From Promicromonospora umidemergens (lineage in GTDB: Bacteria; Actinomycetota; Actinomycetes; Actinomycetales; Cellulomonadaceae): a DNA stretch of 64,000 nt. Position numbers and translations under genes: made by a program. Shown in pieces: positions 1-64,000 of the stretch (positions are counted from its first letter, which is position 1; each line of letters begins with the position of its first letter). Below the pieces are notes generated by a model. The model saw nothing but the letters and a program-made list of their open reading frames with translations, was not told the DNA's origin and did no database searches. The stretch covers positions 186,001 to 250,000 of the forward strand of contig NZ_JAMTCT010000005.1 in assembly GCF_024171995.1 (NCBI RefSeq), given 5' to 3'.

Positions 1-543
1 TGGGCCATCGGCTCAGGGCTCGAGCTGGTGGCGGCCGCCGTGCCGCACTTCTGGCTCGCGACCGTCCTGATCCTGTTCTTCAGCCTCACTCTCGGCGTCC
101 TGCCCCCGGTCAGCGTGCCGGGCCCGCTCGGCATCGTGCTACCTGCGCTCACCCTCGCTATCCCGCTGGCCGGGTTCCTCGGCCAGGTCATGCGCGAGTC
201 CCTCCTGACCGCCATGGAGTCGCCGTTCGTCACCACCGCGCGCGCCCGCGGCGAGAGCGAGGTCCGCATCTTCTGGCGGCACACGCTCCGGCACGCGGCG
301 ATCCCCGCCGTCGGCCTCTCCGGCTGGGCGTTCGGGTCGCTGATCAGCGGTGCGGTCGTCGTCGAGGCGGTCTTCGCCCGCCAGGGCCTCGGCCGCAGCC
401 TCTTGTCGGCGGTCCAGCTGCGTGATGTCACCCTGGTCACCGGCATCGTGCTCGTGGTCGCGCTCGCCTACACGGTCATGACGCTGCTGACCGACCTCGC
501 CGACCGGGCCATCGACCCGCGCACACGGGCGGTGACGCAATGA
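1..543 (+). CDS. Peptide/nickel ABC transporter permease, DppB-type (5' truncated)
   Basis: The gene is cut by the window edge; the reading frame is open from base 1. It is an inner-membrane permease subunit of a peptide/opine/nickel-type ABC importer. Several hydrophobic helices are visible, and the cytoplasmic EAA loop that docks on the ATPase lies near bases 205-300 (SPFVTTARARGES, then a conserved HTLRHAAIP). Its stop overlaps the start of the next permease by four bases (ATGA), so the two are translationally coupled. Substrate cannot be told from sequence; the solute-binding protein must lie upstream of the window. Confidence 0.9.
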   Translation, partial: WAIGSGLELVAAAVPHFWLATVLILFFSLTLGVLPPVSVPGPLGIVLPALTLAIPLAGFLGQVMRESLLTAMESPFVTTARARGESEVRIFWRHTLRHAAIPAVGLSGWAFGSLISGAVVVEAVFARQGLGRSLLSAVQLRDVTLVTGIVLVVALAYTVMTLLTDLADRAIDPRTRAVTQ

Positions 544-1382
544 GCGGCCCGCGCTCCGCCGTCGTCGGCGCCCCCGCGTTCCGGCCGACCGTCGGTGAGG
601 CGCTCGCCGGCGTGGTCCTGGTGCTCCTCCTCGTCGCTGCGCTCTGGCCGAACCTGCTGGCCCCTGGGGACCCGCTCGCCACCGCGCCCGCCGATGCCTT
701 CAAGGGCCCGTCGCCCGCGCACCTGTTCGGGACGGACGAGTCCGGCCGCGACATCTACACCCGCGTGGTCCACGGCGCGTCCGAGTCGCTCCTGATCGGC
801 GTCCTGGCGACGGCGATCGGCATCGGCCTCGCGATTGTCCTCGGCTTCGTCGCGGGCCTCGGCCCGCGCTGGCTCGACTTCGGCACCACCCGGGTGGTCG
901 AGGTGCTCTTCGCCTTCCCTGGCCTGCTGCTCGCGCTGCTCTTCATCGTCGTCACGGGGCCGGGCGTGCTGAGCTCGACCATCGCCGTCGGCCTGGCCAC
1001 CGCGCCCGGATACGCGCGCATCATCCGGTCCCAGGTGCGCCGGGCGGCGTCCGCCGAGTTCGTCGAGGCCGCGCGCGTCCTGGGGCGCGGCCGCCTGTGG
1101 ATCGTGGCCCGCCACATCCTGCCGAACGTGACAGCCGCGCTGTTCGTGCTCGCGACCCTCGGGCTCGGGCAGGCGATCATCTGGGTGTCGTCCCTGAGCT
1201 ACCTCGGCCTGGGCGCCGTACCGCCCGCCGCGGAGTGGGGAGCGATGCTCGCGGCCGGCCGGACCTACATCGCGAACTTCTGGTGGATGACGTTCTTCCC
1301 CGGCCTCGCGATCGTCGCCAGCGCCGCCGCTGCGACCGTCGTCGGGCGCGGCATCCAGAAGCGGAACAGGAGCGCGGTATGA
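540..1382 (+). CDS. Peptide/nickel ABC transporter permease, DppC-type
   Basis: 280-residue second permease of the importer. The N-terminal region carries the GTDESGRD signature typical of DppC/OppC proteins just before the transmembrane core, and an EAA loop (AEFVEAARVLGRG) lies near residue 170. About six membrane spans are expected and hydrophobic segments fit that. It overlaps the upstream permease and the downstream ATPase by ATGA at both ends, so all three genes form one operon. The family imports oligopeptides, nickel or related solutes; the exact substrate is not inferable. Confidence 0.93.
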   Translation: MSGPRSAVVGAPAFRPTVGEALAGVVLVLLLVAALWPNLLAPGDPLATAPADAFKGPSPAHLFGTDESGRDIYTRVVHGASESLLIGVLATAIGIGLAIVLGFVAGLGPRWLDFGTTRVVEVLFAFPGLLLALLFIVVTGPGVLSSTIAVGLATAPGYARIIRSQVRRAASAEFVEAARVLGRGRLWIVARHILPNVTAALFVLATLGLGQAIIWVSSLSYLGLGAVPPAAEWGAMLAAGRTYIANFWWMTFFPGLAIVASAAAATVVGRGIQKRNRSAV

Positions 1383-3148
1383 CGGGGCCGGAAGCGAGAG
1401 GGCCGGAGCCGACGGGGCCGGAGTCGACAGGGCTGGACCCGACAGGGCCCGCGCCGGCGCCCGTGCTGAACGTCCGGGACCTGGTCGTCACGTTCCCCGA
1501 GCGTCGCGGGGCGGGGCGCCGTGGCGAGCGGCGTGTCGTCGACGGCGTCAGCTTCCACGTGGCGGCCGGCGAGTGCGTGGCGATCGTCGGCGAGTCCGGC
1601 TCGGGCAAGAGCGTCACCGCGCGCAGCATCGTCGGCCTCGCGGGGGAGGGCGCCCGGGTCTCGGCCGCTGAGCTGACCGTCGCCGGGCAGGACGTGCTGG
1701 CGCTGTCCGGACGCCCCCTGCGCAGGCTGCGCGGCGGCACCGTCGGCCTGATCGCGCAGGACGCGCTCGTCTCCCTGGACCCGCTGCGCCCCGTCGGCCG
1801 GGAGATCGGGGACACGCTCGCCCTGCACACGAACCTCGACGCCGCCGGGCGGCACGCCCGCACGCTCGAGCTCCTCGACCGGGTAGGCCTGCCGGACGCC
1901 GCGCTGCGCGCGCGCCAGCGCCCCGGCCAGCTCTCCGGCGGGCAACGCCAGCGGGCCCTCATCGCGTCCGGCATCGCGGGCGAACCAGAGCTCGTCATCG
2001 CCGACGAGCCGACCACGGCCCTCGACCAGCCGGTCCAGGCGGGAGTGCTCCGGCTGCTGGGACAGCTGCGCGACGACGGCACCGGCGTGCTGCTCATCAG
2101 CCACGACCTGTCGGTCGTGCGCGGCATCGCCGACCGGGTGCTCGTCATGACCGATGGCGTCGTGGTCGAGGAAGGGACCCCTGCCGAGGTGTTCGAGCGC
2201 CCACGGCACCCGTACACGCGCAAGCTCGTGGCCGCCGTCCCGGCGGGCCACCCCCGCGGCACCCCCCTGTCGACCCCAACCCCCACCCCGGCCCCGACCC
2301 CAACCCCCACCCCGGCCGCCGTCGAACGTAGGGGCAGTAGCGGCATGACCGCTCATGAGGCGACCAGGCCTACGTTCGGCGACGTGCTCCTGGAGGCATC
2401 GGGGCTGGCGCGGAGCTTTCATGTCGCGGGGCGCGAGATCGTGGCCGCTGCCGACGTGTCGTTCTCCCTCCGTGCGGGGCAGACCCTCGGCCTGGTCGGC
2501 GAGTCCGGCTCGGGCAAGTCCACCACCGCCCGGCTCCTCCTCGGGCTCGAACGGCCCGACGCCGGCGAGGTCACCCTCCTCGGCCAGCCGTGGAGCCAGC
2601 TCCCGGAGGCCCGGCGACGCCCGCGCCGGTCGCTCGTCAGCGCGGTGTTCCAGGACGCGCTCAGCTCGTTCGACCCACGCTGGACCGTCGGCGCCGTCCT
2701 CGCGGACGCCCTCACCCATGGCCGGACGGTCCGGCCGGGACCGGTACGCGCCGAGATCGCGGAGCTGCTGGACACCGTCGGTCTCGACCCGTCCCTTGCC
2801 ACCCGCCGGCCGCTGCACCTCTCCGGCGGGCAGCGCCAGCGCGTCTCGGTCGCGCGGGCGCTCGCGGCCGACCCCCGGGTGCTGATCCTCGACGAGCCCG
2901 TCTCGGCGCTCGACGTGTCGGTCCAGGCACAGGTGCTCGATCTGCTCGACCGGCTCCAGCGCGAGCGGAACCTCGCCTACCTCCTCATCACCCACGACCT
3001 CGGGGTGGCGCTGCACATGAGCGACGACCTCGCGGTGCTGCAGGAGGGTCGCATCGTCGCGTCCGGCCCGGCGGCGACCGTCCTCGACGACCCGCAGCAC
3101 CCGTACGCGCGGCTGCTGCGGGACGCTTCGCCGACCGCCTTCCGGTGA
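1379..3148 (+). CDS. Fused double ABC ATPase, DppD-DppF type
   Basis: 589-residue protein with two complete ATPase domains that are usually separate DppD and DppF subunits. Domain 1 has Walker A GESGSGKS, signature LSGGQRQR and Walker B ADEPTTALD; domain 2 has Walker A GESGSGKST, LSGGQRQR and LDEPVSALD. A Pro/Thr-rich linker near residues 297-315 joins them and is encoded by a 22-base direct repeat. The N-terminal 30 residues are a Gly/Pro/Thr-rich extension. The ATG at 1379 overlaps the permease stop (ATGA); an in-frame opening continues further upstream but only inside the permease gene. It energises the importer encoded just before it. Confidence 0.93.
   Translation: MTGPEARGPEPTGPESTGLDPTGPAPAPVLNVRDLVVTFPERRGAGRRGERRVVDGVSFHVAAGECVAIVGESGSGKSVTARSIVGLAGEGARVSAAELTVAGQDVLALSGRPLRRLRGGTVGLIAQDALVSLDPLRPVGREIGDTLALHTNLDAAGRHARTLELLDRVGLPDAALRARQRPGQLSGGQRQRALIASGIAGEPELVIADEPTTALDQPVQAGVLRLLGQLRDDGTGVLLISHDLSVVRGIADRVLVMTDGVVVEEGTPAEVFERPRHPYTRKLVAAVPAGHPRGTPLSTPTPTPAPTPTPTPAAVERRGSSGMTAHEATRPTFGDVLLEASGLARSFHVAGREIVAAADVSFSLRAGQTLGLVGESGSGKSTTARLLLGLERPDAGEVTLLGQPWSQLPEARRRPRRSLVSAVFQDALSSFDPRWTVGAVLADALTHGRTVRPGPVRAEIAELLDTVGLDPSLATRRPLHLSGGQRQRVSVARALAADPRVLILDEPVSALDVSVQAQVLDLLDRLQRERNLAYLLITHDLGVALHMSDDLAVLQEGRIVASGPAATVLDDPQHPYARLLRDASPTAFR
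2272..2317 (+). repeat. Direct repeat encoding Pro-Thr linker
   Basis: Two identical 22-base units spaced by a 24-base period lie between the two ATPase domains. They encode alternating Pro-Thr/Pro-Ala and look like slippage-prone linker DNA. Confidence 0.7.
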
Positions 3149-3227
3149 ACCGGCCGCGGCTCACCACGCGCCGGCTCTCCGGCGGGGCACGCTGCCCCCG
3201 GACTCGGCGTACCGGCGACGGCGATCG

Positions 3228-4457
3228 TCACATCTCCGCCTTCGGCCTCGCGTCCAGCACGTCGAAGGTGCTCAGCAGGCGCAGGTAGGCCGCGAACGCC
3301 TCCTCGATCTGATCCGGCTGCAGCCCGTAGCGCGTCGTGTCGTACTGGTGCGGCCGCGTCCCTGCCGGCCGGGCGAGCACCTGGTCGAGCTGCGCCTCGT
3401 CGCTCGCCGTCCACGTCGCCCCGATCGCCGAGTACAGCCGTGGCACCTCCGCATGCGGGTCGGCGCTCAGCGTGTGGTACGGCACGTCCACGATGGCCGA
3501 CGGCGGCAGGCTGAGCCGCGACTCCAGCGCGCTGTTCACCCAGGTGACCATGGTGTCGAGCACGAGCTGCCCGACCTCCAGCGGGTCCGGGTCCTTCTGG
3601 TACATCGCCCACATCGTCTCCACGAGACTGCACGTCGAGCCGAGGACGGTGGCCGGGTCGCGGTGCGTCCACACGAAGGTGGCGTCCGGGAACACCTCCT
3701 TGATCGCCGCCATGTCCTTCAGGTGCCCGGGGTACTTGACGATCCAGCGCTTGCGCTCGCGTCCGTGCTGCAGCACCTGCAGGCCCTGCTTCAGGTACGC
3801 GTAGTCGCCGGCCAGGTCCGTCGCGCTGCGACGCGCGTACCAGCCACGGTAGGCGGGAGCTGACCCGTGCAGCAGCGCCCAGTAGGTGCCGTGGGGAAGG
3901 AGCATCATCGACTCCTCTGGCTGCTCGGCACGGCTCGGGTGCATGTGCTTCAGCTCTGGCGCGAACAGGCCGGTGACGAGCTGGCTGCCCTGGTCGAACT
4001 TCTTGATCTCGCGCGCGGCGACGGCGGGGTCCTCGAGGCCGGTGTGGGACATCTCCCACATGAGCGGGCCTCGATGGGCCGGGGACGCAGCGAGCACCCG
4101 GTGGGTGAGCGTCGTCGCCGTGCGCGGCAGCCCGAGCACGAACACCGGGTCGGTGATGGGCTCGTCGGCGATCTCGGGGTGCTCGGCCAGCAAGCTGTTG
4201 ATGCGCAGCCGGTTGGCGTACCGGTCCTTGATCGAGCCGAGCACGAAGGTCCAGCCCAGAGGTGTCAGACGAGGTTCGGCGGCGATGCTCGCGAACACCA
4301 CGCCGAGGCCGTCGGCGAACTTCCGGTCCTGCGTTCCTGCTTCTCTCTCGACCTGGGCGACGGTCTTCGCCCAGGCGTTCGCGGGGTCGTCGCGCCCCCT
4401 GACGACGGGGGCGAAGACGGTGTTGAGCACCCTGGAGGCTCGCGTGGTACGGCTCAC
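3228..4457 (-). CDS. Sulfotransferase family protein
   Basis: 409 residues, GTG start at 4457 preceded by AAAGGA. The 5'-phosphosulfate loop of PAPS-dependent sulfotransferases is seen as GLPRTATT (residues 109-116), and the 3'-phosphate-binding region as WTHRDP (263-268). This is the Sulfotransfer_3 type, common in actinobacteria and usually of unknown acceptor. It lies 46 bases downstream of a P450 gene on the same strand, so the two are probably co-transcribed and may act on the same small lipid or metabolite; that link is inference. Confidence 0.85.
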   Translation of the reverse strand: MSRTTRASRVLNTVFAPVVRGRDDPANAWAKTVAQVEREAGTQDRKFADGLGVVFASIAAEPRLTPLGWTFVLGSIKDRYANRLRINSLLAEHPEIADEPITDPVFVLGLPRTATTLTHRVLAASPAHRGPLMWEMSHTGLEDPAVAAREIKKFDQGSQLVTGLFAPELKHMHPSRAEQPEESMMLLPHGTYWALLHGSAPAYRGWYARRSATDLAGDYAYLKQGLQVLQHGRERKRWIVKYPGHLKDMAAIKEVFPDATFVWTHRDPATVLGSTCSLVETMWAMYQKDPDPLEVGQLVLDTMVTWVNSALESRLSLPPSAIVDVPYHTLSADPHAEVPRLYSAIGATWTASDEAQLDQVLARPAGTRPHQYDTTRYGLQPDQIEEAFAAYLRLLSTFDVLDARPKAEM

Positions 4458-4503
4458 GATGTCCTTTCTCGTGCGATCGGTGGCGGGTCGGGGTCCGCGG
4501 GGT

Positions 4504-5823
4504 TCACGGAACGAACGGCGGGGAGTGCTGCTCGGGGCGGAAGACGACCGGAAGTGTCTCCAGCAGACGAAAACGGAAGTCAGGTACCCACCGGAGCTCG
4601 TCCGCCGGCAACGCGAGCGTGGGTGTGAGGCGGCGGTGCAGCGTCTCGGCCGCCGTCCGGACGATCAGCCGGGCGAGGTGCGGCGCAGGGCACGCGTGGG
4701 TGCCCACCCCGAACGTGAGGTGAGCCCGGCTGCCTGACCCGTCCCACGGGTCGTCGCCGCGGATGCTCGGGTCCGAGCCGACCGCACCGACAGCGAGCAG
4801 CATCGCGTCCCCGCGCTGCACGAGCTTGCCGTCGAGCAGGAAGTCCTCGGCGGCGATCCGCGGCGCCAGCGTGCTCACCGGCGACGCGGTCCACAGCACC
4901 TCGTCGAGCGCTTCGTCGGTCCCGAGCCGCCCGCCCGCGAGCCGCCTGGCGAACCGCTCGTCCGTCAGGGAGAGGTAGAGCGTCTGTGCCAGCCAGGCCT
5001 GTAGGCCGAGGGTCGCGGTCGCCGTGAGCGACAGGAGGCCGAGCGCCGCCTCCGCGGTGCTCTCGTAGGAGGCGTGCCGTGCGAGCCTGCCGGCGGGGGT
5101 GGGCGTGCCGTCCGGCCGGCGGGCCGTCGTCTGCCCGGAGAGCAGGAAGCTCACCTCGTGCACGGCAGACGCGGCGTCCCGTTCCGCCGCCCCGCGTGCG
5201 GCGGCCTCGAACACCTGCTGCGCGGTCCCGGCATCGAACCCGAGGAGCGTGCCGAGCGCCAGGTGCGGCATCGGTGCCACGTACTCGCGCACCAGGTCGG
5301 CCACACCGGTCGCGGCGAACCGGTCGATGAGCTCCTCGCACCTCTCGCGCGTGGTCGTGGCGACCTCTGCGTCGTCGACCACGCCGAGCACCTCGTCGAG
5401 CGGGGTGCGGAGCCGGCCGTGCGTGCTCCCGTCCGTCTGCTCCACCGTCGGTCGGCCGGTCGGCGCCAGCGGTCGGAGCAGGGGCGAGTGCGCGGACGGC
5501 GCCTCGCGTTCATGGCCGTTCCAGGCCCCGGTCGTCGTCGTGAGAGGGAACTGGTCGCGGGCCATCGCGACGATGGTCCGGTACTCCGTCACGAGCCAGG
5601 CGCGGGCACCGGGCTCCAGCTCGACGGGGGCGATGTCTCCCCACTCCTCGCGGAGCCGTGCGTGGACGGCACCCGCGTCGTGCGACGCGATGAGCCCTGC
5701 GACGGCCGGGACCGTCGCAGGGTCGTCGAGCTTCAGGGGGCGGTGGGCGGTATCACCGCTGGCGGCGTCGCCGGTGCCGGCATCGCTGGTGCCGGCGATA
5801 CCGTCGATCGTTGTCGAGCTCAT
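4504..5823 (-). CDS. Cytochrome P450 lacking the ExxR arginine (CYP157-like trait)
   Basis: 439 residues, ATG at 5823. The haem-binding loop FGVGTHACPAPHLAR is clear, with the thiolate Cys at residue 378. In the K helix, where almost all P450s have ExxR, the protein reads EVLW (308-311) followed by TASP, so the arginine is replaced by tryptophan. The same type of substitution is known in Streptomyces CYP157 enzymes. No ferredoxin or ferredoxin reductase gene is adjacent. The 30-residue Gly/Thr/Asp-rich N-terminal leader looks unstructured. It sits between a ferric-reductase-like gene and a sulfotransferase gene on the same strand. Confidence 0.9.
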   Translation of the reverse strand: MSSTTIDGIAGTSDAGTGDAASGDTAHRPLKLDDPATVPAVAGLIASHDAGAVHARLREEWGDIAPVELEPGARAWLVTEYRTIVAMARDQFPLTTTTGAWNGHEREAPSAHSPLLRPLAPTGRPTVEQTDGSTHGRLRTPLDEVLGVVDDAEVATTTRERCEELIDRFAATGVADLVREYVAPMPHLALGTLLGFDAGTAQQVFEAAARGAAERDAASAVHEVSFLLSGQTTARRPDGTPTPAGRLARHASYESTAEAALGLLSLTATATLGLQAWLAQTLYLSLTDERFARRLAGGRLGTDEALDEVLWTASPVSTLAPRIAAEDFLLDGKLVQRGDAMLLAVGAVGSDPSIRGDDPWDGSGSRAHLTFGVGTHACPAPHLARLIVRTAAETLHRRLTPTLALPADELRWVPDFRFRLLETLPVVFRPEQHSPPFVP

Positions 5824-5957
5824 CGTGTGCCCGTCCGGGTCGGGTACAGGTCGCTGGTTCCGCCCAAACCATGCCGGATATGTGTTTGTCTGTCGAGGTT
5901 TGTCCAGGATGAAATGTGCGTCGAGCAGGACGGTCGGCAGTCACCAGGGCAGGGGGC

Positions 5958-6989
5958 TCAGCGGCCGTCGGCCGACGCGCGCACCACGGCGCGCTGCCGT
6001 GCGGCGGCGCGATGCGCGCGAACCACCGCGACGCCGACGACGAGGACGAACGCGACCAGGCCCGTCCACACCATGCCGGTGGTGACGTTGAGCGGCGCGC
6101 CGTCGACGCCGGGAGTACGGCCGCCGTCCCGCCCCGAGCCCGCGACGGCCAGCAGGACGACGACCGTGGCCGCCACGGCGGTGCGGGCGACCCAGCGGCC
6201 TGCGGTGTCCAGGGTGCCGCGACCCGGCCGGTATGCCGGTGCGAGAAGCCTGACCAGCAGCAATGCGGCGATGGGTAGCTGCAGCAGCCACATCGTGGTG
6301 CGGAACCACCCGTCGAACCAGACGTTCGTGCCGTACAGGAGCGTGTGCCAGACGCTCAGCACGTAGACGACGATGATCGAGGCGTGCAGGACCCGCCAGG
6401 TCCGGGCACCGATCCGCCGTCGTGCGTAGTAGGCCAGGCCCAGCGGGATCGACAGGTAGAGGGCCAGCAGGCCGATGAGGATCGCGATGACGCCGGTGCC
6501 GCTGGGGTAGACGCCGGGGACGAACACGTTCAGGAAGGCGGACCAGACCCGGCCGACGGGGCCCAGCCCTTCCGCGTTGCCACGCACCTCCTCGGCGAAG
6601 AACCAGAACGCGTGCGCGAACATCAGCACGATCGTCGTCAGGCTGGTGGTGCGGTGCAGCCTCTCGACGGTCGCGGGCGTCAGCCGGAGCCACGGCTGCG
6701 GACGGCTGGAGCGCACCAGGCCGAGCAGCACGGTGATCCATGCCCAGAGCAGCCCCGACCAGCCGAACGCCTGGCACATCCAGTACATCCAGTAGGTGCC
6801 GGCGCCGCCGGCAAAGGTCGGTATGACGTCGATCGTCGGCGACGTCCCCGCGTGGATGCGCCAGGTGAGCCAGGCGAAAATAGCCAGGGTGATGAGGAGT
6901 GCGATCGAGGCGTCGAGCCACGCTGCCCGGAGATCCTGTCGGAACGCTGCGCCGTCGAACCAGCTGCGCACCTGTCGGACGTCTGTCAT
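5958..6989 (-). CDS. Ferric-reductase-like transmembrane haem protein
   Basis: 343 residues from ATG 6989, which is preceded by GAGGGA; an in-frame opening extends to 7121 but lacks a ribosome site and family similarity. About seven or eight hydrophobic helices are seen. Histidines recur within them in the style of the ferric reductase/NADPH-oxidase cytochrome b core (LHRTTS and MFAHAFWFF in one region, VLHASIIV and LSVWHTLL in the next), suitable as haem ligands. The FAD/NAD domain of full ferric reductases is absent, so electrons must come from another partner. It is first in a minus-strand series with the P450 and the sulfotransferase. Confidence 0.75.
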   Translation of the reverse strand: MTDVRQVRSWFDGAAFRQDLRAAWLDASIALLITLAIFAWLTWRIHAGTSPTIDVIPTFAGGAGTYWMYWMCQAFGWSGLLWAWITVLLGLVRSSRPQPWLRLTPATVERLHRTTSLTTIVLMFAHAFWFFAEEVRGNAEGLGPVGRVWSAFLNVFVPGVYPSGTGVIAILIGLLALYLSIPLGLAYYARRRIGARTWRVLHASIIVVYVLSVWHTLLYGTNVWFDGWFRTTMWLLQLPIAALLLVRLLAPAYRPGRGTLDTAGRWVARTAVAATVVVLLAVAGSGRDGGRTPGVDGAPLNVTTGMVWTGLVAFVLVVGVAVVRAHRAAARQRAVVRASADGR

Positions 6990-7170
6990 GTGATCCCTCG
7001 TTCGTCTCGGGCGGATCGGAACCGGGCGGTTCCCGCGTGCCGCTGGCCCTGACGTGGGCTGCCCACAATCTAGGGAAAAGTCAGATGTTAGCCAAGGGAC
7101 ATCCCGCGGTACGCAAAACAATCTGCCGGCATGGCCGCGCTGTTGCGGTTCCGGAATCGTCTGCGGTGAG

Positions 7171-8793
7171 CTAGAAGCTCGCCAGGGCCCGCACCGCCTC
7201 GATCGTGTCCGCCTCCGCCGCGCTCTTGTCGTCGCGGTAGCGCAGCACCCGCGCGAACCGCAGAGCCAGCCCGCCCGGGTAGCGGGTGGAGCGCTGCAAC
7301 CCGTCGAAGGCGATCTCCACGACCTGCTCGGGTCGAACGGTCACGACCCAGCCGTCGTCGTCCGTCGTGAGGCCGGTGAAGCGCGCGGTCTGCCACTCCA
7401 GCATCGCGTCCGTCATCCCCTTGAACGTCTTGCCGAGCATCACGAAGCCGCCCTCGGGATCGCGCGCACCGAGGTGGATGTTCGACAGCCACCCCTGCCG
7501 ACGCCCAGAACCCCGCTCCACCGCGAGCACCACGAGGTCGAGGGTCTGGCGCGGCTTGACCTTGACCCAGCCGGCCCCTCGCCGTCCGGCCGCATACGGC
7601 GCGTCGAGCGACTTCACCACCACACCCTCCTGGCCCTCGCGCAGCGCGCCCGCGAAGAACTCGGCGGCGGCCTCCGGGTCCGCCGTCAGGAGCCGGCGCA
7701 CCGTCCGCGGCGCCGCGACCTCGTCGAGGACCGCGAGGCGCTCGCGGAGCGGGGCATCGACCAGGTCGCGCCCGTCGGCGTGGAGCACGTCGAAGAAGAA
7801 CGCGGAGAGCTGGATCTGGGCCGCCAGCTCCGCCTCCGGCGTCGCCTCCCGGGTCGCTGACCGCGCGGCGGTCTCCTGGAAGGGCCGCGGCACGCCGTCG
7901 GGCCCGACGGCGAGCGCCTCGCCGTCGAGCACCAGCCGGTCGGACGGGAGGGCCTGCACTGCCTCGACGATCTCCGGTACGCGTTCGGTGATGTCGTCCA
8001 GCGAGCGCGTGACGACACGCACATCGTCGCCGAGCCGGTGCACCTGGACGCGGATGCCGTCGAGCTTGACGTCGACGCACAGCTCGGTGGGTTCGCCGGG
8101 AGAGCCGAGCTTCTCGAAGGCGGCGGTGATGTCCGGTGCGGACTGGGCGAGCATGGGCCGGACCGGCCGCCCGACCTCGAGCGTGAACGTCGCGAGCGCG
8201 GAGCTCGGGTCGTCGGCGAGCAGTACGGCGCTCGCCACCGGGCCGGTCGCGCCCCGCATCATGGCGGCGCGGCGGACGGCGTCGGCGGGAGTACCGGCTG
8301 CCTCGGCGACGGCATCGACGACCACCGAGTCCAGCGCGCCCTGCCGCAGCTCGCCCGCGACGAGGCCGCGGAGGAACGCCTGCTCCCGCTCGGTCGCGGT
8401 GCCGAAGAGCACGGCGGCCGCGGACGTGCGAGCCTGCGCGGAACCGGTGCCTTCGAGGGCGGCCATCTCGGCGAAGGCCGCGTCGACATCCCGCACGGTG
8501 AGTGTCGCGGCGGTCGCGGGCGGCGGGAGGTCGCGCAGCGCGGCCCAGCCGAGCCCGCTACGACGCTGTCGCAGCGCGCCGGCGAGGTAGGCGACGACGA
8601 CCTCGATGTCGGTCGCGATCTCCTCGCGGGTGGTGTCGCCGGTCGTGCTCTGGTCTCCGGCCGCCGGGTCGTCTGTTGCCTGGTCACGCACAGCCGCGCG
8701 GCGCAGCAGGTCGGCGATCGCCGCCCGTTTGGCGAGGCGCGAGCGGGTGGCGGCGACGGCGTCGGACGTGGCGGCGACCTCGGCGAGCAGCAT
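7171..8793 (-). CDS. ligB: ATP-dependent DNA ligase, LigB/archaeal type
   Basis: 540 residues from ATG 8793; the frame stays open far upstream but without protein-like sequence. It seals nicks using ATP. The adenylated lysine is in motif KLDGIR (K243), followed by LVLDGEA, FFDVLH, EGVVVKS and a WVKVKP motif, the ordered nucleotidyltransferase motifs. An N-terminal DNA-binding domain of about 200 residues and a C-terminal OB domain match mycobacterial LigB (about 510 residues). Actinobacteria carry it as an accessory to the NAD-dependent LigA. No Ku or polymerase partner is adjacent, so a link to end joining is not supported here. Confidence 0.92.
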
Positions 8794-8848
8794 GTTCCAT
8801 CTTGACGTGCTTTCGGGCGGAGCGCGGGCCGGTCGGGCGGCCGGCCCC

Positions 8849-8910
8849 GAGATGGCCATGCACCTGCTGCCGACACCGCCGGTTCCTGGCAGCAGGTGCA
8901 TGGTCATCTC
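8849..8910 (-). terminator. Strong stem-loop after SnoaL gene
   Basis: Inverted repeat with 23-base arms (8849-8871 and 8888-8910), one mismatch and a 16-base loop. The SnoaL stop codon lies inside the right arm. It separates the SnoaL gene from ligB downstream. No long U-run follows, as is usual in this GC range. Confidence 0.7.
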
Positions 8911-9311
8911 GTGGGGCCTGCGCCGTCCCACCACGTCAGGTGGCCCGCTGCCTCGGCGGTCGGCTCGATGGTCTCCCACGCCTCGGCGATCAGCCCGCCC
9001 TCGAACCGCATGATGTCGATTACCGCGATCTCCGGGCCGGAAGGGAGCCGGCGGCGCGAGTGCATCACCACGTGCTCGCCGTCGGCCAGCACGTGCAGGA
9101 CCTCGACTCGCATGCCTGCGATCCTCTCCAGCGACGCGCGCACCGAGGCGAGCCATTCGTGCTTGGTCGAGGAGGTCGAGTCCGGCCGGTGATGAACGAA
9201 GCCGTCGCTCAGCACACGCTCGACCGCGGCGACGTCGCCCGTCTCGACCAGGCCGGCGAACGCCTGGGCGACGATGCCCTTGTTGTCGATGGTCGTGCTC
9301 TCTGTCGTCAT
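8904..9311 (-). CDS. SnoaL/NTF2-like cyclase-isomerase family protein
   Basis: 135 residues from ATG 9311. The small alpha+beta fold of the SnoaL/ester cyclase family is suggested by the helix [20 protein letters not shown], the motif DGFVHHRP and the strand pattern [17 protein letters not shown]. Members bind polar aromatic or steroid-like ligands; the substrate here is unknown. An upstream in-frame ATG at 9362 exists, but it falls inside a perfect operator-like palindrome, so the later start is preferred. The gene is divergent from an XRE regulator that probably controls it. Confidence 0.75.
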
Positions 9312-9345
9312 GGAGGCAGTGTTTCCGTTGCCGCAGTGGCTGTCG

Positions 9346-9362
9346 ATGAACTCGGAGTTCAT
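9346..9362. promoter_or_regulatory. 17-bp palindrome, probable XRE operator
   Basis: Perfect inverted repeat ATGAACTC-G-GAGTTCAT in the 86-base region between the divergent SnoaL and XRE genes. Position and symmetry fit the binding site of the dimeric regulator next to it; binding itself is inferred. Confidence 0.6.
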
Positions 9363-9397
9363 GGTGTTCGGCTCGGCGTTGAGCAACACTGGACGCC

Positions 9398-10180
9398 ATG
9401 CACACCGTGGGGGAGCTGCTTCGGCAGTGGCGGCAGCGCCGTCGGCTCAGCCAGCTCGATCTCGCGATCGCCGCCGATGTCTCTGCTCGGCACGTCAGTC
9501 TGGTCGAGACCGGCAAGTCCAGGCCGAGCGCCGACATGGTGCTCAGGCTCGCGGGCCAGCTCGACGTGCCGCTCCGGGACCGCAACCGGTTGCTGCTCGC
9601 CGCGGGCTTCGCTCCCCGGTACACCGAGCGGCCGCTCGACGGCGATGCGCTGGCGGCGGCTCGGGAGGCCGTCGGGCGGGTGCTCCGTGCGCACGAACCG
9701 TACCCGGCGCTCGTCTTCGACCGTCGGTGGAACATCCTGATGACCAACCGCGCCGTCGAGCCGTTCTTCGCGGGCGTCGCACCCGACCTGCTGCGCCCGC
9801 CGGTCAACCTGGTGCGGCTGGGGCTGGACCCGCGCGGCCTCGCCTCGTACGTCGTCAACCTGGCCGATGTGCGCGCGATGTTCCGGTCCCGGATCAGGCG
9901 CCAGCTCGCGGCAGTCCCTGACGCCGAGCTCACCACCCTCTATGAGGAGCTGCTGGCACCCGGCCCCGAGGACAAGACGGACGAGTCGATCGAGCCCGCG
10001 TCGGACGTCGTGATCCCCATGGTCATCCGGGTCGACGGCCGAGAGCTACGGCTGTTCTCGACGATCACCACGTTCGGCACCCCGATGGACATCACCTTGG
10101 CCGAGGTGGCCGTCGAGTCCTACTACCCGGCGGACGCGGAGAGCGCCGCCTACTTCACCCGGGCCGACGGCGACGCCTGA
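9398..10180 (+). CDS. XRE-family regulator with MmyB-like ligand domain
   Basis: 260 residues. Residues 5-60 form a Cro/C1 helix-turn-helix ([13 protein letters not shown], then [16 protein letters not shown]). The rest matches the MmyB-type C-terminal domain, including [16 protein letters not shown], thought to bind a fatty-acid-like ligand in this family. Such regulators typically sit divergent to one small enzyme gene that they repress, here the SnoaL protein. Its 3' end overlaps the convergent unknown gene by 31 bases. Confidence 0.9.
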
Positions 10181-10953
10181 CCGTGTGCGCGCCCGGTCGT
10201 GCCCGCATCTGGGTCTGCGGTCGCGACGACGTACGCCGCGCCCAGCCCATAGGCCCGAGCAGTGATCAGGCCGTCCTGGACGCGCACGGCAGCCTGGGCG
10301 TCGTCGCCGGCTTTGGACAGGCCGATGGCCGACGCCGCCAGCGCCCCGTCGTCGATGACGAGCCGGACGTGCTGCCACGGTCCCGCGCCGAAGACCCGGC
10401 GCAGGCTCCCGGCGACGTCGCTCACCCGGAGCCGCACAAGGTTCGAGGTCTCGGCAGGATCGGTCGTCACGACGACGACCGTGGTCTGCTCACCGGGCCG
10501 GACCGAACGGACCGCTTCCTCGGCGGCGCCCAGCCGGTGAGCGCCCAGCACCGTGATCAGCCCATCGGCGCCGAGATCGACAGCACCGCCCGCGATCTCG
10601 TCCACCAGCCCGCCGGGCGGGGTCCACGCGTCCCGCACCGGCTCGGAAGGCTCGACGTGGGGTAGGTAGGACGGCGCCCAGGTGTCGTTGAGATCAAGCC
10701 CGGCCAGATGCTCGCACGCGCGCACCCGGTCGAACGGGTCACCGAACCCCGGTGCCGTCTCGGCCAGCGAGGCCGAACCGCCCAGCATCGTCAGCACCAG
10801 CTCGGCCAGCCGTACCTGCCGGGCCGGGTCACCGTCCGGCCGGCGCTCGCGATCCGGCTTCCGATCCGGCTCGCAGGACTCCAGCCTCACCCACGTCATG
10901 GACGCCTGCCGGGCGCTCCTCAACGGCACGCCGGCCGGCGACACCGTCGCCAT
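10150..10953 (-). CDS. Hypothetical protein
   Basis: Up to 267 residues; no family recognised. The C-terminal half has alternating strand and helix segments (TTVVVVTTDPAE, HVRLVIDDGALAA), an alpha/beta pattern, and a conserved-looking repeat of Gly-Ala near the end. The start is uncertain: the first 55 bases overlap, on the other strand, the remnant of an ABC permease, so translation may begin at 10899 or further in. The 3' end overlaps the XRE gene. Codon usage with GC-rich third positions supports this strand over the competing plus-strand frame. Confidence 0.5.
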   Translation of the reverse strand: MATVSPAGVPLRSARQASMTWVRLESCEPDRKPDRERRPDGDPARQVRLAELVLTMLGGSASLAETAPGFGDPFDRVRACEHLAGLDLNDTWAPSYLPHVEPSEPVRDAWTPPGGLVDEIAGGAVDLGADGLITVLGAHRLGAAEEAVRSVRPGEQTTVVVVTTDPAETSNLVRLRVSDVAGSLRRVFGAGPWQHVRLVIDDGALAASAIGLSKAGDDAQAAVRVQDGLITARAYGLGAAYVVATADPDAGTTGRAHGQASPSARVK

Positions 10954-11029
10954 GACGCTCGTCTGGTGCGCTGCTCTCTTCGTCGTGTTCTGCCCGCTGG
11001 CGGTCCGGGCCTACGGCCGCCAGCAATGA
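10898..11029 (+). pseudogene. C-terminal remnant of ABC-2 type (DrrB-like) permease
   Basis: A 43-codon stretch ending in TGA encodes RALLNGTPAGDTV, a hydrophobic helix LVWCAALFVVFCPLAV and a basic tail RAYGRQQ. This is the usual last helix and tail of DrrB-like drug-export permeases. No upstream part of such a gene or ATPase is present, so it is a decayed 3' fragment. Confidence 0.6.
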
Positions 11030-11048
11030 CCTGGCTGCCCCGTGGGTG

Positions 11049-12200
11049 TCAGCCCAGGTGCCAGGCGGTCACCGCCGCGTCGACGGCGGTGCGGGCAGGC
11101 GTGCGGATCCCCGGCACGAGCTCGAAGGGCGCCTGGTCCGGCTTCGGTGCGCGGCGCCAGGTCCCGATCAGGCGTCCGTCCAGGAGCACCGCCGGGCGGA
11201 AGATCCCGTTGGTGAACGGGACGACCGTCCGCATGGCCTCGGCGTCGGCGATCAGGCCGCGATCCTGGTAGCCAAGGACCATCTCGTCGAACCCGGGCAC
11301 GAGCACGACGCCGCAGGGCTCCGTGAGCCACGAGCTGAGCCCGGCCGCGGAGCCGCCGCCGAGGCAGCGCGGATCGGGCTCCCGCCCGACGAGCATCGCC
11401 GTGCCGTCGACGATCACCTCGACAAGAGTGTCCGGTTCCGCCTCGCGCAGCGCGGACACCGCGGCCCGCACGGGCGTCTTGGGCAGGCCGAGCCACCAGG
11501 CGAGGTCGTCGACGGTCGCGGGCCCGCGGCTGGTGAAGTACGACCGTGCGATGCGGCGGAGGGCCGCCCCGGGTTGCTCGGTCGGTGCGTCCCCGGAGCC
11601 GGAGCGCGGCGTCGCGACCATCAGCTGTTGCGCTCCGGCGAACGGGCCCCAGTGCAGCACTCCGCGAAGCGCCAGGGAGACGATCAGGTGGTAGCCGCGC
11701 TGGCCCTCGACAGGCACGCCCGCCTGCTGCCACAGGTCGAGCATCGCTGCCCGGGTGATCCCGCTGACGTTGCCGGGCGCCGCGAGCGCCTCCCGGGTGA
11801 GCGCCTCCACGCGGTCCACGAGGGCGTCGTCCAATCCCTCGGCCTCGCGGGTGCGCCGGCCCTGCTGGGTCACGCGCTCGGCCGTCAGCGAGACGAGGGC
11901 GGCGAGGTCGCCCGGCGTGGTCGCGAACAGCGTGCCGCGCTGGGTCCATCCACGCACCAGGTCGCCGGCGTCGAACGCAGCCCGCACGTCCTCGACCGTG
12001 GTGCCCGGCCGGGACCGGATCGCTATCGCCCGCAGCACGGCGGGCAGGTCCTGGCCCTGGAGCGCGACCATCCGCCGGACGACGTCGACGGGTGCCGGCT
12101 CCGGGGAGCCCGTCCCGCCGTCGGGCCGCCACAGTCCTTGCGTGCGCAGGCGCAGCCGGCGTGCGACGTCGGAGGCGATCTCTGTGGTTCCGGAGGGCAT
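11049..12200 (-). CDS. Winged-helix DNA-binding protein, AlkZ/HTH_42 family
   Basis: 383 residues, ATG at 12200. It belongs to the HTH_42 (YcaQ/AlkZ) group of tandem winged-helix proteins, some of which are DNA glycosylases that unhook crosslinks or excise alkylated bases. Seen here: MVALQGQDLPAVLRAI near residue 45, matching the conserved Gln-rich motif of the family, a central RSYFTSRGPATVDDLAWWLGL winged-helix segment, and LVPGFDEMVLGYQDR typical of the C-terminal part. Glycosylase activity is possible but not established for most actinobacterial members. Confidence 0.8.
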   Translation of the reverse strand: MPSGTTEIASDVARRLRLRTQGLWRPDGGTGSPEPAPVDVVRRMVALQGQDLPAVLRAIAIRSRPGTTVEDVRAAFDAGDLVRGWTQRGTLFATTPGDLAALVSLTAERVTQQGRRTREAEGLDDALVDRVEALTREALAAPGNVSGITRAAMLDLWQQAGVPVEGQRGYHLIVSLALRGVLHWGPFAGAQQLMVATPRSGSGDAPTEQPGAALRRIARSYFTSRGPATVDDLAWWLGLPKTPVRAAVSALREAEPDTLVEVIVDGTAMLVGREPDPRCLGGGSAAGLSSWLTEPCGVVLVPGFDEMVLGYQDRGLIADAEAMRTVVPFTNGIFRPAVLLDGRLIGTWRRAPKPDQAPFELVPGIRTPARTAVDAAVTAWHLG

Positions 12201-12271
12201 GCGGGAAGGCTACGTCGCGCCTCTGACACGCCGCTCCACGCGCCTACCGCCGGCTCGGCCGGTGAGCGAAG

Positions 12272-12312
12272 CCGTTGCGTGCGGCGCCGGCGGCCGGAGC
12301 CGCACGCAACGG
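12272..12312 (-). terminator. Perfect 14-bp stem-loop terminator
   Basis: Arms CCGTTGCGTGCGGC (12272-12285) and its exact complement (12299-12312) with a 13-base loop, nine bases downstream of the isomerase-like gene stop. It isolates this gene from the winged-helix gene that follows on the same strand. Confidence 0.75.
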
Positions 12313-12320
12313 TCACGGGC

Positions 12321-13226
12321 CTACTTCAACGACGTGAAGCGCAGGCTCCGGAGATAGTCGTACGACACGTTCGCGGTCCGCACCGGGTGCGGCTGCTCGT
12401 CGCGCTCGACGATGAAGCTGTGCGCGCCCGGGTGCCGCAGGTGCGAGAGGATCTCCGGGAAGTCGACCGTGCCGTCGCCGAGATCGGTCTCGATGCCTTC
12501 GGTCGGCGTGCCGTCCTTCAGGTGCAGGAGCGGGAACCGCTCCTCGTGGGCGTCCAGGTACGGGCCCGGGTCCACGCGTGCCCGGAGGATCCAGTAGAGG
12601 TCCAGCTCGAACCAGACGAGCTGTGGGTCTGCGCGGGCGAGCCAGACGTCGAACAGCCGCTCGCCGGTGACCGGGTCGTCGTGGAACTCGTTGTCATGAA
12701 GGTGCGCGTACCAGCGCAGGCCGTAGCTCTGCGCCGCCTCGCCCCACTGATTCATCTCGTCGGCCATCCGGCGGTAGCCGTCGGCGGTCTGCTCGCCGTC
12801 CATGTAGGACACCCCGACGTACTTCTGCCCCAGCGTCGCTGCCCGCTCGAGGGTCACCTCGGCCTGGCCGCCGCGGAAGTCGCTCGGGTTGTGGTGGCTG
12901 CCGATGACGCGGAGCCCGTTGTCGTCCGCGATCGCCCGGAACTGGGCCGGGGTGCGGTTGCCGTAGTCGTACGCCGGCTCGATCTCCGAGTAGCCCGCGT
13001 CGGCGAGCATCGCGAGGGTGCCCTCGGGGTCCTCGGCCAGCATCGTCCGCACCGTGTACAGCCCGAACCCGATCTTGCCGGGAGGTACCGGACGTGCCCC
13101 ACGCGTGCTCGGTTCTGCTGCCGCTGCGGTGGTGGCGCCGGACGTCACGGCGAGCGCGGCTGCTCCGGCGGCCTGGAGCAGACGGCGGCGACTCAACTTC
13201 TGGAGATCATTGGTCATCTTTGACAT
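12321..13226 (-). CDS. Secreted sugar phosphate isomerase/epimerase-like TIM barrel (Tat)
   Basis: 301 residues. A twin-arginine signal is present at the N terminus (SRRRLLQAAGAAALA) followed by an Ala-rich cleavage region. The mature part is an AP-endonuclease-family-2 TIM barrel (IolE-like): IGFGLYTVR strand, GYSEIEPAY, VIGSHHNP, LRWYAHLHDNEF, LVWFELDLYW and LHLKDG, which supply His, Glu and Asp ligands for a divalent metal. Extracytoplasmic members of this group are common in actinobacteria and Planctomycetes and act on unknown sugars. It lies just downstream of tRNA-Arg on the same strand but probably has its own promoter. Confidence 0.85.
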   Translation of the reverse strand: MSKMTNDLQKLSRRRLLQAAGAAALAVTSGATTAAAAEPSTRGARPVPPGKIGFGLYTVRTMLAEDPEGTLAMLADAGYSEIEPAYDYGNRTPAQFRAIADDNGLRVIGSHHNPSDFRGGQAEVTLERAATLGQKYVGVSYMDGEQTADGYRRMADEMNQWGEAAQSYGLRWYAHLHDNEFHDDPVTGERLFDVWLARADPQLVWFELDLYWILRARVDPGPYLDAHEERFPLLHLKDGTPTEGIETDLGDGTVDFPEILSHLRHPGAHSFIVERDEQPHPVRTANVSYDYLRSLRFTSLK

Positions 13227-13359
13227 CCCAATCGTCGAAAGTCGTGAGCGACGACCATATGCACGGTGCAGGGGAAGTACAAGGGGCCTGGGCGTGCGTC
13301 GACCAGGGCGCGCGGCCAGAGGCGCATGCCAGGCGGTGTGGGTCCAGCGTCCGACGGAG

Positions 13360-13432
<73 letters not shown>

Positions 13433-13574
13433 GCGGGCCTATGGTATCCGTCCTCGAGACGGACCGGATCTGGTCCATGTCACACGGTCTGTCACCACAA
13501 CAAACCCTGCCATTCCGCACACCGACTACTCTTCACGGGTTGGCAGAACGATCTTGACCTATCAGGATGAAGCC
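13433..13574. other. Intergenic region between tRNA-Arg and GTPase gene
   Basis: Divergent spacer that should hold the tRNA promoter on the minus strand and the promoter of the GTPase operon on the plus strand. It is more AT-rich than its surroundings, but no convincing -35/-10 pair could be fixed. Confidence 0.4.
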
Positions 13575-15254
13575 GTGACTCCAGGAACACGCTCCGCTGT
13601 GCTCGGCCGTCGGGGTGGTGTGGACCCGAACGTTGCGGAGCAGCTCGGCTTCACGGTGCACGACGTCGTACGCGATCTGCGTCGCGACGTCGCCGCCGCG
13701 ACCCTGCCCCTTCCCATCGACAGCGCCGAAGAGGCCGAAGCCTCCCGCAAACGACTCTTGGCGCAGCTCGACGAACACCTGCTGCCGCGCCTCGCCGAGC
13801 TGTCCAGCCCCGCCGTCGTCGTGCTGGCGGGCTCCACAGGAGCCGGCAAGTCCACCCTGTTCAACAGCCTGCTCCGCGAGGAGGTCTCCGACGCCGGGGT
13901 GCTGCGGCCGACCACCCGCGAGCCGGTGGTGGGCGTGCACCCGCGTGACGTCGACACGCTCACGCCCGGCCCCGTCACCGAGCTGGCCCGGCTCGTCAAG
14001 CACGAGGGCGTGCCGCGCGGCACCGCGCTGATGGACGCGCCCGACCTCGACTCGTTCCTGTCCGAGAACCGCTCCACCGCCCACCAGCTGCTCGAAGCCG
14101 CCGACCTCTGGCTGTTCGTCACCACCGCCGCCCGCTACGGCGACGCTCTGCCCTGGCAGGCGCTGGACCGCGCCAAGGAGCGCGGCGCGAGCGTCGCGAT
14201 GGTGCTCAACCGGGTGCCGAAGGACGACCTGAGGACGGTCCGCAAGGACCTCAACTCGCGGATGAAAGAGCGGGGGATGAAGGACGTCCCGCTGTTCATC
14301 GTGCTCGACGTCGGACCGCACGAAGGCCTGCTCGAGCCGAAGCTGGTGGAACCCATCCAGCGCTGGCTCGGCCTGATGGCCGGGCCCGAACGGTCGCGCA
14401 CGATCATCCTGCGCACGCTCAAGGGCGCGCTCGGTGCGCTCCCCGACTGGGTGATGGGACTGGTCGCCGCGGTGGAGGAGCAGGGCACCACGGCCTTCGA
14501 CCTGCGCAACGTCGTGGACTCGGTCGTCCCGGACGAGCAGCTGGCCGCACGCACCGCCGTGCTGTCCGGTGCGGCGGGCGAGGGCACGGTCGCCGCGCGG
14601 TTCGCCGAGCTGGCCGGCACCAAGCACATCTCCCGGGTCACGGTCCGCGACGGCATCGCACGGACGACCAAGCGCGCGGGCAGGAACCGGGAGGCGGCGC
14701 TCGTCAGCCTGCGTGAGGAGGTCGAGGCAACAGCCGCCCGCGCCTTCGTCGCGGCAGGCGTCCGCACCGAGGAGAGCCTGCGGTCCGTCCTCGCCGGGCC
14801 CGGCGCGCCACCCGCCGGAGAGACGATCCTGCCGGACGGCGGCGCCCGCGCCAAGGAGCGTCGCGCCTGGGGAGAGTCGCAAGCCACCGAGTGGTCCCGG
14901 CTGGCCGGCGACCTCGTCGCACGCATGGACGGGGCGGCCACCGAGAACACCGAGCCCGATGCACCGGCCCGGGCCGCGGGCGCTCGCAAGGCGTTCGGCG
15001 ACACCGGCCTCGCGACCCTCCTGCTGGCCACAGCGCTCGGGAACGACGACTCCGCACGGCTCGTCGACCGGCTGCTCGGCGAGACCGCGAGCGAAGCCAT
15101 CGAGGAGCTGCAGGGCGAACTTGCCGACAAGGTAGCGCTAGCGGTTGCGGAAGAGGCCCGTTCTGTCCAGAGTGCCCTTGACGTCCCCGCCTTAGCCGAC
15201 GACGCGGCCGCTCCGCTCCGCGTGCGGCTGGCCGAGCTCAGGAGGCTGACATGA
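13575..15254 (+). CDS. Dynamin-like GTPase A, copy 1
   Basis: About 559 residues from GTG 13575 (AGGATGA just before it); a TTG at 13554 is an in-frame alternative. GTPase motifs: P-loop GSTGAGKST near residue 86, switch threonines in LRPTT, G3 DAPD near 154, and a non-standard G4 region LNRVPKD instead of NKxD. The segment ADLWLFVTTAARYGDALPW is shared almost word for word with copy 2 at 21375. The C-terminal part is helical with only a short hydrophobic stretch (GLATLLLATALG). It overlaps the next GTPase gene by ATGA. The architecture resembles paired bacterial dynamin-like proteins such as DynA/DynB or IniA/IniC; membrane remodelling is inferred. Confidence 0.85.
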   Translation: MTPGTRSAVLGRRGGVDPNVAEQLGFTVHDVVRDLRRDVAAATLPLPIDSAEEAEASRKRLLAQLDEHLLPRLAELSSPAVVVLAGSTGAGKSTLFNSLLREEVSDAGVLRPTTREPVVGVHPRDVDTLTPGPVTELARLVKHEGVPRGTALMDAPDLDSFLSENRSTAHQLLEAADLWLFVTTAARYGDALPWQALDRAKERGASVAMVLNRVPKDDLRTVRKDLNSRMKERGMKDVPLFIVLDVGPHEGLLEPKLVEPIQRWLGLMAGPERSRTIILRTLKGALGALPDWVMGLVAAVEEQGTTAFDLRNVVDSVVPDEQLAARTAVLSGAAGEGTVAARFAELAGTKHISRVTVRDGIARTTKRAGRNREAALVSLREEVEATAARAFVAAGVRTEESLRSVLAGPGAPPAGETILPDGGARAKERRAWGESQATEWSRLAGDLVARMDGAATENTEPDAPARAAGARKAFGDTGLATLLLATALGNDDSARLVDRLLGETASEAIEELQGELADKVALAVAEEARSVQSALDVPALADDAAAPLRVRLAELRRLT

Positions 15255-16831
15255 CGAGCCATGACGCGACACTGAGCGCACGGACCGAGGACCTCGGACG
15301 AGCGCTGCAGATCGCGGGAGCACGCCTCGACGACGCCGTCTTCGGCAAGGTCGCCAGCTCCGTCGCGGGCGTGCGTGAACGGCTCGCGCTCGGCGTCGAC
15401 CACACGGTCGTGGCGCTCGCAGGCGGCACCGGGTCGGGCAAGTCGAGCATGTTCAACAAGATCTCCCGCCTCACGTTCGCGGACGTCGGGGTGAAGCGCC
15501 CCACCACCGCCAAGGTCACCGCCTGCTCGTGGAGCGACGACGCCGCGACGCTGCTGGACTGGCTCAGCGTGGAGCGCGAGCGCCGCATCACGCGGTCCAG
15601 CGAGCTCGACGCGGCCGACGAGGCGAGCCTCTCCGGGCTGGTGCTGCTGGACCTGCCCGACCACGACTCCGTCGCTCCGGGGCACCGGGAGGTGGTGGAC
15701 AAGGTGCTGCCGCTGGTCGACCTGCTCGTGTGGGTGGTGGACCCGCAGAAGTACGCCGACGACGCCCTGCACACGGGCTACCTGCGCGACTCGTCGGGCA
15801 TGCAGGCGTCGACGGTCGTGGTGCTCAACCAGATCGACACGGTCCCGGTGGGGCAGCGGGACAACCTGGTCAACGACGTCAAGCGCCTGCTGCGCGACGA
15901 CGGGCTGGAGAACGTCCCGGTGGTCGCGGCGTCGACCAAGACGGATATCGGCATCGCCGACCTGCGCGGGCTCCTGGAGCAGACGGTGGCGCGCCGGTCG
16001 GTCTCGGCGGGGCGGGCGGCGGGCGAGCTCGACGCCGCGGCGACCCTCCTGCTGAGCCAGACGCCGGCCGAGGTGCCATGGCACATCGACACGGTGCTCG
16101 AGCGTGAGGTGGACGCGCTGGCGCGTGCGGCGGGGCTGGAGTCGGTCGCCGCGCAGGTCGGCGCGGCAGTGCGCAACGGGTACGGCTCGCCGGAGTTCCG
16201 CAGCCCGGACCCGGACTCGATAGCCCTGTCCCGGTCACGCTGGCTCACCGGCTCGGGGGAGTCGCTCAAGCACGGCTGGCAGCGGTCGCTCGCCGCGAGC
16301 GTCGCGAGCGCCCAGGAGGTCGCGACGGCGGTGGTGAAGGCGCTGCAGGGCGTCACCCTCGACACCAGGGGTCCGACGACGCAGCGCCTCACCCGCCGGC
16401 TCGCGCTCGGGGCGGTGCTGGTCGCCGTGCTGCTCGGGACGGCCACCGTGCTGGCGTCGATGGGGGTGCTGCCCGCAGGGGAGACCTGGACCACGGTGCT
16501 CGGTGTGCTCGCCGTCGCGGCGGCCGTGACCGCGCTCGTGGTGTTCCTCGTGGCGATGCAGATGCGGCGCGCCCTGGCCTCGCGGCGGGCGCAGGGCGTC
16601 GTCGCGTCGGGCAGAGCGGCGCTCGAACGTGTGCTGCAGCAGACCCTCGGTGCGCCCACCCAGCGGCTGCTCGACGAGCACCGCGCGGTGCGTGAGCTCG
16701 CACAGAGTGCGCGGGACGACGGACCCGCCGCACCGCTCCGCCTGGAAGAGAACGCGACCACAGGCGGCTCGATCGGGGCTTCGTCCCCAGGTTCTGTCCG
16801 GTTCACCGACCTGGGCACCGTTCGCGCCTGA
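15251..16831 (+). CDS. Membrane-anchored GTPase B, copy 1 (YfjP-like)
   Basis: 526 residues. P-loop GGTGSGKSS (58-66), switch RPTT, G3 DLPDHD (134-139), G4 NQID (193-196), and WVVDPQKYAD (161-170), the last shared exactly with copy 2. Two transmembrane helices follow near residues 385-435, then a short cytoplasmic tail with a coiled-coil look. The start overlaps the stop of GTPase A by ATGA, so the two are made together and probably form a heteromeric membrane-associated pair. The single-strand binding protein gene follows after 53 bases. Confidence 0.87.
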   Translation: MTSHDATLSARTEDLGRALQIAGARLDDAVFGKVASSVAGVRERLALGVDHTVVALAGGTGSGKSSMFNKISRLTFADVGVKRPTTAKVTACSWSDDAATLLDWLSVERERRITRSSELDAADEASLSGLVLLDLPDHDSVAPGHREVVDKVLPLVDLLVWVVDPQKYADDALHTGYLRDSSGMQASTVVVLNQIDTVPVGQRDNLVNDVKRLLRDDGLENVPVVAASTKTDIGIADLRGLLEQTVARRSVSAGRAAGELDAAATLLLSQTPAEVPWHIDTVLEREVDALARAAGLESVAAQVGAAVRNGYGSPEFRSPDPDSIALSRSRWLTGSGESLKHGWQRSLAASVASAQEVATAVVKALQGVTLDTRGPTTQRLTRRLALGAVLVAVLLGTATVLASMGVLPAGETWTTVLGVLAVAAAVTALVVFLVAMQMRRALASRRAQGVVASGRAALERVLQQTLGAPTQRLLDEHRAVRELAQSARDDGPAAPLRLEENATTGGSIGASSPGSVRFTDLGTVRA

Positions 16832-16884
16832 TGCTGGGTGCGGACCGGCCGCTGGGGCCGGTCCGTGAACCCAGGAGGACTGAA

Positions 16885-17418
16885 ATGAACGACGTCACGG
16901 TGACCGTGTCGGGCTTCGCGGGCAACACCCCCGCGCTGCACGTCTCGAAGGACGCGGCCAAGGACCTGGAGTGGACCACGTTCCGCGTGGCCAGCACCAG
17001 GCGCTACCTGAACGAGAACGGCGACTGGACCGACGGCGCCACGCTGTGGTTCACGGTCAAGGCCTGGCGCACCGCCGCGCTGAACGTGATCAGGTCGGTG
17101 CGCAAGGGCGTCCCGGTGGTGGTGACGGGCCGCCTCGAGGTCGACGAGTGGACGGGCCCCGACGGCGCGCAGCGGACCGGGCTGGTGATCAACGCGACGG
17201 CGGTCGGCGTCGACGCCACCCGTGGCCAGGTGGAGTTCTCGCGGCTGGTGCACCACGACACGGTGCCCGACGGCGCTCCGGGCGCCTCGGGCGGTGGCGG
17301 CGGGCTGGCCTTGGCGCAGCCGGGCAGTGCCGACCCGTACGAGATCGACGCTCCGCGTGACGAGAGCGACCACGGTGCGGAGGCAGGTGTCCGGACCCCC
17401 GAGCTGGTGAACGCGTAG
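16885..17418 (+). CDS. ssb: Single-stranded DNA-binding protein
   Basis: 177 residues from ATG 16885, preceded by AGGAGG. The N-terminal OB fold of bacterial SSB is seen in MNDVTVTVSGFAG, WTTFRVAST and WFTVKAWRTAALNV, with GLVINATAVGVD closing it near residue 110. The acidic C terminus of canonical SSB (DDDIPF-like) is missing; the tail ends ...TPELVNA. This suggests the second, non-essential actinobacterial SSB type rather than the replication SSB in the rpsF operon. It lies between the GTPase pair and ettA. Confidence 0.87.
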   Translation: MNDVTVTVSGFAGNTPALHVSKDAAKDLEWTTFRVASTRRYLNENGDWTDGATLWFTVKAWRTAALNVIRSVRKGVPVVVTGRLEVDEWTGPDGAQRTGLVINATAVGVDATRGQVEFSRLVHHDTVPDGAPGASGGGGGLALAQPGSADPYEIDAPRDESDHGAEAGVRTPELVNA

Positions 17419-17541
17419 GCTTGGGCCAGTCGTGCTCCGCGGTCCGCGGGTGCTGGGGAATCCCTGCGCGGACACCCTGGCACCCGCGCCGTGTGAGCGC
17501 CCCCATCCGAAGTACCTACTGTGAACGGTGGAACACAGGCA

Positions 17542-19224
<1,683 letters not shown>

Positions 19225-19242
19225 CCTCGCGACCGCCCATGG

Positions 19243-19289
19243 AAGAGGGCTGTGACCGGCGTTCCAAACGCCGACCACAGCCCTCTTTT
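19243..19289 (+). terminator. Rho-independent terminator of ettA
   Basis: Perfect 12-base arms AAGAGGGCTGTG and complement, with a second small stem (GGCGT/ACGCC) inside the loop and TTTT at the end. It starts 18 bases after the ettA stop. Confidence 0.85.
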
Positions 19290-19356
19290 GTCGCGAAGGC
19301 CTACGACGAAAAAGGTCATCCTTGCCGCATCAGGACATGTTCGACAAGATGCCGCA

Positions 19357-20310
19357 GTGAGCCCTGCCCTACGACCCGGGTGGCGTGACCTTCCGCCCCC
19401 GCTGCGCGCCCGCATCACCAGCCTGCTCGGAGCCAGCGTGCTCGCCGCCGGACAGCCGGGCGACTCCGGGGTGCTCCCTGGCGCGCTGTTCCAGGTGCAG
19501 ACGTCGAGGGGCAACGCGTTCATCAAAGCGCTCGGCACGGAGCAGCCCGGCCCGCTGAAGTCGCTCCGGCAGGAGATCACGCTCTCGCCGCTGCTGCCGG
19601 CCGCCGTGCCTCACCCGGAGCTGCTGTGGTCGATCGACGAGGTCCTGCCGAACCTCGGCACCTGGGTGGCGGTCGGCTACTCGATGCGCGACGAGGTGCG
19701 GCCGATCGACCTCACCTGGCCAGAGGACGACGTCGCCACGCTGGTCCAGGTGGTGCGGGCGATCGGGGAGGTCGAGGCGCCCGACGACCCGATGTTCGTC
19801 CCCGAGGAGAGCGCGTTTCCCTCGAACTCGTGGGCGATCCTCGCCGAGAAGCGGCCCGCAGGGCTCGCGCAGCACTCGCCGTGGCTGGCCGGCCGGCTGG
19901 AAGGCCTCGCGGAGATCGCGGCGCACGCCCCGGAGGCGATAGCCGGCAAGAGCCTGCAGCACGGGACGCTGCGGGTGCAGAACGTCCTGCTGCCCGCGGT
20001 GCCGGGCGAGAGGCCGCTGATCACCGACTGGGTCCGGGGCAGCGTCGGTGCTCCGTACCTCGACCTGGTCTCGATGCTGATGCACGTGCGGACCAACGGC
20101 GGCCCGCCGCCCGAGGCCACGCTGCGCAGGTACGGGCTGCCGGCCGGGACGGAACCGGACGCCGTGACCTGCTGGATAGCGGTGCTCGCGGGGCACTACG
20201 TGAAAGCCTCGATGGACCCGCCGTCCTTCGACCTGCCCGAGCTGCGCTCGTACCAGCACCGGCTGGCCCGGACCGCGGTGTCCTGGCTGCAGACCCGGCT
20301 GGGTTTCTGA
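19357..20310 (+). CDS. APH-fold pseudokinase, first of tandem pair
   Basis: 317 residues from GTG 19357, chosen because the product then aligns at its start with the next gene (PALRPGWRDLPP versus AVRRPAWSDLPP). The C-terminal lobe carries the aminoglycoside-phosphotransferase pattern, but the catalytic HGD is HGT (202-204). The following Asn (N209) and the metal-binding Asp in ITDW (D224) are kept. Loss of the base aspartate predicts weak or no phosphotransfer. Such kinase folds can act as ligand or partner sensors. It starts 68 bases after the ettA terminator and 65 bases before its paralogue. Confidence 0.75.
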   Translation: MSPALRPGWRDLPPPLRARITSLLGASVLAAGQPGDSGVLPGALFQVQTSRGNAFIKALGTEQPGPLKSLRQEITLSPLLPAAVPHPELLWSIDEVLPNLGTWVAVGYSMRDEVRPIDLTWPEDDVATLVQVVRAIGEVEAPDDPMFVPEESAFPSNSWAILAEKRPAGLAQHSPWLAGRLEGLAEIAAHAPEAIAGKSLQHGTLRVQNVLLPAVPGERPLITDWVRGSVGAPYLDLVSMLMHVRTNGGPPPEATLRRYGLPAGTEPDAVTCWIAVLAGHYVKASMDPPSFDLPELRSYQHRLARTAVSWLQTRLGF

Positions 20311-20375
20311 CCCGCCGCAGTCGCCACCACTGACTGTGGTTTGCAGGGTGAACTTCCGTTGGGCAAACTCCGGCC

Positions 20376-21320
20376 ATGAGTGCTGTCCGGCGGCCGGCGT
20401 GGTCTGATCTCCCTCCCTCTGTCCGGTCCCGCGTGAGCGAGACCATGGGGGGACGCGTGATCGGTTCCGCTCCGATGAGCGGGACCGAGGAGTCGGGCAC
20501 CCTGGAGGTGCTGCAGACGGCGTCGGGCCGGTCGATCGTGCGCGCGGTGGGTCCGGAGGCTCCGCTGACGCAGGACCGGATGGCCGCCGAGGCGGTCTCC
20601 GTGGCCGCGCTGCCCGACGACATCCCGATCCTCCCGCGCGAGTGGTTCGTCGACGAGGTGCTGCCCGGGGCCGGACGCTGGGTGGTCCTCGGGTACCGCA
20701 ACGACCCCATCCGCCCGCCGCACGACCCCTGGGACGAGGCAGACCTCGCCGCGGCCGTCGAGCTCGCCATCCAGATCGGCACCAGCGAGGCGCCGGCGGG
20801 CCTGCCTGACGCGCTCGAGCTGATCGACGCCAACGCCTGGGCCACCATCGCGGCCATGCGGCCGCCCGGTCTGTCGGTCTTCACGCCATGGCTGCTCGAC
20901 AAGGTCGAGCACCTCGCAGAGATCGCCACCGGTGCGGCCGAGGCGATGTCCGGCACCAGCCTGGTGCACGGCGCGCTGCGGCGTGAGTCGATCATGATCA
21001 CCGACCACGGCTGGGACGCGACCAGCGCCCACGCGGTCGACTGGTTCATGCCGTCCCACGGCGCGTCCTTCCTCGACGTCGTGCTGCTGCTGCCGCACCT
21101 GCGGGTCGACGGCGCCCCGCCCCCTGAGGTGGTCATGGACCGCCACCCGCTGCCCGACGTCGACCCCGAGGCGCTCACCTGCGCCGTGACCGTCACCGCT
21201 GGAGCGCTCGTGCTCGAGTCGATGCGGCCGCCCCAACCCGGTCTGCCGCACGGCCGCGCCGTACAGCGCGAAGTGGCGCGCGCGGCGCTCGAGTGGCTGC
21301 GTGCCCGCCTCGGCGGTTGA
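20376..21320 (+). CDS. APH-fold pseudokinase, second of tandem pair
   Basis: 314 residues, ATG at 20376; paralogue of the preceding gene. The catalytic loop reads HGA (198-200) in place of HGD and the partner Asn is Ser (S205), while the Asp of VDW (D222) remains. It is therefore more degenerate than the first copy. Shared blocks include the N-terminal RPAWSDLPP, a WFVDEVLPGAGRWVVLGYR strand region and NGGPPPE/VDGAPPPE near the end. It is followed after 54 bases by the second GTPase pair, on the same strand. Confidence 0.75.
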   Translation: MSAVRRPAWSDLPPSVRSRVSETMGGRVIGSAPMSGTEESGTLEVLQTASGRSIVRAVGPEAPLTQDRMAAEAVSVAALPDDIPILPREWFVDEVLPGAGRWVVLGYRNDPIRPPHDPWDEADLAAAVELAIQIGTSEAPAGLPDALELIDANAWATIAAMRPPGLSVFTPWLLDKVEHLAEIATGAAEAMSGTSLVHGALRRESIMITDHGWDATSAHAVDWFMPSHGASFLDVVLLLPHLRVDGAPPPEVVMDRHPLPDVDPEALTCAVTVTAGALVLESMRPPQPGLPHGRAVQREVARAALEWLRARLGG

Positions 21321-21374
21321 TCTCTTTGCCGCACGACCGCGCCTGACCAGGGTCTCTGCGGCAGACTGTGCGGC

Positions 21375-23408
21375 ATGACCGATCAGCCCGACGACTCCGC
21401 TGCCCCTGGCGCACCGGACCCGGCGGCCGGCCCCGAGCCGACGGCCGAGCCCGGCGACGGGTCCGGCCTGACCGGTGCGCTGGAGGTGCTGCGCGCCCGG
21501 CTCGGCGCGCTGCGGCTGCCGTTGGAGACATCGGGGGCGGAGGCGGCGCGCACCGACCTGCGCCGAGCCACCGACCAGCTCGACGACTACCTGCTGCCCC
21601 GGTTGCGCGCGCAGAAGGCGCCGCTGCTCGTGGTGGTCGGTGGGTCGACGGGCGCGGGCAAGTCGACGCTCGTCAACTCGGTGCTGGGGGAGCGGGTCAC
21701 GCAGCCGGGTGTGCTGCGGCCCACCACGAAGGCGCCGGTGCTGGTGCACCACCCGCTGGACGCGCGCTGGTTCTCCACGGACCGGGTGCTGCCGGGGCTG
21801 GCGCGCGTGACGGCGTCGGGCACGGGGAGCGCCGCCGCGCAGGCGGGCGGGCAAGCGGGCGGGCAGGCGGGCGGGCAGGGCGGCGGAACGCCGGCCGAGC
21901 CGAGCCGCAACCTGCGCCTCGTGCCCAGCGACTCGCTGCCGAAGGGCCTGGCGCTGCTGGACGCACCCGACATCGACTCGGTCGACACGGCCAACCGTGA
22001 GCTCGCGGCGCAGCTGCTCGGGGCGGCGGACCTGTGGCTGTTCATCACGACGTCGGCCCGGTACGCCGACGCGGTGCCATGGGACCTGCTGCTGCAGGCC
22101 GCCGGACGCAAGGCGCAGGTGGCGATGGTGCTGGACCGCGTGGACCCGGGGGCGGAGGCCACCGCCGACGACCTGCGGGACATGATGGTGGAGCACGGCC
22201 TGGCGGACAGCCCGCTGTTCGTCATCCCCGAGGCCGAGCTGGTCGACGGGATGCTGCCGGAGGAGGGCGTGTCGGACGTGTCGCGCTGGCTCACCGGGCT
22301 GGGTGGCGACGCCGAGGCCCGCGGCCGCGTCATCGCTGCTACCCGCGACGGTGTGGTGGACTCCCTGGTCGTGCGGGCGGGCACCCTGGCCGACGCCGCC
22401 GACGAGCAGCAGGCCGCCGACGTCCGGCTGCGCCACGTCGTGGACCGCGCCTACGCGGACGCGGTGGCGCAGGTGACGGCGGCGACGTCGGACGGAGCGC
22501 TCCTGCGGGGCGAGGTGCTCGCCCGCTGGCAGGACTTCGTGGGCACCGGCGAGTTCTTCCGAGCCGTCGAGGAGGGCATCGGCCGGTTCCGGGACGCGGT
22601 GGCCGGGTTCTTCCGGGGCACGCCCAAGGCGGCGCCTCAGGTCGAGCAGGCTATCGCCCACGGCCTGGAGTCGGTGGTGCTGGACGCCGCAGAGGACGCC
22701 GCCGAGCGGTCCTACCAGGGGTGGCGGGGGGACGCCGCCGGCGCGGCGCTCCTGGAGGGCCTGGAGCTCCTCCGCACGCCCGCGGCACTGCGCTCGGAGG
22801 TGACCGGTCAGATCCGCGGCTGGCAGGGCGACGTCCTGGAGCTCGTGCGTGAGCAGGGCTCGGCCAAGCGCGGTACGGCACGGGCGCTGTCGCTGGGTGT
22901 GAACGGGCTCGGCGTCGCGCTGATGGTCTTCGTGTTCGCCTCGACGGGCGGGCTGACCGGTGTCGAGGTCGGCATCGCGGGCGGATCGGCGGTGCTGGCC
23001 CAGCGGGTGCTGGAGGCAGTGTTCGGCGAGGACGCCGTACGTCGGCTCGCCGCGCAGGCGCGCGACCGGCTGCGCGCCCGCATCCAGGCGGTCATGGACG
23101 GGCAGGCGGCGCGGTACACGGCGCAGCTGGACGCGCTCGGCTCCGCGGAGGCGGGCGGGGAGCGTCTGCGCGTCGCGGCCGGTGCCGTCGCCTCGGCCGC
23201 CTCGGCGGAGCGCCGCGTACGCCTGCGCGCCGCTGAGGCGGCCCCCGCCGCCGGAGCGGGTGCCGAGGACAGCACCGCGAGCGGCGGGCTGCGCGGCGTG
23301 CACGCCCGGCCTGCGGGCGAGGTCCTGGCGAAGGGTGGCACCGACCTGGCGGAGGAGCCGGCCAGGAAGGGCTTCTGGAAGCGGCTGTTCGGGGAGGGCG
23401 ACCGGTGA
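21375..23408 (+). CDS. Dynamin-like GTPase A, copy 2
   Basis: 677 residues, ATG at 21375. P-loop GSTGAGKST (90-98), LRPTT, G3 DAPD, and ADLWLFITTSARYADAVPW pair it with GTPase A copy 1. The G4 region reads LDRVDPG. It is about 120 residues longer than copy 1. A Gly/Gln/Ala repeat near 153-171 is inserted after the switch region, and a hydrophobic hairpin (LGVALMVFVFASTGGL) near residue 520 may insert into membrane, a feature nearly lost in copy 1. The C-terminal tail is rich in Ala, Glu and Arg. It overlaps the next gene by ATGA. Confidence 0.86.
   Translation: MTDQPDDSAAPGAPDPAAGPEPTAEPGDGSGLTGALEVLRARLGALRLPLETSGAEAARTDLRRATDQLDDYLLPRLRAQKAPLLVVVGGSTGAGKSTLVNSVLGERVTQPGVLRPTTKAPVLVHHPLDARWFSTDRVLPGLARVTASGTGSAAAQAGGQAGGQAGGQGGGTPAEPSRNLRLVPSDSLPKGLALLDAPDIDSVDTANRELAAQLLGAADLWLFITTSARYADAVPWDLLLQAAGRKAQVAMVLDRVDPGAEATADDLRDMMVEHGLADSPLFVIPEAELVDGMLPEEGVSDVSRWLTGLGGDAEARGRVIAATRDGVVDSLVVRAGTLADAADEQQAADVRLRHVVDRAYADAVAQVTAATSDGALLRGEVLARWQDFVGTGEFFRAVEEGIGRFRDAVAGFFRGTPKAAPQVEQAIAHGLESVVLDAAEDAAERSYQGWRGDAAGAALLEGLELLRTPAALRSEVTGQIRGWQGDVLELVREQGSAKRGTARALSLGVNGLGVALMVFVFASTGGLTGVEVGIAGGSAVLAQRVLEAVFGEDAVRRLAAQARDRLRARIQAVMDGQAARYTAQLDALGSAEAGGERLRVAAGAVASAASAERRVRLRAAEAAPAAGAGAEDSTASGGLRGVHARPAGEVLAKGGTDLAEEPARKGFWKRLFGEGDR
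21838..21888 (+). repeat. GC-rich tandem repeat encoding Gly-Gln-Ala
   Basis: Imperfect 12-base units (GGCGGGCAGGCG) inside the GTPase gene give QAGG repeats. It is a low-complexity insertion within the GTPase domain not present in the paralogue. Confidence 0.65.
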
Positions 23409-25138
23409 GCCGGCTCGACCTGGGCGACCGGACCACGGCCCTCGCCACGGCTGTCGAGGCCGCGGAGGGCCGGATCGAGCCCGCCCTCCTGGGGGAGGCG
23501 CGTGCCGTCGTGAACCGGGCGCGCGAGCGCGGCGGGCTGTCCGCCGAGCACACGGTGGTCGCACTGGCGGGCGCGACGGGCTCGGGCAAGTCGTCGGTCC
23601 TGAACGCGGTGGCGGGCGTCGCTGTCGCGCAGCCGGGCGTGCGGCGCCCGACGACGTCGCACCCGATGGCCGCCGTCTGGGGCGAGGGCGCGGACCCGCT
23701 CCTGGACTGGCTGGAGGTCAGCCGACGGCACCAGGTCGGTGTGGAGCCCGTGTCTGCCGAGACCGGGCCGTTCCGTCGTCGGACACCGGCCGGGGACGCG
23801 ACCGGGCTGGTGCTGCTGGACCTGCCCGACCACGACTCGATAGTGACCGAGCACCGCATGCGCGCGGAGCGCCTGGTGCGGCGCGCCGACCTGCTGGTCT
23901 GGGTGGTCGACCCGCAGAAGTACGCGGACGCCGCCCTCCACGAGGGGTTTCTGCGCCCCCTGGCGGGTCGCGCGGAGGTGGTGGTCGTCGCGCTCAACCA
24001 GGTCGACCGCCTCACGCCGGACGAGACGTCGGCGATGCTCGCCGACCTCGAACGGCTGGTGGCCGAGGACGGGCTGCGCGGGGCGCGGGTCCTCGCGGTG
24101 TCCGCAAGGACGGGCCAGGGCATGGACGACCTGAGGGGCCTGCTGGCGAAGGCGGCGGCCAAGCGGGAGGCCGCCACGGCCCGGCTCGCCGCGGACGAGC
24201 GGGCCGTGGCGCAGCAGATCATGGACGAGTGCGGCACACCGCCGTCGTCCCGCCTGGGGGGCCAGGCCCGGGGTGACCTGGTTGCGGCCCTCGAGGCAGC
24301 GGCGGGAGTGCCGACGGTGGTCGACGCCGTGCGCGCCTCCGCCCGTCGTGACGCGCGCGCGGCGACCGGCTGGCCGCTGACCCGCTGGGTCGGGCGGTTG
24401 CGCAAGGACCCGCTGCGCCGGCTGGGGCTGCGCTCGACGGACCGGGAGCACCGGGCGCCGTCGGGCCGCGAGGACCTGATGCGCACGTCGCTGCCGACGG
24501 CGCGGCCTGCGGTGCGGTCCGCCGCGGCGTCGGCCGTTCGGCGCTACGTCGAGGAGGTGACCAGGGGCGTCGCGGACCCATGGGTCCTGGCCGCGCGCTC
24601 GCGCGGCCAGGCGGGCATCGACCAGCTGCCCGACGCGCTCGACCAGGCAGTCGCCACGACCCGCGTCGAGGCGTCCCGCCGGCCCGTGTGGTGGTCGCTC
24701 GTCAACGTCGTGCAGTGGGCCCTGGTCACCGTGGTGGTGGCGGGCCTGCTGTGGCTGCTGGTGCTGTTCGGCTTCGCGTACCTCCAGCTCCCGCCGCTGC
24801 CGACCCCCGTGGTGACGCTGCCGACCTGGTCGGGCGACGACGGCCTCGTGTTCCCAGGGACGCCGGAGTCCGGCTCGGGCGACGGCCTCGGCGTCGACCC
24901 GTTCCGGATCCCGTGGCCCACCCTCATGGTGCTGGGCGGCCTCGCGCTCGGCCTGCTGCTCGCGCTGGTCTGCCGGGTGTTCGGCGCGCTGGGCGCCCGG
25001 CGTCGGGCACACGGCGCCCGACGCCGGCTCAAGCAGTCGGTCGGCGCGGTCGCCGACGGGCTGGTGCGCACGCCGGTGTCGGAGGAGCTGTCCCAGCTAG
25101 CGAGCTGCCGGGCGGCGGCGACGATCGCCGCGAGCTGA
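23405..25138 (+). CDS. Membrane-anchored GTPase B, copy 2
   Basis: 577 residues, start overlapping GTPase A copy 2 by GTGA. P-loop GATGSGKSS (56-64), RPTT, G3 DLPDHD (139-144), WVVDPQKYAD exactly as in copy 1, and G4 NQVD (198-201). Two long transmembrane helices lie near 424-455 and 495-520 with a Pro-rich extracytoplasmic loop between them, then a basic cytoplasmic tail. The pairing and order (A then B) repeat those of 13575-16831, showing duplication of a two-gene module. Confidence 0.87.
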   Translation: MSRLDLGDRTTALATAVEAAEGRIEPALLGEARAVVNRARERGGLSAEHTVVALAGATGSGKSSVLNAVAGVAVAQPGVRRPTTSHPMAAVWGEGADPLLDWLEVSRRHQVGVEPVSAETGPFRRRTPAGDATGLVLLDLPDHDSIVTEHRMRAERLVRRADLLVWVVDPQKYADAALHEGFLRPLAGRAEVVVVALNQVDRLTPDETSAMLADLERLVAEDGLRGARVLAVSARTGQGMDDLRGLLAKAAAKREAATARLAADERAVAQQIMDECGTPPSSRLGGQARGDLVAALEAAAGVPTVVDAVRASARRDARAATGWPLTRWVGRLRKDPLRRLGLRSTDREHRAPSGREDLMRTSLPTARPAVRSAAASAVRRYVEEVTRGVADPWVLAARSRGQAGIDQLPDALDQAVATTRVEASRRPVWWSLVNVVQWALVTVVVAGLLWLLVLFGFAYLQLPPLPTPVVTLPTWSGDDGLVFPGTPESGSGDGLGVDPFRIPWPTLMVLGGLALGLLLALVCRVFGALGARRRAHGARRRLKQSVGAVADGLVRTPVSEELSQLASCRAAATIAAS

Positions 25139-25180
25139 CCCAACCCTTCGTTGCGCTCACAACAAAGCCTGGTGGGTCAG
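25135..25180. terminator. Bidirectional stem-loop between convergent genes
   Basis: Perfect outer arms CTGACCCA (25135-25142) and TGGGTCAG (25173-25180) contain the stop codons of both convergent genes, GTPase B and the thioesterase. Confidence 0.55.
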
Positions 25181-25677
25181 CCGCGGTGGCGGAATGTGAC
25201 CGGGGGTTCCTCGAACTCCTTCCAGGCCAGCCGCTCGCCCTCGGTGAGCCTCCGGGGCTGGTTCGTGGCGGCGTCGACGAACACGAGAGTCGTGGTGGCG
25301 CGGGCGTAGGGCTTGCCGCCCGACGTCGGACCGGTCTTCGCCATGCCCGCGGTGCCGTCGTGCACCTCGTAGCAGACCTCGGCGCTCGCACCACCGATCC
25401 GGCCGAGCCACATCTCGACGCGCACCGGCGTGCGCGTGAACAGCAGCGGCCGCAGGTACTCGATGCGCTGGCCGGCCACGAGGGTGTGCGAGTCGGCGTC
25501 GGGCCCGGTGGGGACCACCGCCGTCGGCCAGGCCTCGCCCTCTGGCGCCTCGGGGTGCAGCCAGAAGGCGGTGATCCGGGCGTCCTCCAGCAGGCGGAAC
25601 ATCGCGACGTTGTTGACGTGCGCGTACGCGTCGAGGTCGGACCAGCGCAGCGTGACGGGGACGTGGAGGCGTGTCAT
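25177..25677 (-). CDS. Hot-dog acyl-CoA thioesterase (4HBT family)
   Basis: 166 residues from ATG 25677; an upstream in-frame extension to 25947 is not protein-like. The YbgC/FadM-type motif LRWSDLDAYAHVNNVA carries the catalytic Asp and the start of the long hot-dog helix. Further strands (RIEYLRPLLF, VRVEMWLGRIG, ATTTLVFVDA) complete one hot-dog domain. These enzymes hydrolyse acyl-CoA; chain specificity is unknown. A TesB thioesterase is encoded nearby at 26982. Confidence 0.87.
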   Translation of the reverse strand: MTRLHVPVTLRWSDLDAYAHVNNVAMFRLLEDARITAFWLHPEAPEGEAWPTAVVPTGPDADSHTLVAGQRIEYLRPLLFTRTPVRVEMWLGRIGGASAEVCYEVHDGTAGMAKTGPTSGGKPYARATTTLVFVDAATNQPRRLTEGERLAWKEFEEPPVTFRHRG

Positions 25678-25801
25678 GGTGCCTATTTTCCTCCACGTGA
25701 AGTACCCGCCGTTCTGCCGCGATGGCAGGCCGGGCTGAGTGGTCCTCAGCCTGCCCGAATTGGTAGATTCATCCCTCTTGGTTTTCGCCACGGAGGAACA
25801 G

Positions 25802-26452
25802 TTGGATCTGCCCAGGCACCATTTCGACCCGGTGACGCTGCACGAGGTGCTGGACGACGTCCCGGTCGCCCAGGCGTACCGCACCGAGCTGGCGGGACGC
25901 CCGGACCGCGACACACCGGACGTCCTTGCCGTACTGGTACCGCTCACGCGCTGGCTCGCCCCGGAGGCGGACGATCCCGACAGCGCGCTGGCCGAGGCCG
26001 AGCGTCTCGGCTGGCTCGCCGTCCGGCTGAACGGAGGCCCGGGCGACGACGCGGCGGCAGCGCACTCGAACGCCTCCGACGTACCCCTCGGGTCGGTCCC
26101 GTCACTGCTACGGTTGGCCCACGTGCTGCAGTGGCGGCACCGCTTCCCGGAGGCGGACCTGCTGTTCGGCCTGGCCCTGGAGGCGGCGCACTACTACGGG
26201 GAGCATGCCGCGAGCATCGAGCACGCGCACAGGCTCGAGTACTGCGCACTGCAGCACTGGGGCAAGTGCCGCTACGACCAGGCGCTCGAGGTCCATGCGG
26301 ACCAGGCGCGGCCCTATCTCGGCGAGGCCCTCGCCCTGTTCGAGCGCGCTCTGGAGCTCCGGGTGGAGGCAGGCGCGGCGCCGGAGCACGTGGCGGCCAC
26401 GCGCGAGGCGATCAGTGCCGCGCGCGACCGGCTGGCTGAGCTGGGGGCGTGA
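25802..26452 (+). CDS. Hypothetical helical protein
   Basis: 216 residues if translation begins at TTG 25802, which is preceded by the best ribosome site in the region (GGAGGA, 25792-25797); a GTG at 25739 would add 21 residues. No family recognised. It is almost all helical in appearance, with a central RLAHVLQWRHRFPEADLLFGLALEAA and a further HWGKCRYDQALEVHADQARP, which look like TPR-style helix pairs. Acidic overall. Divergent from the hot-dog thioesterase, so it may be controlled from the same short region. Confidence 0.7.
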   Translation: MDLPRHHFDPVTLHEVLDDVPVAQAYRTELAGRPDRDTPDVLAVLVPLTRWLAPEADDPDSALAEAERLGWLAVRLNGGPGDDAAAAHSNASDVPLGSVPSLLRLAHVLQWRHRFPEADLLFGLALEAAHYYGEHAASIEHAHRLEYCALQHWGKCRYDQALEVHADQARPYLGEALALFERALELRVEAGAAPEHVAATREAISAARDRLAELGA

Positions 26453-26491
26453 CGGCGGGGCCCCGTGGTCGGCTTCGGGTGGACCTCGTCG

Positions 26492-26971
26492 TCAGCGGGG
26501 CTGATCGCGGTATGCGAGGTTGACGCTCAGTGCGCCCGCCAGCGCCCACTGAAGCTCCGCCGCGACGGATCCGGCAGGGCGTGGGGTTCGGGTGAGCGTG
26601 TCGGCGCGGCGCTCGACGTCGAACAGGGTGTCTCCGTCGACGGCCCACAGGCGGGACCAGAAGCTTGCCAGGCGGCCCGGGGCAGGCCACGCCTCGACGA
26701 CGATCTGGAGCACGGCGTCGGCGTCGTCGAGTGTCGTACCGGGCCAGGGGGCGCCGTCGTCGATGTCTGTGCCGGCCGGGGAGTCGGATCGGTCGGTGTC
26801 ACCCGGCGTTGTTTCGTGTCCGACGGCGTTCGCGGGCGCGCGCAGGACGTCGAGCGGGGGAAGCGCGACCTGCAGTGCAGGCCACAGGGTCTGTGGGGAG
26901 GCGAGGCGGAGCTCGGCACCCGGCTCGATCAGGACGCGGCCGTCGCGTTCGGTGATGGCTTGGACGATCAC
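26492..26971 (-). CDS. Hypothetical protein downstream of tesB
   Basis: 159 residues, ATG at 26971, ten bases after the tesB stop, so it is probably co-translated. No family recognised. An N-terminal beta-rich part (VQAITERDGRVLIEPGAEL) is followed by a Thr/Asp/Gly-rich low-complexity middle and a helical, Trp-containing C-terminal half (LQIVVEAWPAPGRLASFWSR). Acidic and soluble. Confidence 0.6.
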   Translation of the reverse strand: MIVQAITERDGRVLIEPGAELRLASPQTLWPALQVALPPLDVLRAPANAVGHETTPGDTDRSDSPAGTDIDDGAPWPGTTLDDADAVLQIVVEAWPAPGRLASFWSRLWAVDGDTLFDVERRADTLTRTPRPAGSVAAELQWALAGALSVNLAYRDQPR

Positions 26972-26981
26972 CAGATGCCCG

Positions 26982-27938
26982 CTACGCCGACAGCCGGATC
27001 ATGCCCTCCTGGCCGGCGGAGGCCACCAGCGCGCCGTCCTGCGTGTAGACCTTCGCCGTCCCCAGTGCCCGGCCGCCCTGCGCCGTCGGCGAGGTCTGCA
27101 CGAACAGCATCCACTCGTCCACCCGGACGTCGCGGTGCCACCACATGCCATGGTCGAGGCTCGCCATGGGTACCGAAGCACCGACGTCCTGCCACGACTT
27201 CCCGGCGGCGCGCAGGGCGGGCTCGAGCATGAGCTGGTCGCACGCGAAGGCCAGCAGGGCGCGGTGCATGGCCTGCTCCTTGACCTCCAGCGGGCGGCGG
27301 GTGCGCATCCAGACCATCTGGGTGGCGGGCGGCACACCGCCGTCGGCCACCGCCGTGTCCGGGTTCAGGTAGAGCGAGCCGCCCACGTGCCGCAGCTCGA
27401 ACGCCGAGTCCGTCCAGAACTGGGCCCGGACCGCGACTCCCTCGGGCAGGGTGGCTAGCTCGTCGAAGGCGGAGCCCACCTCGTCGGGCGCGGGGACGCC
27501 GTCGGGCATCGGCATCATGTGCTCGTAGCCGGGCTGGTCCTCCTGGAAGGACGCGATCATCGACAGGATCGGCTTGCCGAACTGGATCGCGTGGGTACGC
27601 CGCGCACTGAACGAACGTCCGTCGCGCAGCCGCTCGACCGCGAAGTCGATGGGCTCCTCGACCCGTCCCTCGCGCAGGAAGTACCCGTGCAGCGAGTGGA
27701 TCAGGCGGCCGTCGGGCACGGTGCGGTCCGCGGCCAGGATCGCCTGGGCGAGCACCTGCCCGCCGTAGGCGCGGTTGGCCGGGCCGGGCATGCTGTCTCC
27801 GCGCAGCACGTCCTCCTCGCCGCGCGGGCCCCAGCCCTCGAGGTGCCGCAGGTCGAGCACCTGCAGCAGGCGGTCGAGCGCGTCGGGCTGGCTGTCCGAC
27901 GGGGTGCCGGAGATCGGGTCAGGGGTGGTGGCGTCCAC
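26982..27938 (-). CDS. tesB: Acyl-CoA thioesterase II
   Basis: 318 residues with two tandem hot-dog domains as in TesB. Family markers seen: RAYGGQVLAQAI in the first domain, HSLHGYFLREG, SFSARRTHAIQ, and in the second domain MASLDHGMWWHRDVRVDEW, which bears the Asp of the catalytic Asp-Thr-Gln set, followed by GGRALGTAKVY. It releases free fatty acids from acyl-CoA in the cytoplasm. It lies between glbO upstream (27 bases) and a small unknown gene, all on the minus strand and likely one transcript. Confidence 0.93.
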   Translation of the reverse strand: MDATTPDPISGTPSDSQPDALDRLLQVLDLRHLEGWGPRGEEDVLRGDSMPGPANRAYGGQVLAQAILAADRTVPDGRLIHSLHGYFLREGRVEEPIDFAVERLRDGRSFSARRTHAIQFGKPILSMIASFQEDQPGYEHMMPMPDGVPAPDEVGSAFDELATLPEGVAVRAQFWTDSAFELRHVGGSLYLNPDTAVADGGVPPATQMVWMRTRRPLEVKEQAMHRALLAFACDQLMLEPALRAAGKSWQDVGASVPMASLDHGMWWHRDVRVDEWMLFVQTSPTAQGGRALGTAKVYTQDGALVASAGQEGMIRLSA

Positions 27939-27965
27939 GAGCGGGCGTCTCCTCGTCGTTCCTGG

Positions 27966-28358
27966 TCAGTCTTCGAACGTGTTGATCATGCTGAAGGCGG
28001 CGCGCTCCAGGTAGTCCCACAGCTGCGACTCGTGGATCGGCGCGAGGTCGAGGGAGTCGACGGCGGTCCGCATGTGGGCGAGCCAGCGGTCCCGCGCCTC
28101 GGGGTTGACCTTGAACGGCACGTGGCGCATGCGCAGGCGCGGGTGCCCGCGCTGCGCCGAGTAGGTGTTCGGACCGCCCCAGTACTGTTCGAGGAACATC
28201 GTGAAGCGCTCCTTCGCGGGCCCCAGGTCCTCCTCGGGATACATGGGGCGCAGCACCGGGTCGTCGGCCACGCCGTCGTAGAAGGCGTCGACGAGACGGA
28301 CGAACGTGTCGTGGCCTCCGACGGCGTCGAAGAAGGATTCCTGTGTCACGCTCGTCAT
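27966..28358 (-). CDS. glbO: Group II truncated haemoglobin GlbO
   Basis: 130 residues from ATG 28358; a long upstream in-frame extension is non-coding. It matches mycobacterial GlbO closely in spacing: SFFDAVGG at the start, MYPEEDLGPAKER, MFLEQYWGGP, and YSAQRGHPRLRMRHVPF containing the proximal His. The Trp of the distal pocket (EQLWDYL-like, here SQLWDYLE) is present. It binds oxygen and probably handles peroxide or NO. First gene of a short minus-strand operon with tesB. Confidence 0.93.
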   Translation of the reverse strand: MTSVTQESFFDAVGGHDTFVRLVDAFYDGVADDPVLRPMYPEEDLGPAKERFTMFLEQYWGGPNTYSAQRGHPRLRMRHVPFKVNPEARDRWLAHMRTAVDSLDLAPIHESQLWDYLERAAFSMINTFED

Positions 28359-28502
28359 CCTGCCACCCGACGGTGACAGCACGATGTCGGTCCCGTGAAA
28401 CGGAGTCTCATGTGACCGAATCGACAGCACCGTGGGCGAAACGCTTGCGGGGACCGCTAGGCTGGTCGTAGACCTGCAGCGACGCACGGTGGGAGTTGAG
28501 AC

Positions 28503-28736
28503 ATGACCAAGGCTGACCAGATCCTTGCGGCACTCGGAGGGACCTCGAACGTCGTCGAGCTGGAGCCGTGCATCACTCGGCTCCGAGTCGAGGTGAGCGA
28601 TCCGTCCCTCGTGGACGAGCCGGGGCTGAAGTCGTCCGGCGCGTTCGGCGTGGTCCGGTCCGGCCGGGTGGTCCAGGTGATCGTCGGGCCAGAGGCGGAC
28701 AACCTCGCCGCGGAGCTCGAGACGCTCAGAGTCTGA
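28503..28736 (+). CDS. Stand-alone PTS glucose-family EIIB domain
   Basis: 77 residues, ATG at 28503. It is a single EIIB domain of the glucose/N-acetylglucosamine PTS family: the phosphorylated cysteine sits in ELEPCITRLRVEV (C23), after QILAALGGTSNVV. The usual fused EIIC membrane domain is absent and no other PTS gene is adjacent, so it either partners with an EIIC encoded elsewhere or works as a regulatory phosphoprotein. Followed by a perfect palindromic terminator. Confidence 0.9.
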   Translation: MTKADQILAALGGTSNVVELEPCITRLRVEVSDPSLVDEPGLKSSGAFGVVRSGRVVQVIVGPEADNLAAELETLRV

Positions 28737-28761
28737 CGGTGAGCTCGGCGGCATGACCGCG

Positions 28762-28785
28762 CGGGCCCGGGAGCTCCCGGGCCCG
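28762..28785 (+). terminator. Perfect 24-bp palindromic terminator
   Basis: Self-complementary 24-base palindrome centred on GAGCTC, 26 bases after the EIIB stop. Confidence 0.7.
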
Positions 28786-28914
28786 TGACCGGCCTCACGA
28801 TCCTGCGGCCGTACCTGCGTGTGCGGCGAAAGCCGTGTGAAGGTCGCGCAGGAGTCCGTCGTACCTGCCTTGAGATGTCCGATCCGGCTCCCGGACCCGA
28901 GTAGGTTTGCCACC

Positions 28915-29934
28915 GTGTTCGAGTCTCTTGCTGCCTCCGTCTTCGACAGCGCCGAAGGTTTCTGGTCCTGGTTCCTGGGTATCCCCCTGCGGGTGATCCT
29001 GACGATCGTGATCGGCATGGTCGCGATCTATGTCCTGCGGCGCGTCATCACCTCCCTCACCGAGCGCATCGCCCTGGGCCAGAAGCCCCGGACGGTCGAG
29101 CGTACGGCCGACCCCGTTGGCACCACGACGGGTGGTGCGCCCGTACCCGGTGCGGGCGAGAAGCGACGTCGCAAGAACATGCTGATGTCGCCGCAGGCCT
29201 TTGCCGACGCCCTGAACGCCGCCAACCCGCGGGCCGCCGAACGGCGCGCCCAGCGCGCACGGACCGTCGGCTCGGTGCTGAACTCGTCGGTCAACATCGT
29301 GGTCGGCACGGTCATCGTGCTGTCCGTCCTGCAGACCCTCACGTTCGACATCGCGCCGCTGCTGGCCGGCGCCGGTGTGGCGGGCGTCGCCATCGGTTTC
29401 GGCGCGCAGAGCCTGGTCAAGGACTTCCTCTCCGGCATCTTCCTGCTCATCGAGGACCAGTTCGGCGTGGGCGACATCGTCGACCTCGACGGCGGCGTGG
29501 TCGGCACCGTCGAGGCGATGGGCCTGCGCCTCACCCAGGTGCGCGCGTTCGACGGCACCCTCTGGTACGTCCGCAACGGCGAGATCCTGCGCGCCGGCAA
29601 CAGCACCCAGGAGTGGAGCCGCGCCGTGGCGTCGGTGCAGGTCCCGCTCGGTACCGACGTCGACGTCGTCCGGGCCGCCCTCGGCCGCGCCGTCGACCGG
29701 GTGAAGAACGACCCCGAGGTCGCCGACAGCCTCCTGGAGACGCCGTCCGTGCGCGGCGTCGACGCGGTGGACCGCATGGGCCTGACCTTCACGCTGCACG
29801 CGCAGGTGCGCCCCGCCCAGCAGTGGCTCGTCGCCCGGTCGCTGCGCGTGGCGGCCCACGCGGCCCTGCTCGACGCCGGTGTGGTCCTGGCGACCTCCAC
29901 GCTCCCGCACGACGAGGGCCCCGCAGAAGCCTGA
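28915..29934 (+). CDS. Small-conductance mechanosensitive channel (MscS family)
   Basis: 339 residues from GTG 28915; an opening upstream to 28819 has no ribosome site. Transmembrane helices near residues 15-45 and 125-175 lead to the pore helix and its Gly/Ala pattern (LAGAGVAGVAIGFGAQSLVKDFLSG), then the MscS beta domain beginning FGVGDIVDLDG. A charged, Lys/Arg-rich cytoplasmic loop separates the first two helices. The family opens on membrane tension to release osmolytes. A 66-base palindromic element begins 17 bases after its stop. Confidence 0.92.
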   Translation: MFESLAASVFDSAEGFWSWFLGIPLRVILTIVIGMVAIYVLRRVITSLTERIALGQKPRTVERTADPVGTTTGGAPVPGAGEKRRRKNMLMSPQAFADALNAANPRAAERRAQRARTVGSVLNSSVNIVVGTVIVLSVLQTLTFDIAPLLAGAGVAGVAIGFGAQSLVKDFLSGIFLLIEDQFGVGDIVDLDGGVVGTVEAMGLRLTQVRAFDGTLWYVRNGEILRAGNSTQEWSRAVASVQVPLGTDVDVVRAALGRAVDRVKNDPEVADSLLETPSVRGVDAVDRMGLTFTLHAQVRPAQQWLVARSLRVAAHAALLDAGVVLATSTLPHDEGPAEA

Positions 29935-29951
29935 CGGGGGTCAACTGGCGG

Positions 29952-30017
29952 GTGGTCGGCAGGACGTCGCATGGTCGGTAGCTCGGAATGCCGATGATCT
30001 GACGTCTTGCCGACCAC
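29952..30017. repeat. 66-bp palindromic element, copy A
   Basis: Imperfect inverted repeat with 27-base arms beginning GTGGTCGGCA and ending TGCCGACCAC. Mismatches are mostly G/A changes, compatible with G-U pairs in RNA. The same element, at the same length, occurs at 44782-44847 and 45253-45318. It follows the mscS gene and may terminate transcription. Confidence 0.75.
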
Positions 30018-30115
30018 ACGGGCTCTGCGGCTGATCGCGGCGCCAGCGTGGCCAATTCGTCGGACACGCCCGCGTTGCGCCCGGTGAGCGCCCGTTGATG
30101 GCAGGATCTTTCCTT

Positions 30116-32356
30116 GTGACCGACGAACCGATGCCCGGATCCACCGGAGACGGCTCTACCGTGCCGTCGGAGCTGGCCGAGCTGGCGACCGCCCACGGCG
30201 TGCAGTGCGAGTACACCGACCATGACGGCCGCGTGCAGCAGGTCAGCGCCTCGACGATCGTCGCGGTGCTGGAGGCGCTCGACGTACCGGCGTCGACCCC
30301 CGCCGCCGTCACCGGGAGCCTGGACCGGGCCCGCGACGACGGCTGGCGCTCGATGCTGCCCCCGACCGTCGTGCTCCGGGAGGGCGCAGAGGTGCAGGTC
30401 CCTGTGCACGTCGCGGAAGGTACGGCCGTGACCGCGTGGGTCGAGCTCGAGCAGTCCGACCAGCCTGTCGTGCCCGCGAGCGCCACCCCGTGGCGCGTGA
30501 CGGCGCAGCAGGCGACCGCGACGGGCTCGTTCGCGACGGTGCGGGGCCAACGGGTCCAGCTGCGCCGGGCCGACGTCTACGCGGAGCCGCGCACCGTGGA
30601 CAGCCGCAAGGTCGGCCGGGTGACGTTCACCGTCCCAGCCGACCTGCCGCTCGGCTGGCACACGCTGCACGCCGAGTCCGGCGGGCAGACGGCGCAGACG
30701 CCGCTCGTGGTCACGCCCGGGCGGCTGGAGCTGCGCAAGACGGTCGCCCGCAAGCAGGCCTGGGGCTTCATGGTCCAGCTCTACTCGGTGCGGTCGAAAG
30801 ACTCGTGGGGCATGGGCGACCTGGCCGACCTGGGCGACCTCGCCTGGCAGACGGCGCACAACGGCGGTGCGGACTTCGTCGGGATCAACCCACTGCACGC
30901 CACCGAGCCGGTGCTGCCGCTGACGCCGAGCCCGTACCTGCCGACGTCGCGCCGGTTCATGTCTCCGCTGTACATCCGCGTCGAGGACATCCGTGAGACG
31001 GCGTACCTCTCTGCCGCGGACCGGTCGCTCGTGGAGTGGGCCGCCGAGCCTGTCCGTGAGCTCTCCGAGGACTCCGGGCCGATCGACCGGGACGCCATCT
31101 GGGAGGCCAAGAAGGCGGCGCTCGAGGTCGTGTACACGGCGCCGCGGTCGGCGGCGCGGCAGACGGCGTTCGACGAGTTCGTGCTCGCCCAGGGCAAAGG
31201 GCTGGTCGACTTCGCGACCTGGTGCGCCATCACGGAGCACCTGGACGGGCGGGACTGGCCGACGGAGCTCGCGGACCCGAGCTCGTCCGGTGTGACCACG
31301 CTCCGCAACGCCCTGTCGGAGCGAGTCCAGTTCTACTGCTGGCTCCAGTGGTTGGCCGACGACCAGCTCCGCGCCGCGCACCGCGCGGGGCTCGACGCAG
31401 GCATGCGGCTGGGCCTGCTGAAGGACCTCGCCGTCGGCTCGGCGCCCGACGGCGCCGACGCGTGGGCGGACGCCGGCGTGCTGGCCCGGGGGGTGTCCGT
31501 GGGCGCCCCGCCGGACATGTACAACCAGCAGGGCCAGAACTGGACCCAGCCGCCATGGCACCCCCGTGCGCTCGCGAAGGCGGGCTACGCGCCCTACCGG
31601 GAGCTGCTGCGCACGGTGCTGCGGCACTGCGGCGCGCTGCGCATCGACCATGTGCTCGGCCTGTTCCGCCTGTGGTGGATCCCGGGCGGGGCGCGCGCGT
31701 CGGCCGGCGCGTACGTGACCTACGACCACGAGGCCCTGATCGGCATCCTGTGCCTGGAGGCGCAGCGGGCGGGGGTCGCGGTCGTCGGCGAGGACCTGGG
31801 CACGTTCGAGCCCTGGATCCGCGACTACCTGGAGGAGCGCGGCATCCTTGGCACCGCGGTGCTGCTCTTCGAGCGGGACGCCGCGGGAGCGCCCGTCGAG
31901 CCGGAGGCGTACCGCCGGGCGGCGCTGGCCACCGTGACCACCCACGACCTGCCGCCGACGGCCGGCTATCTCGCGGGCGAGCACGTGGACCTGCGCGAGC
32001 GGCTCGGGCTGCTCACCGAGGAGGCGACGGTGCTGCGCGGGCGCGCGCGTGCGGAGCGCGAGTCGCTGGTGGAGGCGTTGTCCCGCCGTGGCCTGACGAC
32101 GTTCGACCCGTCCGAGCGCGAGCTCGTCGAGGGCCTGCACCGCTACCTCAAGGACACGCCGTCCGCGCTGGTCGGCGTGTACCTCACCGATGCGGTGGGG
32201 GAGCGGCGCACGCAGAACCAGCCCGGCACCGACGCCGAGTACCCGAACTGGAAGGTGCCGCTGGCCGACTCCGCCGGGAGCGTGGTGCTGCTGGAGGACT
32301 TGTTCAGCAACGCGCGCCTGCGCTCCCTGGTGACTGTGATGAACGAGGAAGAGTAA
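30116..32356 (+). CDS. malQ: 4-alpha-glucanotransferase
   Basis: 746 residues from GTG 30116 (AGGATC before it); ATG 30098 is an alternative. GH77 amylomaltase that disproportionates maltodextrins. The catalytic nucleophile Asp is in RIDHVLGLFR, the acid/base Glu in VGEDLGTF, and the third Asp in TTHDLPPTAGY. An N-terminal extension of about 200 residues with beta-rich modules, standard in actinobacterial MalQ, precedes the barrel (ARKQAWGFMVQLYSVRSKDS). No glycogen or maltose transport genes are adjacent. A 17-base-pair hairpin shared with the convergent gene follows. Confidence 0.95.
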   Translation: MTDEPMPGSTGDGSTVPSELAELATAHGVQCEYTDHDGRVQQVSASTIVAVLEALDVPASTPAAVTGSLDRARDDGWRSMLPPTVVLREGAEVQVPVHVAEGTAVTAWVELEQSDQPVVPASATPWRVTAQQATATGSFATVRGQRVQLRRADVYAEPRTVDSRKVGRVTFTVPADLPLGWHTLHAESGGQTAQTPLVVTPGRLELRKTVARKQAWGFMVQLYSVRSKDSWGMGDLADLGDLAWQTAHNGGADFVGINPLHATEPVLPLTPSPYLPTSRRFMSPLYIRVEDIRETAYLSAADRSLVEWAAEPVRELSEDSGPIDRDAIWEAKKAALEVVYTAPRSAARQTAFDEFVLAQGKGLVDFATWCAITEHLDGRDWPTELADPSSSGVTTLRNALSERVQFYCWLQWLADDQLRAAHRAGLDAGMRLGLLKDLAVGSAPDGADAWADAGVLARGVSVGAPPDMYNQQGQNWTQPPWHPRALAKAGYAPYRELLRTVLRHCGALRIDHVLGLFRLWWIPGGARASAGAYVTYDHEALIGILCLEAQRAGVAVVGEDLGTFEPWIRDYLEERGILGTAVLLFERDAAGAPVEPEAYRRAALATVTTHDLPPTAGYLAGEHVDLRERLGLLTEEATVLRGRARAERESLVEALSRRGLTTFDPSERELVEGLHRYLKDTPSALVGVYLTDAVGERRTQNQPGTDAEYPNWKVPLADSAGSVVLLEDLFSNARLRSLVTVMNEEE

Positions 32357-32365
32357 GACCTGGCT

Positions 32366-32423
32366 GAGTGCTGGCTGTCTTGGTCTCCGCAGAGCCTCTG
32401 CGATGACAAGACAGCCAGCACTC
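32366..32423. repeat. Palindromic element family II, copy 1 (bidirectional terminator)
   Basis: Perfect 17-base arms GAGTGCTGGCTGTCTTG (32366-32382) and complement (32407-32423), between convergent malQ and the Gln-rich protein gene. The outer arm and flanks (CTGAGTGCTGG...CCAGCACTCGACG) recur at 43497-43551. Confidence 0.8.
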
Positions 32424-32434
32424 GACGAGAGCGG

Positions 32435-33472
32435 TCAGGCCGCGCCGATACCCGCACGGGCGATCGAGAAGCCGGCGCCGGTCGCGTCGGCGACGCACGT
32501 CATGCCGGACTGCTCGCTGGCGCACGTGAAGCCGTGGGCCTTCTTCTGTGCTCCGTAGTCCAGGACTGCCGTGTTCCCACCAGCAGGCTTGGGCTGGTCC
32601 TTCTTGCCGACGCACGGCTGCGTCACGTTGCCGCTCGGGTCGACCTTCGCCACATAGCCGGACGCACCGTCGCACGACGCGTCAGGGGCCGGCTTCTGGT
32701 CGACCTTGGCGATGCCGCACGTGGCGGCGTCTGCGGAGATGGTGCACGTGATGTTGAGCGACGGTGCGGCGAACGTCTCGACGTCGGCCCCGCCGTCGGT
32801 CTCCAGCCCTTCCTCGGGCTCCGGCTCCGCGGACTGCTCGACGACGGGCGTCTCCCCGGCCGCAGGAGTCTCCTCGGACGAACCCAGAAGGTTCACCGCG
32901 AACACGATCGCCGCGACCACGAGCAGCACGTCCAGAACGATGAAGGCGATCCAGCCGGGGCTCAGCTTCTTCTTGCGCTCGGGCGCGGGCGGGTACCCGC
33001 CGGGCGGCGTCGCGTAGACGGGTTGTCCGTACTGGTCGTAGCCCTGCGGCGGGTACTGCTGCGGCGGGTACTGACCACCGTGCTGCTGCTGTGGCTGCTG
33101 CTGCGTGTACTGGCTGCCGTGCTGCTGCTGCGGCGCGTACTGACCGCCGTGCTGCGGCTGCTGCTGGCCGTATCCCTGCTGGTACTGCTCGGGGTAGTAC
33201 TGCTGCGTCCCCGGGTCCCCACCACCGTTGTGGATGTGGACGGACTGGACGACGGGGGCGCCCGGTGCGGCGGGCGCAGGGGTCACGGCCTGCGCGAACT
33301 GGTTCGCGGGCGAGATGGCGGGTGGCTTGCGGGTTGTCGTGGAAACGCGGTGCACCTGTGCCTGCTGGGCGGGCGTGGGTGCGGTGGGCGGCTGCTGCTC
33401 CTGGGTCGGCGTACCCGGGTCCTCGTCGGGCCATCCGCCTGGCGGCGGTGGCGGCGGCACTGTGCCGGACAT
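32435..33472 (-). CDS. Gln/Pro-rich single-pass membrane protein with Cys-containing outer domain
   Basis: 345 residues. The N-terminal 165 residues are low-complexity: Pro-rich, then Gln/Tyr/Gly repeats (PQQQHGSQY type). One membrane helix follows a Lys cluster (GWIAFIVLDVLLVVAAIVFAV). After an acidic, Glu/Pro-rich stalk comes a C-terminal domain with six cysteines (TCTISADAATCGIAK, ASCDGA, QPCVGKK, FTCASEQSGMTC), which could form three disulfides outside the cell. The cytoplasmic disordered tail resembles those of actinobacterial proteins that cluster or bind cell-wall machinery. No function is assigned. Confidence 0.8.
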   Translation of the reverse strand: MSGTVPPPPPPGGWPDEDPGTPTQEQQPPTAPTPAQQAQVHRVSTTTRKPPAISPANQFAQAVTPAPAAPGAPVVQSVHIHNGGGDPGTQQYYPEQYQQGYGQQQPQHGGQYAPQQQHGSQYTQQQPQQQHGGQYPPQQYPPQGYDQYGQPVYATPPGGYPPAPERKKKLSPGWIAFIVLDVLLVVAAIVFAVNLLGSSEETPAAGETPVVEQSAEPEPEEGLETDGGADVETFAAPSLNITCTISADAATCGIAKVDQKPAPDASCDGASGYVAKVDPSGNVTQPCVGKKDQPKPAGGNTAVLDYGAQKKAHGFTCASEQSGMTCVADATGAGFSIARAGIGAA

Positions 33473-33637
33473 CAGACGACTCCCTCAGTTCAAATCGGTC
33501 GGTCGGGGCGACCGCGGTCGATCGTACACAAAGGCGTTACCCGCTGTTACTCCCGCGTGGCATGATCGACGAGTCGTCGCAGGTAGTTCACAGACCGGAC
33601 GACAGCCAACCGAAAACGGCGCGCCCATCAGACGCGC

Positions 33638-33657
33638 GGGGCGCCTGTCGGCGCCCC
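33638..33657 (+). promoter_or_regulatory. GC hairpin in pepN leader
   Basis: Perfect 8-base stem GGGGCGCC/GGCGCCCC with loop TGTC, 25 bases before the pepN start. It could be an attenuator or mRNA stabiliser; no other evidence. Confidence 0.35.
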
Positions 33658-33681
33658 CGATAAGACAGACGTGGAGGGCCT

Positions 33682-36237
33682 GTGCCCGGAGAGAACCTGA
33701 CCCGCGCCGAGGCGGTCGAACGCGCTGGCGTCGTAGCGGTCGAGTCGTACGATATCGCGCTGGACCTGACCACCGGTCCGGAGACTTTCGCGTCCGCCAC
33801 GACTGTGCGCTTCACCGCGACGGAGGGCGCCTCGACCCATCTCGACCTGGTCGCGCCGTCGGTGAAGTCGGTGGTGCTGAACGGCCGCGAGCTGGACCCC
33901 GCGGCGGTGTTCGCCGACTCCCGCATCCTCCTGGACGGGCTGGCCGCCGACAACGAGCTCGTCGTCGTCGCCGACTGCGGCTACACGAACACCGGCGAGG
34001 GACTGCACCGCTTCGTGGACCCGGTCGACGGCGAGGTGTACCTCTATACGCAGTTCGAGGTGCCCGACGCGCGCCGGGTGTTCGCCTGCTTCGAGCAGCC
34101 GGACCTCAAGGCGACCTTCCAGTTCACGGTCACCGCGCCCGCGGCGTGGCAGGTCGTGAGCAACGAGCCGACGCCGGAGCCGGTCCCGGCCTCGACCGGC
34201 GGGGATGGCGACGTCGCCACCTGGACGTTCGAGCCCACCGGTCGCATCTCGACGTACATCACCGCGCTGGTGGCCGGCCCGTACGCGGTGGTCCGCTCGT
34301 CGCTGACGTCGTCGGACGGCCGGGAAATCCCGCTCGGCGCGTTCTGCCGCAAGTCGCTGTCGGAGCACTTCGACGCCGACTACATCTTCGAGAAGACCCG
34401 GCAGGGCTTCGAGTTCTACGAGTCCACGTTCGGCGTGCCGTACCCGTTCACCAAGTACGACCAGCTGTTCGTGCCCGAGTACAACATGGGCGCCATGGAG
34501 AACGCGGGCTGCGTGACCTTCACGGAGTCGTACGTGTTCCGCTCCAAGGTGACCGACGCCGTGCGCGAGCGCCGCGTCGTGACGATCCTGCACGAGCTGG
34601 CCCACATGTGGTTCGGCGACCTCGTCACCATGAAGTGGTGGAACGACCTGTGGCTCAACGAGTCGTTCGCTGAGTACGCCTCCACGCTGGCCACGGCCGA
34701 GGCCACCGAGTGGGACGCCGCCTGGACCACGTTCTCCGCGATGGAGAAGTCGTGGGCCTACAAGCAGGACCAGCTGCCGTCCACGCACCCGATCGTCGCC
34801 GAGATCAAAGATCTCGAGGACGTCCAGGTCAACTTCGACGGCATCACCTACGCCAAGGGCGCCTCGGTGCTCAAGCAGCTCGTGGCCTGGGTAGGGCGCG
34901 ACGCGTTCGTCGCGGGCGTCTCGGCGTACTTCCGTAAGCACGCGTGGGGCAACACCGAGCTGCCGGACCTGCTCACCGAGCTCGAGGCCACCAGCGGCCG
35001 CGACCTCAAGGCCTGGTCGAGGCTCTGGCTGGAGACCGCCGGCGTGAACACCCTGCGCCCGGTGATCGAGACGGACAGCCACGGCCGCATCATGTCGTTC
35101 GTCGTCGAGCAGACGGCGCCCGCCGAGTGGCCGACGATCCGCCCGCACCGCCTCGGCATCGGCTGCTACAGCCTGTCCGACGTCGGCGAGCTCGTGCGTA
35201 CCCACTTCGTCGAGGTCGACATCGACGGGCCGAGGACGGACGTGCAGGAGCTGGTCGAGCTCGACCGTCCGGCGCTCGTGCTGCTCAACGACGAGGACCT
35301 CGCCTACGCCAAGATCCGCCTCGATGCCGCGTCGCTCCGCGTCGCGCTGGACCACCTGGCCGACATCGCCGACCCGCTGGCCCGCTCCCTCGTGTGGGGC
35401 TCGGTCTGGGACTCGGTGCGCGACGGCGAGGTCCCGGCGTCGGAGTACGTGCGCCTCGTGCTCGGGGGCATCGCCCGCGAGACCGAGTCCACCACGCTGC
35501 GGACCACGCTCAACCAGATGGTGCTGGCGGCCAAGCAGTACGTGGCGCCATCGGACCGGGCGGCGACGCTCGCCGAGGTGGGCGACACGCTCTGGACGCT
35601 CGTGGGCGACGCCGCCGCCGGCTCGGACACGCAGTTCCAGCTCGTGAAGTTCTTCGCGCACGTCGCGTCGACGCCGGCGCACGTGGAGACGCTGTCCGGG
35701 CTGCTGGACGGCTCGGTCACGCTCGACGGGCTCGAGATCGACACCGACCTGCGGTGGGAGCTGCTGGAGGGCCTCGTGCTCAACGGCGCCGCCGGCGACG
35801 AGGAGATCGATGCGACGCTCGCCGCCGACGACACCGCGACGGGCCGCCAGTCCGCCGCTCGAACCCGGGCCGCCAAGCCGACGGTCGAGGGCAAGCTGGC
35901 CGCGCTGGCGTCCGTGGTGGACGCCGACGTGCCGAACGCGATCATCCGGAACACGGGCCTCGGGTTCGTGCACGTGAACGACCCGGCCGCGCTGGCCGAC
36001 GTCGTGCAGCCGTACCTGGACGCCCTGCTGAAGGTGTGGAACGAGCGGACGTACCACATCGCCGAGGAGGTCATCGAGGGCTTCTACCCGGCACCGCTGG
36101 CGTCGGCGGAGCTGCGGGACGCGACGAAGACCTGGCTGGACACGAACGCGGACGCCGCCCCGGCCCTGCGCCGGCTGATCGTCGAGGCCCTGGCAGGCAC
36201 GACCCGTGCCCTGAAGGCCCAGTCCACAGACGCCTGA
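33682..36237 (+). CDS. pepN: Aminopeptidase N
   Basis: 851 residues, GTG start at 33682 preceded by GGAGGG. M1 family zinc aminopeptidase: exopeptidase motif GAMEN (270-274), zinc site HELAH (304-308) with the third ligand Glu in WLNESFAEY (E327). The C-terminal ERAP1-like helical domain of about 350 residues is present, as in the actinobacterial type. It trims N-terminal residues from peptides in the cytoplasm. Convergent with pepO, another peptidase, across a giant hairpin. Confidence 0.96.
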   Translation: MPGENLTRAEAVERAGVVAVESYDIALDLTTGPETFASATTVRFTATEGASTHLDLVAPSVKSVVLNGRELDPAAVFADSRILLDGLAADNELVVVADCGYTNTGEGLHRFVDPVDGEVYLYTQFEVPDARRVFACFEQPDLKATFQFTVTAPAAWQVVSNEPTPEPVPASTGGDGDVATWTFEPTGRISTYITALVAGPYAVVRSSLTSSDGREIPLGAFCRKSLSEHFDADYIFEKTRQGFEFYESTFGVPYPFTKYDQLFVPEYNMGAMENAGCVTFTESYVFRSKVTDAVRERRVVTILHELAHMWFGDLVTMKWWNDLWLNESFAEYASTLATAEATEWDAAWTTFSAMEKSWAYKQDQLPSTHPIVAEIKDLEDVQVNFDGITYAKGASVLKQLVAWVGRDAFVAGVSAYFRKHAWGNTELPDLLTELEATSGRDLKAWSRLWLETAGVNTLRPVIETDSHGRIMSFVVEQTAPAEWPTIRPHRLGIGCYSLSDVGELVRTHFVEVDIDGPRTDVQELVELDRPALVLLNDEDLAYAKIRLDAASLRVALDHLADIADPLARSLVWGSVWDSVRDGEVPASEYVRLVLGGIARETESTTLRTTLNQMVLAAKQYVAPSDRAATLAEVGDTLWTLVGDAAAGSDTQFQLVKFFAHVASTPAHVETLSGLLDGSVTLDGLEIDTDLRWELLEGLVLNGAAGDEEIDATLAADDTATGRQSAARTRAAKPTVEGKLAALASVVDADVPNAIIRNTGLGFVHVNDPAALADVVQPYLDALLKVWNERTYHIAEEVIEGFYPAPLASAELRDATKTWLDTNADAAPALRRLIVEALAGTTRALKAQSTDA

Positions 36238-36260
36238 CCGCTGGCCGGGCCGTCCGCCCG

Positions 36261-36342
36261 GCCCGATCACCTTCGAGGCCTAAGTTACTTCGCTCTGAGC
36301 CGTCTCAAAGCGAAGTAGCTTAGGCCTCAAAGGTGATCGGGC
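36261..36342. terminator. 39-bp stem, 4-base loop hairpin between pepN and pepO
   Basis: Arms 36261-36299 and 36304-36342 match at 36 of 39 positions; the three mismatches are T/C changes that can pair as G-U. It lies exactly between two convergent stops. It is much longer than a normal terminator. Confidence 0.75.
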
Positions 36343-36365
36343 GATGCCCCGGGCAGGGGATCGGG

Positions 36366-38387
36366 CTACCAGATGCGGACGCGGTCCTCTTCCGGGAGGT
36401 ACAGGGCGTCGCCCGGCTTGACGTCGTACGTCGCGTAGAACTCGTCCACGTTGCGCACCACGCCGTTGCAGCGGAACTCGTTGGGGGAGTGCGGGTCCGT
36501 CGCGAGCCGGCGGAGCACCTCCTCGTCCCGGCCCTTGGACTGCCAGACCTGCGCCCAGCCGAGGAAGATCCGCTCCAGCGCCGTCAGCCCGTCGACGACC
36601 GGTGCCTCCTGAAGGGGCTTGCCGAGCGCGATCCGGTAGGCCTTGAGCGCGATCGACAGCCCACCGAGGTCGCCGATGTTCTCGCCGATCGTGAGGTTGC
36701 CGTTGACGTGCACGTCCTCGGCGGCGCCGTCCTCGCCCTTCTCGCCGCTGCCGGCGGCTGCCGCCGCGAGCTGCGCCGGACGGAACCGGTCGTACTGTGC
36801 GACCAGTGCGCTCGTGCGCTTCTCGAACTCGGTGCGGTCGGCGTCGGTCCACCAGTCCTCGAGGCGGCCGTCGCCGTCGTACTTGGAGCCCTGGTCGTCG
36901 AAGCCGTGCCCGATCTCGTGCCCGATGACGCCGCCGATCCCGCCGAAGTTCACGGCGTCGTCGGCCTCGGGGTCGAAGAACGGCGGCTGCAGGATCGCCG
37001 CGGGGAACACGATCTCGTTCATGCCGGGGTTGTAGTACGCGTTGACGGTCTGCGGCGTCATGAACCACTCGTCGCGGTCCAGGGGCTTGCCGATCTTCGC
37101 CAGCTCGTAGTCCTGGTCGAACGCGTTGGAGCGCCGGACGTTGCCCACCAGGTCCGCGGCGTCCACCTCGAACCCGGAGTAGTCCCGCCACTTCACGGGA
37201 TACCCGACCTTGGGTGTGAACTTCTCGAGCTTGGTCAGGGCCTTGGCCTTGGTCTCGCCGGTCATCCAGTCGAGACCCTCGATGGACTCCCGGTAGGCCA
37301 CCACGAGGGCATCCACGAGACGGTCCATCTTGGCCTTGTTCGCCGGCGGGAAGTGCCGCGCGACGTACTCGGAGCCCACTACCTCACCGAGCGCGCCCTC
37401 GACGAGCGCGACGCCCCGCTTCCAGCGCTCGCGCACCTCCTGCGCACCGGTGAGGGTGCGGCCGTAGAAGTCGAAGTTGGCCTCGACGATCGGGTCCGCC
37501 AGGTACGGCGCCCGGGCGCTGATCACGTGGTACGTCATCCAGAGCTGCCAGTCCAGCACGGACAGCTCGCGCCACAGGGCGGCGAAGCCGGTCGCGAAGT
37601 CCGGCTCGCGCACCACGAGGTGGTCGAACGCGCCCTCTGGCACGCCGAGGGCCTCTGCCCAGGCCGCCCAGTCGAAGCCCGGTGCCGACGCGACGAGGTC
37701 GGTGAGCGTCATCGGGTTGTAGGTGAGGGTGGCGTCGCGGTCGCGCACCACGTCCCAGTGATGGGCGGCGAGCCGCTTCTCGAGGTCGAAGACCCGGCTG
37801 GCGGCGTCGTCGGAGGAGATGCCCCACGTCTCGTGGACACCTGCGAAGCGCAGCATCCTGGCCACGTGCGGCAGGTACTTCTTGCGGATCGGGGCGTACT
37901 GGTCCTCGCGGTAGTACGCCTCGTCGGGCAGGCCGATCCCGGACTGCCGCAGGTAGACGACGTACTTCTCCGGGTCGGTCGCGTCGTTGTCGACCCAGAA
38001 GCGGACACCGGCGGTGCCACCCGTGCGCTGCAGCGTGCCCAGCGCCTGGGTCAGGGCCGCCATGTTGCGGGCGCCCTGGATCAGCGCGAAGTCCTCGGCC
38101 AGGGGAGCGGTGTCGAGCTCGGCGATGCGGTCGGTGTCCATGAAGCTCGCGTACAGGTCACCGATCTTGGAACCGGTCGGCGCGTCCTGGATGATCTCGC
38201 GGACGTGCACCTCTGCCTTGTCGTAGAGGTCGCGGAAGGCGCCGTCCATGGCGCGGTCGGCGGGGATCTCGTGCGAGTCGATCCACCGCCCGTTGACGTG
38301 GCGGTACAGGTCGTCCTGTGGGCGGGTTGCGGGGTCGAGCGCGTCGAGGTCGATGCCCGACGTGAGACCCGTGGCGTCGGTGGTCAT
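36366..38387 (-). CDS. pepO: M13 family metallopeptidase (neprilysin/PepO type)
   Basis: 673 residues, ATG at 38387. Zinc motif HEIGH (490-494) and the downstream GENIGDLGG carrying the third ligand Glu and the Asp of ExxxD. Family motif NAYYNPGMNEIVFPAAI precedes the zinc site, and the protein ends with the conserved YLPEEDRVRIW. No signal peptide or membrane anchor is seen, so unlike neprilysin it is cytoplasmic or exported by other means. It cleaves oligopeptides, consistent with the adjacent aminopeptidase N. Confidence 0.95.
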   Translation of the reverse strand: MTTDATGLTSGIDLDALDPATRPQDDLYRHVNGRWIDSHEIPADRAMDGAFRDLYDKAEVHVREIIQDAPTGSKIGDLYASFMDTDRIAELDTAPLAEDFALIQGARNMAALTQALGTLQRTGGTAGVRFWVDNDATDPEKYVVYLRQSGIGLPDEAYYREDQYAPIRKKYLPHVARMLRFAGVHETWGISSDDAASRVFDLEKRLAAHHWDVVRDRDATLTYNPMTLTDLVASAPGFDWAAWAEALGVPEGAFDHLVVREPDFATGFAALWRELSVLDWQLWMTYHVISARAPYLADPIVEANFDFYGRTLTGAQEVRERWKRGVALVEGALGEVVGSEYVARHFPPANKAKMDRLVDALVVAYRESIEGLDWMTGETKAKALTKLEKFTPKVGYPVKWRDYSGFEVDAADLVGNVRRSNAFDQDYELAKIGKPLDRDEWFMTPQTVNAYYNPGMNEIVFPAAILQPPFFDPEADDAVNFGGIGGVIGHEIGHGFDDQGSKYDGDGRLEDWWTDADRTEFEKRTSALVAQYDRFRPAQLAAAAAGSGEKGEDGAAEDVHVNGNLTIGENIGDLGGLSIALKAYRIALGKPLQEAPVVDGLTALERIFLGWAQVWQSKGRDEEVLRRLATDPHSPNEFRCNGVVRNVDEFYATYDVKPGDALYLPEEDRVRIW

Positions 38388-38464
38388 TGCGCCAGGGTAC
38401 GCAACGCGCGCCTGCCTCGACCGTGCTGCGCGTACCGCGTCGCCGATGAGGAAGAATGGAGCTC

Positions 38465-38917
38465 ATGCGCCTGCACATCGCCGCCGACCACGCCGGGTAC
38501 GACCTCAAGCAGCACCTGGTGCAGCACCTCACCACAGCCGGGCACGAGGTGATCGACCACGGGGCCCACGAGCACGACCCCCTGGACGACTACCCCGCCT
38601 TCTGCATCGCCGCCGGCGAAGCCGTCGTCGCAGACCCGGGCTCGCTCGGCATCGTGATCGGCGGCTCGGGCAACGGTGAGCAGATCGCCGCGAACAAGGT
38701 GACCGGTGTCCGCGCCGTCCTCGCGTGGTCGCTGGAGACCGCGAAGCTGGGCCGCCAGCACAACGACGCGAACGTGATCGCCGTTGGCGGACGCATGCAC
38801 TCGCTGGAGGACTCGGCGGCGTTCGTCGAGGCTTTCGTCGCCGAGCCGTTCAGCGGCGACGAGCGGCACCAGCGCCGGATCGACCAGCTCGCCGACTACG
38901 AGACGAAGCGTGCCTGA
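38465..38917 (+). CDS. rpiB: Ribose-5-phosphate isomerase B
   Basis: 150 residues from ATG 38465, which has GGAG five bases upstream; ATG 38456 would add three residues. It interconverts ribose-5-phosphate and ribulose-5-phosphate. RpiB signatures: IAADHAGYDLK, DYPAFCIAAGEAV, LGIVIGGSGNGEQIAANK and HQRRIDQLADYE, close to the M. tuberculosis protein. It overlaps the following glycosylase gene by eight bases. Confidence 0.94.
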   Translation: MRLHIAADHAGYDLKQHLVQHLTTAGHEVIDHGAHEHDPLDDYPAFCIAAGEAVVADPGSLGIVIGGSGNGEQIAANKVTGVRAVLAWSLETAKLGRQHNDANVIAVGGRMHSLEDSAAFVEAFVAEPFSGDERHQRRIDQLADYETKRA

Positions 38918-39977
38918 GGGCCACACCGTCCACCGCCTCGCGCGGACGTTCGCCTCGCTCTACGCCGGGCAGACCCTACGGGTGAGCAGCCCGCAGGGGC
39001 GGTTCGCCGACGGCGCCGCCGTGCTCTCGGGGCGTCGGCTGGTGGCGAGCGAGGCCTGGGGCAAGCAGCTCTTCCTGGGCTTCGCGCCCGCCGACGGGTC
39101 AGACGCTGAAGTCACCGGCATGACGTCAGCTTCTGACGTGTTGTGGCTCCGCATCCATCTCGGGTTGTACGGGGCGTGGACGTTCGCGGGTGCCCCGGAC
39201 ACGCCGGAGGTGGTCCACGCGATCGGCGCACCTCGCAAGCGCATCGGCGAACGGGAGACGACGGCGCCCCCGGCCGCCACCGAAGGATCGACCAGCGAAG
39301 GATCGACCAGCGAAGGATCGACCAGCGATGGGTCGACCAGCGACTGGGTCGTGCCCGAGCCGCGCGGGCAGGTGCGGGTGCGGCTGCTCGGCGACCACGC
39401 CGTCGCCGATCTCACCGGACCCACGGCCTGCGAGGTCATCACGCCCGAGGAGAAGAGGGCGGTCGAGGCGCGGCTCGGCCCCGATCCCATCCGGGACGAC
39501 GGCGACGTCGAGGCCTTCGTGGCCCGGGTCGGCCGGTCGAGGGTCACGATCGCGCAGCAGCTGATGGACCAGGTGGTCATCTCGGGAGCTGGGAACATCT
39601 ACCGCGCCGAGGTGCTCTTCCGGGCCGGCGTCGACCCGTTGCGGCCCGGGCGGGACGTGCCCGCCGCGGTGCTCCGCGTGATCTGGGACGACCTCGTGGT
39701 CCTCATGCGCGACGGCGCCGACCGGGGCGCGATCGTCACGACACGGCCCGAGGACCGCGGGTCGCGACCGGGTCGACCACCGGAGGAGGCTCTACCTCCG
39801 GAGGGTCGGGGCCGGACCCGGCAGAACACCGACGGGACGCCGGGCGCGGTGCCCTCCGACCAGGCGTTCTACGTCTACCACCGCGCAGGTCTGCCGTGCC
39901 GGATCTGCGGGACGCCCGTGCTGGTCAAGGAGCTGGCCGGCCGCAACCTCTTCTGGTGCGAGACCTGCCAGACCTGA
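38910..39977 (+). CDS. Fpg/Nei family DNA glycosylase with repeat insertion
   Basis: 355 residues from GTG 38910. After Met removal the N terminus is PEGHT, giving the catalytic Pro1 and Glu2 of the family. The helix-two-turn-helix (QQLMDQVVISGAGNIYRAE) and a C-terminal zinc finger CRICG...CETCQ are intact. Two Ser/Thr/Gly-rich or charged inserts are unusual: residues 125-144 are four tandem five-residue units, and a Pro/Gly/Arg-rich stretch lies near 285-310. It removes oxidised bases; the PEGHT start favours the Nei2-like actinobacterial branch. It overlaps rpiB by eight bases. Confidence 0.92.
   Translation: MPEGHTVHRLARTFASLYAGQTLRVSSPQGRFADGAAVLSGRRLVASEAWGKQLFLGFAPADGSDAEVTGMTSASDVLWLRIHLGLYGAWTFAGAPDTPEVVHAIGAPRKRIGERETTAPPAATEGSTSEGSTSEGSTSDGSTSDWVVPEPRGQVRVRLLGDHAVADLTGPTACEVITPEEKRAVEARLGPDPIRDDGDVEAFVARVGRSRVTIAQQLMDQVVISGAGNIYRAEVLFRAGVDPLRPGRDVPAAVLRVIWDDLVVLMRDGADRGAIVTTRPEDRGSRPGRPPEEALPPEGRGRTRQNTDGTPGAVPSDQAFYVYHRAGLPCRICGTPVLVKELAGRNLFWCETCQT
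39282..39341 (+). repeat. 4 x 15-bp tandem repeat within glycosylase gene
   Basis: Three identical copies of GAAGGATCGACCAGC and a fourth with two changes, encoding EGSTS/DGSTS units. Being a multiple of three, copy-number change keeps the frame. Confidence 0.9.
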
Positions 39978-39990
39978 CCCCCGCGGGGTG

Positions 39991-41307
39991 CTAGAACACC
40001 CAGGAGGCTCCCGGTGCTACCGGCCAGCCGAACGCGGTGCTCGCGCTCGCCAGCGGGTTCCGGCGCTGTCCCGGGCGGTCGTGCACGGTGACGAGGCCTG
40101 CGGCTGCCAGCACCGCGAGCGACTTGCCGCCGAGGTAGGCGGCGCCCAGCTCGCGCACGTCGAGCGAGAGCTCCGGGGCGTCGAACTCCGGGTCGACGCG
40201 CTCCACCGACGCCTGCCCGAACGCCTCGGCCTGCAGCCGGTAGACGCCGCTGTTGGCGGGCAGCCGGGTGTCGGTCACGGCGAGCGTGACGTCGACGTCG
40301 GCCGCGTACCGGCGTCCGGCGAGCGCCGCGCCGACGTCGACCAGCCGGACCCAGAGGTTGTCCGGGGTGCGCGGCGCGGCGGCGCGCAGGTTCACCAGGA
40401 GCTGCGTGACGACGTCGTCGACGGGGAGGGTGAACGGGCTGACCTCGTTCGTCAGGTCGAGGTCGAGCAGCGCGCCCCACAGGGCGCGGGCGGCGGCGCC
40501 GTCGGCCGCGACCACCTCGCCGGTGCTGACGTGCCCGCGCGCGCCCGTTGGCTCCCACTTCAGGGATCGCCGGAACGTCACGTAGCCCCGTGGCTCGCCG
40601 TCGAGCTCGGCGATCAGGATGCGCCGGGACTCGTGTCCGCTGCGCTGGACGGGAGCGTCGTCCCAGTGCAGGGCCTGCAGGGCCTCGGTCTCGCGCGTCA
40701 CCCAGCCGGGACGGTTGATGCCAGGGATGCCTGTCGGGGTGGCGCCGGCGGCGCGGTGCAGGCGGTCGACCAGGTCGCCGTGCCGCTCGCGGGAGGCCAC
40801 CTCGACCCGGACGGTGTGCCGCTCGGCGCCCGGCACGTCGCGCAGGGCGGCGCCCCGCGGTACGTCCAGGCGCAGGTCGTCGGCCGCGTGGCCGTAGCCG
40901 AACCGGCCGTAGATCGCGGCCTCGGCGGCGAACAGGGCACTGAGCGGCTCGCCGCGCTCGGCGGTGCGTGCCAGGTGCAGGTCGATCATCGCCGTCAGCA
41001 GGCCGCGACGGCGGTGCTGCGGGTGCACGCCCACCCAGGTCAGGCCGGCCGTCGGCAGCTCGGCTCCTGGTACCGGGAAGTGCTCGAACGGGTACGACGC
41101 GTGCATCGCGACGAGCCCGTCGAAGCCTTCGGCCTCGACGGCGATCGCGCGGTCCCAGGTCAGGGGCGACGGAGCGGCGTCGAGGTCGTCGTGGGAGGTC
41201 CCCGACGGGAACGCCCAGGTGTCCAGCTCGGTCACGAGGCGGCGGTCGTCCGACGTCAGGGTGCGCCAGCGGTATCCGGCGGGCAGAGCGATCTGGGGAA
41301 AGGCCAT
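39991..41307 (-). CDS. Eis-type GNAT N-acetyltransferase
   Basis: 438 residues from ATG 41307; the frame is open upstream but non-coding. Eis family: an N-terminal GNAT domain with the acetyl-CoA loop WVGVHPQHRRRGLLTAMI, a second GNAT-like domain and a C-terminal SCP2-like domain, ending in the aromatic residue Phe (GASWVF). In Eis the C-terminal carboxylate takes part in catalysis, and the terminal Phe is conserved. Homologues acetylate aminoglycosides or other amines at several positions; the substrate here is unknown. Convergent with the glycosylase gene only 13 bases away. Confidence 0.88.
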   Translation of the reverse strand: MAFPQIALPAGYRWRTLTSDDRRLVTELDTWAFPSGTSHDDLDAAPSPLTWDRAIAVEAEGFDGLVAMHASYPFEHFPVPGAELPTAGLTWVGVHPQHRRRGLLTAMIDLHLARTAERGEPLSALFAAEAAIYGRFGYGHAADDLRLDVPRGAALRDVPGAERHTVRVEVASRERHGDLVDRLHRAAGATPTGIPGINRPGWVTRETEALQALHWDDAPVQRSGHESRRILIAELDGEPRGYVTFRRSLKWEPTGARGHVSTGEVVAADGAAARALWGALLDLDLTNEVSPFTLPVDDVVTQLLVNLRAAAPRTPDNLWVRLVDVGAALAGRRYAADVDVTLAVTDTRLPANSGVYRLQAEAFGQASVERVDPEFDAPELSLDVRELGAAYLGGKSLAVLAAAGLVTVHDRPGQRRNPLASASTAFGWPVAPGASWVF

Positions 41308-41367
41308 GCTGTGATCGTCGCACCGGGCGCAAGCAAATTCCCCTGAGGGGATACGGGCTGAGCTGCG

Positions 41368-41426
41368 TTCAGCAGGCTTCCGGCGACCATCACCGGGCCG
41401 GCTGCGGCCCCGTCGAGCCTGCTGAA
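41368..41426. repeat. Palindromic element family III, copy 1 (59 bp)
   Basis: Inverted repeat with 11-base ends TTCAGCAGGCT and AGCCTGCTGAA. The same 59-base layout, with GGCGACC at the same offset, recurs at 48613-48671. Confidence 0.65.
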
Positions 41427-41462
41427 GAAGCATCAGTACCGGCTCCGTCTACGATCGCATCC

Positions 41463-41912
41463 GTGACCGACCCGCCGCCCGGAAACCAGCTCACCGACGT
41501 CGAGGAGTACGCCGCCGCCGTGCTCGACGTCGTCCGGCGCATACCGTCCGGCCGCGCCATGACGTACGGGCTGGTCGCCGAGATCGTGGGCGAGCAGCTC
41601 GGCCGCGGCGGGCCACGTCAGGTCGGGAGCGTCATGGCCGGGTCCGGCGACCGGTACGCGCACCTCGTACCCGACGACGACGGCGCCGAACCGGACGGCG
41701 ACCGCGTCCCGTGGTGGCGTGTCGTCAATGCCGCAGGGTCCCCGCCACAGCATCACGTGACCGAGGCCCTGGACGCGCTGCGCGCCGAGGGCTGCCCGCT
41801 GTCCGGGGACGGCCGCCGCGTGAACCTGCGCCGAGCGGTCTGGTTCCCGGAGGATCCGGAGTCACCCACCGTTCACGCGCTGGGAACCGCACCGTTCACG
41901 GCCGAGGACTAG
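41463..41912 (+). CDS. MGMT-family alkyltransferase-like protein (ATL)
   Basis: 149 residues from GTG 41463. The fold of the O6-alkylguanine-DNA methyltransferase C-terminal domain is seen (IPSGRAMTYGLVAEIVG, RQVGSVMAGS). The active-site PCHR is changed to PWWR (VPWWRVVNAAG), so the alkyl-accepting cysteine is Trp. This is the hallmark of ATL proteins, which bind alkylated guanine and hand the lesion to nucleotide excision repair instead of repairing it. Lies near two other DNA repair-type genes. Confidence 0.88.
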   Translation: MTDPPPGNQLTDVEEYAAAVLDVVRRIPSGRAMTYGLVAEIVGEQLGRGGPRQVGSVMAGSGDRYAHLVPDDDGAEPDGDRVPWWRVVNAAGSPPQHHVTEALDALRAEGCPLSGDGRRVNLRRAVWFPEDPESPTVHALGTAPFTAED

Positions 41913-41952
41913 CGTGCCGAGCCGAACCTGATCCGCCGTCGGAGGTACCGCC

Positions 41953-43488
41953 ATGCACAGCCCCCTTGCCCGCACCACCGGGGCTCTGGCAACCCTGCTG
42001 CTCGTGTCCGGCCTGGCCACGTCGGGCCTGGCGCCCGCTGCCGCCGATCCAGGCCCTGATCACGCCAAGCACACCGCGACCCTCCTGTACTTCCACGACG
42101 CGCACGAGATCGGTCCGGTGCTGACCGGCGGCCAGGACCGTGGCGGCGTCGCCCGCCTGGCCACGGCCGTGCGCACCGTCGAGGAGCAGAACCCGGCCAC
42201 GGCCGTCGTCTTCGGCGGAGACCTGGCCGGCGGCACGCTCTTCGGTGGCCTGTACAGGGGCGTGCCGATGGTCGAGGCGCTGGGCGAGGTGGGTGTCGAC
42301 CTGGCGAACTTCGGGCAGCACGACTTCGACTTCGGCGTGGACCACGCGCGCGACCTGGTCGCGGCGTCCGACTTCCCGTGGATCACGTCCAACCTGACCG
42401 ACACCGCCGGCGCGCCCTTCGTCGAGGGCGGCACCTGGGCGGTGCAGCGGGTGGGCAAGGTCCGCGTCGGGTTCGTGGGCCTCACGGACGCGATCGAGAC
42501 GACGTCGGCCGCCGGGGACCTCGTCGAGACGGACCCGGTCGAGGCGACGCGCGCCGCCGTCGCCGACCTGACGGCCCACGCCAAGGTGGACGTGGTCGTG
42601 GCCGTCACCCAGTACCCGCTGGACGAGAACCGCGAGCTCGTCCGGGCGGTTCCGGAGCTGGACGCCGTGTTCGGCGAGGAGATGGCGGAGTACGACTCGG
42701 TGATCGAGTACGAGGGCGACGTGCCGCTCATGGCGTCGGAGGGGAACATCGGCTCGCTCGTCCGCCTGGACATCACCAAGCGCCGCGGGGCGCACGTGGT
42801 GGCGCCGTCCGTGGTCGAGGTGGACCACACGGTCACGCCCGACCCGGAGCTGCGCCAGGTCGAGGAGCGCTACGCGGCCGAGATGGACGAACGGCTCTCC
42901 GAGGTCCTGGCCGACGTGCGGACGCCCCTGCTCAACCCGGGTCAGATCAGCCGGTCCCAGGAGACCGCGCTGGGCAACTTCGTCGCCGACGCGTTCAGGG
43001 AGCGGCACGGGGCCGACGTCGGCTGGGTGAACGGCGGCGGACTGCGGGCCGAGGCGCCCGGGCCCGTGTTCACGCTGCGCGACGCCTACTCGATCGCCCC
43101 GTTCGCCAACCGGGTGCTGAAGGTACGGGTCAGCGGAGCGGGCCTGCGCCAGTCCCTTGAGGACGCGGTCTCCCGCGTGCAGGACGCCGGCGGCGGGTTC
43201 CCGCAAGTCTCCGGCATGGTGTACTCCTACTCGCCGTCCGCCCCGGTGGGAGCGCGCGTGCGCGAGGTCAGCGTCGGCGGTGCTCCGCTCGACCTGGCCG
43301 CCACCTACACCGTCGCCGTGACCGCCTACGTGGCAGGGGGCGGCGACGGCGTCAGCGGGTTCGGCGACGCCGAGGTGCTCGTACCGCTCGGCGACGCTCC
43401 GGTCGACGCGGAGGTGATCGCGGGCCACGCCCGCACGCTGGCCACGATCGACGTCGCGACGGAGGGCCGCATCACCGTCCTGCCATAA
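41953..43488 (+). CDS. Secreted 5'-nucleotidase/metallophosphatase-like protein with altered metal site
   Basis: 511 residues with a Sec signal peptide (residues 1-31, ending APAAA). The N-terminal domain follows UshA/SoxB-type metallophosphatases: FHDAH (D49, H51) and GGD (D90) are kept. However, the usual GNHE is GQHD (N to Q at 122), the later THxG is TQY (220), and the GGHxH motif is absent, the spot reading FGEEMAEYD (240-248). The C-terminal nucleotide-binding domain, including NGGGLR and YSIAPFAN, is intact. It may bind nucleotides with reduced or changed hydrolysis. RBS GGAGG precedes it. Confidence 0.85.
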   Translation: MHSPLARTTGALATLLLVSGLATSGLAPAAADPGPDHAKHTATLLYFHDAHEIGPVLTGGQDRGGVARLATAVRTVEEQNPATAVVFGGDLAGGTLFGGLYRGVPMVEALGEVGVDLANFGQHDFDFGVDHARDLVAASDFPWITSNLTDTAGAPFVEGGTWAVQRVGKVRVGFVGLTDAIETTSAAGDLVETDPVEATRAAVADLTAHAKVDVVVAVTQYPLDENRELVRAVPELDAVFGEEMAEYDSVIEYEGDVPLMASEGNIGSLVRLDITKRRGAHVVAPSVVEVDHTVTPDPELRQVEERYAAEMDERLSEVLADVRTPLLNPGQISRSQETALGNFVADAFRERHGADVGWVNGGGLRAEAPGPVFTLRDAYSIAPFANRVLKVRVSGAGLRQSLEDAVSRVQDAGGGFPQVSGMVYSYSPSAPVGARVREVSVGGAPLDLAATYTVAVTAYVAGGGDGVSGFGDAEVLVPLGDAPVDAEVIAGHARTLATIDVATEGRITVLP

Positions 43489-43496
43489 CCCTCGCT

Positions 43497-43551
43497 GAGT
43501 GCTGGCCATGTGTGGAGCCGACGGCCCTGGACGCACAGATACCCAGCACTC
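43497..43551. repeat. Palindromic element family II, copy 2 (bidirectional terminator)
   Basis: Arms start GAGTGCTGG and end CCAGCACTC and pair over about 18 bases with three mismatches. Flanks CT and GACG match copy 1 at 32366. It lies between the nucleotidase-like gene and the convergent LLM gene. Confidence 0.65.
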
Positions 43552-43566
43552 GACGGGGCCCGCGGG

Positions 43567-44679
43567 TCAGACCTTCTTCGGGGCGACCCTCGACAGGAGG
43601 GCGCCCGTCGTCGAGCGGACGCGGCCGCCGAGCGACGCGTCCTGCGACGCCGCGAGCAGCGCGAGCATCGAGGCAGGGTCGCCCTGCACGAGCAGGGTGG
43701 TGATCGCGGTGCGCTCCCAGGTGGGCAGCTCGCGGCGGATCTTGTCGATCGGCCCGACCAGCGCGATCTCCTCGACGAGCTGCGTCGGCACGGCAGCGGC
43801 CGCCTCCTCCTTGCGCCCGGCGAGGTACAGCTCCTGCACCTTGTCGAGCGGCTCCTTGTAGCCGAGCCGGTCGAGCGACTGCTTGTGGAAGTTCGCCTCC
43901 TTGGCCCCCATCCCGCCCGCGTACAGCGCGATGTGCGGGCGGATGACGTCGGCGGCGGCCTCGACGTCGTCCCGCACGACGACGGGGACGGTCGCCGCTA
44001 CCTCGAACTCGTCGGCCGGTGAACGCTCCTCCGCGCGGGCGTCGAAACCCTCGGCGAGCAGCGCGCGGAACTCGTCGTCCATGCGGGGCGCGTAGAAGCC
44101 GGCCATCCAGCCGTCGGCGATCTCGGCGGCGAGGGCCACGTTCTTGGGGCCCTGCGCGGCCAGGACGATGGGGATCTCGGGGCGGAACGGGTGCACCGTC
44201 GGCTTGAGGGCCTTGCCCAGCCCCATCGCACCCGGTGTCTCCGTAGGCAGCGGCAGCTGGTAGAAGGAGCCGTCGTGGGCGACGGGCGCCTCGCGGCGCA
44301 TCACCTGCCGGACGATGTCGACGTACTCGCGTGTGCGGGCCAGCGGCCGCTTGTACGGCTGGCCGTACCAGCCCTCGACGACCTGCGGACCCGAGGCGCC
44401 GAGCCCCAGCACGAACCGGCCCTTGGACAGGTGATCCATCGTGAGGGCCTGCATGGCGGTCGCCGTCGGCGTGCGGGCCGACAGCTGGGCGATGCCCGTG
44501 CCCAGGCGCACGTTCCTGGTGCGGGAGCCCCACCAGGCCAACGGGGAGAAGGCGTCGGACCCGTAGGCCTCGGCGGTCCAGACCGAGTCGAGGCCGAGCC
44601 GGTCGGCGGCCTGGATGAACTGCTGGATGCCCTTGGGGGGCTTGCGGGACCAGTAACCGGTCTGGAATCCGATGCGCAT
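43567..44679 (-). CDS. LLM-class F420-dependent oxidoreductase
   Basis: 370 residues from ATG 44679, preceded by GAGGTG. Luciferase-like TIM barrel of the F420-using type: MRIGFQTGYW, DSVWTAEAYGSDAFSP, LGTGIAQLSARTP, and RFVLGLGASGPQVVEGWYG, which match the mycobacterial family around F420-dependent reductases and hydride transferases. It transfers hydride between reduced F420 and an unknown small substrate. No F420 biosynthesis gene is in the window. Downstream, a palindromic terminator separates it from the convergent nucleotidase-like gene. Confidence 0.9.
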   Translation of the reverse strand: MRIGFQTGYWSRKPPKGIQQFIQAADRLGLDSVWTAEAYGSDAFSPLAWWGSRTRNVRLGTGIAQLSARTPTATAMQALTMDHLSKGRFVLGLGASGPQVVEGWYGQPYKRPLARTREYVDIVRQVMRREAPVAHDGSFYQLPLPTETPGAMGLGKALKPTVHPFRPEIPIVLAAQGPKNVALAAEIADGWMAGFYAPRMDDEFRALLAEGFDARAEERSPADEFEVAATVPVVVRDDVEAAADVIRPHIALYAGGMGAKEANFHKQSLDRLGYKEPLDKVQELYLAGRKEEAAAAVPTQLVEEIALVGPIDKIRRELPTWERTAITTLLVQGDPASMLALLAASQDASLGGRVRSTTGALLSRVAPKKV

Positions 44680-44781
44680 GGGGGTCACCTCGTCGTGGGA
44701 ACGTCAGTATCTGAGACGTCACGTCCCAGGTACTGCCACACCCTACCGGTCTCCGCCGTGTGGTCGGCAGGTGGGCGGCAG

Positions 44782-44847
44782 ACGGTCGGCAGAACGTCAG
44801 GAGATCGGCACCTTGGGCTGCCGATCTCCTGACGTACTACCGACCAT
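44782..44847. repeat. 66-bp palindromic element, copy B
   Basis: Arms 44782-44810 and 44819-44847, 29 bases with three mismatches, around an 8-base loop. Left arm core ACGTCAGGAGATCGGCA is nearly identical to copy C. A partial extra half-unit (GTGGTCGGCAG) lies just before it at 44759. It stands 24 bases before the MmcQ gene. Confidence 0.85.
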
Positions 44848-44871
44848 CCGCACCCTGAGTACCGTGGGGGC

Positions 44872-45303
44872 GTGGCCATCTACGACGACGTCGCCCGGCT
44901 TGTCCTTGCGCTGCCCGAGACCACCGAGGGCACGAGCTACGGCCACCGCGCCTGGTCCGTGGCGGGGAAGAGGTTCGCGTGGGAGCGCCCGTTCAGCAAG
45001 GCCGACCTCAAGCGGTTCGGTGACGAGCCCGTCCCGGCGGGCCCGATCCTCGGCGTCGTGGTCGAGGACCTCGAGGAGAAGGAAGCCGTTCTGGCCGAGG
45101 CGCGGCCGGGATTCTTCACGATTCCGCACTTCGCCGAATTTCCGGCGGTGCTGGTGCAGCTCGACGTCGTGGGCGAGGACGAGCTGCGCGAGGCCCTGGT
45201 GGACGCCTGGCTCGCCAAGGCGCCCCGTGCGCTGGCGGAGGAGCAGAGCGGAGTGGTCGGCAAGAAGTCAGGAGATCGGCAGCCCGAGCCGCCGATCTCC
45301 TGA
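44872..45303 (+). CDS. MmcQ/YjbR family protein with repeat-encoded C terminus
   Basis: 143 residues, GTG at 44872. YjbR/CyaY-like double-wing DNA-binding family: ALPETTEGTSYGHRAWSV, GKRFAWERP, PGFFTIPHF and EDELREALVDAWLAKAP. Function of the family is unknown; a mitomycin cluster member gave the name. The last 17 residues (GVVGKKSGDRQPEPPIS) and the stop codon are supplied by palindromic element C, so the natural end of the gene has been replaced. Elements B and C flank the gene closely on both sides. Confidence 0.82.
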   Translation: MAIYDDVARLVLALPETTEGTSYGHRAWSVAGKRFAWERPFSKADLKRFGDEPVPAGPILGVVVEDLEEKEAVLAEARPGFFTIPHFAEFPAVLVQLDVVGEDELREALVDAWLAKAPRALAEEQSGVVGKKSGDRQPEPPIS

Positions 45304-45318
45304 CTTTCTACCGACCAC
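45253..45318. repeat. 66-bp palindromic element, copy C
   Basis: Arms 45253-45280 and 45291-45318 (GTGGTCGGCAAGAAGTCAGG at the start) with a 10-base loop. It overlaps the 3' end of the MmcQ gene and ends 13 bases before the convergent cysE stop, so it can serve as a two-way terminator. Confidence 0.85.
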
Positions 45319-45330
45319 ACGGTCGCTGCG

Positions 45331-45927
45331 TCAGATCACGTACTCGATGAGCTCCGACGGGTCCTCGTTGCGGGGGCGCTCCGCCACGGGTGCGTCCGGG
45401 ACGCGGATCCGCGCGGGGATCCCCACCGCGACGGCTCCAGCGGGTACGTCCTTCACGACGACGGCGTTGGCACCGATCTGCACGTCGTCACCGACCCACA
45501 CCGGGCCCAGCACCTTCGCGCCGGCGCCGACGGTCACCCGGTCGCCGAGGGTCGGGTGCCGCTTGCCCCGGTTCAGCGACCGGCCGCCCAGCGTGACGCC
45601 GTGGTAGAGCATGACGTCGTCGCCCACCACCGTGGTCTCGCCGATCACCACACCCATGCCGTGGTCGATGAACAGCCGGTGCCCCAGCCGGGCGCCCGGG
45701 TGGATCTCGATCCCGGTCGCCGCCCGCGCGAGCTGCGAGAGCAGTCGCGCGGGCAGGCGCATCGGCGGCATCCGCCACAGGCGGTGCGCCGCGCGGTAGG
45801 CCCAGAGGGCGTGCACTCCCGGGTAGGCGAGGGCGACCTCCAGGCGGGACCGCGCGGCCGGGTCGTGGGCGCGCGCGGCGTCAAGATCCTCGGCGAGGAC
45901 CTGGAACAGCCCGCGCACCCCCGTCAT
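45331..45927 (-). CDS. cysE: Serine O-acetyltransferase
   Basis: 198 residues. Short CysE/EpsC type: an N-terminal helical domain followed by left-handed beta helix hexapeptides ([45 protein letters not shown]). His and Asp of the active site lie in IDHGMG. It makes O-acetylserine from serine and acetyl-CoA. The protein ends EYVI; a C-terminal Ile is what inserts into the CysK active site in the cysteine synthase complex. The start shares one base with the cysK stop (TGATG), so cysK and cysE are coupled. Confidence 0.95.
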
Positions 45928-46862
45928 CAGTCGACCAGGCCCTCGAACAGCGGGGTGGACAGGTAGCGCTCGCCGAAGTCGGGGACGACCACGACGATCG
46001 TCTTGCCGGCGCTCTCCGGCCGCTTCGCGACCTCCAGGGCGGCGAACAGCGCCGCACCCGACGAGATGCCGACGAGCAGGCCCTCCTCCCGGGCGGCGCG
46101 GCGCGCGAACTCGAGGGCCGACGCGATGTTCACGTCGAGGACCTCGTCGTACACCTTGGTGTCGAGGATCTCGGGCACGAAGTTGGCGCCGAGACCCTGG
46201 ATCTTGTGCGGGCCGGGGGCGCCGCCGTTCAGGATGGGCGACTCCTCCGGCTCGACCGCGACGATCTTGACGTCGGGGTTCCGCTCCTTGAGCACCTGGC
46301 CGACGCCGGAGATGGTGCCGCCCGTGCCGATGCCGGCCACGACGATGTCGACGGCGCCGTCCGTGTCGGCCCAGATCTCCTCGGCGGTGGTCTCGCGGTG
46401 GATCCGCACGTTCGCCTCGTTGGCGAACTGGCGGGCCAGGACGGCGCCCGGGCGGTCAGCGGCGATCTTCTCCGCTGCGGCCACCGCACCCTTCATCCCC
46501 TCGGCGCCCGGCGTCAGGATGAGCTCGGCGCCGTACGCGCGCAGCAGGGCGCGACGCTCCTTCGACGCCGTCTCCGGCATCGCAAGGACGACCTTGTAAC
46601 CGCGGGCAGCGCCCACCCAGGCCAGGGCGATGCCCGTGTTGCCAGAGGTGCCCTCGACGATCGTGCCACCCTCCTCGAGCTCACCCGAGGCCACTGCGGC
46701 GTCGATGATGGACACGCCGATGCGGTCCTTCACGGAGTTGGCCGGGTTGTAGAACTCGAGCTTGGCCAGGACGGTGGCCTCGAGGCCTTCGGTCAGCTTG
46801 TTGAGCTTCACGAGCGGCGTGTTGCCGATCAGCTTGGTCGCGTCGTCGTAGATGCGGGCCAT
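45927..46862 (-). CDS. cysK: Cysteine synthase A (O-acetylserine sulfhydrylase)
   Basis: 311 residues, ATG at 46862. PLP enzyme that forms cysteine from O-acetylserine and sulfide. PLP-binding Lys in NPANSVKDR (K45), substrate loop TSGNTG, phosphate-binding GTGGTISG, and the CysE-binding region typical of CysK. C-terminal ERYLSTPLF is conserved. First gene of the cysK-cysE operon. A 560-base region upstream may hold its control sites. Confidence 0.96.
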
Positions 46863-47354
46863 TGTTCTTCCTTCGCTGTGTGACGGGTGTGGCTGGTGCG
46901 GGTCGTGCTTGTCCGACGTCGTCGTCCCGGGGTCGCGCGAACGTGTGCCTCGGGACTGGCGTGGAGCGTCTGGGGCTGGGTCGGGGCCGGAGCATCGCGC
47001 TGGCGCCTGGCCACGCTCGGCGGTGCCGGCGCGGTCGGACGCGGAGACGGACGCTCTACAGACAGCCTCGGGTGCAGCGGGCTGCTACGCACATCCAGTG
47101 CGCGGTGACCCGGAAGGACGACGAGGTGGGGAGTGCGGAGCGCACGGTGCTCAAGACGTCCTCCCTGCGTGGGGCGGCCGAGTGGCCGCGCGGCTGCGTG
47201 TTCCGGGCGAGCGAGCCGCCCGCCTGGTGCAGATTACGTGCGTAACGACTCTGAGACAAGGTCTGTCTCAGGTATCGATCATGTCGATGCTTTGGGCTGG
47301 TCGCCGAGCGGCCAGGGACGGGTTCCGGACCGCGCCGGACACCGCCGGACACCG
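46863..47354. other. Long non-coding region upstream of cysK
   Basis: No frame here has protein-like composition or family similarity. It must include the cysK-cysE promoter on the minus strand and holds two small palindromes near 47234-47271. It has a run of GTC/GGTG-rich sequence near 46900-47000 that could be a long 5' untranslated leader. Confidence 0.5.
47251..47271. promoter_or_regulatory. 21-bp operator-like palindrome
   Basis: CTGAGACA-AGGTC-TGTCTCAG, perfect 8-base arms with a 5-base spacer, in a more AT-rich patch. A second small palindrome TTACG-TG-CGTAA lies at 47234-47245. They are about 390 bases upstream of cysK; which gene they serve is not certain. Confidence 0.5.
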
Positions 47355-47390
47355 CGTCGGCCCCGGCCCATTGAAGGGCCGAGGCCGACG
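47355..47390 (-). terminator. Stem-loop terminator of LPMO gene
   Basis: 15-base arms (47355-47369, 47376-47390) with one mismatch and loop ATTGAA, 38 bases after the LPMO stop. Confidence 0.75.
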
Positions 47391-47428
47391 GGTGGCTCAA
47401 GGGTGCTGCTGGTCCTGCCGTGTTCCGA

Positions 47429-48193
47429 TCAGAAGGCGAGCCGGCCGAGGCGACCGGCGGGGGACGCCGTCGTCCCGGCCGTCTCGACGGGTGCGTCGGC
47501 CGCGGCCGCACCACCGCCGATGTTGATGTCCGAGCACAGGTAGTAGGGCTGGTCGAGGTGGGAGGCCTGCCAGATCGTGTACAGGACGGCGCGGCCGCTG
47601 CGCCCGGACAGGTTGACGTCCGTCTCGTACGTGCCCTGCGCCGGGTACGAGCCGGTCTCCTTGACCAGGTCGACGTCGTCCCAGCCGAGCGCCTCCGTCG
47701 TCGGGTCGAAGCCCGGCTCCGAGACGTAGATGCGCAGGTAGTCGGCGCCGTGCTGCGCCTGGTCGGTCAGGGTGAGGTGGAACTGCTGCGGAACGTCCTT
47801 GGCGATCCACGCGCCGGGGGTGTCCATGTAGTCGTACCGGGGCGACTGGGTGCGTCCGCCCGAGCAGAGCTGACCGTTCGGGATGACCGCCTCGTGGTTG
47901 CCGCCCACGTTCTCCCGGTACAGGCCGTTCCAGTTCCACATGGCGTTGGGGTCGTGCTGCCAGGCTCCCCAGCACATCGGGTCGAGGTCGGCCATCTCGG
48001 GGTTCAGGTGGTCGCTGCCCCAGCGCTCGAGGCACCCGTAGTTGCGGGTAGGCGGGTCGGTCACCGACCCGTGGGCGGCTGCCGGGGGTGCGGTGACGGT
48101 GTCCGCGGCGACCGCCGCGACCATGGCGAGCGGAGCGACCAGCGCCGCGGTGACGGCCAGCGTGAGACTGCGCTTGTGCGCACGGATGGGCAT
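47429..48193 (-). CDS. AA10 lytic polysaccharide monooxygenase
   Basis: 254 residues. Signal peptide 1-40 ends AAA, leaving His41 as the mature N terminus, the first copper ligand of the histidine brace; the second is H100 in GGNHEAVIP. Conserved AA10 features: SVTDPPTRNYGC, MCWGAWQ, WNGLYRENVGGN, YDYMDTPGAW, YTIWQASHLDQPYYLCSD. It oxidatively cleaves chitin or cellulose outside the cell. After the catalytic domain there is a short Ala/Thr/Pro tail (about 28 residues) and no carbohydrate-binding module. Confidence 0.94.
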   Translation of the reverse strand: MPIRAHKRSLTLAVTAALVAPLAMVAAVAADTVTAPPAAAHGSVTDPPTRNYGCLERWGSDHLNPEMADLDPMCWGAWQHDPNAMWNWNGLYRENVGGNHEAVIPNGQLCSGGRTQSPRYDYMDTPGAWIAKDVPQQFHLTLTDQAQHGADYLRIYVSEPGFDPTTEALGWDDVDLVKETGSYPAQGTYETDVNLSGRSGRAVLYTIWQASHLDQPYYLCSDINIGGGAAAADAPVETAGTTASPAGRLGRLAF

Positions 48194-48279
48194 GGGTTCC
48201 TCCAGGTGCTCGGGCGGGTGCGCCTGGCGGAGCCCGCCACAGCGCGTGCAGGAACACTGTGCGGAGGCCGGCCGGGCGA

Positions 48280-48308
48280 AAACTACCTGGTGAAACGATT
48301 AGGGTTTC
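48280..48308 (-). promoter_or_regulatory. Likely LPMO promoter/operator patch
   Basis: AT-rich patch about 90-115 bases upstream of the LPMO start. It contains GAAAC-N7-GTTTC (48292-48308) as a LacI-like imperfect operator and a minus-strand TAGTTT that could be a -10 hexamer. Weak evidence. Confidence 0.3.
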
Positions 48309-48333
48309 GGCCACGGCCTGGAAAGGAACGCGC

Positions 48334-48497
48334 GTGCTGAACGAGCTCAGGATCCGCGAGGCGTCATGCGCGGGGCCCACCGGCTCTACGAGTCGTGCGG
48401 GTTCACGGAGCGCCCGCCCTACGACGGCTCCGAGATCCCCGCGGACCTGCAGCACCTCTGGCGGTTCTACGAGCTGCGGCTGCGGGGCGAGCCGTAG
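48334..48497 (+). pseudogene. GNAT acetyltransferase remnant with internal deletion
   Basis: A good ribosome site (AAAGGA) and GTG 48334 begin a GNAT-like N terminus (LNELRIREAS). After ten codons the frame shifts, and from 48366 the sequence encodes a GNAT C terminus: GAHRLYESCGFTERPPYDG, ending with FYELRLRGEP and TAG. The acetyl-CoA-binding core is missing, so most of the gene has been deleted. Confidence 0.65.
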
Positions 48498-48612
48498 GGC
48501 CACTCGGTAGAGCCAGGTCACGAGCAACCGGTTCAACGGGAGCTCGAGCTGTGTGACGAGAAGATCGCGAGCCTGGTCCCCGGCTGAGGGGGCCGCCCGG
48601 AACTGACTCTCG

Positions 48613-48671
48613 TTCAGCAGGCTGCTGGCGACCGTTCACGAGGTCATTCCGGTCCGGATGCGCCTGCTGAA
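48613..48671. repeat. Palindromic element family III, copy 2 (59 bp)
   Basis: Ends TTCAGCAGGC and GCCTGCTGAA, exactly 59 bases as in copy 1 at 41368. It lies just after the stop of the DUF4345-type gene on the minus strand and may terminate it. Confidence 0.65.
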
Positions 48672-48677
48672 CCAACC

Positions 48678-49076
48678 TCAGGAGCGGTCGCGGACCCGCC
48701 GCGGGAACGTGCGCACGTGCCACCAGATCACCAGCGGCACCACCAGCAGCTCCAGGACCAGCGCGCCGACGAACACCGGGTGCGGCCAGCCCGTCACGGC
48801 CACGGAGACGAGTCGCGGGACGGCGCCGAGCGACGCGATCGCGAGGATCACCCGTGTCACGTCGGCGCGCTGCTCGGGCCTGCGCAGGCTCCACCAGATG
48901 AGCAGCCCCGCGGCGAGCCAGAACACGTTGATGAACCGGTACTCGCTGTCGATCGTGGCGTTCACCGGCTCACCGCCGGGCAGCGCCCCCGGCCCGCCCA
49001 CGATGCCCAGGAGCCCGCTCAGCACCGGCACCGTACCGAGCACGGCGATGACCACGAGCAGTGTTCGTCGACCCAT
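48678..49076 (-). CDS. DUF4345-type small membrane protein
   Basis: 132 residues, four transmembrane helices, with the pattern of DUF4345: an N-terminal helix, an extracytoplasmic loop ATIDSEYRFINVFWLAAGLL, and a third-fourth helix pair around ILAIASLGAVPRLVSVAVTG. Function unknown. Confidence 0.8.
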   Translation of the reverse strand: MGRRTLLVVIAVLGTVPVLSGLLGIVGGPGALPGGEPVNATIDSEYRFINVFWLAAGLLIWWSLRRPEQRADVTRVILAIASLGAVPRLVSVAVTGWPHPVFVGALVLELLVVPLVIWWHVRTFPRRVRDRS

Positions 49077-49118
49077 GTGGGCAGTGTGGCACGCGCGCCC
49101 TCCGTGTCATCGCGTCGG

Positions 49119-49715
49119 TCACCACATAGCCACCTCGGCCCCCAGCTCCAGTCCCTCATCGGTTGCCTGCGCCGACGAGATCTCGACCGGGCTCTCGCCC
49201 TCGGGGAACTCCACGCCCTCGACGAGCTGGTCCAGCTCGGCGACGTCGAGCTGTTCCGCCAGCGTGTCCACCGGGAGGGTGAGCCCGCCGAGCCGGACGC
49301 TTTCAGCCCGCAGCACGGCTCGGCCACCCTCGGCCGCCACGGACAGCAGCACGTCGACGGTCTGCTCGCTCCCCGCGACGGACAGCGGCATCTGGGCGAC
49401 CAGGCCGTCCGACGCCGACGTGACCTCCATGTCGGGCAGGTCGGTGGCCTCGCGCGCGGCGTCGCCGAGGGCCTGGGCCGGCACCTCGACCCGCAGCGTG
49501 GCTCGTCCGGTAGCCACCTGCCAGAGGGCCGGGGTGTCGTCCCGGGCGACCGACACTCCGGGTGGCAGCTCCGCCGCCGCGCTCTCGATCCGGTCATCGA
49601 TGATGTAGCGCAGGACGAGCTCACCGATCACGCCGAGAACGACCAGCACACCGACCACCGAGGTGACAGCTACGATCCAGCGACGGCGGGGGCGGCGAGG
49701 TGCGCTCTCAGTCAT
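49119..49715 (-). CDS. DUF2993 (LmeA-like) lipoprotein-type membrane-anchored protein
   Basis: 198 residues from ATG 49715; ATG 49724 is possible. One N-terminal membrane helix after a basic cytoplasmic stretch (RRPRRRWIVAVTSVVGVL), then an outer domain typical of DUF2993: YIIDDRIESAAAELPPGVSV, DLPDMEVTSASDGLVAQMPL and VRLGGLTLPVDTLAEQL. Mycobacterial LmeA of this family binds phosphoinositides and affects lipomannan; the role here is unknown. Confidence 0.75.
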   Translation of the reverse strand: MTESAPRRPRRRWIVAVTSVVGVLVVLGVIGELVLRYIIDDRIESAAAELPPGVSVARDDTPALWQVATGRATLRVEVPAQALGDAAREATDLPDMEVTSASDGLVAQMPLSVAGSEQTVDVLLSVAAEGGRAVLRAESVRLGGLTLPVDTLAEQLDVAELDQLVEGVEFPEGESPVEISSAQATDEGLELGAEVAMW

Positions 49716-49788
49716 GGGGACCATTCGACCGTACCGACATGACGATTCACTGAGGATCGCGTGACGGCCCTGGTCAGCTCGGTGCAGA

Positions 49789-50649
49789 TCACCGGACGGC
49801 CAGGCGGTACGCCCCCACCCAGGCCCCCGCGTCCAGGTCGTGAGGCAGCGCGCTCGGCCCGACGCCGTGCTCGCGCGCCCACCGCCGGACGTCGCCCCGC
49901 GCGAGCCCGTGCCGCACGAGGATCTCCTGGAGGCCACGGCCACGTCCGTTGAACACGGCCGCGGCGAAGCGCTGATAGGCCCGCTGCTCTCGCACGGGCA
50001 GCAGTGGGTCAGCCCGGCGGTCGATCACGAGCAGGCCGGCGTCCACGCTCGGCCGTGGCCGGAACGCCCCGGCGGGGATGCGCCGGTCCAGGCGGGGCGC
50101 GAACCACGGCCACCACTGCACGGTAAGGAGCGTGGTGCCGCCGACGGCGGCGCGCTTGCGCGCGACCTCCCACTGCGTGATCAGTACGGCACGCTGCCAG
50201 CCGGTCAGGGTGAACAGGCGCCGCAGCACCGGGGTGGTCAGGTGGAACGGCACGTTGCACACGAGGTCGTAGTGAGCCGACGGCGGCGCGTGGCGCAGGA
50301 TGTCGTCCCGCGTCACGGTGACGTTGCCCGGCGCGACCCGGCCCAGGCGACCGACCGAGCGCGGGTCGATCTCGACCGCCTCGAGCGGGCGGCCCAGCCG
50401 GGCGAGGGGCAGGGTCACGGCTCCGCGGCCGGCGGCCCATTCGACCAGGGGGCGGTCGCCGTCGGCGACGAGCGTGACCACCCGGTCGATGACCTGCCGG
50501 TCGACCAGGAGGTTCTGGCCGAGCTCGTGGGCGCCGCCGGGCAGGTGCCCGACGTCGGCGGTGCCGGGGGCACGGTCGGCCGAGGCCGTACGGGCGGGGG
50601 TTCGGGCAGTGCTGCTGGCATGGGTACGGGAGGAACGATTGCGCGACAT
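49789..50649 (-). CDS. erm: 23S rRNA (adenine-N6) methyltransferase, Erm family
   Basis: 286 residues, ATG at 50649 with GGAG upstream. SAM-dependent methylation of A2058 in 23S rRNA, giving macrolide-lincosamide-streptogramin B resistance. Motifs: GQNLLVD (44-50), SAM loop VEWAAGRGA (69-77), catalytic NVPF (132-135) followed by HLTTPVLRRL, and TQWEVARKRAAVGGTTLL, which separate Erm from the housekeeping RsmA. The first 30 residues are a Ser/Arg/Thr-rich extension. Chromosomal context and composition suggest an intrinsic actinobacterial erm. A putative leader peptide precedes it. Confidence 0.93.
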   Translation of the reverse strand: MSRNRSSRTHASSTARTPARTASADRAPGTADVGHLPGGAHELGQNLLVDRQVIDRVVTLVADGDRPLVEWAAGRGAVTLPLARLGRPLEAVEIDPRSVGRLGRVAPGNVTVTRDDILRHAPPSAHYDLVCNVPFHLTTPVLRRLFTLTGWQRAVLITQWEVARKRAAVGGTTLLTVQWWPWFAPRLDRRIPAGAFRPRPSVDAGLLVIDRRADPLLPVREQRAYQRFAAAVFNGRGRGLQEILVRHGLARGDVRRWAREHGVGPSALPHDLDAGAWVGAYRLAVR

Positions 50650-50654
50650 GGTGT

Positions 50655-50685
50655 GCTCCGGAGGTCGTCGGTTTCTTGAGCTCCG
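50655..50685 (-). promoter_or_regulatory. Hairpin sequestering erm ribosome site
   Basis: On the minus strand, CCGGAG (near 50680) can pair with CTCCGG (50656-50661), which overlaps the GGAG ribosome-binding site of erm. A strong GC stem (CGCCGCCGG/CCGGGCGGCG) lies just upstream. The arrangement fits translational attenuation. Confidence 0.5.
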
Positions 50686-50761
50686 GGCAGCACAAAGGCG
50701 CCGCCCGGCGGGAGCCGGCGGCGCGGGGCACGCGCTGGGTGTGAGGGTGCGTTCCGCGCCG

Positions 50762-50824
50762 CTAGCGGGCGGAACGCTCTCTGATCATCGCGTTCATGGT
50801 CGCGTTCATGGTCATGGCATTCAT
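50762..50824 (-). CDS. Putative 20-residue erm leader peptide
   Basis: A short frame from ATG 50824 encodes a Met/Asn/Ala-rich peptide ending MIRERSAR and TAG, 112 bases before erm. Arg-X-Arg (here RER) is a +x+ motif known to cause macrolide-dependent ribosome stalling in other Erm leaders (for example RLR in ErmDL). Several in-frame ATG codons leave the start uncertain. The true start could be 50797 or 50788. Confidence 0.5.
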   Translation of the reverse strand: MNAMTMNATMNAMIRERSAR

Positions 50825-50903
50825 CGCGGCCGACCCTACGAACGAGCCCCCGGAGCGCGCCAGGGTTTTCTGCCCTGAGGTCGCCGCGGACTGTTGAGAG
50901 GGC

Positions 50904-50932
50904 TTGACAGGGCGATCCGCCGATGGTCGTAT
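50904..50932 (+). promoter_or_regulatory. Promoter of GH43 gene
   Basis: TTGACA (50904-50909), a 17-base spacer and TCGTAT (50927-50932), 39 bases upstream of the GTG start. One of the best sigma-70-type matches in the window. Confidence 0.6.
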
Positions 50933-50940
50933 GGCGCCAC

Positions 50941-50954
50941 TGTTAACGCTCACA
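50941..50954 (+). promoter_or_regulatory. LacI-type operator TGTTAACGCTCACA
   Basis: 14-base imperfect palindrome with the CG centre of LacI-family operators, at the predicted transcription start of the GH43 gene. Five of seven positions are symmetric. It suggests repression relieved by an arabinose-like sugar. Confidence 0.5.
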
Positions 50955-50970
50955 TTCTCGCGAGGTCACC

Positions 50971-53900
50971 GTGCAAAGAAGCACCAGTCCTTCCCGGCTG
51001 CCCCTCCGTACGGTCGCCGTGGGCGCCGTCGTGGCACTGCTCGGGAGTATCTTCCCGTTCCTTCCAGCCAGCGCCGCGACGTCCCAGGAGACGTCGGCCG
51101 CCCCGGAGCTCACGATGTCCGAGAGCACCACCTCCGCCGGCTCGGCCGCGCAGTCGGAGGCACAGTCCGAGGCACAGTCCGAGGCCGACGCCGCGGCGGC
51201 CGCGCTCGGCGTCGTCCACGCCGACGACGTCCGCGGGCACCTGACCCTGCCGTCGTCCGGTCTGAACGACGCGGCGGTCACCTGGACGTCGTCGGACCCC
51301 GCCGTCGTCGCCACGGACGGCGTGGTCGACCGCCCCGCGCACGGCACCGGGGATGCCGCGGTGACCCTGACCGCTACCGCCGACGTCGGCGGCGCGACCG
51401 CCACCCGCGAGATCCCCCTCACCGTGCGGGAGCAGCAGGCCGCCGCGCCGTACGAGGGCTACGCCTTCAGCTATTTCACCGGGAACTCGGTCGCCGGCGA
51501 GAAGATCTACTTCGCGGCGAGCCGCGGCAACGACGCCCTGACGTGGGACGAGCTGGGCGGGGGGCAGCCCACGCTCGAGTCGACCGAGGGCACCCTCGGG
51601 CTGCGTGACCCGTTCCTGATCCGCTCGCCCGAGGGCGACCGCTTCTTCCTGATCGCCACGGACCTGTCCATCGGTCGCAACGGCGACTGGGACGCCGCAC
51701 AGCGGCAGGGCAGCAAGCACCTGGAGATCTGGGAGTCCACGGACCTGATCAGCTGGTCCGAGCAGCGGCACGTCAAGGTCTCGCCCGACAACGCAGGCAA
51801 CACCTGGGCGCCCGAGGCGTACTGGGACGAGTCGCTCCAGCAGTACGTGGTGTTCTGGGCGTCGAAGCTGTACGCGGAGGACGACCCGGACCACACCGGG
51901 AGCGCGTACAACCGGATGCTCTACGCGACCACGCGCGACTTCGTGACGTTCAGCGAGGCGAAGATCTGGCAGGACCGCGGCGAGTCCCGGATCGACTCCA
52001 CGGTCATCAAGGAGAACGACACCTACTACCGCTTCACCAAGGACGAGGGTGGCGGCGGCACCGGCTGCTCGGACATCATCCAGGAGAAGTCGCCGACCCT
52101 GACCGCCGTCGACCTGCCCGGTGACCCGGCGTGGGAGTTCATGGCCGGCTGCATCGGCCGCGACGCCGGCACCTCCGCCGTCGAGGGGCCGACCGTCTTC
52201 GAGGCCAACCCTGGCGACACCTCCGGCTCGCCGTACTACCTGTTCGTCGACGAGTACGGCGGCCGCGGCTACATCCCGCTCGGCACGGACGACCTGGAGA
52301 ACCCGGACTGGCAGGTCGCCCCGGACTACGACCTGCCGGCCAGCCCGCGCCACGGCACCGTCATCCCCGTCACCGCGACCGAGCTCGCGGCGCTGCGCGA
52401 GGGCATCGTGCTCCCGGAGGAGCCCACGCCCGTCGTCGCCGACGAGAACGGCCTGGTCGCGCAGTACGACCTCGACGCGGACTCGGGCACCGTCGCGACG
52501 GACGCCACCGGCCACGGGTACGACGGCGCCGTCAGTGGCGACGCCACCTGGGCCGACGGCGCGCTGGACCTCGGCGGCACCGACGGCCACGTGAAGCTGC
52601 CGAACGACATGATGGCGGGGCTCGACGCGATCACCGTCTCGACGGAGGTCTGGCTGGACCCGGCTCAGGCGACGCCGTACTTCGTCTGGGGCCTCGGCAA
52701 CACGGACGGCGCCGGCGTCGGTAACGGCTACCTGTTCACGACCGGCAACAGCTACCGGACGTCGATCGCCACCGGGAACTGGAGCACCGAACAGACTGTG
52801 ACCTCCGGGTCGGCCCTGCCCCGCGGTGCCTGGAAGACGCTGACCTACACGCTCCAGGACGGCACCGCCACGCTCTACCTCGACGGCGTGCAGGTCGGCG
52901 AGAAGACCGGCGTCACGATCGAGCCCGGCGACATCGGGGACGGCCGGACCACCGCCAACTACATCGGCCGCTCCGTCTACGGCGCCGACAAGTACCTCAA
53001 GGGCAAGGTGCGCGACTTCCGCATCTACAACCGGGCCCTGCCGGCCGACGAGGTCCGGGAGCTCGGGGCGGACCCGACGGCCATCACCGGCGTGCAGCTC
53101 GACAGTCTCAAGGTCCCGGCGGTGATCGACGCCGCGACGTCGACGGTGACCCTGCCGGTCACGCCCGGCACCGACCGGACGGCGCTGGAGCCGGCCTTCG
53201 AGGTCGTGTCCACGTCGACGGTCTCGCCGGAGCCCGCTGGCCCGACCGACCTGTCGGCACCGACGACGTTCACGGTCACGGCCGAGGAGGGCACCACCCG
53301 GGACTGGACGGTGCGTGCTGTCGAGATGCGGTCGCCGGTGCTGCCCGGCCTGTACGCCGACCCGAACATCGCGAAGTTCGGCGACTACTACTACCTCTAC
53401 GTGACCACCGACGGCGTCGCGGGCTGGGGTGGCAAGGACTTCTACGTCTGGAAGTCGAAGGACCTGGCCGACTGGGAGCGCTCGGACGAGCCGTTCCTGA
53501 CCCTGGACGGCGAGAACGGCAACGTGCCGTGGGCCAGCGGCAACGCCTGGGCGCCCACCATCATCGAGCGCAACGGGAAGTACTACTTCTACTTCTCCGG
53601 CCACAACCCGACGTACAACCGCAAGACGCTGGGCGTCGCGGTGGCCGACAGCCCTGAGGGGCCGTTCACCGCGCAGCCGGAGGCGATGATCCTCAACAAC
53701 GAGGCGGTGACGTCGGGCCAGGCGATCGACCCGGCCGCGTTCGAGGACCCGGAGACCGGGAAGTTCTACCTCTTCTGGGGCAACGGCGGGCCGTCGAACG
53801 GACCGGTCTACGCCGAGCTGAGCGACGACATGCTCTCGATCAAGCAGGACACGCTCGCGCGGATCAGCGGCCTCACCGACTTCCGCGAGGGCCTCTTCCT

Positions 53901-54531
53901 CAACCACCGCGACGGGCTCTACCACCTGACCTACTCGATCGACGACACCGGGTCGGCGAACTACCGGGTCGGCTACGCCACGTCCACCAGCATCCACGGA
54001 CCGTGGACGTACCGCGGCGTCATCCTGGAGAAGGACCCGAGCCAGGGCATCCTCGGGACCGGGCACAGCTCGATCGTCCAGGTGCCGGGCACCGACGAGT
54101 GGTACATCGCGTACCACCGGTTCGGGATGCCGGGCGGCGACGGGACGCACCGGGAGACCACCATCGACCGGCTGACGTTCAACGACGACGGCACGATGAA
54201 CGACGTGGTGCCGACGCTCACGAGCGTGGACCCGCTCACCTACGACGGCGAGCGGCCGGAGCCCGTGCGTCCGCCGAAGGTGCGGGGCAGGGCGGCTGTC
54301 GGCGGCACCCTGGCCGGGACGCCCGGCACGTGGGACAAGGACGGGCTGACGTTCAGCTACCAGTGGCTGCGGGACGGTGAGCCGGTGGTTGGTGCGACCC
54401 GCCAGACGCTGCGGGTGACGGCCGCCGACGTCGGGCACCGGATGTCCGTCGAGGTGACCGCGGCGCGGCCGGGCGCGTTCGCGGGAGTGGCGCTCTCTGC
54501 GGAGAGCGACACCGTGAGGGCGAAGAGGTAG
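50971..54531 (+). CDS. Secreted double-GH43 arabinan-type glycoside hydrolase with LamG and Ig-like modules
   Basis: 1186 residues, GTG at 50971. Order: signal peptide (1-35); a Ser/Glu/Ala linker with QSEA repeats; a bacterial Ig-like domain (about 75-155); a first GH43 five-blade propeller (about 158-475) with GLRDPFLIRS (D213) and NTWAPEAYWDE; a LamG-type concanavalin domain (about 490-690); an Ig-like linker domain; a second GH43 domain (about 790-1095) with YADPNIA (D797), WAPTIIERNGKYYFYF and REGLF (E973); then a C-terminal Ig/SH3-like repeat (PVRPPKVRG...). GH43 enzymes remove or cleave arabinose or xylose chains in plant cell walls. No cell-wall anchor is present, so it is probably released. 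Confidence 0.92.
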   Translation: MQRSTSPSRLPLRTVAVGAVVALLGSIFPFLPASAATSQETSAAPELTMSESTTSAGSAAQSEAQSEAQSEADAAAAALGVVHADDVRGHLTLPSSGLNDAAVTWTSSDPAVVATDGVVDRPAHGTGDAAVTLTATADVGGATATREIPLTVREQQAAAPYEGYAFSYFTGNSVAGEKIYFAASRGNDALTWDELGGGQPTLESTEGTLGLRDPFLIRSPEGDRFFLIATDLSIGRNGDWDAAQRQGSKHLEIWESTDLISWSEQRHVKVSPDNAGNTWAPEAYWDESLQQYVVFWASKLYAEDDPDHTGSAYNRMLYATTRDFVTFSEAKIWQDRGESRIDSTVIKENDTYYRFTKDEGGGGTGCSDIIQEKSPTLTAVDLPGDPAWEFMAGCIGRDAGTSAVEGPTVFEANPGDTSGSPYYLFVDEYGGRGYIPLGTDDLENPDWQVAPDYDLPASPRHGTVIPVTATELAALREGIVLPEEPTPVVADENGLVAQYDLDADSGTVATDATGHGYDGAVSGDATWADGALDLGGTDGHVKLPNDMMAGLDAITVSTEVWLDPAQATPYFVWGLGNTDGAGVGNGYLFTTGNSYRTSIATGNWSTEQTVTSGSALPRGAWKTLTYTLQDGTATLYLDGVQVGEKTGVTIEPGDIGDGRTTANYIGRSVYGADKYLKGKVRDFRIYNRALPADEVRELGADPTAITGVQLDSLKVPAVIDAATSTVTLPVTPGTDRTALEPAFEVVSTSTVSPEPAGPTDLSAPTTFTVTAEEGTTRDWTVRAVEMRSPVLPGLYADPNIAKFGDYYYLYVTTDGVAGWGGKDFYVWKSKDLADWERSDEPFLTLDGENGNVPWASGNAWAPTIIERNGKYYFYFSGHNPTYNRKTLGVAVADSPEGPFTAQPEAMILNNEAVTSGQAIDPAAFEDPETGKFYLFWGNGGPSNGPVYAELSDDMLSIKQDTLARISGLTDFREGLFLNHRDGLYHLTYSIDDTGSANYRVGYATSTSIHGPWTYRGVILEKDPSQGILGTGHSSIVQVPGTDEWYIAYHRFGMPGGDGTHRETTIDRLTFNDDGTMNDVVPTLTSVDPLTYDGERPEPVRPPKVRGRAAVGGTLAGTPGTWDKDGLTFSYQWLRDGEPVVGATRQTLRVTAADVGHRMSVEVTAARPGAFAGVALSAESDTVRAKR

Positions 54532-54539
54532 CGAAGGCC

Positions 54540-54583
54540 TGCGGCCCTGACTGGTGTACCCGGTACGCCGAGTCAGGGCCGCA
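54540..54583. terminator. Bidirectional terminator after GH43 gene
   Basis: Perfect 13-base arms TGCGGCCCTGACT and complement with an 18-base loop, between the GH43 gene and the convergent FtsX permease gene. Confidence 0.8.
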
Positions 54584-54592
54584 GACCAACTC

Positions 54593-56893
54593 CTACTCGC
54601 TGCGGAGACCCCCCGGACGGGTCAGGTGCCACAGCAGCGGCAGGCCCGCGGCCGTCGTCAGGAGCACCATGAGCGCGGCAGCCCCGGAGGTTACGCCCAC
54701 GGTCAACCAGTCGAAGGCCAGCGGCGCGTCGACCGCCGCCTGCAGCGCCAGTGCGAGGACCGAGCCGGTGACCACCGCGATCGCCAACCCGAGTACCACG
54801 GGGATGGCCACCTGAAACAGCACCGAAGCGCCGAGCGTCCGGCGCCGCGTGCCGAACGCGACGAGCACCGCGAGCAGCTGACGGCGCTCTCGGAGCTGCT
54901 CGATGACGTTGACCAGCATGCTCGCCCCGATCAGCACCAGCAGGGCCACCGTGCCGACCAGGAGCGCGCTCTGGACGTTGCCCAGGATCAAGGTGGTGCG
55001 TTCCGGGGCGATCGGCGACTCGTAGGCGGCCGGGTCGACCTGGGCCGCCGCGGTCCGCATATGGTCCGCCGCGTCCAGGACGGCAGGATCGAGCGCGACG
55101 TAGACGGTCATCCCCTCCGGCTCGACGTCTATGCCGCCCAGCGCCCCAGGCGTGACCATGATCCGCGCGGACATGCCGCCCATCGAGCCGACGGTGCCCG
55201 GCGCCGGGCCCACGACCTCGGCAGATGCCGGCAGCGTCCACCGCGTGTCCTGGCCGGTGCCCAGCAGGTAGACGCTGCCCGACGCCGGGGTGGTCGTACC
55301 GTCCGGCGCGACGACGAACGCGTCGCCGTCGTCGCACGAGTCGAGCTGGGCCTCCTGGGCCAGCACCTCGCACGTGCCGATGTCGATCAGCGTCTCGTCG
55401 CTCGAGGCGGGCTGCCCCGCCGTTGCCGGCGTGGGCCGTGCCCACATCGAGGTCAGTAGACCGACCCTCGTCACCCCCTCGGCACGGGACAGCTCACGCT
55501 CCCACGTCTCCGCGGAGTCCGCTTCCGGATCGATGTCCAGCACGGTGGCCTGGAACGTGCTGGTGTCGGCCTGCGACCAGGGACTGAGCTCGCCGATCGT
55601 CGCGACCAGTCCCTGCATCGCGATCAGGCCGGCCACCGAGACGGCGATCCCGGAGACCGAGCGCACCGCCGTCCCGCTGTCGAGCTGCAGACGGCGTACC
55701 GCGAGATCCCACGCGACGCTGCACCCGTTCAACCGGTGCACCGTCGCCTCGACCAGCCACGGAAGGATCAGCGCCACACCCACCAGCACGAGGATCAGGC
55801 CCGCCACGACCATGACCTGGCTGCCCGGCGAGGTGTCGAGCCCATCGATCAGCGGGGTGAGCAGAGCCAGGCCCACCACCGGGACGACGAGCCGCCACCA
55901 GAACCGCCGCCGACGCTCGCTGCCGCGCCGAACGACACCCAGCGGCTCGACCAGCACCTGCTTGAGTGCCGACAGGGTGACCAGCACCGTCGTTGCCGGC
56001 ACCAGCACCACCGTCAGCGCTGCGAGCACCGGGGCGGGGCGCAGGTCCTCCGGGTAGAAGCTCAGCTCCGCGGGCACGGCGTAGGCCGCCAGGCGCCCGA
56101 TCGCAAGGAAGAGCAGCGTTCCGACGGCCAGCCCGCCCGCGGCACCGGCGAGGGTCTCACCCGCGGCGATCCGGCGCGTCATACCGACGTCCGCCCCGAC
56201 CAGCCGCAGCGCCGCGAGCCGACGGTCCCGGTTCTCGCTGCCGAAGCGCACGGCCGTGCTGATGAAGATCGCGACGGGGAGCAGCAGCACGACCATGCCC
56301 ACCAGGGCGAGCAGCAGAAGGACGGGGCCGAGGCCCGCGCTGCTCCCGTCGGCCCCGCCGAACGACTGGATGCGATCGACGTACTCCGATCCGGCGGTCA
56401 GCTGGTCGGTGCCCAGGTAGAACCTGAGCTCGTCAGGCCCGGTCAGGCCCTCGTCCCCGATGGTGCCGACGACGCGGTCGCCCCACCGGTCGCGCAGCGC
56501 GGCGCCGTTGTCGGAGGCAAGCAGGTCGCCGAGGGCGGGGGAGACGACGAGGTCGCCCGGCTCGAGCTGCCGGGGCACGCCCGGGGGCAGTGGCGCGTCG
56601 TCGTGCTCCGGCTGGAGCAGCAGCCCGACGACCGGGGCATCGCGGAACGACGACTTGACCTCCTGGGTCAGCATCGTCGGCTCGCCCGGGGTCAGCTGCT
56701 GGTCCCAGGTCACGGAGCGCGCGTCGGCCCGCTCGGTGCGGGCGTCGAGCACCGTGGGGATGCTGGCGGCGACCAGCAGCATCGTGACCCCGAGCCCCAC
56801 GCCGACGGCGATCAGGGCCAGCCGGACCCAGCCGGACCGTCCGCCGCCGACGCTGAGCCGGATGCCGAGCGCCAGCTCGCTGATCCGCCTCAT
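54593..56893 (-). CDS. FtsX-like (MacB-type) ABC transporter permease
   Basis: 766 residues. An N-terminal helix, a large extracytoplasmic domain and a FtsX-type core of three helices occur in two halves: a first set near residues 200-340 (GPVLLLLALVGMVVLLLPVAIF) and a second near 640-750 (ALLVGTVALLVLIGASMLVNV), giving the ten-helix layout of long actinobacterial permeases. The start overlaps the ATPase stop by ATGA. Together they likely export a peptide or lipid, or transmit a mechanical signal; the substrate is unknown. Confidence 0.88.
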   Translation of the reverse strand: MRRISELALGIRLSVGGGRSGWVRLALIAVGVGLGVTMLLVAASIPTVLDARTERADARSVTWDQQLTPGEPTMLTQEVKSSFRDAPVVGLLLQPEHDDAPLPPGVPRQLEPGDLVVSPALGDLLASDNGAALRDRWGDRVVGTIGDEGLTGPDELRFYLGTDQLTAGSEYVDRIQSFGGADGSSAGLGPVLLLLALVGMVVLLLPVAIFISTAVRFGSENRDRRLAALRLVGADVGMTRRIAAGETLAGAAGGLAVGTLLFLAIGRLAAYAVPAELSFYPEDLRPAPVLAALTVVLVPATTVLVTLSALKQVLVEPLGVVRRGSERRRRFWWRLVVPVVGLALLTPLIDGLDTSPGSQVMVVAGLILVLVGVALILPWLVEATVHRLNGCSVAWDLAVRRLQLDSGTAVRSVSGIAVSVAGLIAMQGLVATIGELSPWSQADTSTFQATVLDIDPEADSAETWERELSRAEGVTRVGLLTSMWARPTPATAGQPASSDETLIDIGTCEVLAQEAQLDSCDDGDAFVVAPDGTTTPASGSVYLLGTGQDTRWTLPASAEVVGPAPGTVGSMGGMSARIMVTPGALGGIDVEPEGMTVYVALDPAVLDAADHMRTAAAQVDPAAYESPIAPERTTLILGNVQSALLVGTVALLVLIGASMLVNVIEQLRERRQLLAVLVAFGTRRRTLGASVLFQVAIPVVLGLAIAVVTGSVLALALQAAVDAPLAFDWLTVGVTSGAAALMVLLTTAAGLPLLWHLTRPGGLRSE

Positions 56894-57573
56894 CGGACGT
56901 GCTCCCGTGCGCGCACGCGGCCGTCGCGCACGACTGCCTCGTGGTCGGAGTACGCGGCGACGCGCGGCTCATGGGTGACGAGCACGACGGCGGCCCCGGT
57001 CTCCCGGGCGGCCGCGACGAAGAGCTGCATGACCCGCTCGCCGTTCAGGGTGTCCAGCGCGCCGGTCGGCTCGTCGGCGAAGACGACCCTGGGCCGGGTC
57101 ACGAGGGCACGGGCGACCGCCACCCGCTGCCCCTGTCCGCCGGACGCCTGGCCGGGGCGCTTGCCCGCGACGTCGGACACCTCGAGCCGCTCCAGCCACG
57201 CCGCGGCGCTGCGCAGCGCCGCGCGCCGGGGCGCACCGCCTAGCCGCAGCGGCAGGGCCACGTTCTCCAGGCAGGTGAGCTCGGGGACGAGCTGCCCGAA
57301 CTGGAAGACGAACCCGAACTCGGTGCGCCGCAGGGCGCTGCGCTCGTCGTCGTGCATGGCGGTCAGGTCGCGCCCTGCGTAGGTCACGCGGCCCAGGTCG
57401 GGGTGGAGGATCCCGGCCAGGCAGTGCAGCAGGGTGGACTTGCCGGACCCGGACGGGCCCATCAGCGCGAGGATCTCCCCGGCGTGCACCTGCACGGAGG
57501 CCGAGTCCAGCGCCGTGGTGGCGCCGAAGCTGAGGTGCAGGCTCTCGGCGGTGAGCAGTGGTTCGGTGGGCAT
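56890..57573 (-). CDS. MacB/LolD-type ABC transporter ATPase
   Basis: 227 residues. Walker A GPSGSGKST, Q-loop FQFGQLVPELT, signature ASGGQGQR, Walker B VVFADEPTGALD and the H-loop VTHEPRVAAYSD. It drives the FtsX-type permease encoded immediately after it. The upstream PadR gene ends 48 bases before it on the same strand, so the three form a regulator-transporter operon. Confidence 0.93.
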   Translation of the reverse strand: MPTEPLLTAESLHLSFGATTALDSASVQVHAGEILALMGPSGSGKSTLLHCLAGILHPDLGRVTYAGRDLTAMHDDERSALRRTEFGFVFQFGQLVPELTCLENVALPLRLGGAPRRAALRSAAAWLERLEVSDVAGKRPGQASGGQGQRVAVARALVTRPRVVFADEPTGALDTLNGERVMQLFVAAARETGAAVVLVTHEPRVAAYSDHEAVVRDGRVRAREHVR

Positions 57574-57621
57574 CGGGTCTCCAGGATTCGGGTCGCGTGG
57601 CGGGGGAGCTGGGGTGACGCG

Positions 57622-58143
57622 TTACGCGCGGACCTGCGCGGCGAGCTGCTGCATGCGCGCGGCGGTGAGCTCGAGCCAGCGCAGGTCGGCCTCGAGGTGG
57701 AACAGGGCGTGGTCGCAGACGAGCTGGTCGGCCAGGTCGCCGCCGTCCCTGCGGCGCGTGAGCTCACGCATGAGGCGCAGGTGCTCCGAGCGCTGCGTGT
57801 CGAGCACGTCGTTGGCGTCGTACCCGGTCAGCAGGGCGAGCACGACCTTCGTGTACAGCGTGCTCTGCAGGTACGGCTCGGGCTTCTCGGGCACGGCGAG
57901 CCAGCCGGCGACGTCGGACACGCCGGCGTCCGTGATCGCGTACTTCTTGCGCTCCGGACCCGCACCGGGCTCGGCCTCGACCTCGACGAGCCCGTTCTTC
58001 AGCAGCCGGGCGAGCGTCGAGTAGACCTGGCCGTAGTGCAGCGGCCGGTCGTGCCCGAAGCGCTCGTCGTAGGACCGCTTGAGGTCGTACCCGTGGCGCG
58101 GCCCGGCCTCGAGGAGCCCGAGCAGGGTATGTGCGACAGTCAT
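57622..58143 (-). CDS. PadR-family transcriptional regulator
   Basis: 173 residues from ATG 58143. An N-terminal winged helix (TVAHTLLGLLEAGPRHGYDLK, then LHYGQVYSTLARLLKNGLVE) of PadR type; a long C-terminal helical dimerisation domain (VirR/Vir_act_alpha_C). It probably represses its own operon with the ABC transporter; a symmetrical TATACA/TGTATA site lies just upstream of the start. Known homologues respond to antibiotics or phenolics. Confidence 0.92.
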   Translation of the reverse strand: MTVAHTLLGLLEAGPRHGYDLKRSYDERFGHDRPLHYGQVYSTLARLLKNGLVEVEAEPGAGPERKKYAITDAGVSDVAGWLAVPEKPEPYLQSTLYTKVVLALLTGYDANDVLDTQRSEHLRLMRELTRRRDGGDLADQLVCDHALFHLEADLRWLELTAARMQQLAAQVRA

Positions 58144-58152
58144 GCTGGTAAC

Positions 58153-58169
58153 TATACACACGCTGTATA
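58153..58169. promoter_or_regulatory. PadR operator-like palindrome
   Basis: TATACA-CACGC-TGTATA, perfect 6-base arms, 10 bases upstream of the padR start and overlapping the likely -10 region. AT content is unusual for this genome. Autoregulation is inferred. Confidence 0.6.
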
Positions 58170-58336
58170 CACCGAAAGTCTAGCGGGTGGGTGCCGGTGC
58201 CGGCAGGCCCTGCCAGGTCGTCCGTTGCCCCGAGATCGGCCCAGGCCTGTGCCGACATCGAGGCAAGCTCACGACTCCGTGGCGCAAGCTGCCGACGGCG
58301 TGCGGGAAGATAGGGTGGAGGACTGTCGAACGAGAG

Positions 58337-58384
58337 ATGGGCATGGCGTTGTTGCAGCACGAACAGATCGGTGAGTCTCGGTGA
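58337..58384 (+). CDS. Putative 15-residue upstream frame coupled to prfC
   Basis: ATG 58337 (GAGAG before it) opens MGMALLQHEQIGESR, which ends on TGA at 58382-58384. The stop overlaps the prfC GTG as GTGA, the arrangement of translational coupling. It may be a leader that senses release at UGA. No ribosome site is evident directly before prfC apart from GGTGAG within this frame. Confidence 0.4.
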   Translation: MGMALLQHEQIGESR

Positions 58385-59973
58385 CAGTTCTTACTTCCGA
58401 CGCCCGCTCCGTCGAGGCACAGGCGGCGCGTCGACGCAGCATCGCCGTGATCTCCCACCCCGACGCCGGCAAGTCGACCCTGACCGAGGCGCTGGCGCTG
58501 CACGCGCACGCCATCGACGAGGCCGGGGCGGTGCACGGCAAGGGCAACCGCGCCGGCGTCGTCTCCGACTGGCTCGAGATGGAGCAGAAGCGCGGCATCT
58601 CCATCACGTCCGCGGCGCTGCAGTTCGCCTACGGCGACGTCGTGATCAACCTCCTGGACACGCCGGGCCACGCCGACTTCTCCGAGGACACCTACCGCGT
58701 CCTGACCGCGGTCGACGCCGCCGTCATGCTCCTCGACTCGGCCAAGGGCCTCGAGCCGCAGACGCTCAAGCTGTTCGAGGTGTGCCGCCGCCGTGGGGTG
58801 CCGGTCATCACGTTCGTCAACAAGTGGGACCGCCCCGGCCGCGAGGCGCTCGAGCTGTGCGACGAGCTCGGGGAGCGCATCAATCTGCGCCCGACTCCGC
58901 TCACCTGGCCCATCGGCGAGGCGGGCCGCTTCCTCGGCCTCCTGGACCGGGCCAACGGCGAGGTGCGCACCTACCGCCGCACCCCGGGTGGCGCGTCGAT
59001 CGCCGAGGAGAGCCTCCTGACGCCCCAGGCCGCCGCCGACACCCTTGGCGACGACCACACCGAGGCCGTCGAGAGCGTCCAGCTGCTCGACGCCGTCGAC
59101 CGCGCCTCGTTCCTCGCCGGCACCACGACGCCCATGCTCTTCGGCGCGGCGCTCGCGAACATCGGCGTCCGCCAGCTCCTCGACGCCGTCGTCGACCTCG
59201 CCCCCGCTCCGGGCGCGCGGCCCGACGTCGGCGACGGCGAGCGCGCCGTCGACCAGCCGTTCAGCGGGTTCGTGTTCAAGATGCAGGCAGGGATGGACCC
59301 GAACCACCGCGACCACGTCGCGTTCATCCGGGTGTGCTCCGGCCGCTTCGAGCGCGGCATGGTCGTCACGCACGAGCGCACCGGCAGGCCGTTCGCCACC
59401 AAGTACGCCCTGTCGGTCTTCGGCCGGGAGCGTTCGACGGTCGAGGACGCCTACCCCGGCGACGTCGTCGGCCTCGTCAACGCCAGCACGCTCGCGGTCG
59501 GCGACACGGTCTTCGACTCCTCGGGTCCGAAGGTGCGCTTCCCGCCGATGCCGGTGTTCGCGCCGGAGCACTTCGCCGCGGCTCGCGTTGCCGATCCCGG
59601 CCGCTCCAAGCAGTTCCGCAAGGGCATCACCCAGCTGGAGCAGGAGGGCGTCGTCCAGGTCCTGATCAACGAGGCGCGCGGCGACGGCAACCCGATCCTC
59701 GCCGCGGTCGGCCCGCTCCAGTTCGAGGTGGCGGCCTTCCGGATGGAGCACGAGTTCTCGGCGCCGATCCGCATGGAGACGCTCGGCCTCTCGCTCGCCC
59801 GTGAGGCGGCTCCCGGTGACCTCGACACCATCGGCGGCTACCCGGGCCTGGAGATCGCGCGGCGCGGCGACGGGACCCCGCTGGTCCTGCTCCGTGACGT
59901 CTGGCACGCGCGAGCGTTCGAACGTGCGCACCCCGACGTCCCGTTGATCCCGCTGGTCGCGAGCGGGGTCTGA
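58381..59973 (+). CDS. prfC: Peptide chain release factor 3
   Basis: 530 residues, GTG at 58381. Translational GTPase that recycles RF1/RF2 after termination. G1 HPDAGKST, switch I EKRGISI-like (QKRGISITS), G3 DTPGHADFSEDTYR, G4 NKWDRPGR. The DSAKGLEPQT and QFRKGITQLEQEGVVQV segments are RF3-specific. Length matches the family. Actinobacteria only partly retain RF3, so presence is of mild interest. Confidence 0.96.
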   Translation: MTVLTSDARSVEAQAARRRSIAVISHPDAGKSTLTEALALHAHAIDEAGAVHGKGNRAGVVSDWLEMEQKRGISITSAALQFAYGDVVINLLDTPGHADFSEDTYRVLTAVDAAVMLLDSAKGLEPQTLKLFEVCRRRGVPVITFVNKWDRPGREALELCDELGERINLRPTPLTWPIGEAGRFLGLLDRANGEVRTYRRTPGGASIAEESLLTPQAAADTLGDDHTEAVESVQLLDAVDRASFLAGTTTPMLFGAALANIGVRQLLDAVVDLAPAPGARPDVGDGERAVDQPFSGFVFKMQAGMDPNHRDHVAFIRVCSGRFERGMVVTHERTGRPFATKYALSVFGRERSTVEDAYPGDVVGLVNASTLAVGDTVFDSSGPKVRFPPMPVFAPEHFAAARVADPGRSKQFRKGITQLEQEGVVQVLINEARGDGNPILAAVGPLQFEVAAFRMEHEFSAPIRMETLGLSLAREAAPGDLDTIGGYPGLEIARRGDGTPLVLLRDVWHARAFERAHPDVPLIPLVASGV

Positions 59974-59975
59974 CA

Positions 59976-60000
59976 CCCACGCGGGCACGACCGGCGTGGG
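59976..60000 (+). terminator. Weak stem-loop after prfC
   Basis: Arms CCCACGC and GCGTGGG with an 11-base loop two bases after the prfC stop. Confidence 0.4.
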
Positions 60001-60040
60001 AGTGCCGGCTCGGGGCCGGTCGGAGCACTACGGTCTTGGC

Positions 60041-61219
60041 ATGACGTCGCCCAGCTCGTCCGAGACCGGCGAGGCCGGCCCCGGCTCGCCGACCGGGACC
60101 GCGCAGCCCCCTACGGACGAGCCCGTCGCGCCGCCCGGTGCGCACGACTCCCCACGCCCGCCGCGCTGGCTGCCCCGTGCGCTTGCCATGGCCGTGGCGG
60201 CCGTCTTCGTCGCGATCTTCGCGTGGAACGCGCTGGGAGACCTCGAAGGGCTCTTCGTGAACGTGCTCATCGCGTTCTTCATCGCCCTGGCGCTCGAACC
60301 GAGCACGGTCTGGCTCGTGCGGCACGGGTGGCGGAGAGGGCTGGCGGCGGCGGTCACGCTGCTGGGGTCGCTCGTCGTGGTTATCGTGCTCATGACGCTG
60401 TTCGGCAACCTGTTCGTGCAGCAGCTCGTCGAGCTCGCGCAGTCCGTCCCCCGGCTCTACGCGGGCCTGCAGGGCTTCCTCGTCGACCGCTTCGACGTCG
60501 TCGTCCCCGACACGCAGAACTTGCTGCGGCAGGCGCTGGACGAGTTCGGTGACGACGTCGCCTCCGGGGCGCTGCTGGTGGGCACCACCGTGGTGGGCGG
60601 GCTCCTCGCGACCCTGACGATCCTGCTCGTCGCCTACTACCTGCTCGCCGCGGGGCCCCGGTTCCGCGCCGCGGTGTGCGGCTGGCTGACGCCGGCGCGG
60701 CAGCAGGAGATGCTGCACCTGTGGGAGGTCACCCAGCGCAAGGTGTCGGACTACATCGGCTCCCGCGTGGTCCTGGCAGCGGTCTCGACGGCGGTCACCT
60801 TCGCGCTCCTGGCGTTCCTGCAGACGCCGTACGCCGTGCCGCTCGCCGTCTTCGTCGGCGTGGTGTCCCAGTTCGTGCCGACGATCGGCGCCTACCTCGG
60901 TGGCGCGCTGCCCACCATGGTGGCCCTGACCGCGCAGGGCTGGCCCCAGGCGCTGGGCGTGCTCGCCTTCGTGGTGGCCTACCAGCAGTTCGAGAACCTG
61001 TACCTGGCCCCGAAGGTGTCCGCCCGGGCGCTGGAGATGAACGCGGCGGTGAGCCTGCTGGTGGTGCTGGCGTTCGGCGCGGTCTTCGGGGTGCTCGGTG
61101 CGTTCCTGGCGTTGCCCGTCGCCGCGACCGTCCAGGCGGTGGCGACCACCTACTTCCGGCGCCACGAGCTCGTCGAGTCGCACATGCTGCGCGACCCGGA
61201 GTCCGCGGCCAGGGCGTGA
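60041..61219 (+). CDS. AI-2E family transporter
   Basis: 392 residues from ATG 60041. Eight hydrophobic helices in the AI-2E (YdiK/TqsA) layout: paired N-terminal helices after a Pro-rich cytoplasmic tail, a long middle amphipathic segment (LVELAQSVPRLYAGLQGFL), and the conserved PTIGAYLGGALP and YQQFENLYLAPKV near the C terminus. The family covers exporters of autoinducer-2 and Na+/H+ antiporter-like proteins; the substrate here is unknown. Convergent with merR. Confidence 0.9.
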   Translation: MTSPSSSETGEAGPGSPTGTAQPPTDEPVAPPGAHDSPRPPRWLPRALAMAVAAVFVAIFAWNALGDLEGLFVNVLIAFFIALALEPSTVWLVRHGWRRGLAAAVTLLGSLVVVIVLMTLFGNLFVQQLVELAQSVPRLYAGLQGFLVDRFDVVVPDTQNLLRQALDEFGDDVASGALLVGTTVVGGLLATLTILLVAYYLLAAGPRFRAAVCGWLTPARQQEMLHLWEVTQRKVSDYIGSRVVLAAVSTAVTFALLAFLQTPYAVPLAVFVGVVSQFVPTIGAYLGGALPTMVALTAQGWPQALGVLAFVVAYQQFENLYLAPKVSARALEMNAAVSLLVVLAFGAVFGVLGAFLALPVAATVQAVATTYFRRHELVESHMLRDPESAARA

Positions 61220-61236
61220 TCTGCCCGACGGTGCGG

Positions 61237-61629
61237 TCAGACCGCGCCGAGCAGGGTGATCAGCTCGTCGGCCATGTCGAGCTTGCGGGCCAGGTCGGCC
61301 CGGCGCGCGCGGGACGTGGTGGTGAACTCGTCCAGCCGAGCGCGCAGGTCGGCGCCGTCCGGGTCGGTGGTCTCGCCGGCGCCCAGGCGGTGGACGACGT
61401 CGAGCAGGTCGGCCATCTCGTCGAGCGAGAAGCCGAGCGGCTTCATGCGCCGCACCAGCAGGATGCGGTCGACGTCGGAGTCGGTGTAGAGCCGGAACCC
61501 GCCGTCGGTGCGCCCTGACGGGGTGACCAGGCCCACCTCGTCCCAGTGCCGCAGGGTGCGCAGGGACAGGCCGGCGCGCTCGGCGACCGCGCCGATGCGC
61601 ATGGTGGTCGAGGTGCCGGGGGTGCCCAT
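61237..61629 (-). CDS. MerR-family transcriptional regulator
   Basis: 130 residues. The winged helix MRIGAVAERAGLSLRTLRHWDEVGLV, GFRLYTDSDVDRI and LGFSLDEMADLLDV are diagnostic, followed by a coiled-coil dimerisation helix. No effector-domain cysteines are seen, so it is not a metal sensor of the CueR type. The ATG lies four bases from a perfect 30-base palindrome, so its mRNA may be leaderless. Divergent from the SulP transporter gene it probably controls. Confidence 0.92.
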   Translation of the reverse strand: MGTPGTSTTMRIGAVAERAGLSLRTLRHWDEVGLVTPSGRTDGGFRLYTDSDVDRILLVRRMKPLGFSLDEMADLLDVVHRLGAGETTDPDGADLRARLDEFTTTSRARRADLARKLDMADELITLLGAV

Positions 61630-61633
61630 GTTG

Positions 61634-61663
61634 CAACTCTACCCTTACGTAAGGGTAGAGTTG
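61634..61663. promoter_or_regulatory. 30-bp perfect palindrome, MerR operator/promoter
   Basis: Half-site CAACTCTACCCTTAC and its exact complement meet at the central TACGTA. For the SulP direction, TTGCAA (61631-61636) and TAGAGT (61656-61661) are separated by 19 bases, the over-long spacer typical of MerR-activated promoters. For merR itself, TAGAGT on the minus strand (61641-61636) places the start at or next to the ATG. Confidence 0.8.
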
Positions 61664-61811
61664 TGCTCGGCGCACCACCGGTCTGCGGTGGATCGGCGCC
61701 GACCCTCATCTTCGTACGCAGCGTCGCGTGCTCAGTCCTGTCCGATCGGACCGGGTCCCGCGACCTCGGTCCTCGGGACGTGCCGCGTCCCAGAGCCCGA
61801 AGGAACACCGC

Positions 61812-63362
61812 GTGCCACAGCCTCCCGCCGGCCTGCCCGATCCCGCCCCGGCGCCGATTCCCGTCACGGGCGCCCCTGAGGCCACGGCCTCCGGCTCGTT
61901 CAGGGCCGCGTTCAGCTCGGTCCGGACGTTCCGCACCGAGGTCCTCGGCGGGCTCGTGGTGGCGCTGGCCCTGATCCCGGAGGCGATCGCCTTCTCGATC
62001 ATCGCGGGCGTCGACCCGCGGATCGGACTGTTCGCGTCGTTCACGATGGCCGTCACCATCTCGTTCCTCGGCGGTCGCCCGGCCATGATCTCCGCCGCGA
62101 CGGGCGCGATCGCCCTGGTCATCGCCCCGGTGGTGCGCGAGCACGGGCTCGACTACCTGATCGCCACCGTCATCCTCGGCGGGATCATCCAGGTGGTCCT
62201 CGGCCTGCTCGGCGTCGCGAAGATCATGCGGTTCATCCCGCGCTCGGTGATGGTCGGCTTCGTCAACGCGCTGGCCGTCCTCATCTTCCTGTCGCAGGTG
62301 CCGCACCTGATCGACGTGCCGTGGATCGTCTACCCGCTGGCCGCCGTCGGCATCGTGATCATGGTGCTGCTGCCCCGCTGGACCAAGGTGGTCCCGGCCC
62401 CGCTCGTCGCGATCGTCCTGCTGACCGCTGCCGTCGTCCTGGCGGGCATCAACGTGCCGACCGTCGGCGACGAGGGTGCGCTGCCCGACTCGCTGCCCAG
62501 CCTGTTCTTCCCCGACGTGCCGCTGAACCTCGAGACGCTGCAGATCATCGCGCCGTACGCGCTGGCGATGGCGCTGGTCGGCATCCTGGAGTCGCTGCTC
62601 ACCGCCAAGCTGGTCGACGACGTCACCGACACCCACTCGAACAAGACCCGCGAGGCCTGGGGTCAGGGCACCGCGAACATCGTGACCGGGTTCTTCGGTG
62701 GCATGGGTGGCTGCGCGATGATCGGCCAGACCATGATCAACGTGAAGGCCTCGGGCGCACGCACCCGCCTGTCGACGTTCCTGGCCGGCGTGTTCCTGCT
62801 GGTCCTCGTGGTCGGCCTCGGCGACGTCGTGGCGATCATGCCGATGGCGGCCCTGGTCGCGGTGATGATCATGGTGTCGGTCGGCACGTTCGACTGGCAC
62901 TCGATCCGCCCGGCGACCCTGCGGCGCATGCCGAAGTCGGAGACCACGGTCATGGTCGCGACGGTGGTGGTGACCGTGGCTACCCACAACCTGGCCTACG
63001 GTGTGATCGTGGGGGTGCTGGTCGCGATGGTGCTGTTCGCCCAGCGGGTCGCGCACTTCACCTCCGTCAAGCGCCTGGACGCATCCGACGCTGACGACCA
63101 GCGGGTGTACGCGGTGGAGGGTGAGCTCTTCTTCGCCTCGTCCAACGACCTGGTCTACCAGTTCGACTACGCGGGCGACCCCGAGAACATCGTGATCGAC
63201 ATGACCAAGGCCCACATCTGGGACGCCTCGACCGTCGCGACGCTTGACGCGATCACGACCAAGTACGAGGCCAAGGGCAAGACCGTGACGATCATCGGCA
63301 TGAACGACGACTCCGCAGCGCGGCACGGGCGGCTCGCCGGCAACCTTGGCGCCGGCCACTGA
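61812..63362 (+). CDS. SulP family inorganic anion transporter
   Basis: 516 residues from GTG 61812, preceded by AAGGA; a TTG/ATG-like opening upstream to 61728 is less likely. SLC26/SulP membrane domain of about 12-14 helices: [59 protein letters not shown]-terminal STAS domain follows ([20 protein letters not shown], then [20 protein letters not shown]). It carries sulfate, bicarbonate or a similar anion. Divergent from merR through a perfect operator. This type is often found in actinobacteria as a MerR-SulP pair. Confidence 0.92.
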
Positions 63363-63433
63363 GCCACCGACCGACGCAGCGACACCTACGTACTCACAGC
63401 GCCGCACCCGCGGCGTGACACGCTGAGCTCCGA

Positions 63434-63466
63434 CCCCTCCTGGCGGCTGTCCCACGCCAGGAGGGG
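63434..63466 (+). terminator. Terminator of SulP gene
   Basis: Perfect 12-base arms CCCCTCCTGGCG and complement with a 9-base loop, 72 bases after the stop, ending before the RNase J leader. Confidence 0.8.
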
Positions 63467-63504
63467 CCGGGCCTTTGCAGCTAACCTGTTCCGGAGGGAC
63501 ATCT

Positions 63505-64000
63505 ATGCATACCGCACCACGAGACCTCGCCCGCCCGCCCGCCGCCCCGCGGCAGGGCCTGCGCATCACCCCGCTCGGCGGCATCGGCGAGATCGGCCGA
63601 AACATGACCGTCTTCGAGCACGAGGGCAAGCTGCTCGTCGTCGACTGCGGGGTCCTCTTCCCTGAGGACACCCAGCCGGGGATCGACGTCATCCTGCCCG
63701 ACTTCACGAGCATCGAGGGCCGCCTCGACGACATCGAGGCCATCGTGCTCACGCACGGGCACGAGGACCACATCGGCGGGGTGCCCTACCTGCTCAAGCA
63801 GCGCCCGGACATCCCCGTCGTGGGGTCAGAGCTGACGCTGGCGTTCCTGTCCGCGAAGCTGGTCGAGCACGGCATCAAGCCAGTGCTCGCGCGGGTCGAG
63901 GCCGGCGACCGGCACACGACGGGTCCGTTCTCGCTCGAGTTCATCGCCGTCAACCACTCGATCCCCGACGGGCTCGCCGTCGCGATCCGGACCGCCGCAG
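63505..64000 (+). CDS. rnj: Ribonuclease J (3' truncated by window end)
   Basis: 165 residues visible, ATG at 63505, RBS GGAGGG. A metallo-beta-lactamase/beta-CASP RNase: ITPLGGIGEIGRNMTVFE near the N terminus, FPEDTQPGIDVILPDF, and the zinc motif THGHEDHIGG. It processes and degrades mRNA and rRNA with endo- and 5' exonuclease activity. The beta-CASP and C-terminal domains lie beyond the window. A short N-terminal Pro/Arg-rich tail is present, typical of actinobacteria. Confidence 0.95.
   Translation, partial: MHTAPRDLARPPAAPRQGLRITPLGGIGEIGRNMTVFEHEGKLLVVDCGVLFPEDTQPGIDVILPDFTSIEGRLDDIEAIVLTHGHEDHIGGVPYLLKQRPDIPVVGSELTLAFLSAKLVEHGIKPVLARVEAGDRHTTGPFSLEFIAVNHSIPDGLAVAIRTAA

What the first reader, a model, noticed from the sequence alone, without database searches (positions are those of the whole stretch)
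13575..25138. Duplicated dynamin-like GTPase module bracketing ssb, ettA and a pseudokinase pair
Two copies of an A-B GTPase gene pair (13575-16831 and 21375-25138) lie in the same orientation and order, each joined by a four-base overlap. The A proteins share the block ADLWLF(I/V)TT(A/S)ARY(A/G)DA(L/V)PW and the B proteins share WVVDPQKYAD exactly. The B members each have two C-terminal membrane helices. Between the pairs sit ssb, ettA and two catalytically altered kinase-fold genes. Bacterial dynamins work as pairs in membrane remodelling, stress or phage defence; pseudokinases could be sensors or adaptors. Whether the 11.5-kb block works as one system is inference, but its symmetry is not explained by housekeeping genes alone.
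Basis: partly seen in the sequence, partly recalled or inferred. Interest (0 to 1): 0.75.

Follow-up and report, generated by a model that had tools for sequence, protein, structure and literature searches.

The report
Two dynamin pairs plus dead kinases
A soil bacterium carries two different pairs of membrane-shaping dynamin-like genes on either side of two ordinary genes, with two kinases beside the second pair that have lost their catalytic residue yet are still being preserved; most of this is a local variant of a known bacterial cell-division module.

Summary
In detail: two same-strand A-B dynamin-like pairs with 4-base overlaps flank ssb, ettA and two altered kinase-fold genes, in Promicromonospora. 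The 'one symmetric system' reading does not. (1) A-B-ssb-ettA is a common actinobacterial neighbourhood, also in Streptomyces, where the pair is very probably DynA/DynB (FtsZ-ring stabilisers). (2) The two pairs look like older paralogues, not a local duplicate (AU p 0.031, modest). (3) A strong hairpin behind ettA suggests two transcription units: A1-B1-ssb-ettA and K1-K2-A2-B2. (4) Of 18 other-genus genomes with both pairs here, only 2 have a kinase at the site. New details: A1 lacks the hydrophobic segment that A2 keeps; all four GTPase families read DxPDxDS instead of DxxG at switch II (336 of 337 sequences); both kinases lost the catalytic Asp in 13 of 13 Promicromonospora genomes but evolve under purifying selection, while kinases at the same site in two sister genera are intact. 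A septal function is inferred from Streptomyces; the kinase role is a guess. Known kind, new variant.

The parts
13575..15254 (+). A1: dynamin-like GTPase without a strong hydrophobic segment, pair 1
15251..16831 (+). B1: dynamin-like GTPase with two C-terminal membrane segments, pair 1
16831..17418 (+). ssb-like gene without the usual acidic C-terminal tip
17521..19224 (+). ettA (ABC-F translation factor)
19243..19287 (+). hairpin behind ettA followed by TTTTG, probable transcription terminator
19252..20310 (+). K1: APH-fold pseudokinase, HGD changed to HGT; real start probably near 19357
20376..21320 (+). K2: paralogue of K1, HGD changed to HGA, beta-3 Lys changed to Arg, motif Asn changed to Ser
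21375..23408 (+). A2: dynamin-like GTPase with one hydrophobic segment, pair 2
23405..25138 (+). B2: dynamin-like GTPase with two C-terminal membrane segments, pair 2

Best explanation
The locus holds two older paralogous actinobacterial dynamin-like pairs. Pair 1 stands in the widespread position directly upstream of ssb-ettA; pair 2 follows ettA as a probable separate transcription unit. In each pair B is anchored in the membrane by two helices and A is its partner GTPase; A2 also has a hydrophobic segment that could dip into the membrane, A1 does not. Most likely each A-B pair forms a membrane-bound hetero-oligomer at the division septum, as DynA/DynB do in Streptomyces where they stabilise FtsZ rings, with the two pairs used at different septa or stages. 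K1/K2 descend from an intact APH-fold kinase that entered at the 5' end of the pair 2 unit; having lost the catalytic Asp but being under purifying selection, they most likely act as binding or adaptor proteins made together with A2-B2. Shown here: gene order, homology, predicted fold of A2 and K1, hydrophobic segments, motif changes, selection, hairpin. Inferred: hetero-oligomer, septal role, division of labour, role of the kinases.
For: Dynamin fold of A2: best PDB matches BDLP (E 3.4e-9), SynDLP, the Campylobacter DLP pair, IniA. Same neighbourhood in three Streptomyces-like genomes and in 14 of 20 class-level loci. Published role of DynA/DynB: PMC8748795 sections 11-12 and PMC6428758 passages. 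Membrane segments by family. Tree and AU test. Hairpin. Kinase motif table and dN/dS 0.33 and 0.18; kinases at the site between ettA and A2.
Against: No function was tested in this family. Which of the two pairs is the DynA/DynB orthologue is open: one search places the Streptomyces pair on the pair 1 side, on the pair 2 side (99), and BLAST favours A2 and, by bit score, B2. AU p 0.031 is modest and the group was named after an earlier tree. DxPDxDS at switch II may mean unusual nucleotide chemistry. The hairpin may not stop all transcription. No evidence shows that K1 or K2 binds A2 or B2.
Confidence: 0.6

Rival explanations
1. The whole block is one co-evolved system: the pseudokinases sense or adapt and both dynamin pairs act together.
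For: Symmetric order on one strand; both pairs flank ssb-ettA in 18 of 24 other-genus family genomes; kinases kept in 13 of 13 Promicromonospora genomes.
Against: Kinases at the site in only 2 of those 18 genomes; 5 of the 24 have pair 1-ssb-ettA without pair 2; pairs stand apart in other families (L050-L055); hairpin behind ettA.
Confidence: 0.08
2. The pairs serve envelope stress, drug tolerance or phage defence, like IniA/IniC or the Leo proteins, rather than division.
For: IniA is among the best fold matches of A2 (E 1.5e-6); IniA/IniC are an actinobacterial DLP pair (PMC6715688, passages); weak PADLOC matches to LeoBC/LeoA (best E 2.9e-5).
Against: Stable place beside ssb-ettA across many families is unlike a mobile defence locus; the same neighbourhood in Streptomyces very probably is dynAB.
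Confidence: 0.2
3. K1 and K2 are decaying remnants of a kinase with no present function.
Against: Two kinases per genome in 13 of 13 genomes; median dN/dS 0.33 (K1) and 0.18 (K2), lower for the more altered K2.
Confidence: 0.12

Closest known systems
Streptomyces DynA/DynB
   Same: Adjacent dynamin-like pair; in three Streptomyces-like genomes the pair lies upstream of ssb and ettA, 44-46% (A against A2) and 37-39% (B against B2) identical over the matched part; same DxPDxDS motif.
   Different: Here there are two pairs, one behind ettA; orthology of each is unresolved; septal role not tested here.
Mycobacterial IniA/IniC
   Same: Actinobacterial DLPs; IniA structures among the matches to the A2 model.
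   Different: Different neighbourhood (iniBAC operon, PMC6715688 passages); IniA was not found by sequence profile among the 60 listed PDB matches.
Campylobacter DLP1/DLP2 and cyanobacterial BDLP
   Same: Fold: E 1.1e-6 and 3.4e-9 to the A2 model; paired genes in the Campylobacter case.
   Different: Low identity (10-14%); no link to ssb-ettA known to me.
APH-type small-molecule kinases, such as APH(9)-Ia
   Same: Fold of the K1 model, E 2.6e-6; PF01636 match of K1.
   Different: Catalytic Asp replaced in both K1 and K2, so no resistance or ordinary kinase activity is suggested.

Membership tests
Dynamin superfamily, bacterial DLP | GTPase domain with P-loop and a Dynamin_N match | tested here: met
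   P-loops in all four; Dynamin_N above cut-off in B1, A2, B2, just below in A1 (25.7 against 27 bits)
Dynamin superfamily, bacterial DLP | GTPase domain plus long helical stalk | tested here: met
   A2 only: model and PDB matches; A1, B1, B2 not modelled
Dynamin superfamily, bacterial DLP | Membrane-contact segment | tested here: met
   Hydropathy: B1, B2 two segments, A2 one; A1 has none, so it fails this alone
Dynamin superfamily, bacterial DLP | Classical switch II motif DxxG | tested here: not met
   DxPDxDS in 336 of 337 sequences; membership therefore rests on fold and homology, not on this motif
Streptomyces DynA/DynB type | Neighbouring A-B pair, B with two membrane segments, upstream of ssb-ettA | tested here: met
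Streptomyces DynA/DynB type | Orthology of a given pair to DynA/DynB | tested here: inconclusive
   disagree; the published locus was tied to the Streptomyces-like loci through partly recalled gene numbers
Streptomyces DynA/DynB type | Septal localisation and Z-ring stabilisation | not testable with these tools
   needs microscopy and mutants
Leo or other defence dynamins | Strong match to a defence model | tested here: not met
   best E 2.9e-5, 21.4 bits, partial; no curated cut-off is given there
APH-family pseudokinase | Kinase fold with conserved loss of a catalytic residue and purifying selection | tested here: met
APH-family pseudokinase | No phosphotransfer activity | not testable with these tools
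   needs purified protein

The most novel reading that the evidence does not exclude
The actinobacterial DynA/DynB-type family as a whole uses an altered switch II (DxPDxDS, aspartate in place of the glycine) and, in the A partners, mostly a G4 motif without NKxD, so these dynamins may act as nucleotide-bound scaffolds with little ordinary hydrolysis; and in Promicromonospora two catalytically dead, selected pseudokinases were recruited as regulators or adaptors of the second pair, with the intact kinase still at the same site in sister genera.
Probability: 0.25. Interest if true: 0.6.

Novelty: new variant of a known kind. Interest (0 to 1): 0.42.

Why it matters
It would tie the uncharacterised twin dynamin pairs of the Promicromonospora/Cellulomonas family to the DynA/DynB divisome module, show how two paralogous pairs diverged in membrane contact, and offer a natural series (intact kinase, one intact and one dead, both dead but selected) for how a kinase turns into a pseudokinase beside a membrane machine. 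The switch II change makes a plain biochemical question testable: do actinobacterial DynA/DynB hydrolyse GTP in the usual way at all?

Tried and rejected
Single-protein searches of solved structures gave nothing specific: K1 no match at E 1, A2 and B1 only weak matches (best E 0.1 and 0.17). Profile searches with A7 and A4 gave mainly generic GTPases, so switch II of known DLPs could not be set side by side. The simple promoter and terminator scan found 0 sites; it missed the hairpin, I think because its stem is interrupted. Rejected: local tandem duplication (AU p 0.031; group named after the tree, so the p is optimistic). A second AU test did not finish; the smaller tree replaced it and contradicts on the Streptomyces pair. 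The GTPase-domain tree left the deep forks open.

Paper searches: EttA with dynamin-like terms, 0 papers; pseudokinase/APH/actinobacteria/dynamin, 1 unrelated paper; DynA/DynB/ssb/genus names, 0 papers; dynamin-like gene clusters, 8 papers; DxxG/G3/bacterial dynamin, 18 papers of which 8 were listed, one opened in passages. That the switch II point is new rests on these alone. The main DynA/DynB paper (PNAS 2017) is not held and was not read. Of PMC8748795 I saw sections 11 and 12 and passages; of PMC6428758, PMC3765725, PMC6715688, PMC7968930, PMC6637917, PMC4754617 and PMC4159319 passages only.

Full report
What is there. The window lies in a 6.6-Mb genome of Promicromonospora: same-genus genomes G010, G011 and G012 have contigs of the same lengths as named contigs of P. 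sukumoe, P. thailandica and P. iranensis. Eight same-strand genes run A1-B1-ssb-ettA-K1-K2-A2-B2. A1/B1 and A2/B2 overlap by 4 bases and B1/ssb by 1; the gaps are 102 (ssb-ettA), 27 (ettA-K1 as listed), 65 (K1-K2) and 54 (K2-A2) bases.

The GTPases are dynamin-like. Dynamin_N passes its cut-off in B1, A2 and B2 and just misses it in A1 (25.7 against 27 bits). A model of A2 on 53 sequences (mean pLDDT 82.5) has a GTPase domain and long helices; its best PDB matches are BDLP (E 3.4e-9), SynDLP, the Campylobacter DLP pair and IniA, with 49 matches at E <= 0.001. TM-scores to the query are low (about 0.2-0.4); different conformations may be the reason (inference). A1, B1 and B2 were not modelled.

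Hydrophobic segments. With 19-residue windows (Kyte-Doolittle mean >= 1.6) in the C-terminal 45%, two segments are seen in 120 of 127 B2-family rows and 37 of 48 B1 rows, one in 124 of 128 A2 rows, none in 39 of 47 A1 rows (some genomes occur twice). So the B proteins are anchored, A2 may insert, and A1 has mostly lost the segment.

Switch motifs. The four families read DxPDxDS where DxxG is classical: 44 of 44 A1, 124 of 125 A2, 45 of 45 B1 and 123 of 123 B2 distinct sequences, three Streptomyces-like pairs included; left out were loci L064-L109, open-ended frames and rows of 250 bits or less. DxPG was found in the same stretch in 1 B2 row. G4 is NQxD in most B rows and mainly (N/D)RVP or DRVD in the A rows. 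That DxxG is the classical consensus is stated in PMC4159319 (passages). What the change does is unknown.

Neighbourhood. Of 24 other-genus genomes of the family (G013-G036), 18 have A1-B1-ssb-ettA-A2-B2 in this order (G017 with A1 cut by a contig end), 5 have pair 1-ssb-ettA only, and 1 has no match. Of 15 loci fetched from 12 genomes outside the family, 4 have pair 1 with ssb downstream (L047 with a gap of about 5.8 kb, L055 without ettA in the held stretch), 6 have pair 2 upstream of ssb (5 of them with ettA too), and 5 have pair 2 alone. Of 20 class-level loci 14 have ssb and/or ettA downstream of the pair. The B2 profile matches 138 of 296 genomes of the class.

Link to DynA/DynB. Three genomes (G510, G599, G732) of one large genus have 11 chaplin matches each, by recall a mark of Streptomyces. 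Their pair lies upstream of ssb and ettA, with other sequence between these two. In G599 and G510 each of the two Dynamin_N matches was checked: one is this A gene, the other a 35-residue P-loop match in a 418-aa frame elsewhere. In G599 chaplin matches lie about 11, 17 and 34 kb from the A gene, which fits my recall of chpG, chpF and chpA/chpD relative to SCO2685. SCO2685 corresponds to sven2472, there called a putative ATP-binding protein (PMC3765725, one passage); that sven2472 is dynA is recall. DynA and DynB are vnz_12110 and vnz_12105 (PMC6428758, passages). DynB acts beside SepX in Z-ring stability and is found in other actinobacteria (PMC8748795, sections 11-12). So the module is a known kind. 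That the neighbouring ssb is SsbB is recall only.

Local duplicate or older paralogues? On 69 joined A+B rows (1106 columns, chosen by me from 173 pairs) pair 1 is one clade (support 100) apart from the family's pair 2, which groups with free-standing Micrococcaceae pairs and others. Forcing pair 1 together with the family's pair 2 costs 37 log units, AU p 0.031; the group was named after the tree. The place of the Streptomyces pair is open: on the pair 1 side, on the pair 2 side with support 99 in the 46-row set, where the other grouping was almost equally likely (0.03 log units). BLAST favours A2 for A, and for B gives B2 more bits but B1 a higher identity over a shorter stretch.

Two units. 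Behind ettA lies a hairpin with 21-nt arms followed by TTTTG (19243-19287; fold z -7.2). In relatives, the 100 bases behind ettA fold with z < -2 in 32 of 44 loci with pair 2 downstream and in 26 of 48 without, against 1 of 92 for the last 100 bases of ettA (some genomes occur twice). A simple terminator scan found none. The K1 frame as listed begins inside the hairpin; relatives suggest a start near 19357 (inference).

The kinases. K1 is modelled with mean pLDDT 71 and matches APH(9)-Ia best (E 2.6e-6). Homologues occur in 65 of 297 genomes of the order at E <= 1e-8 and, at E <= 1e-36, in 41 of 221 of the family. Of 46 kinase loci fetched, 22 have both ettA and A2 within the held 1.5-kb flanks; of the others some have one of the two, with a second kinase or a contig end in the way; the 16 loci L068-L083, L106 and L109 have neither. 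Kinases at this site are seen in genera g1, g3, g7, g14 and g21 of the family, but in only 2 of the 18 double-pair genomes above. Median dN/dS is 0.33 for K1 (13 genomes) and 0.18 for K2 (12; one copy fell out by the identity filter). They are kept as proteins though unlikely to be normal kinases. Their place at the 5' end of the pair 2 unit suggests a link with A2-B2, no more.

Verdict. A true observation whose core is a known actinobacterial dynamin module in an unusual double form with a clade-specific pseudokinase addition. One 11.5-kb system is unlikely. Worth bench work: the switch II change, the lost segment of A1, and what the dead kinases bind.

Noticed in passing
window 13359-13432: A tRNA-Arg (anticodon tct) on the minus strand just upstream of A1.
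   Followed up: no
window 16831-17418: The SSB of this locus lacks the usual tip: of 89 SSB C-termini at such loci 3 end in F and none in IPF, LPF or VPF. A second SSB-like match lies elsewhere in the genome (G000:C27:6503-6901, E 6.9e-9).
   Followed up: partly
window 17445-17488: An imperfect inverted repeat (19-nt arms, 79% complementary) between ssb and ettA.
   Followed up: no
   Followed up: no
L210, L211 (G771, G777): Two Streptomyces-like genomes hold a Dynamin_N match far stronger (91 and 62 bits) than the ssb-linked pair, so perhaps another DLP type.
   Followed up: no
window 7171-9936 and 25177-29934: Neighbours: an ATP-dependent DNA ligase on the minus strand, two thioesterases, a globin and a mechanosensitive channel.
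   Followed up: no
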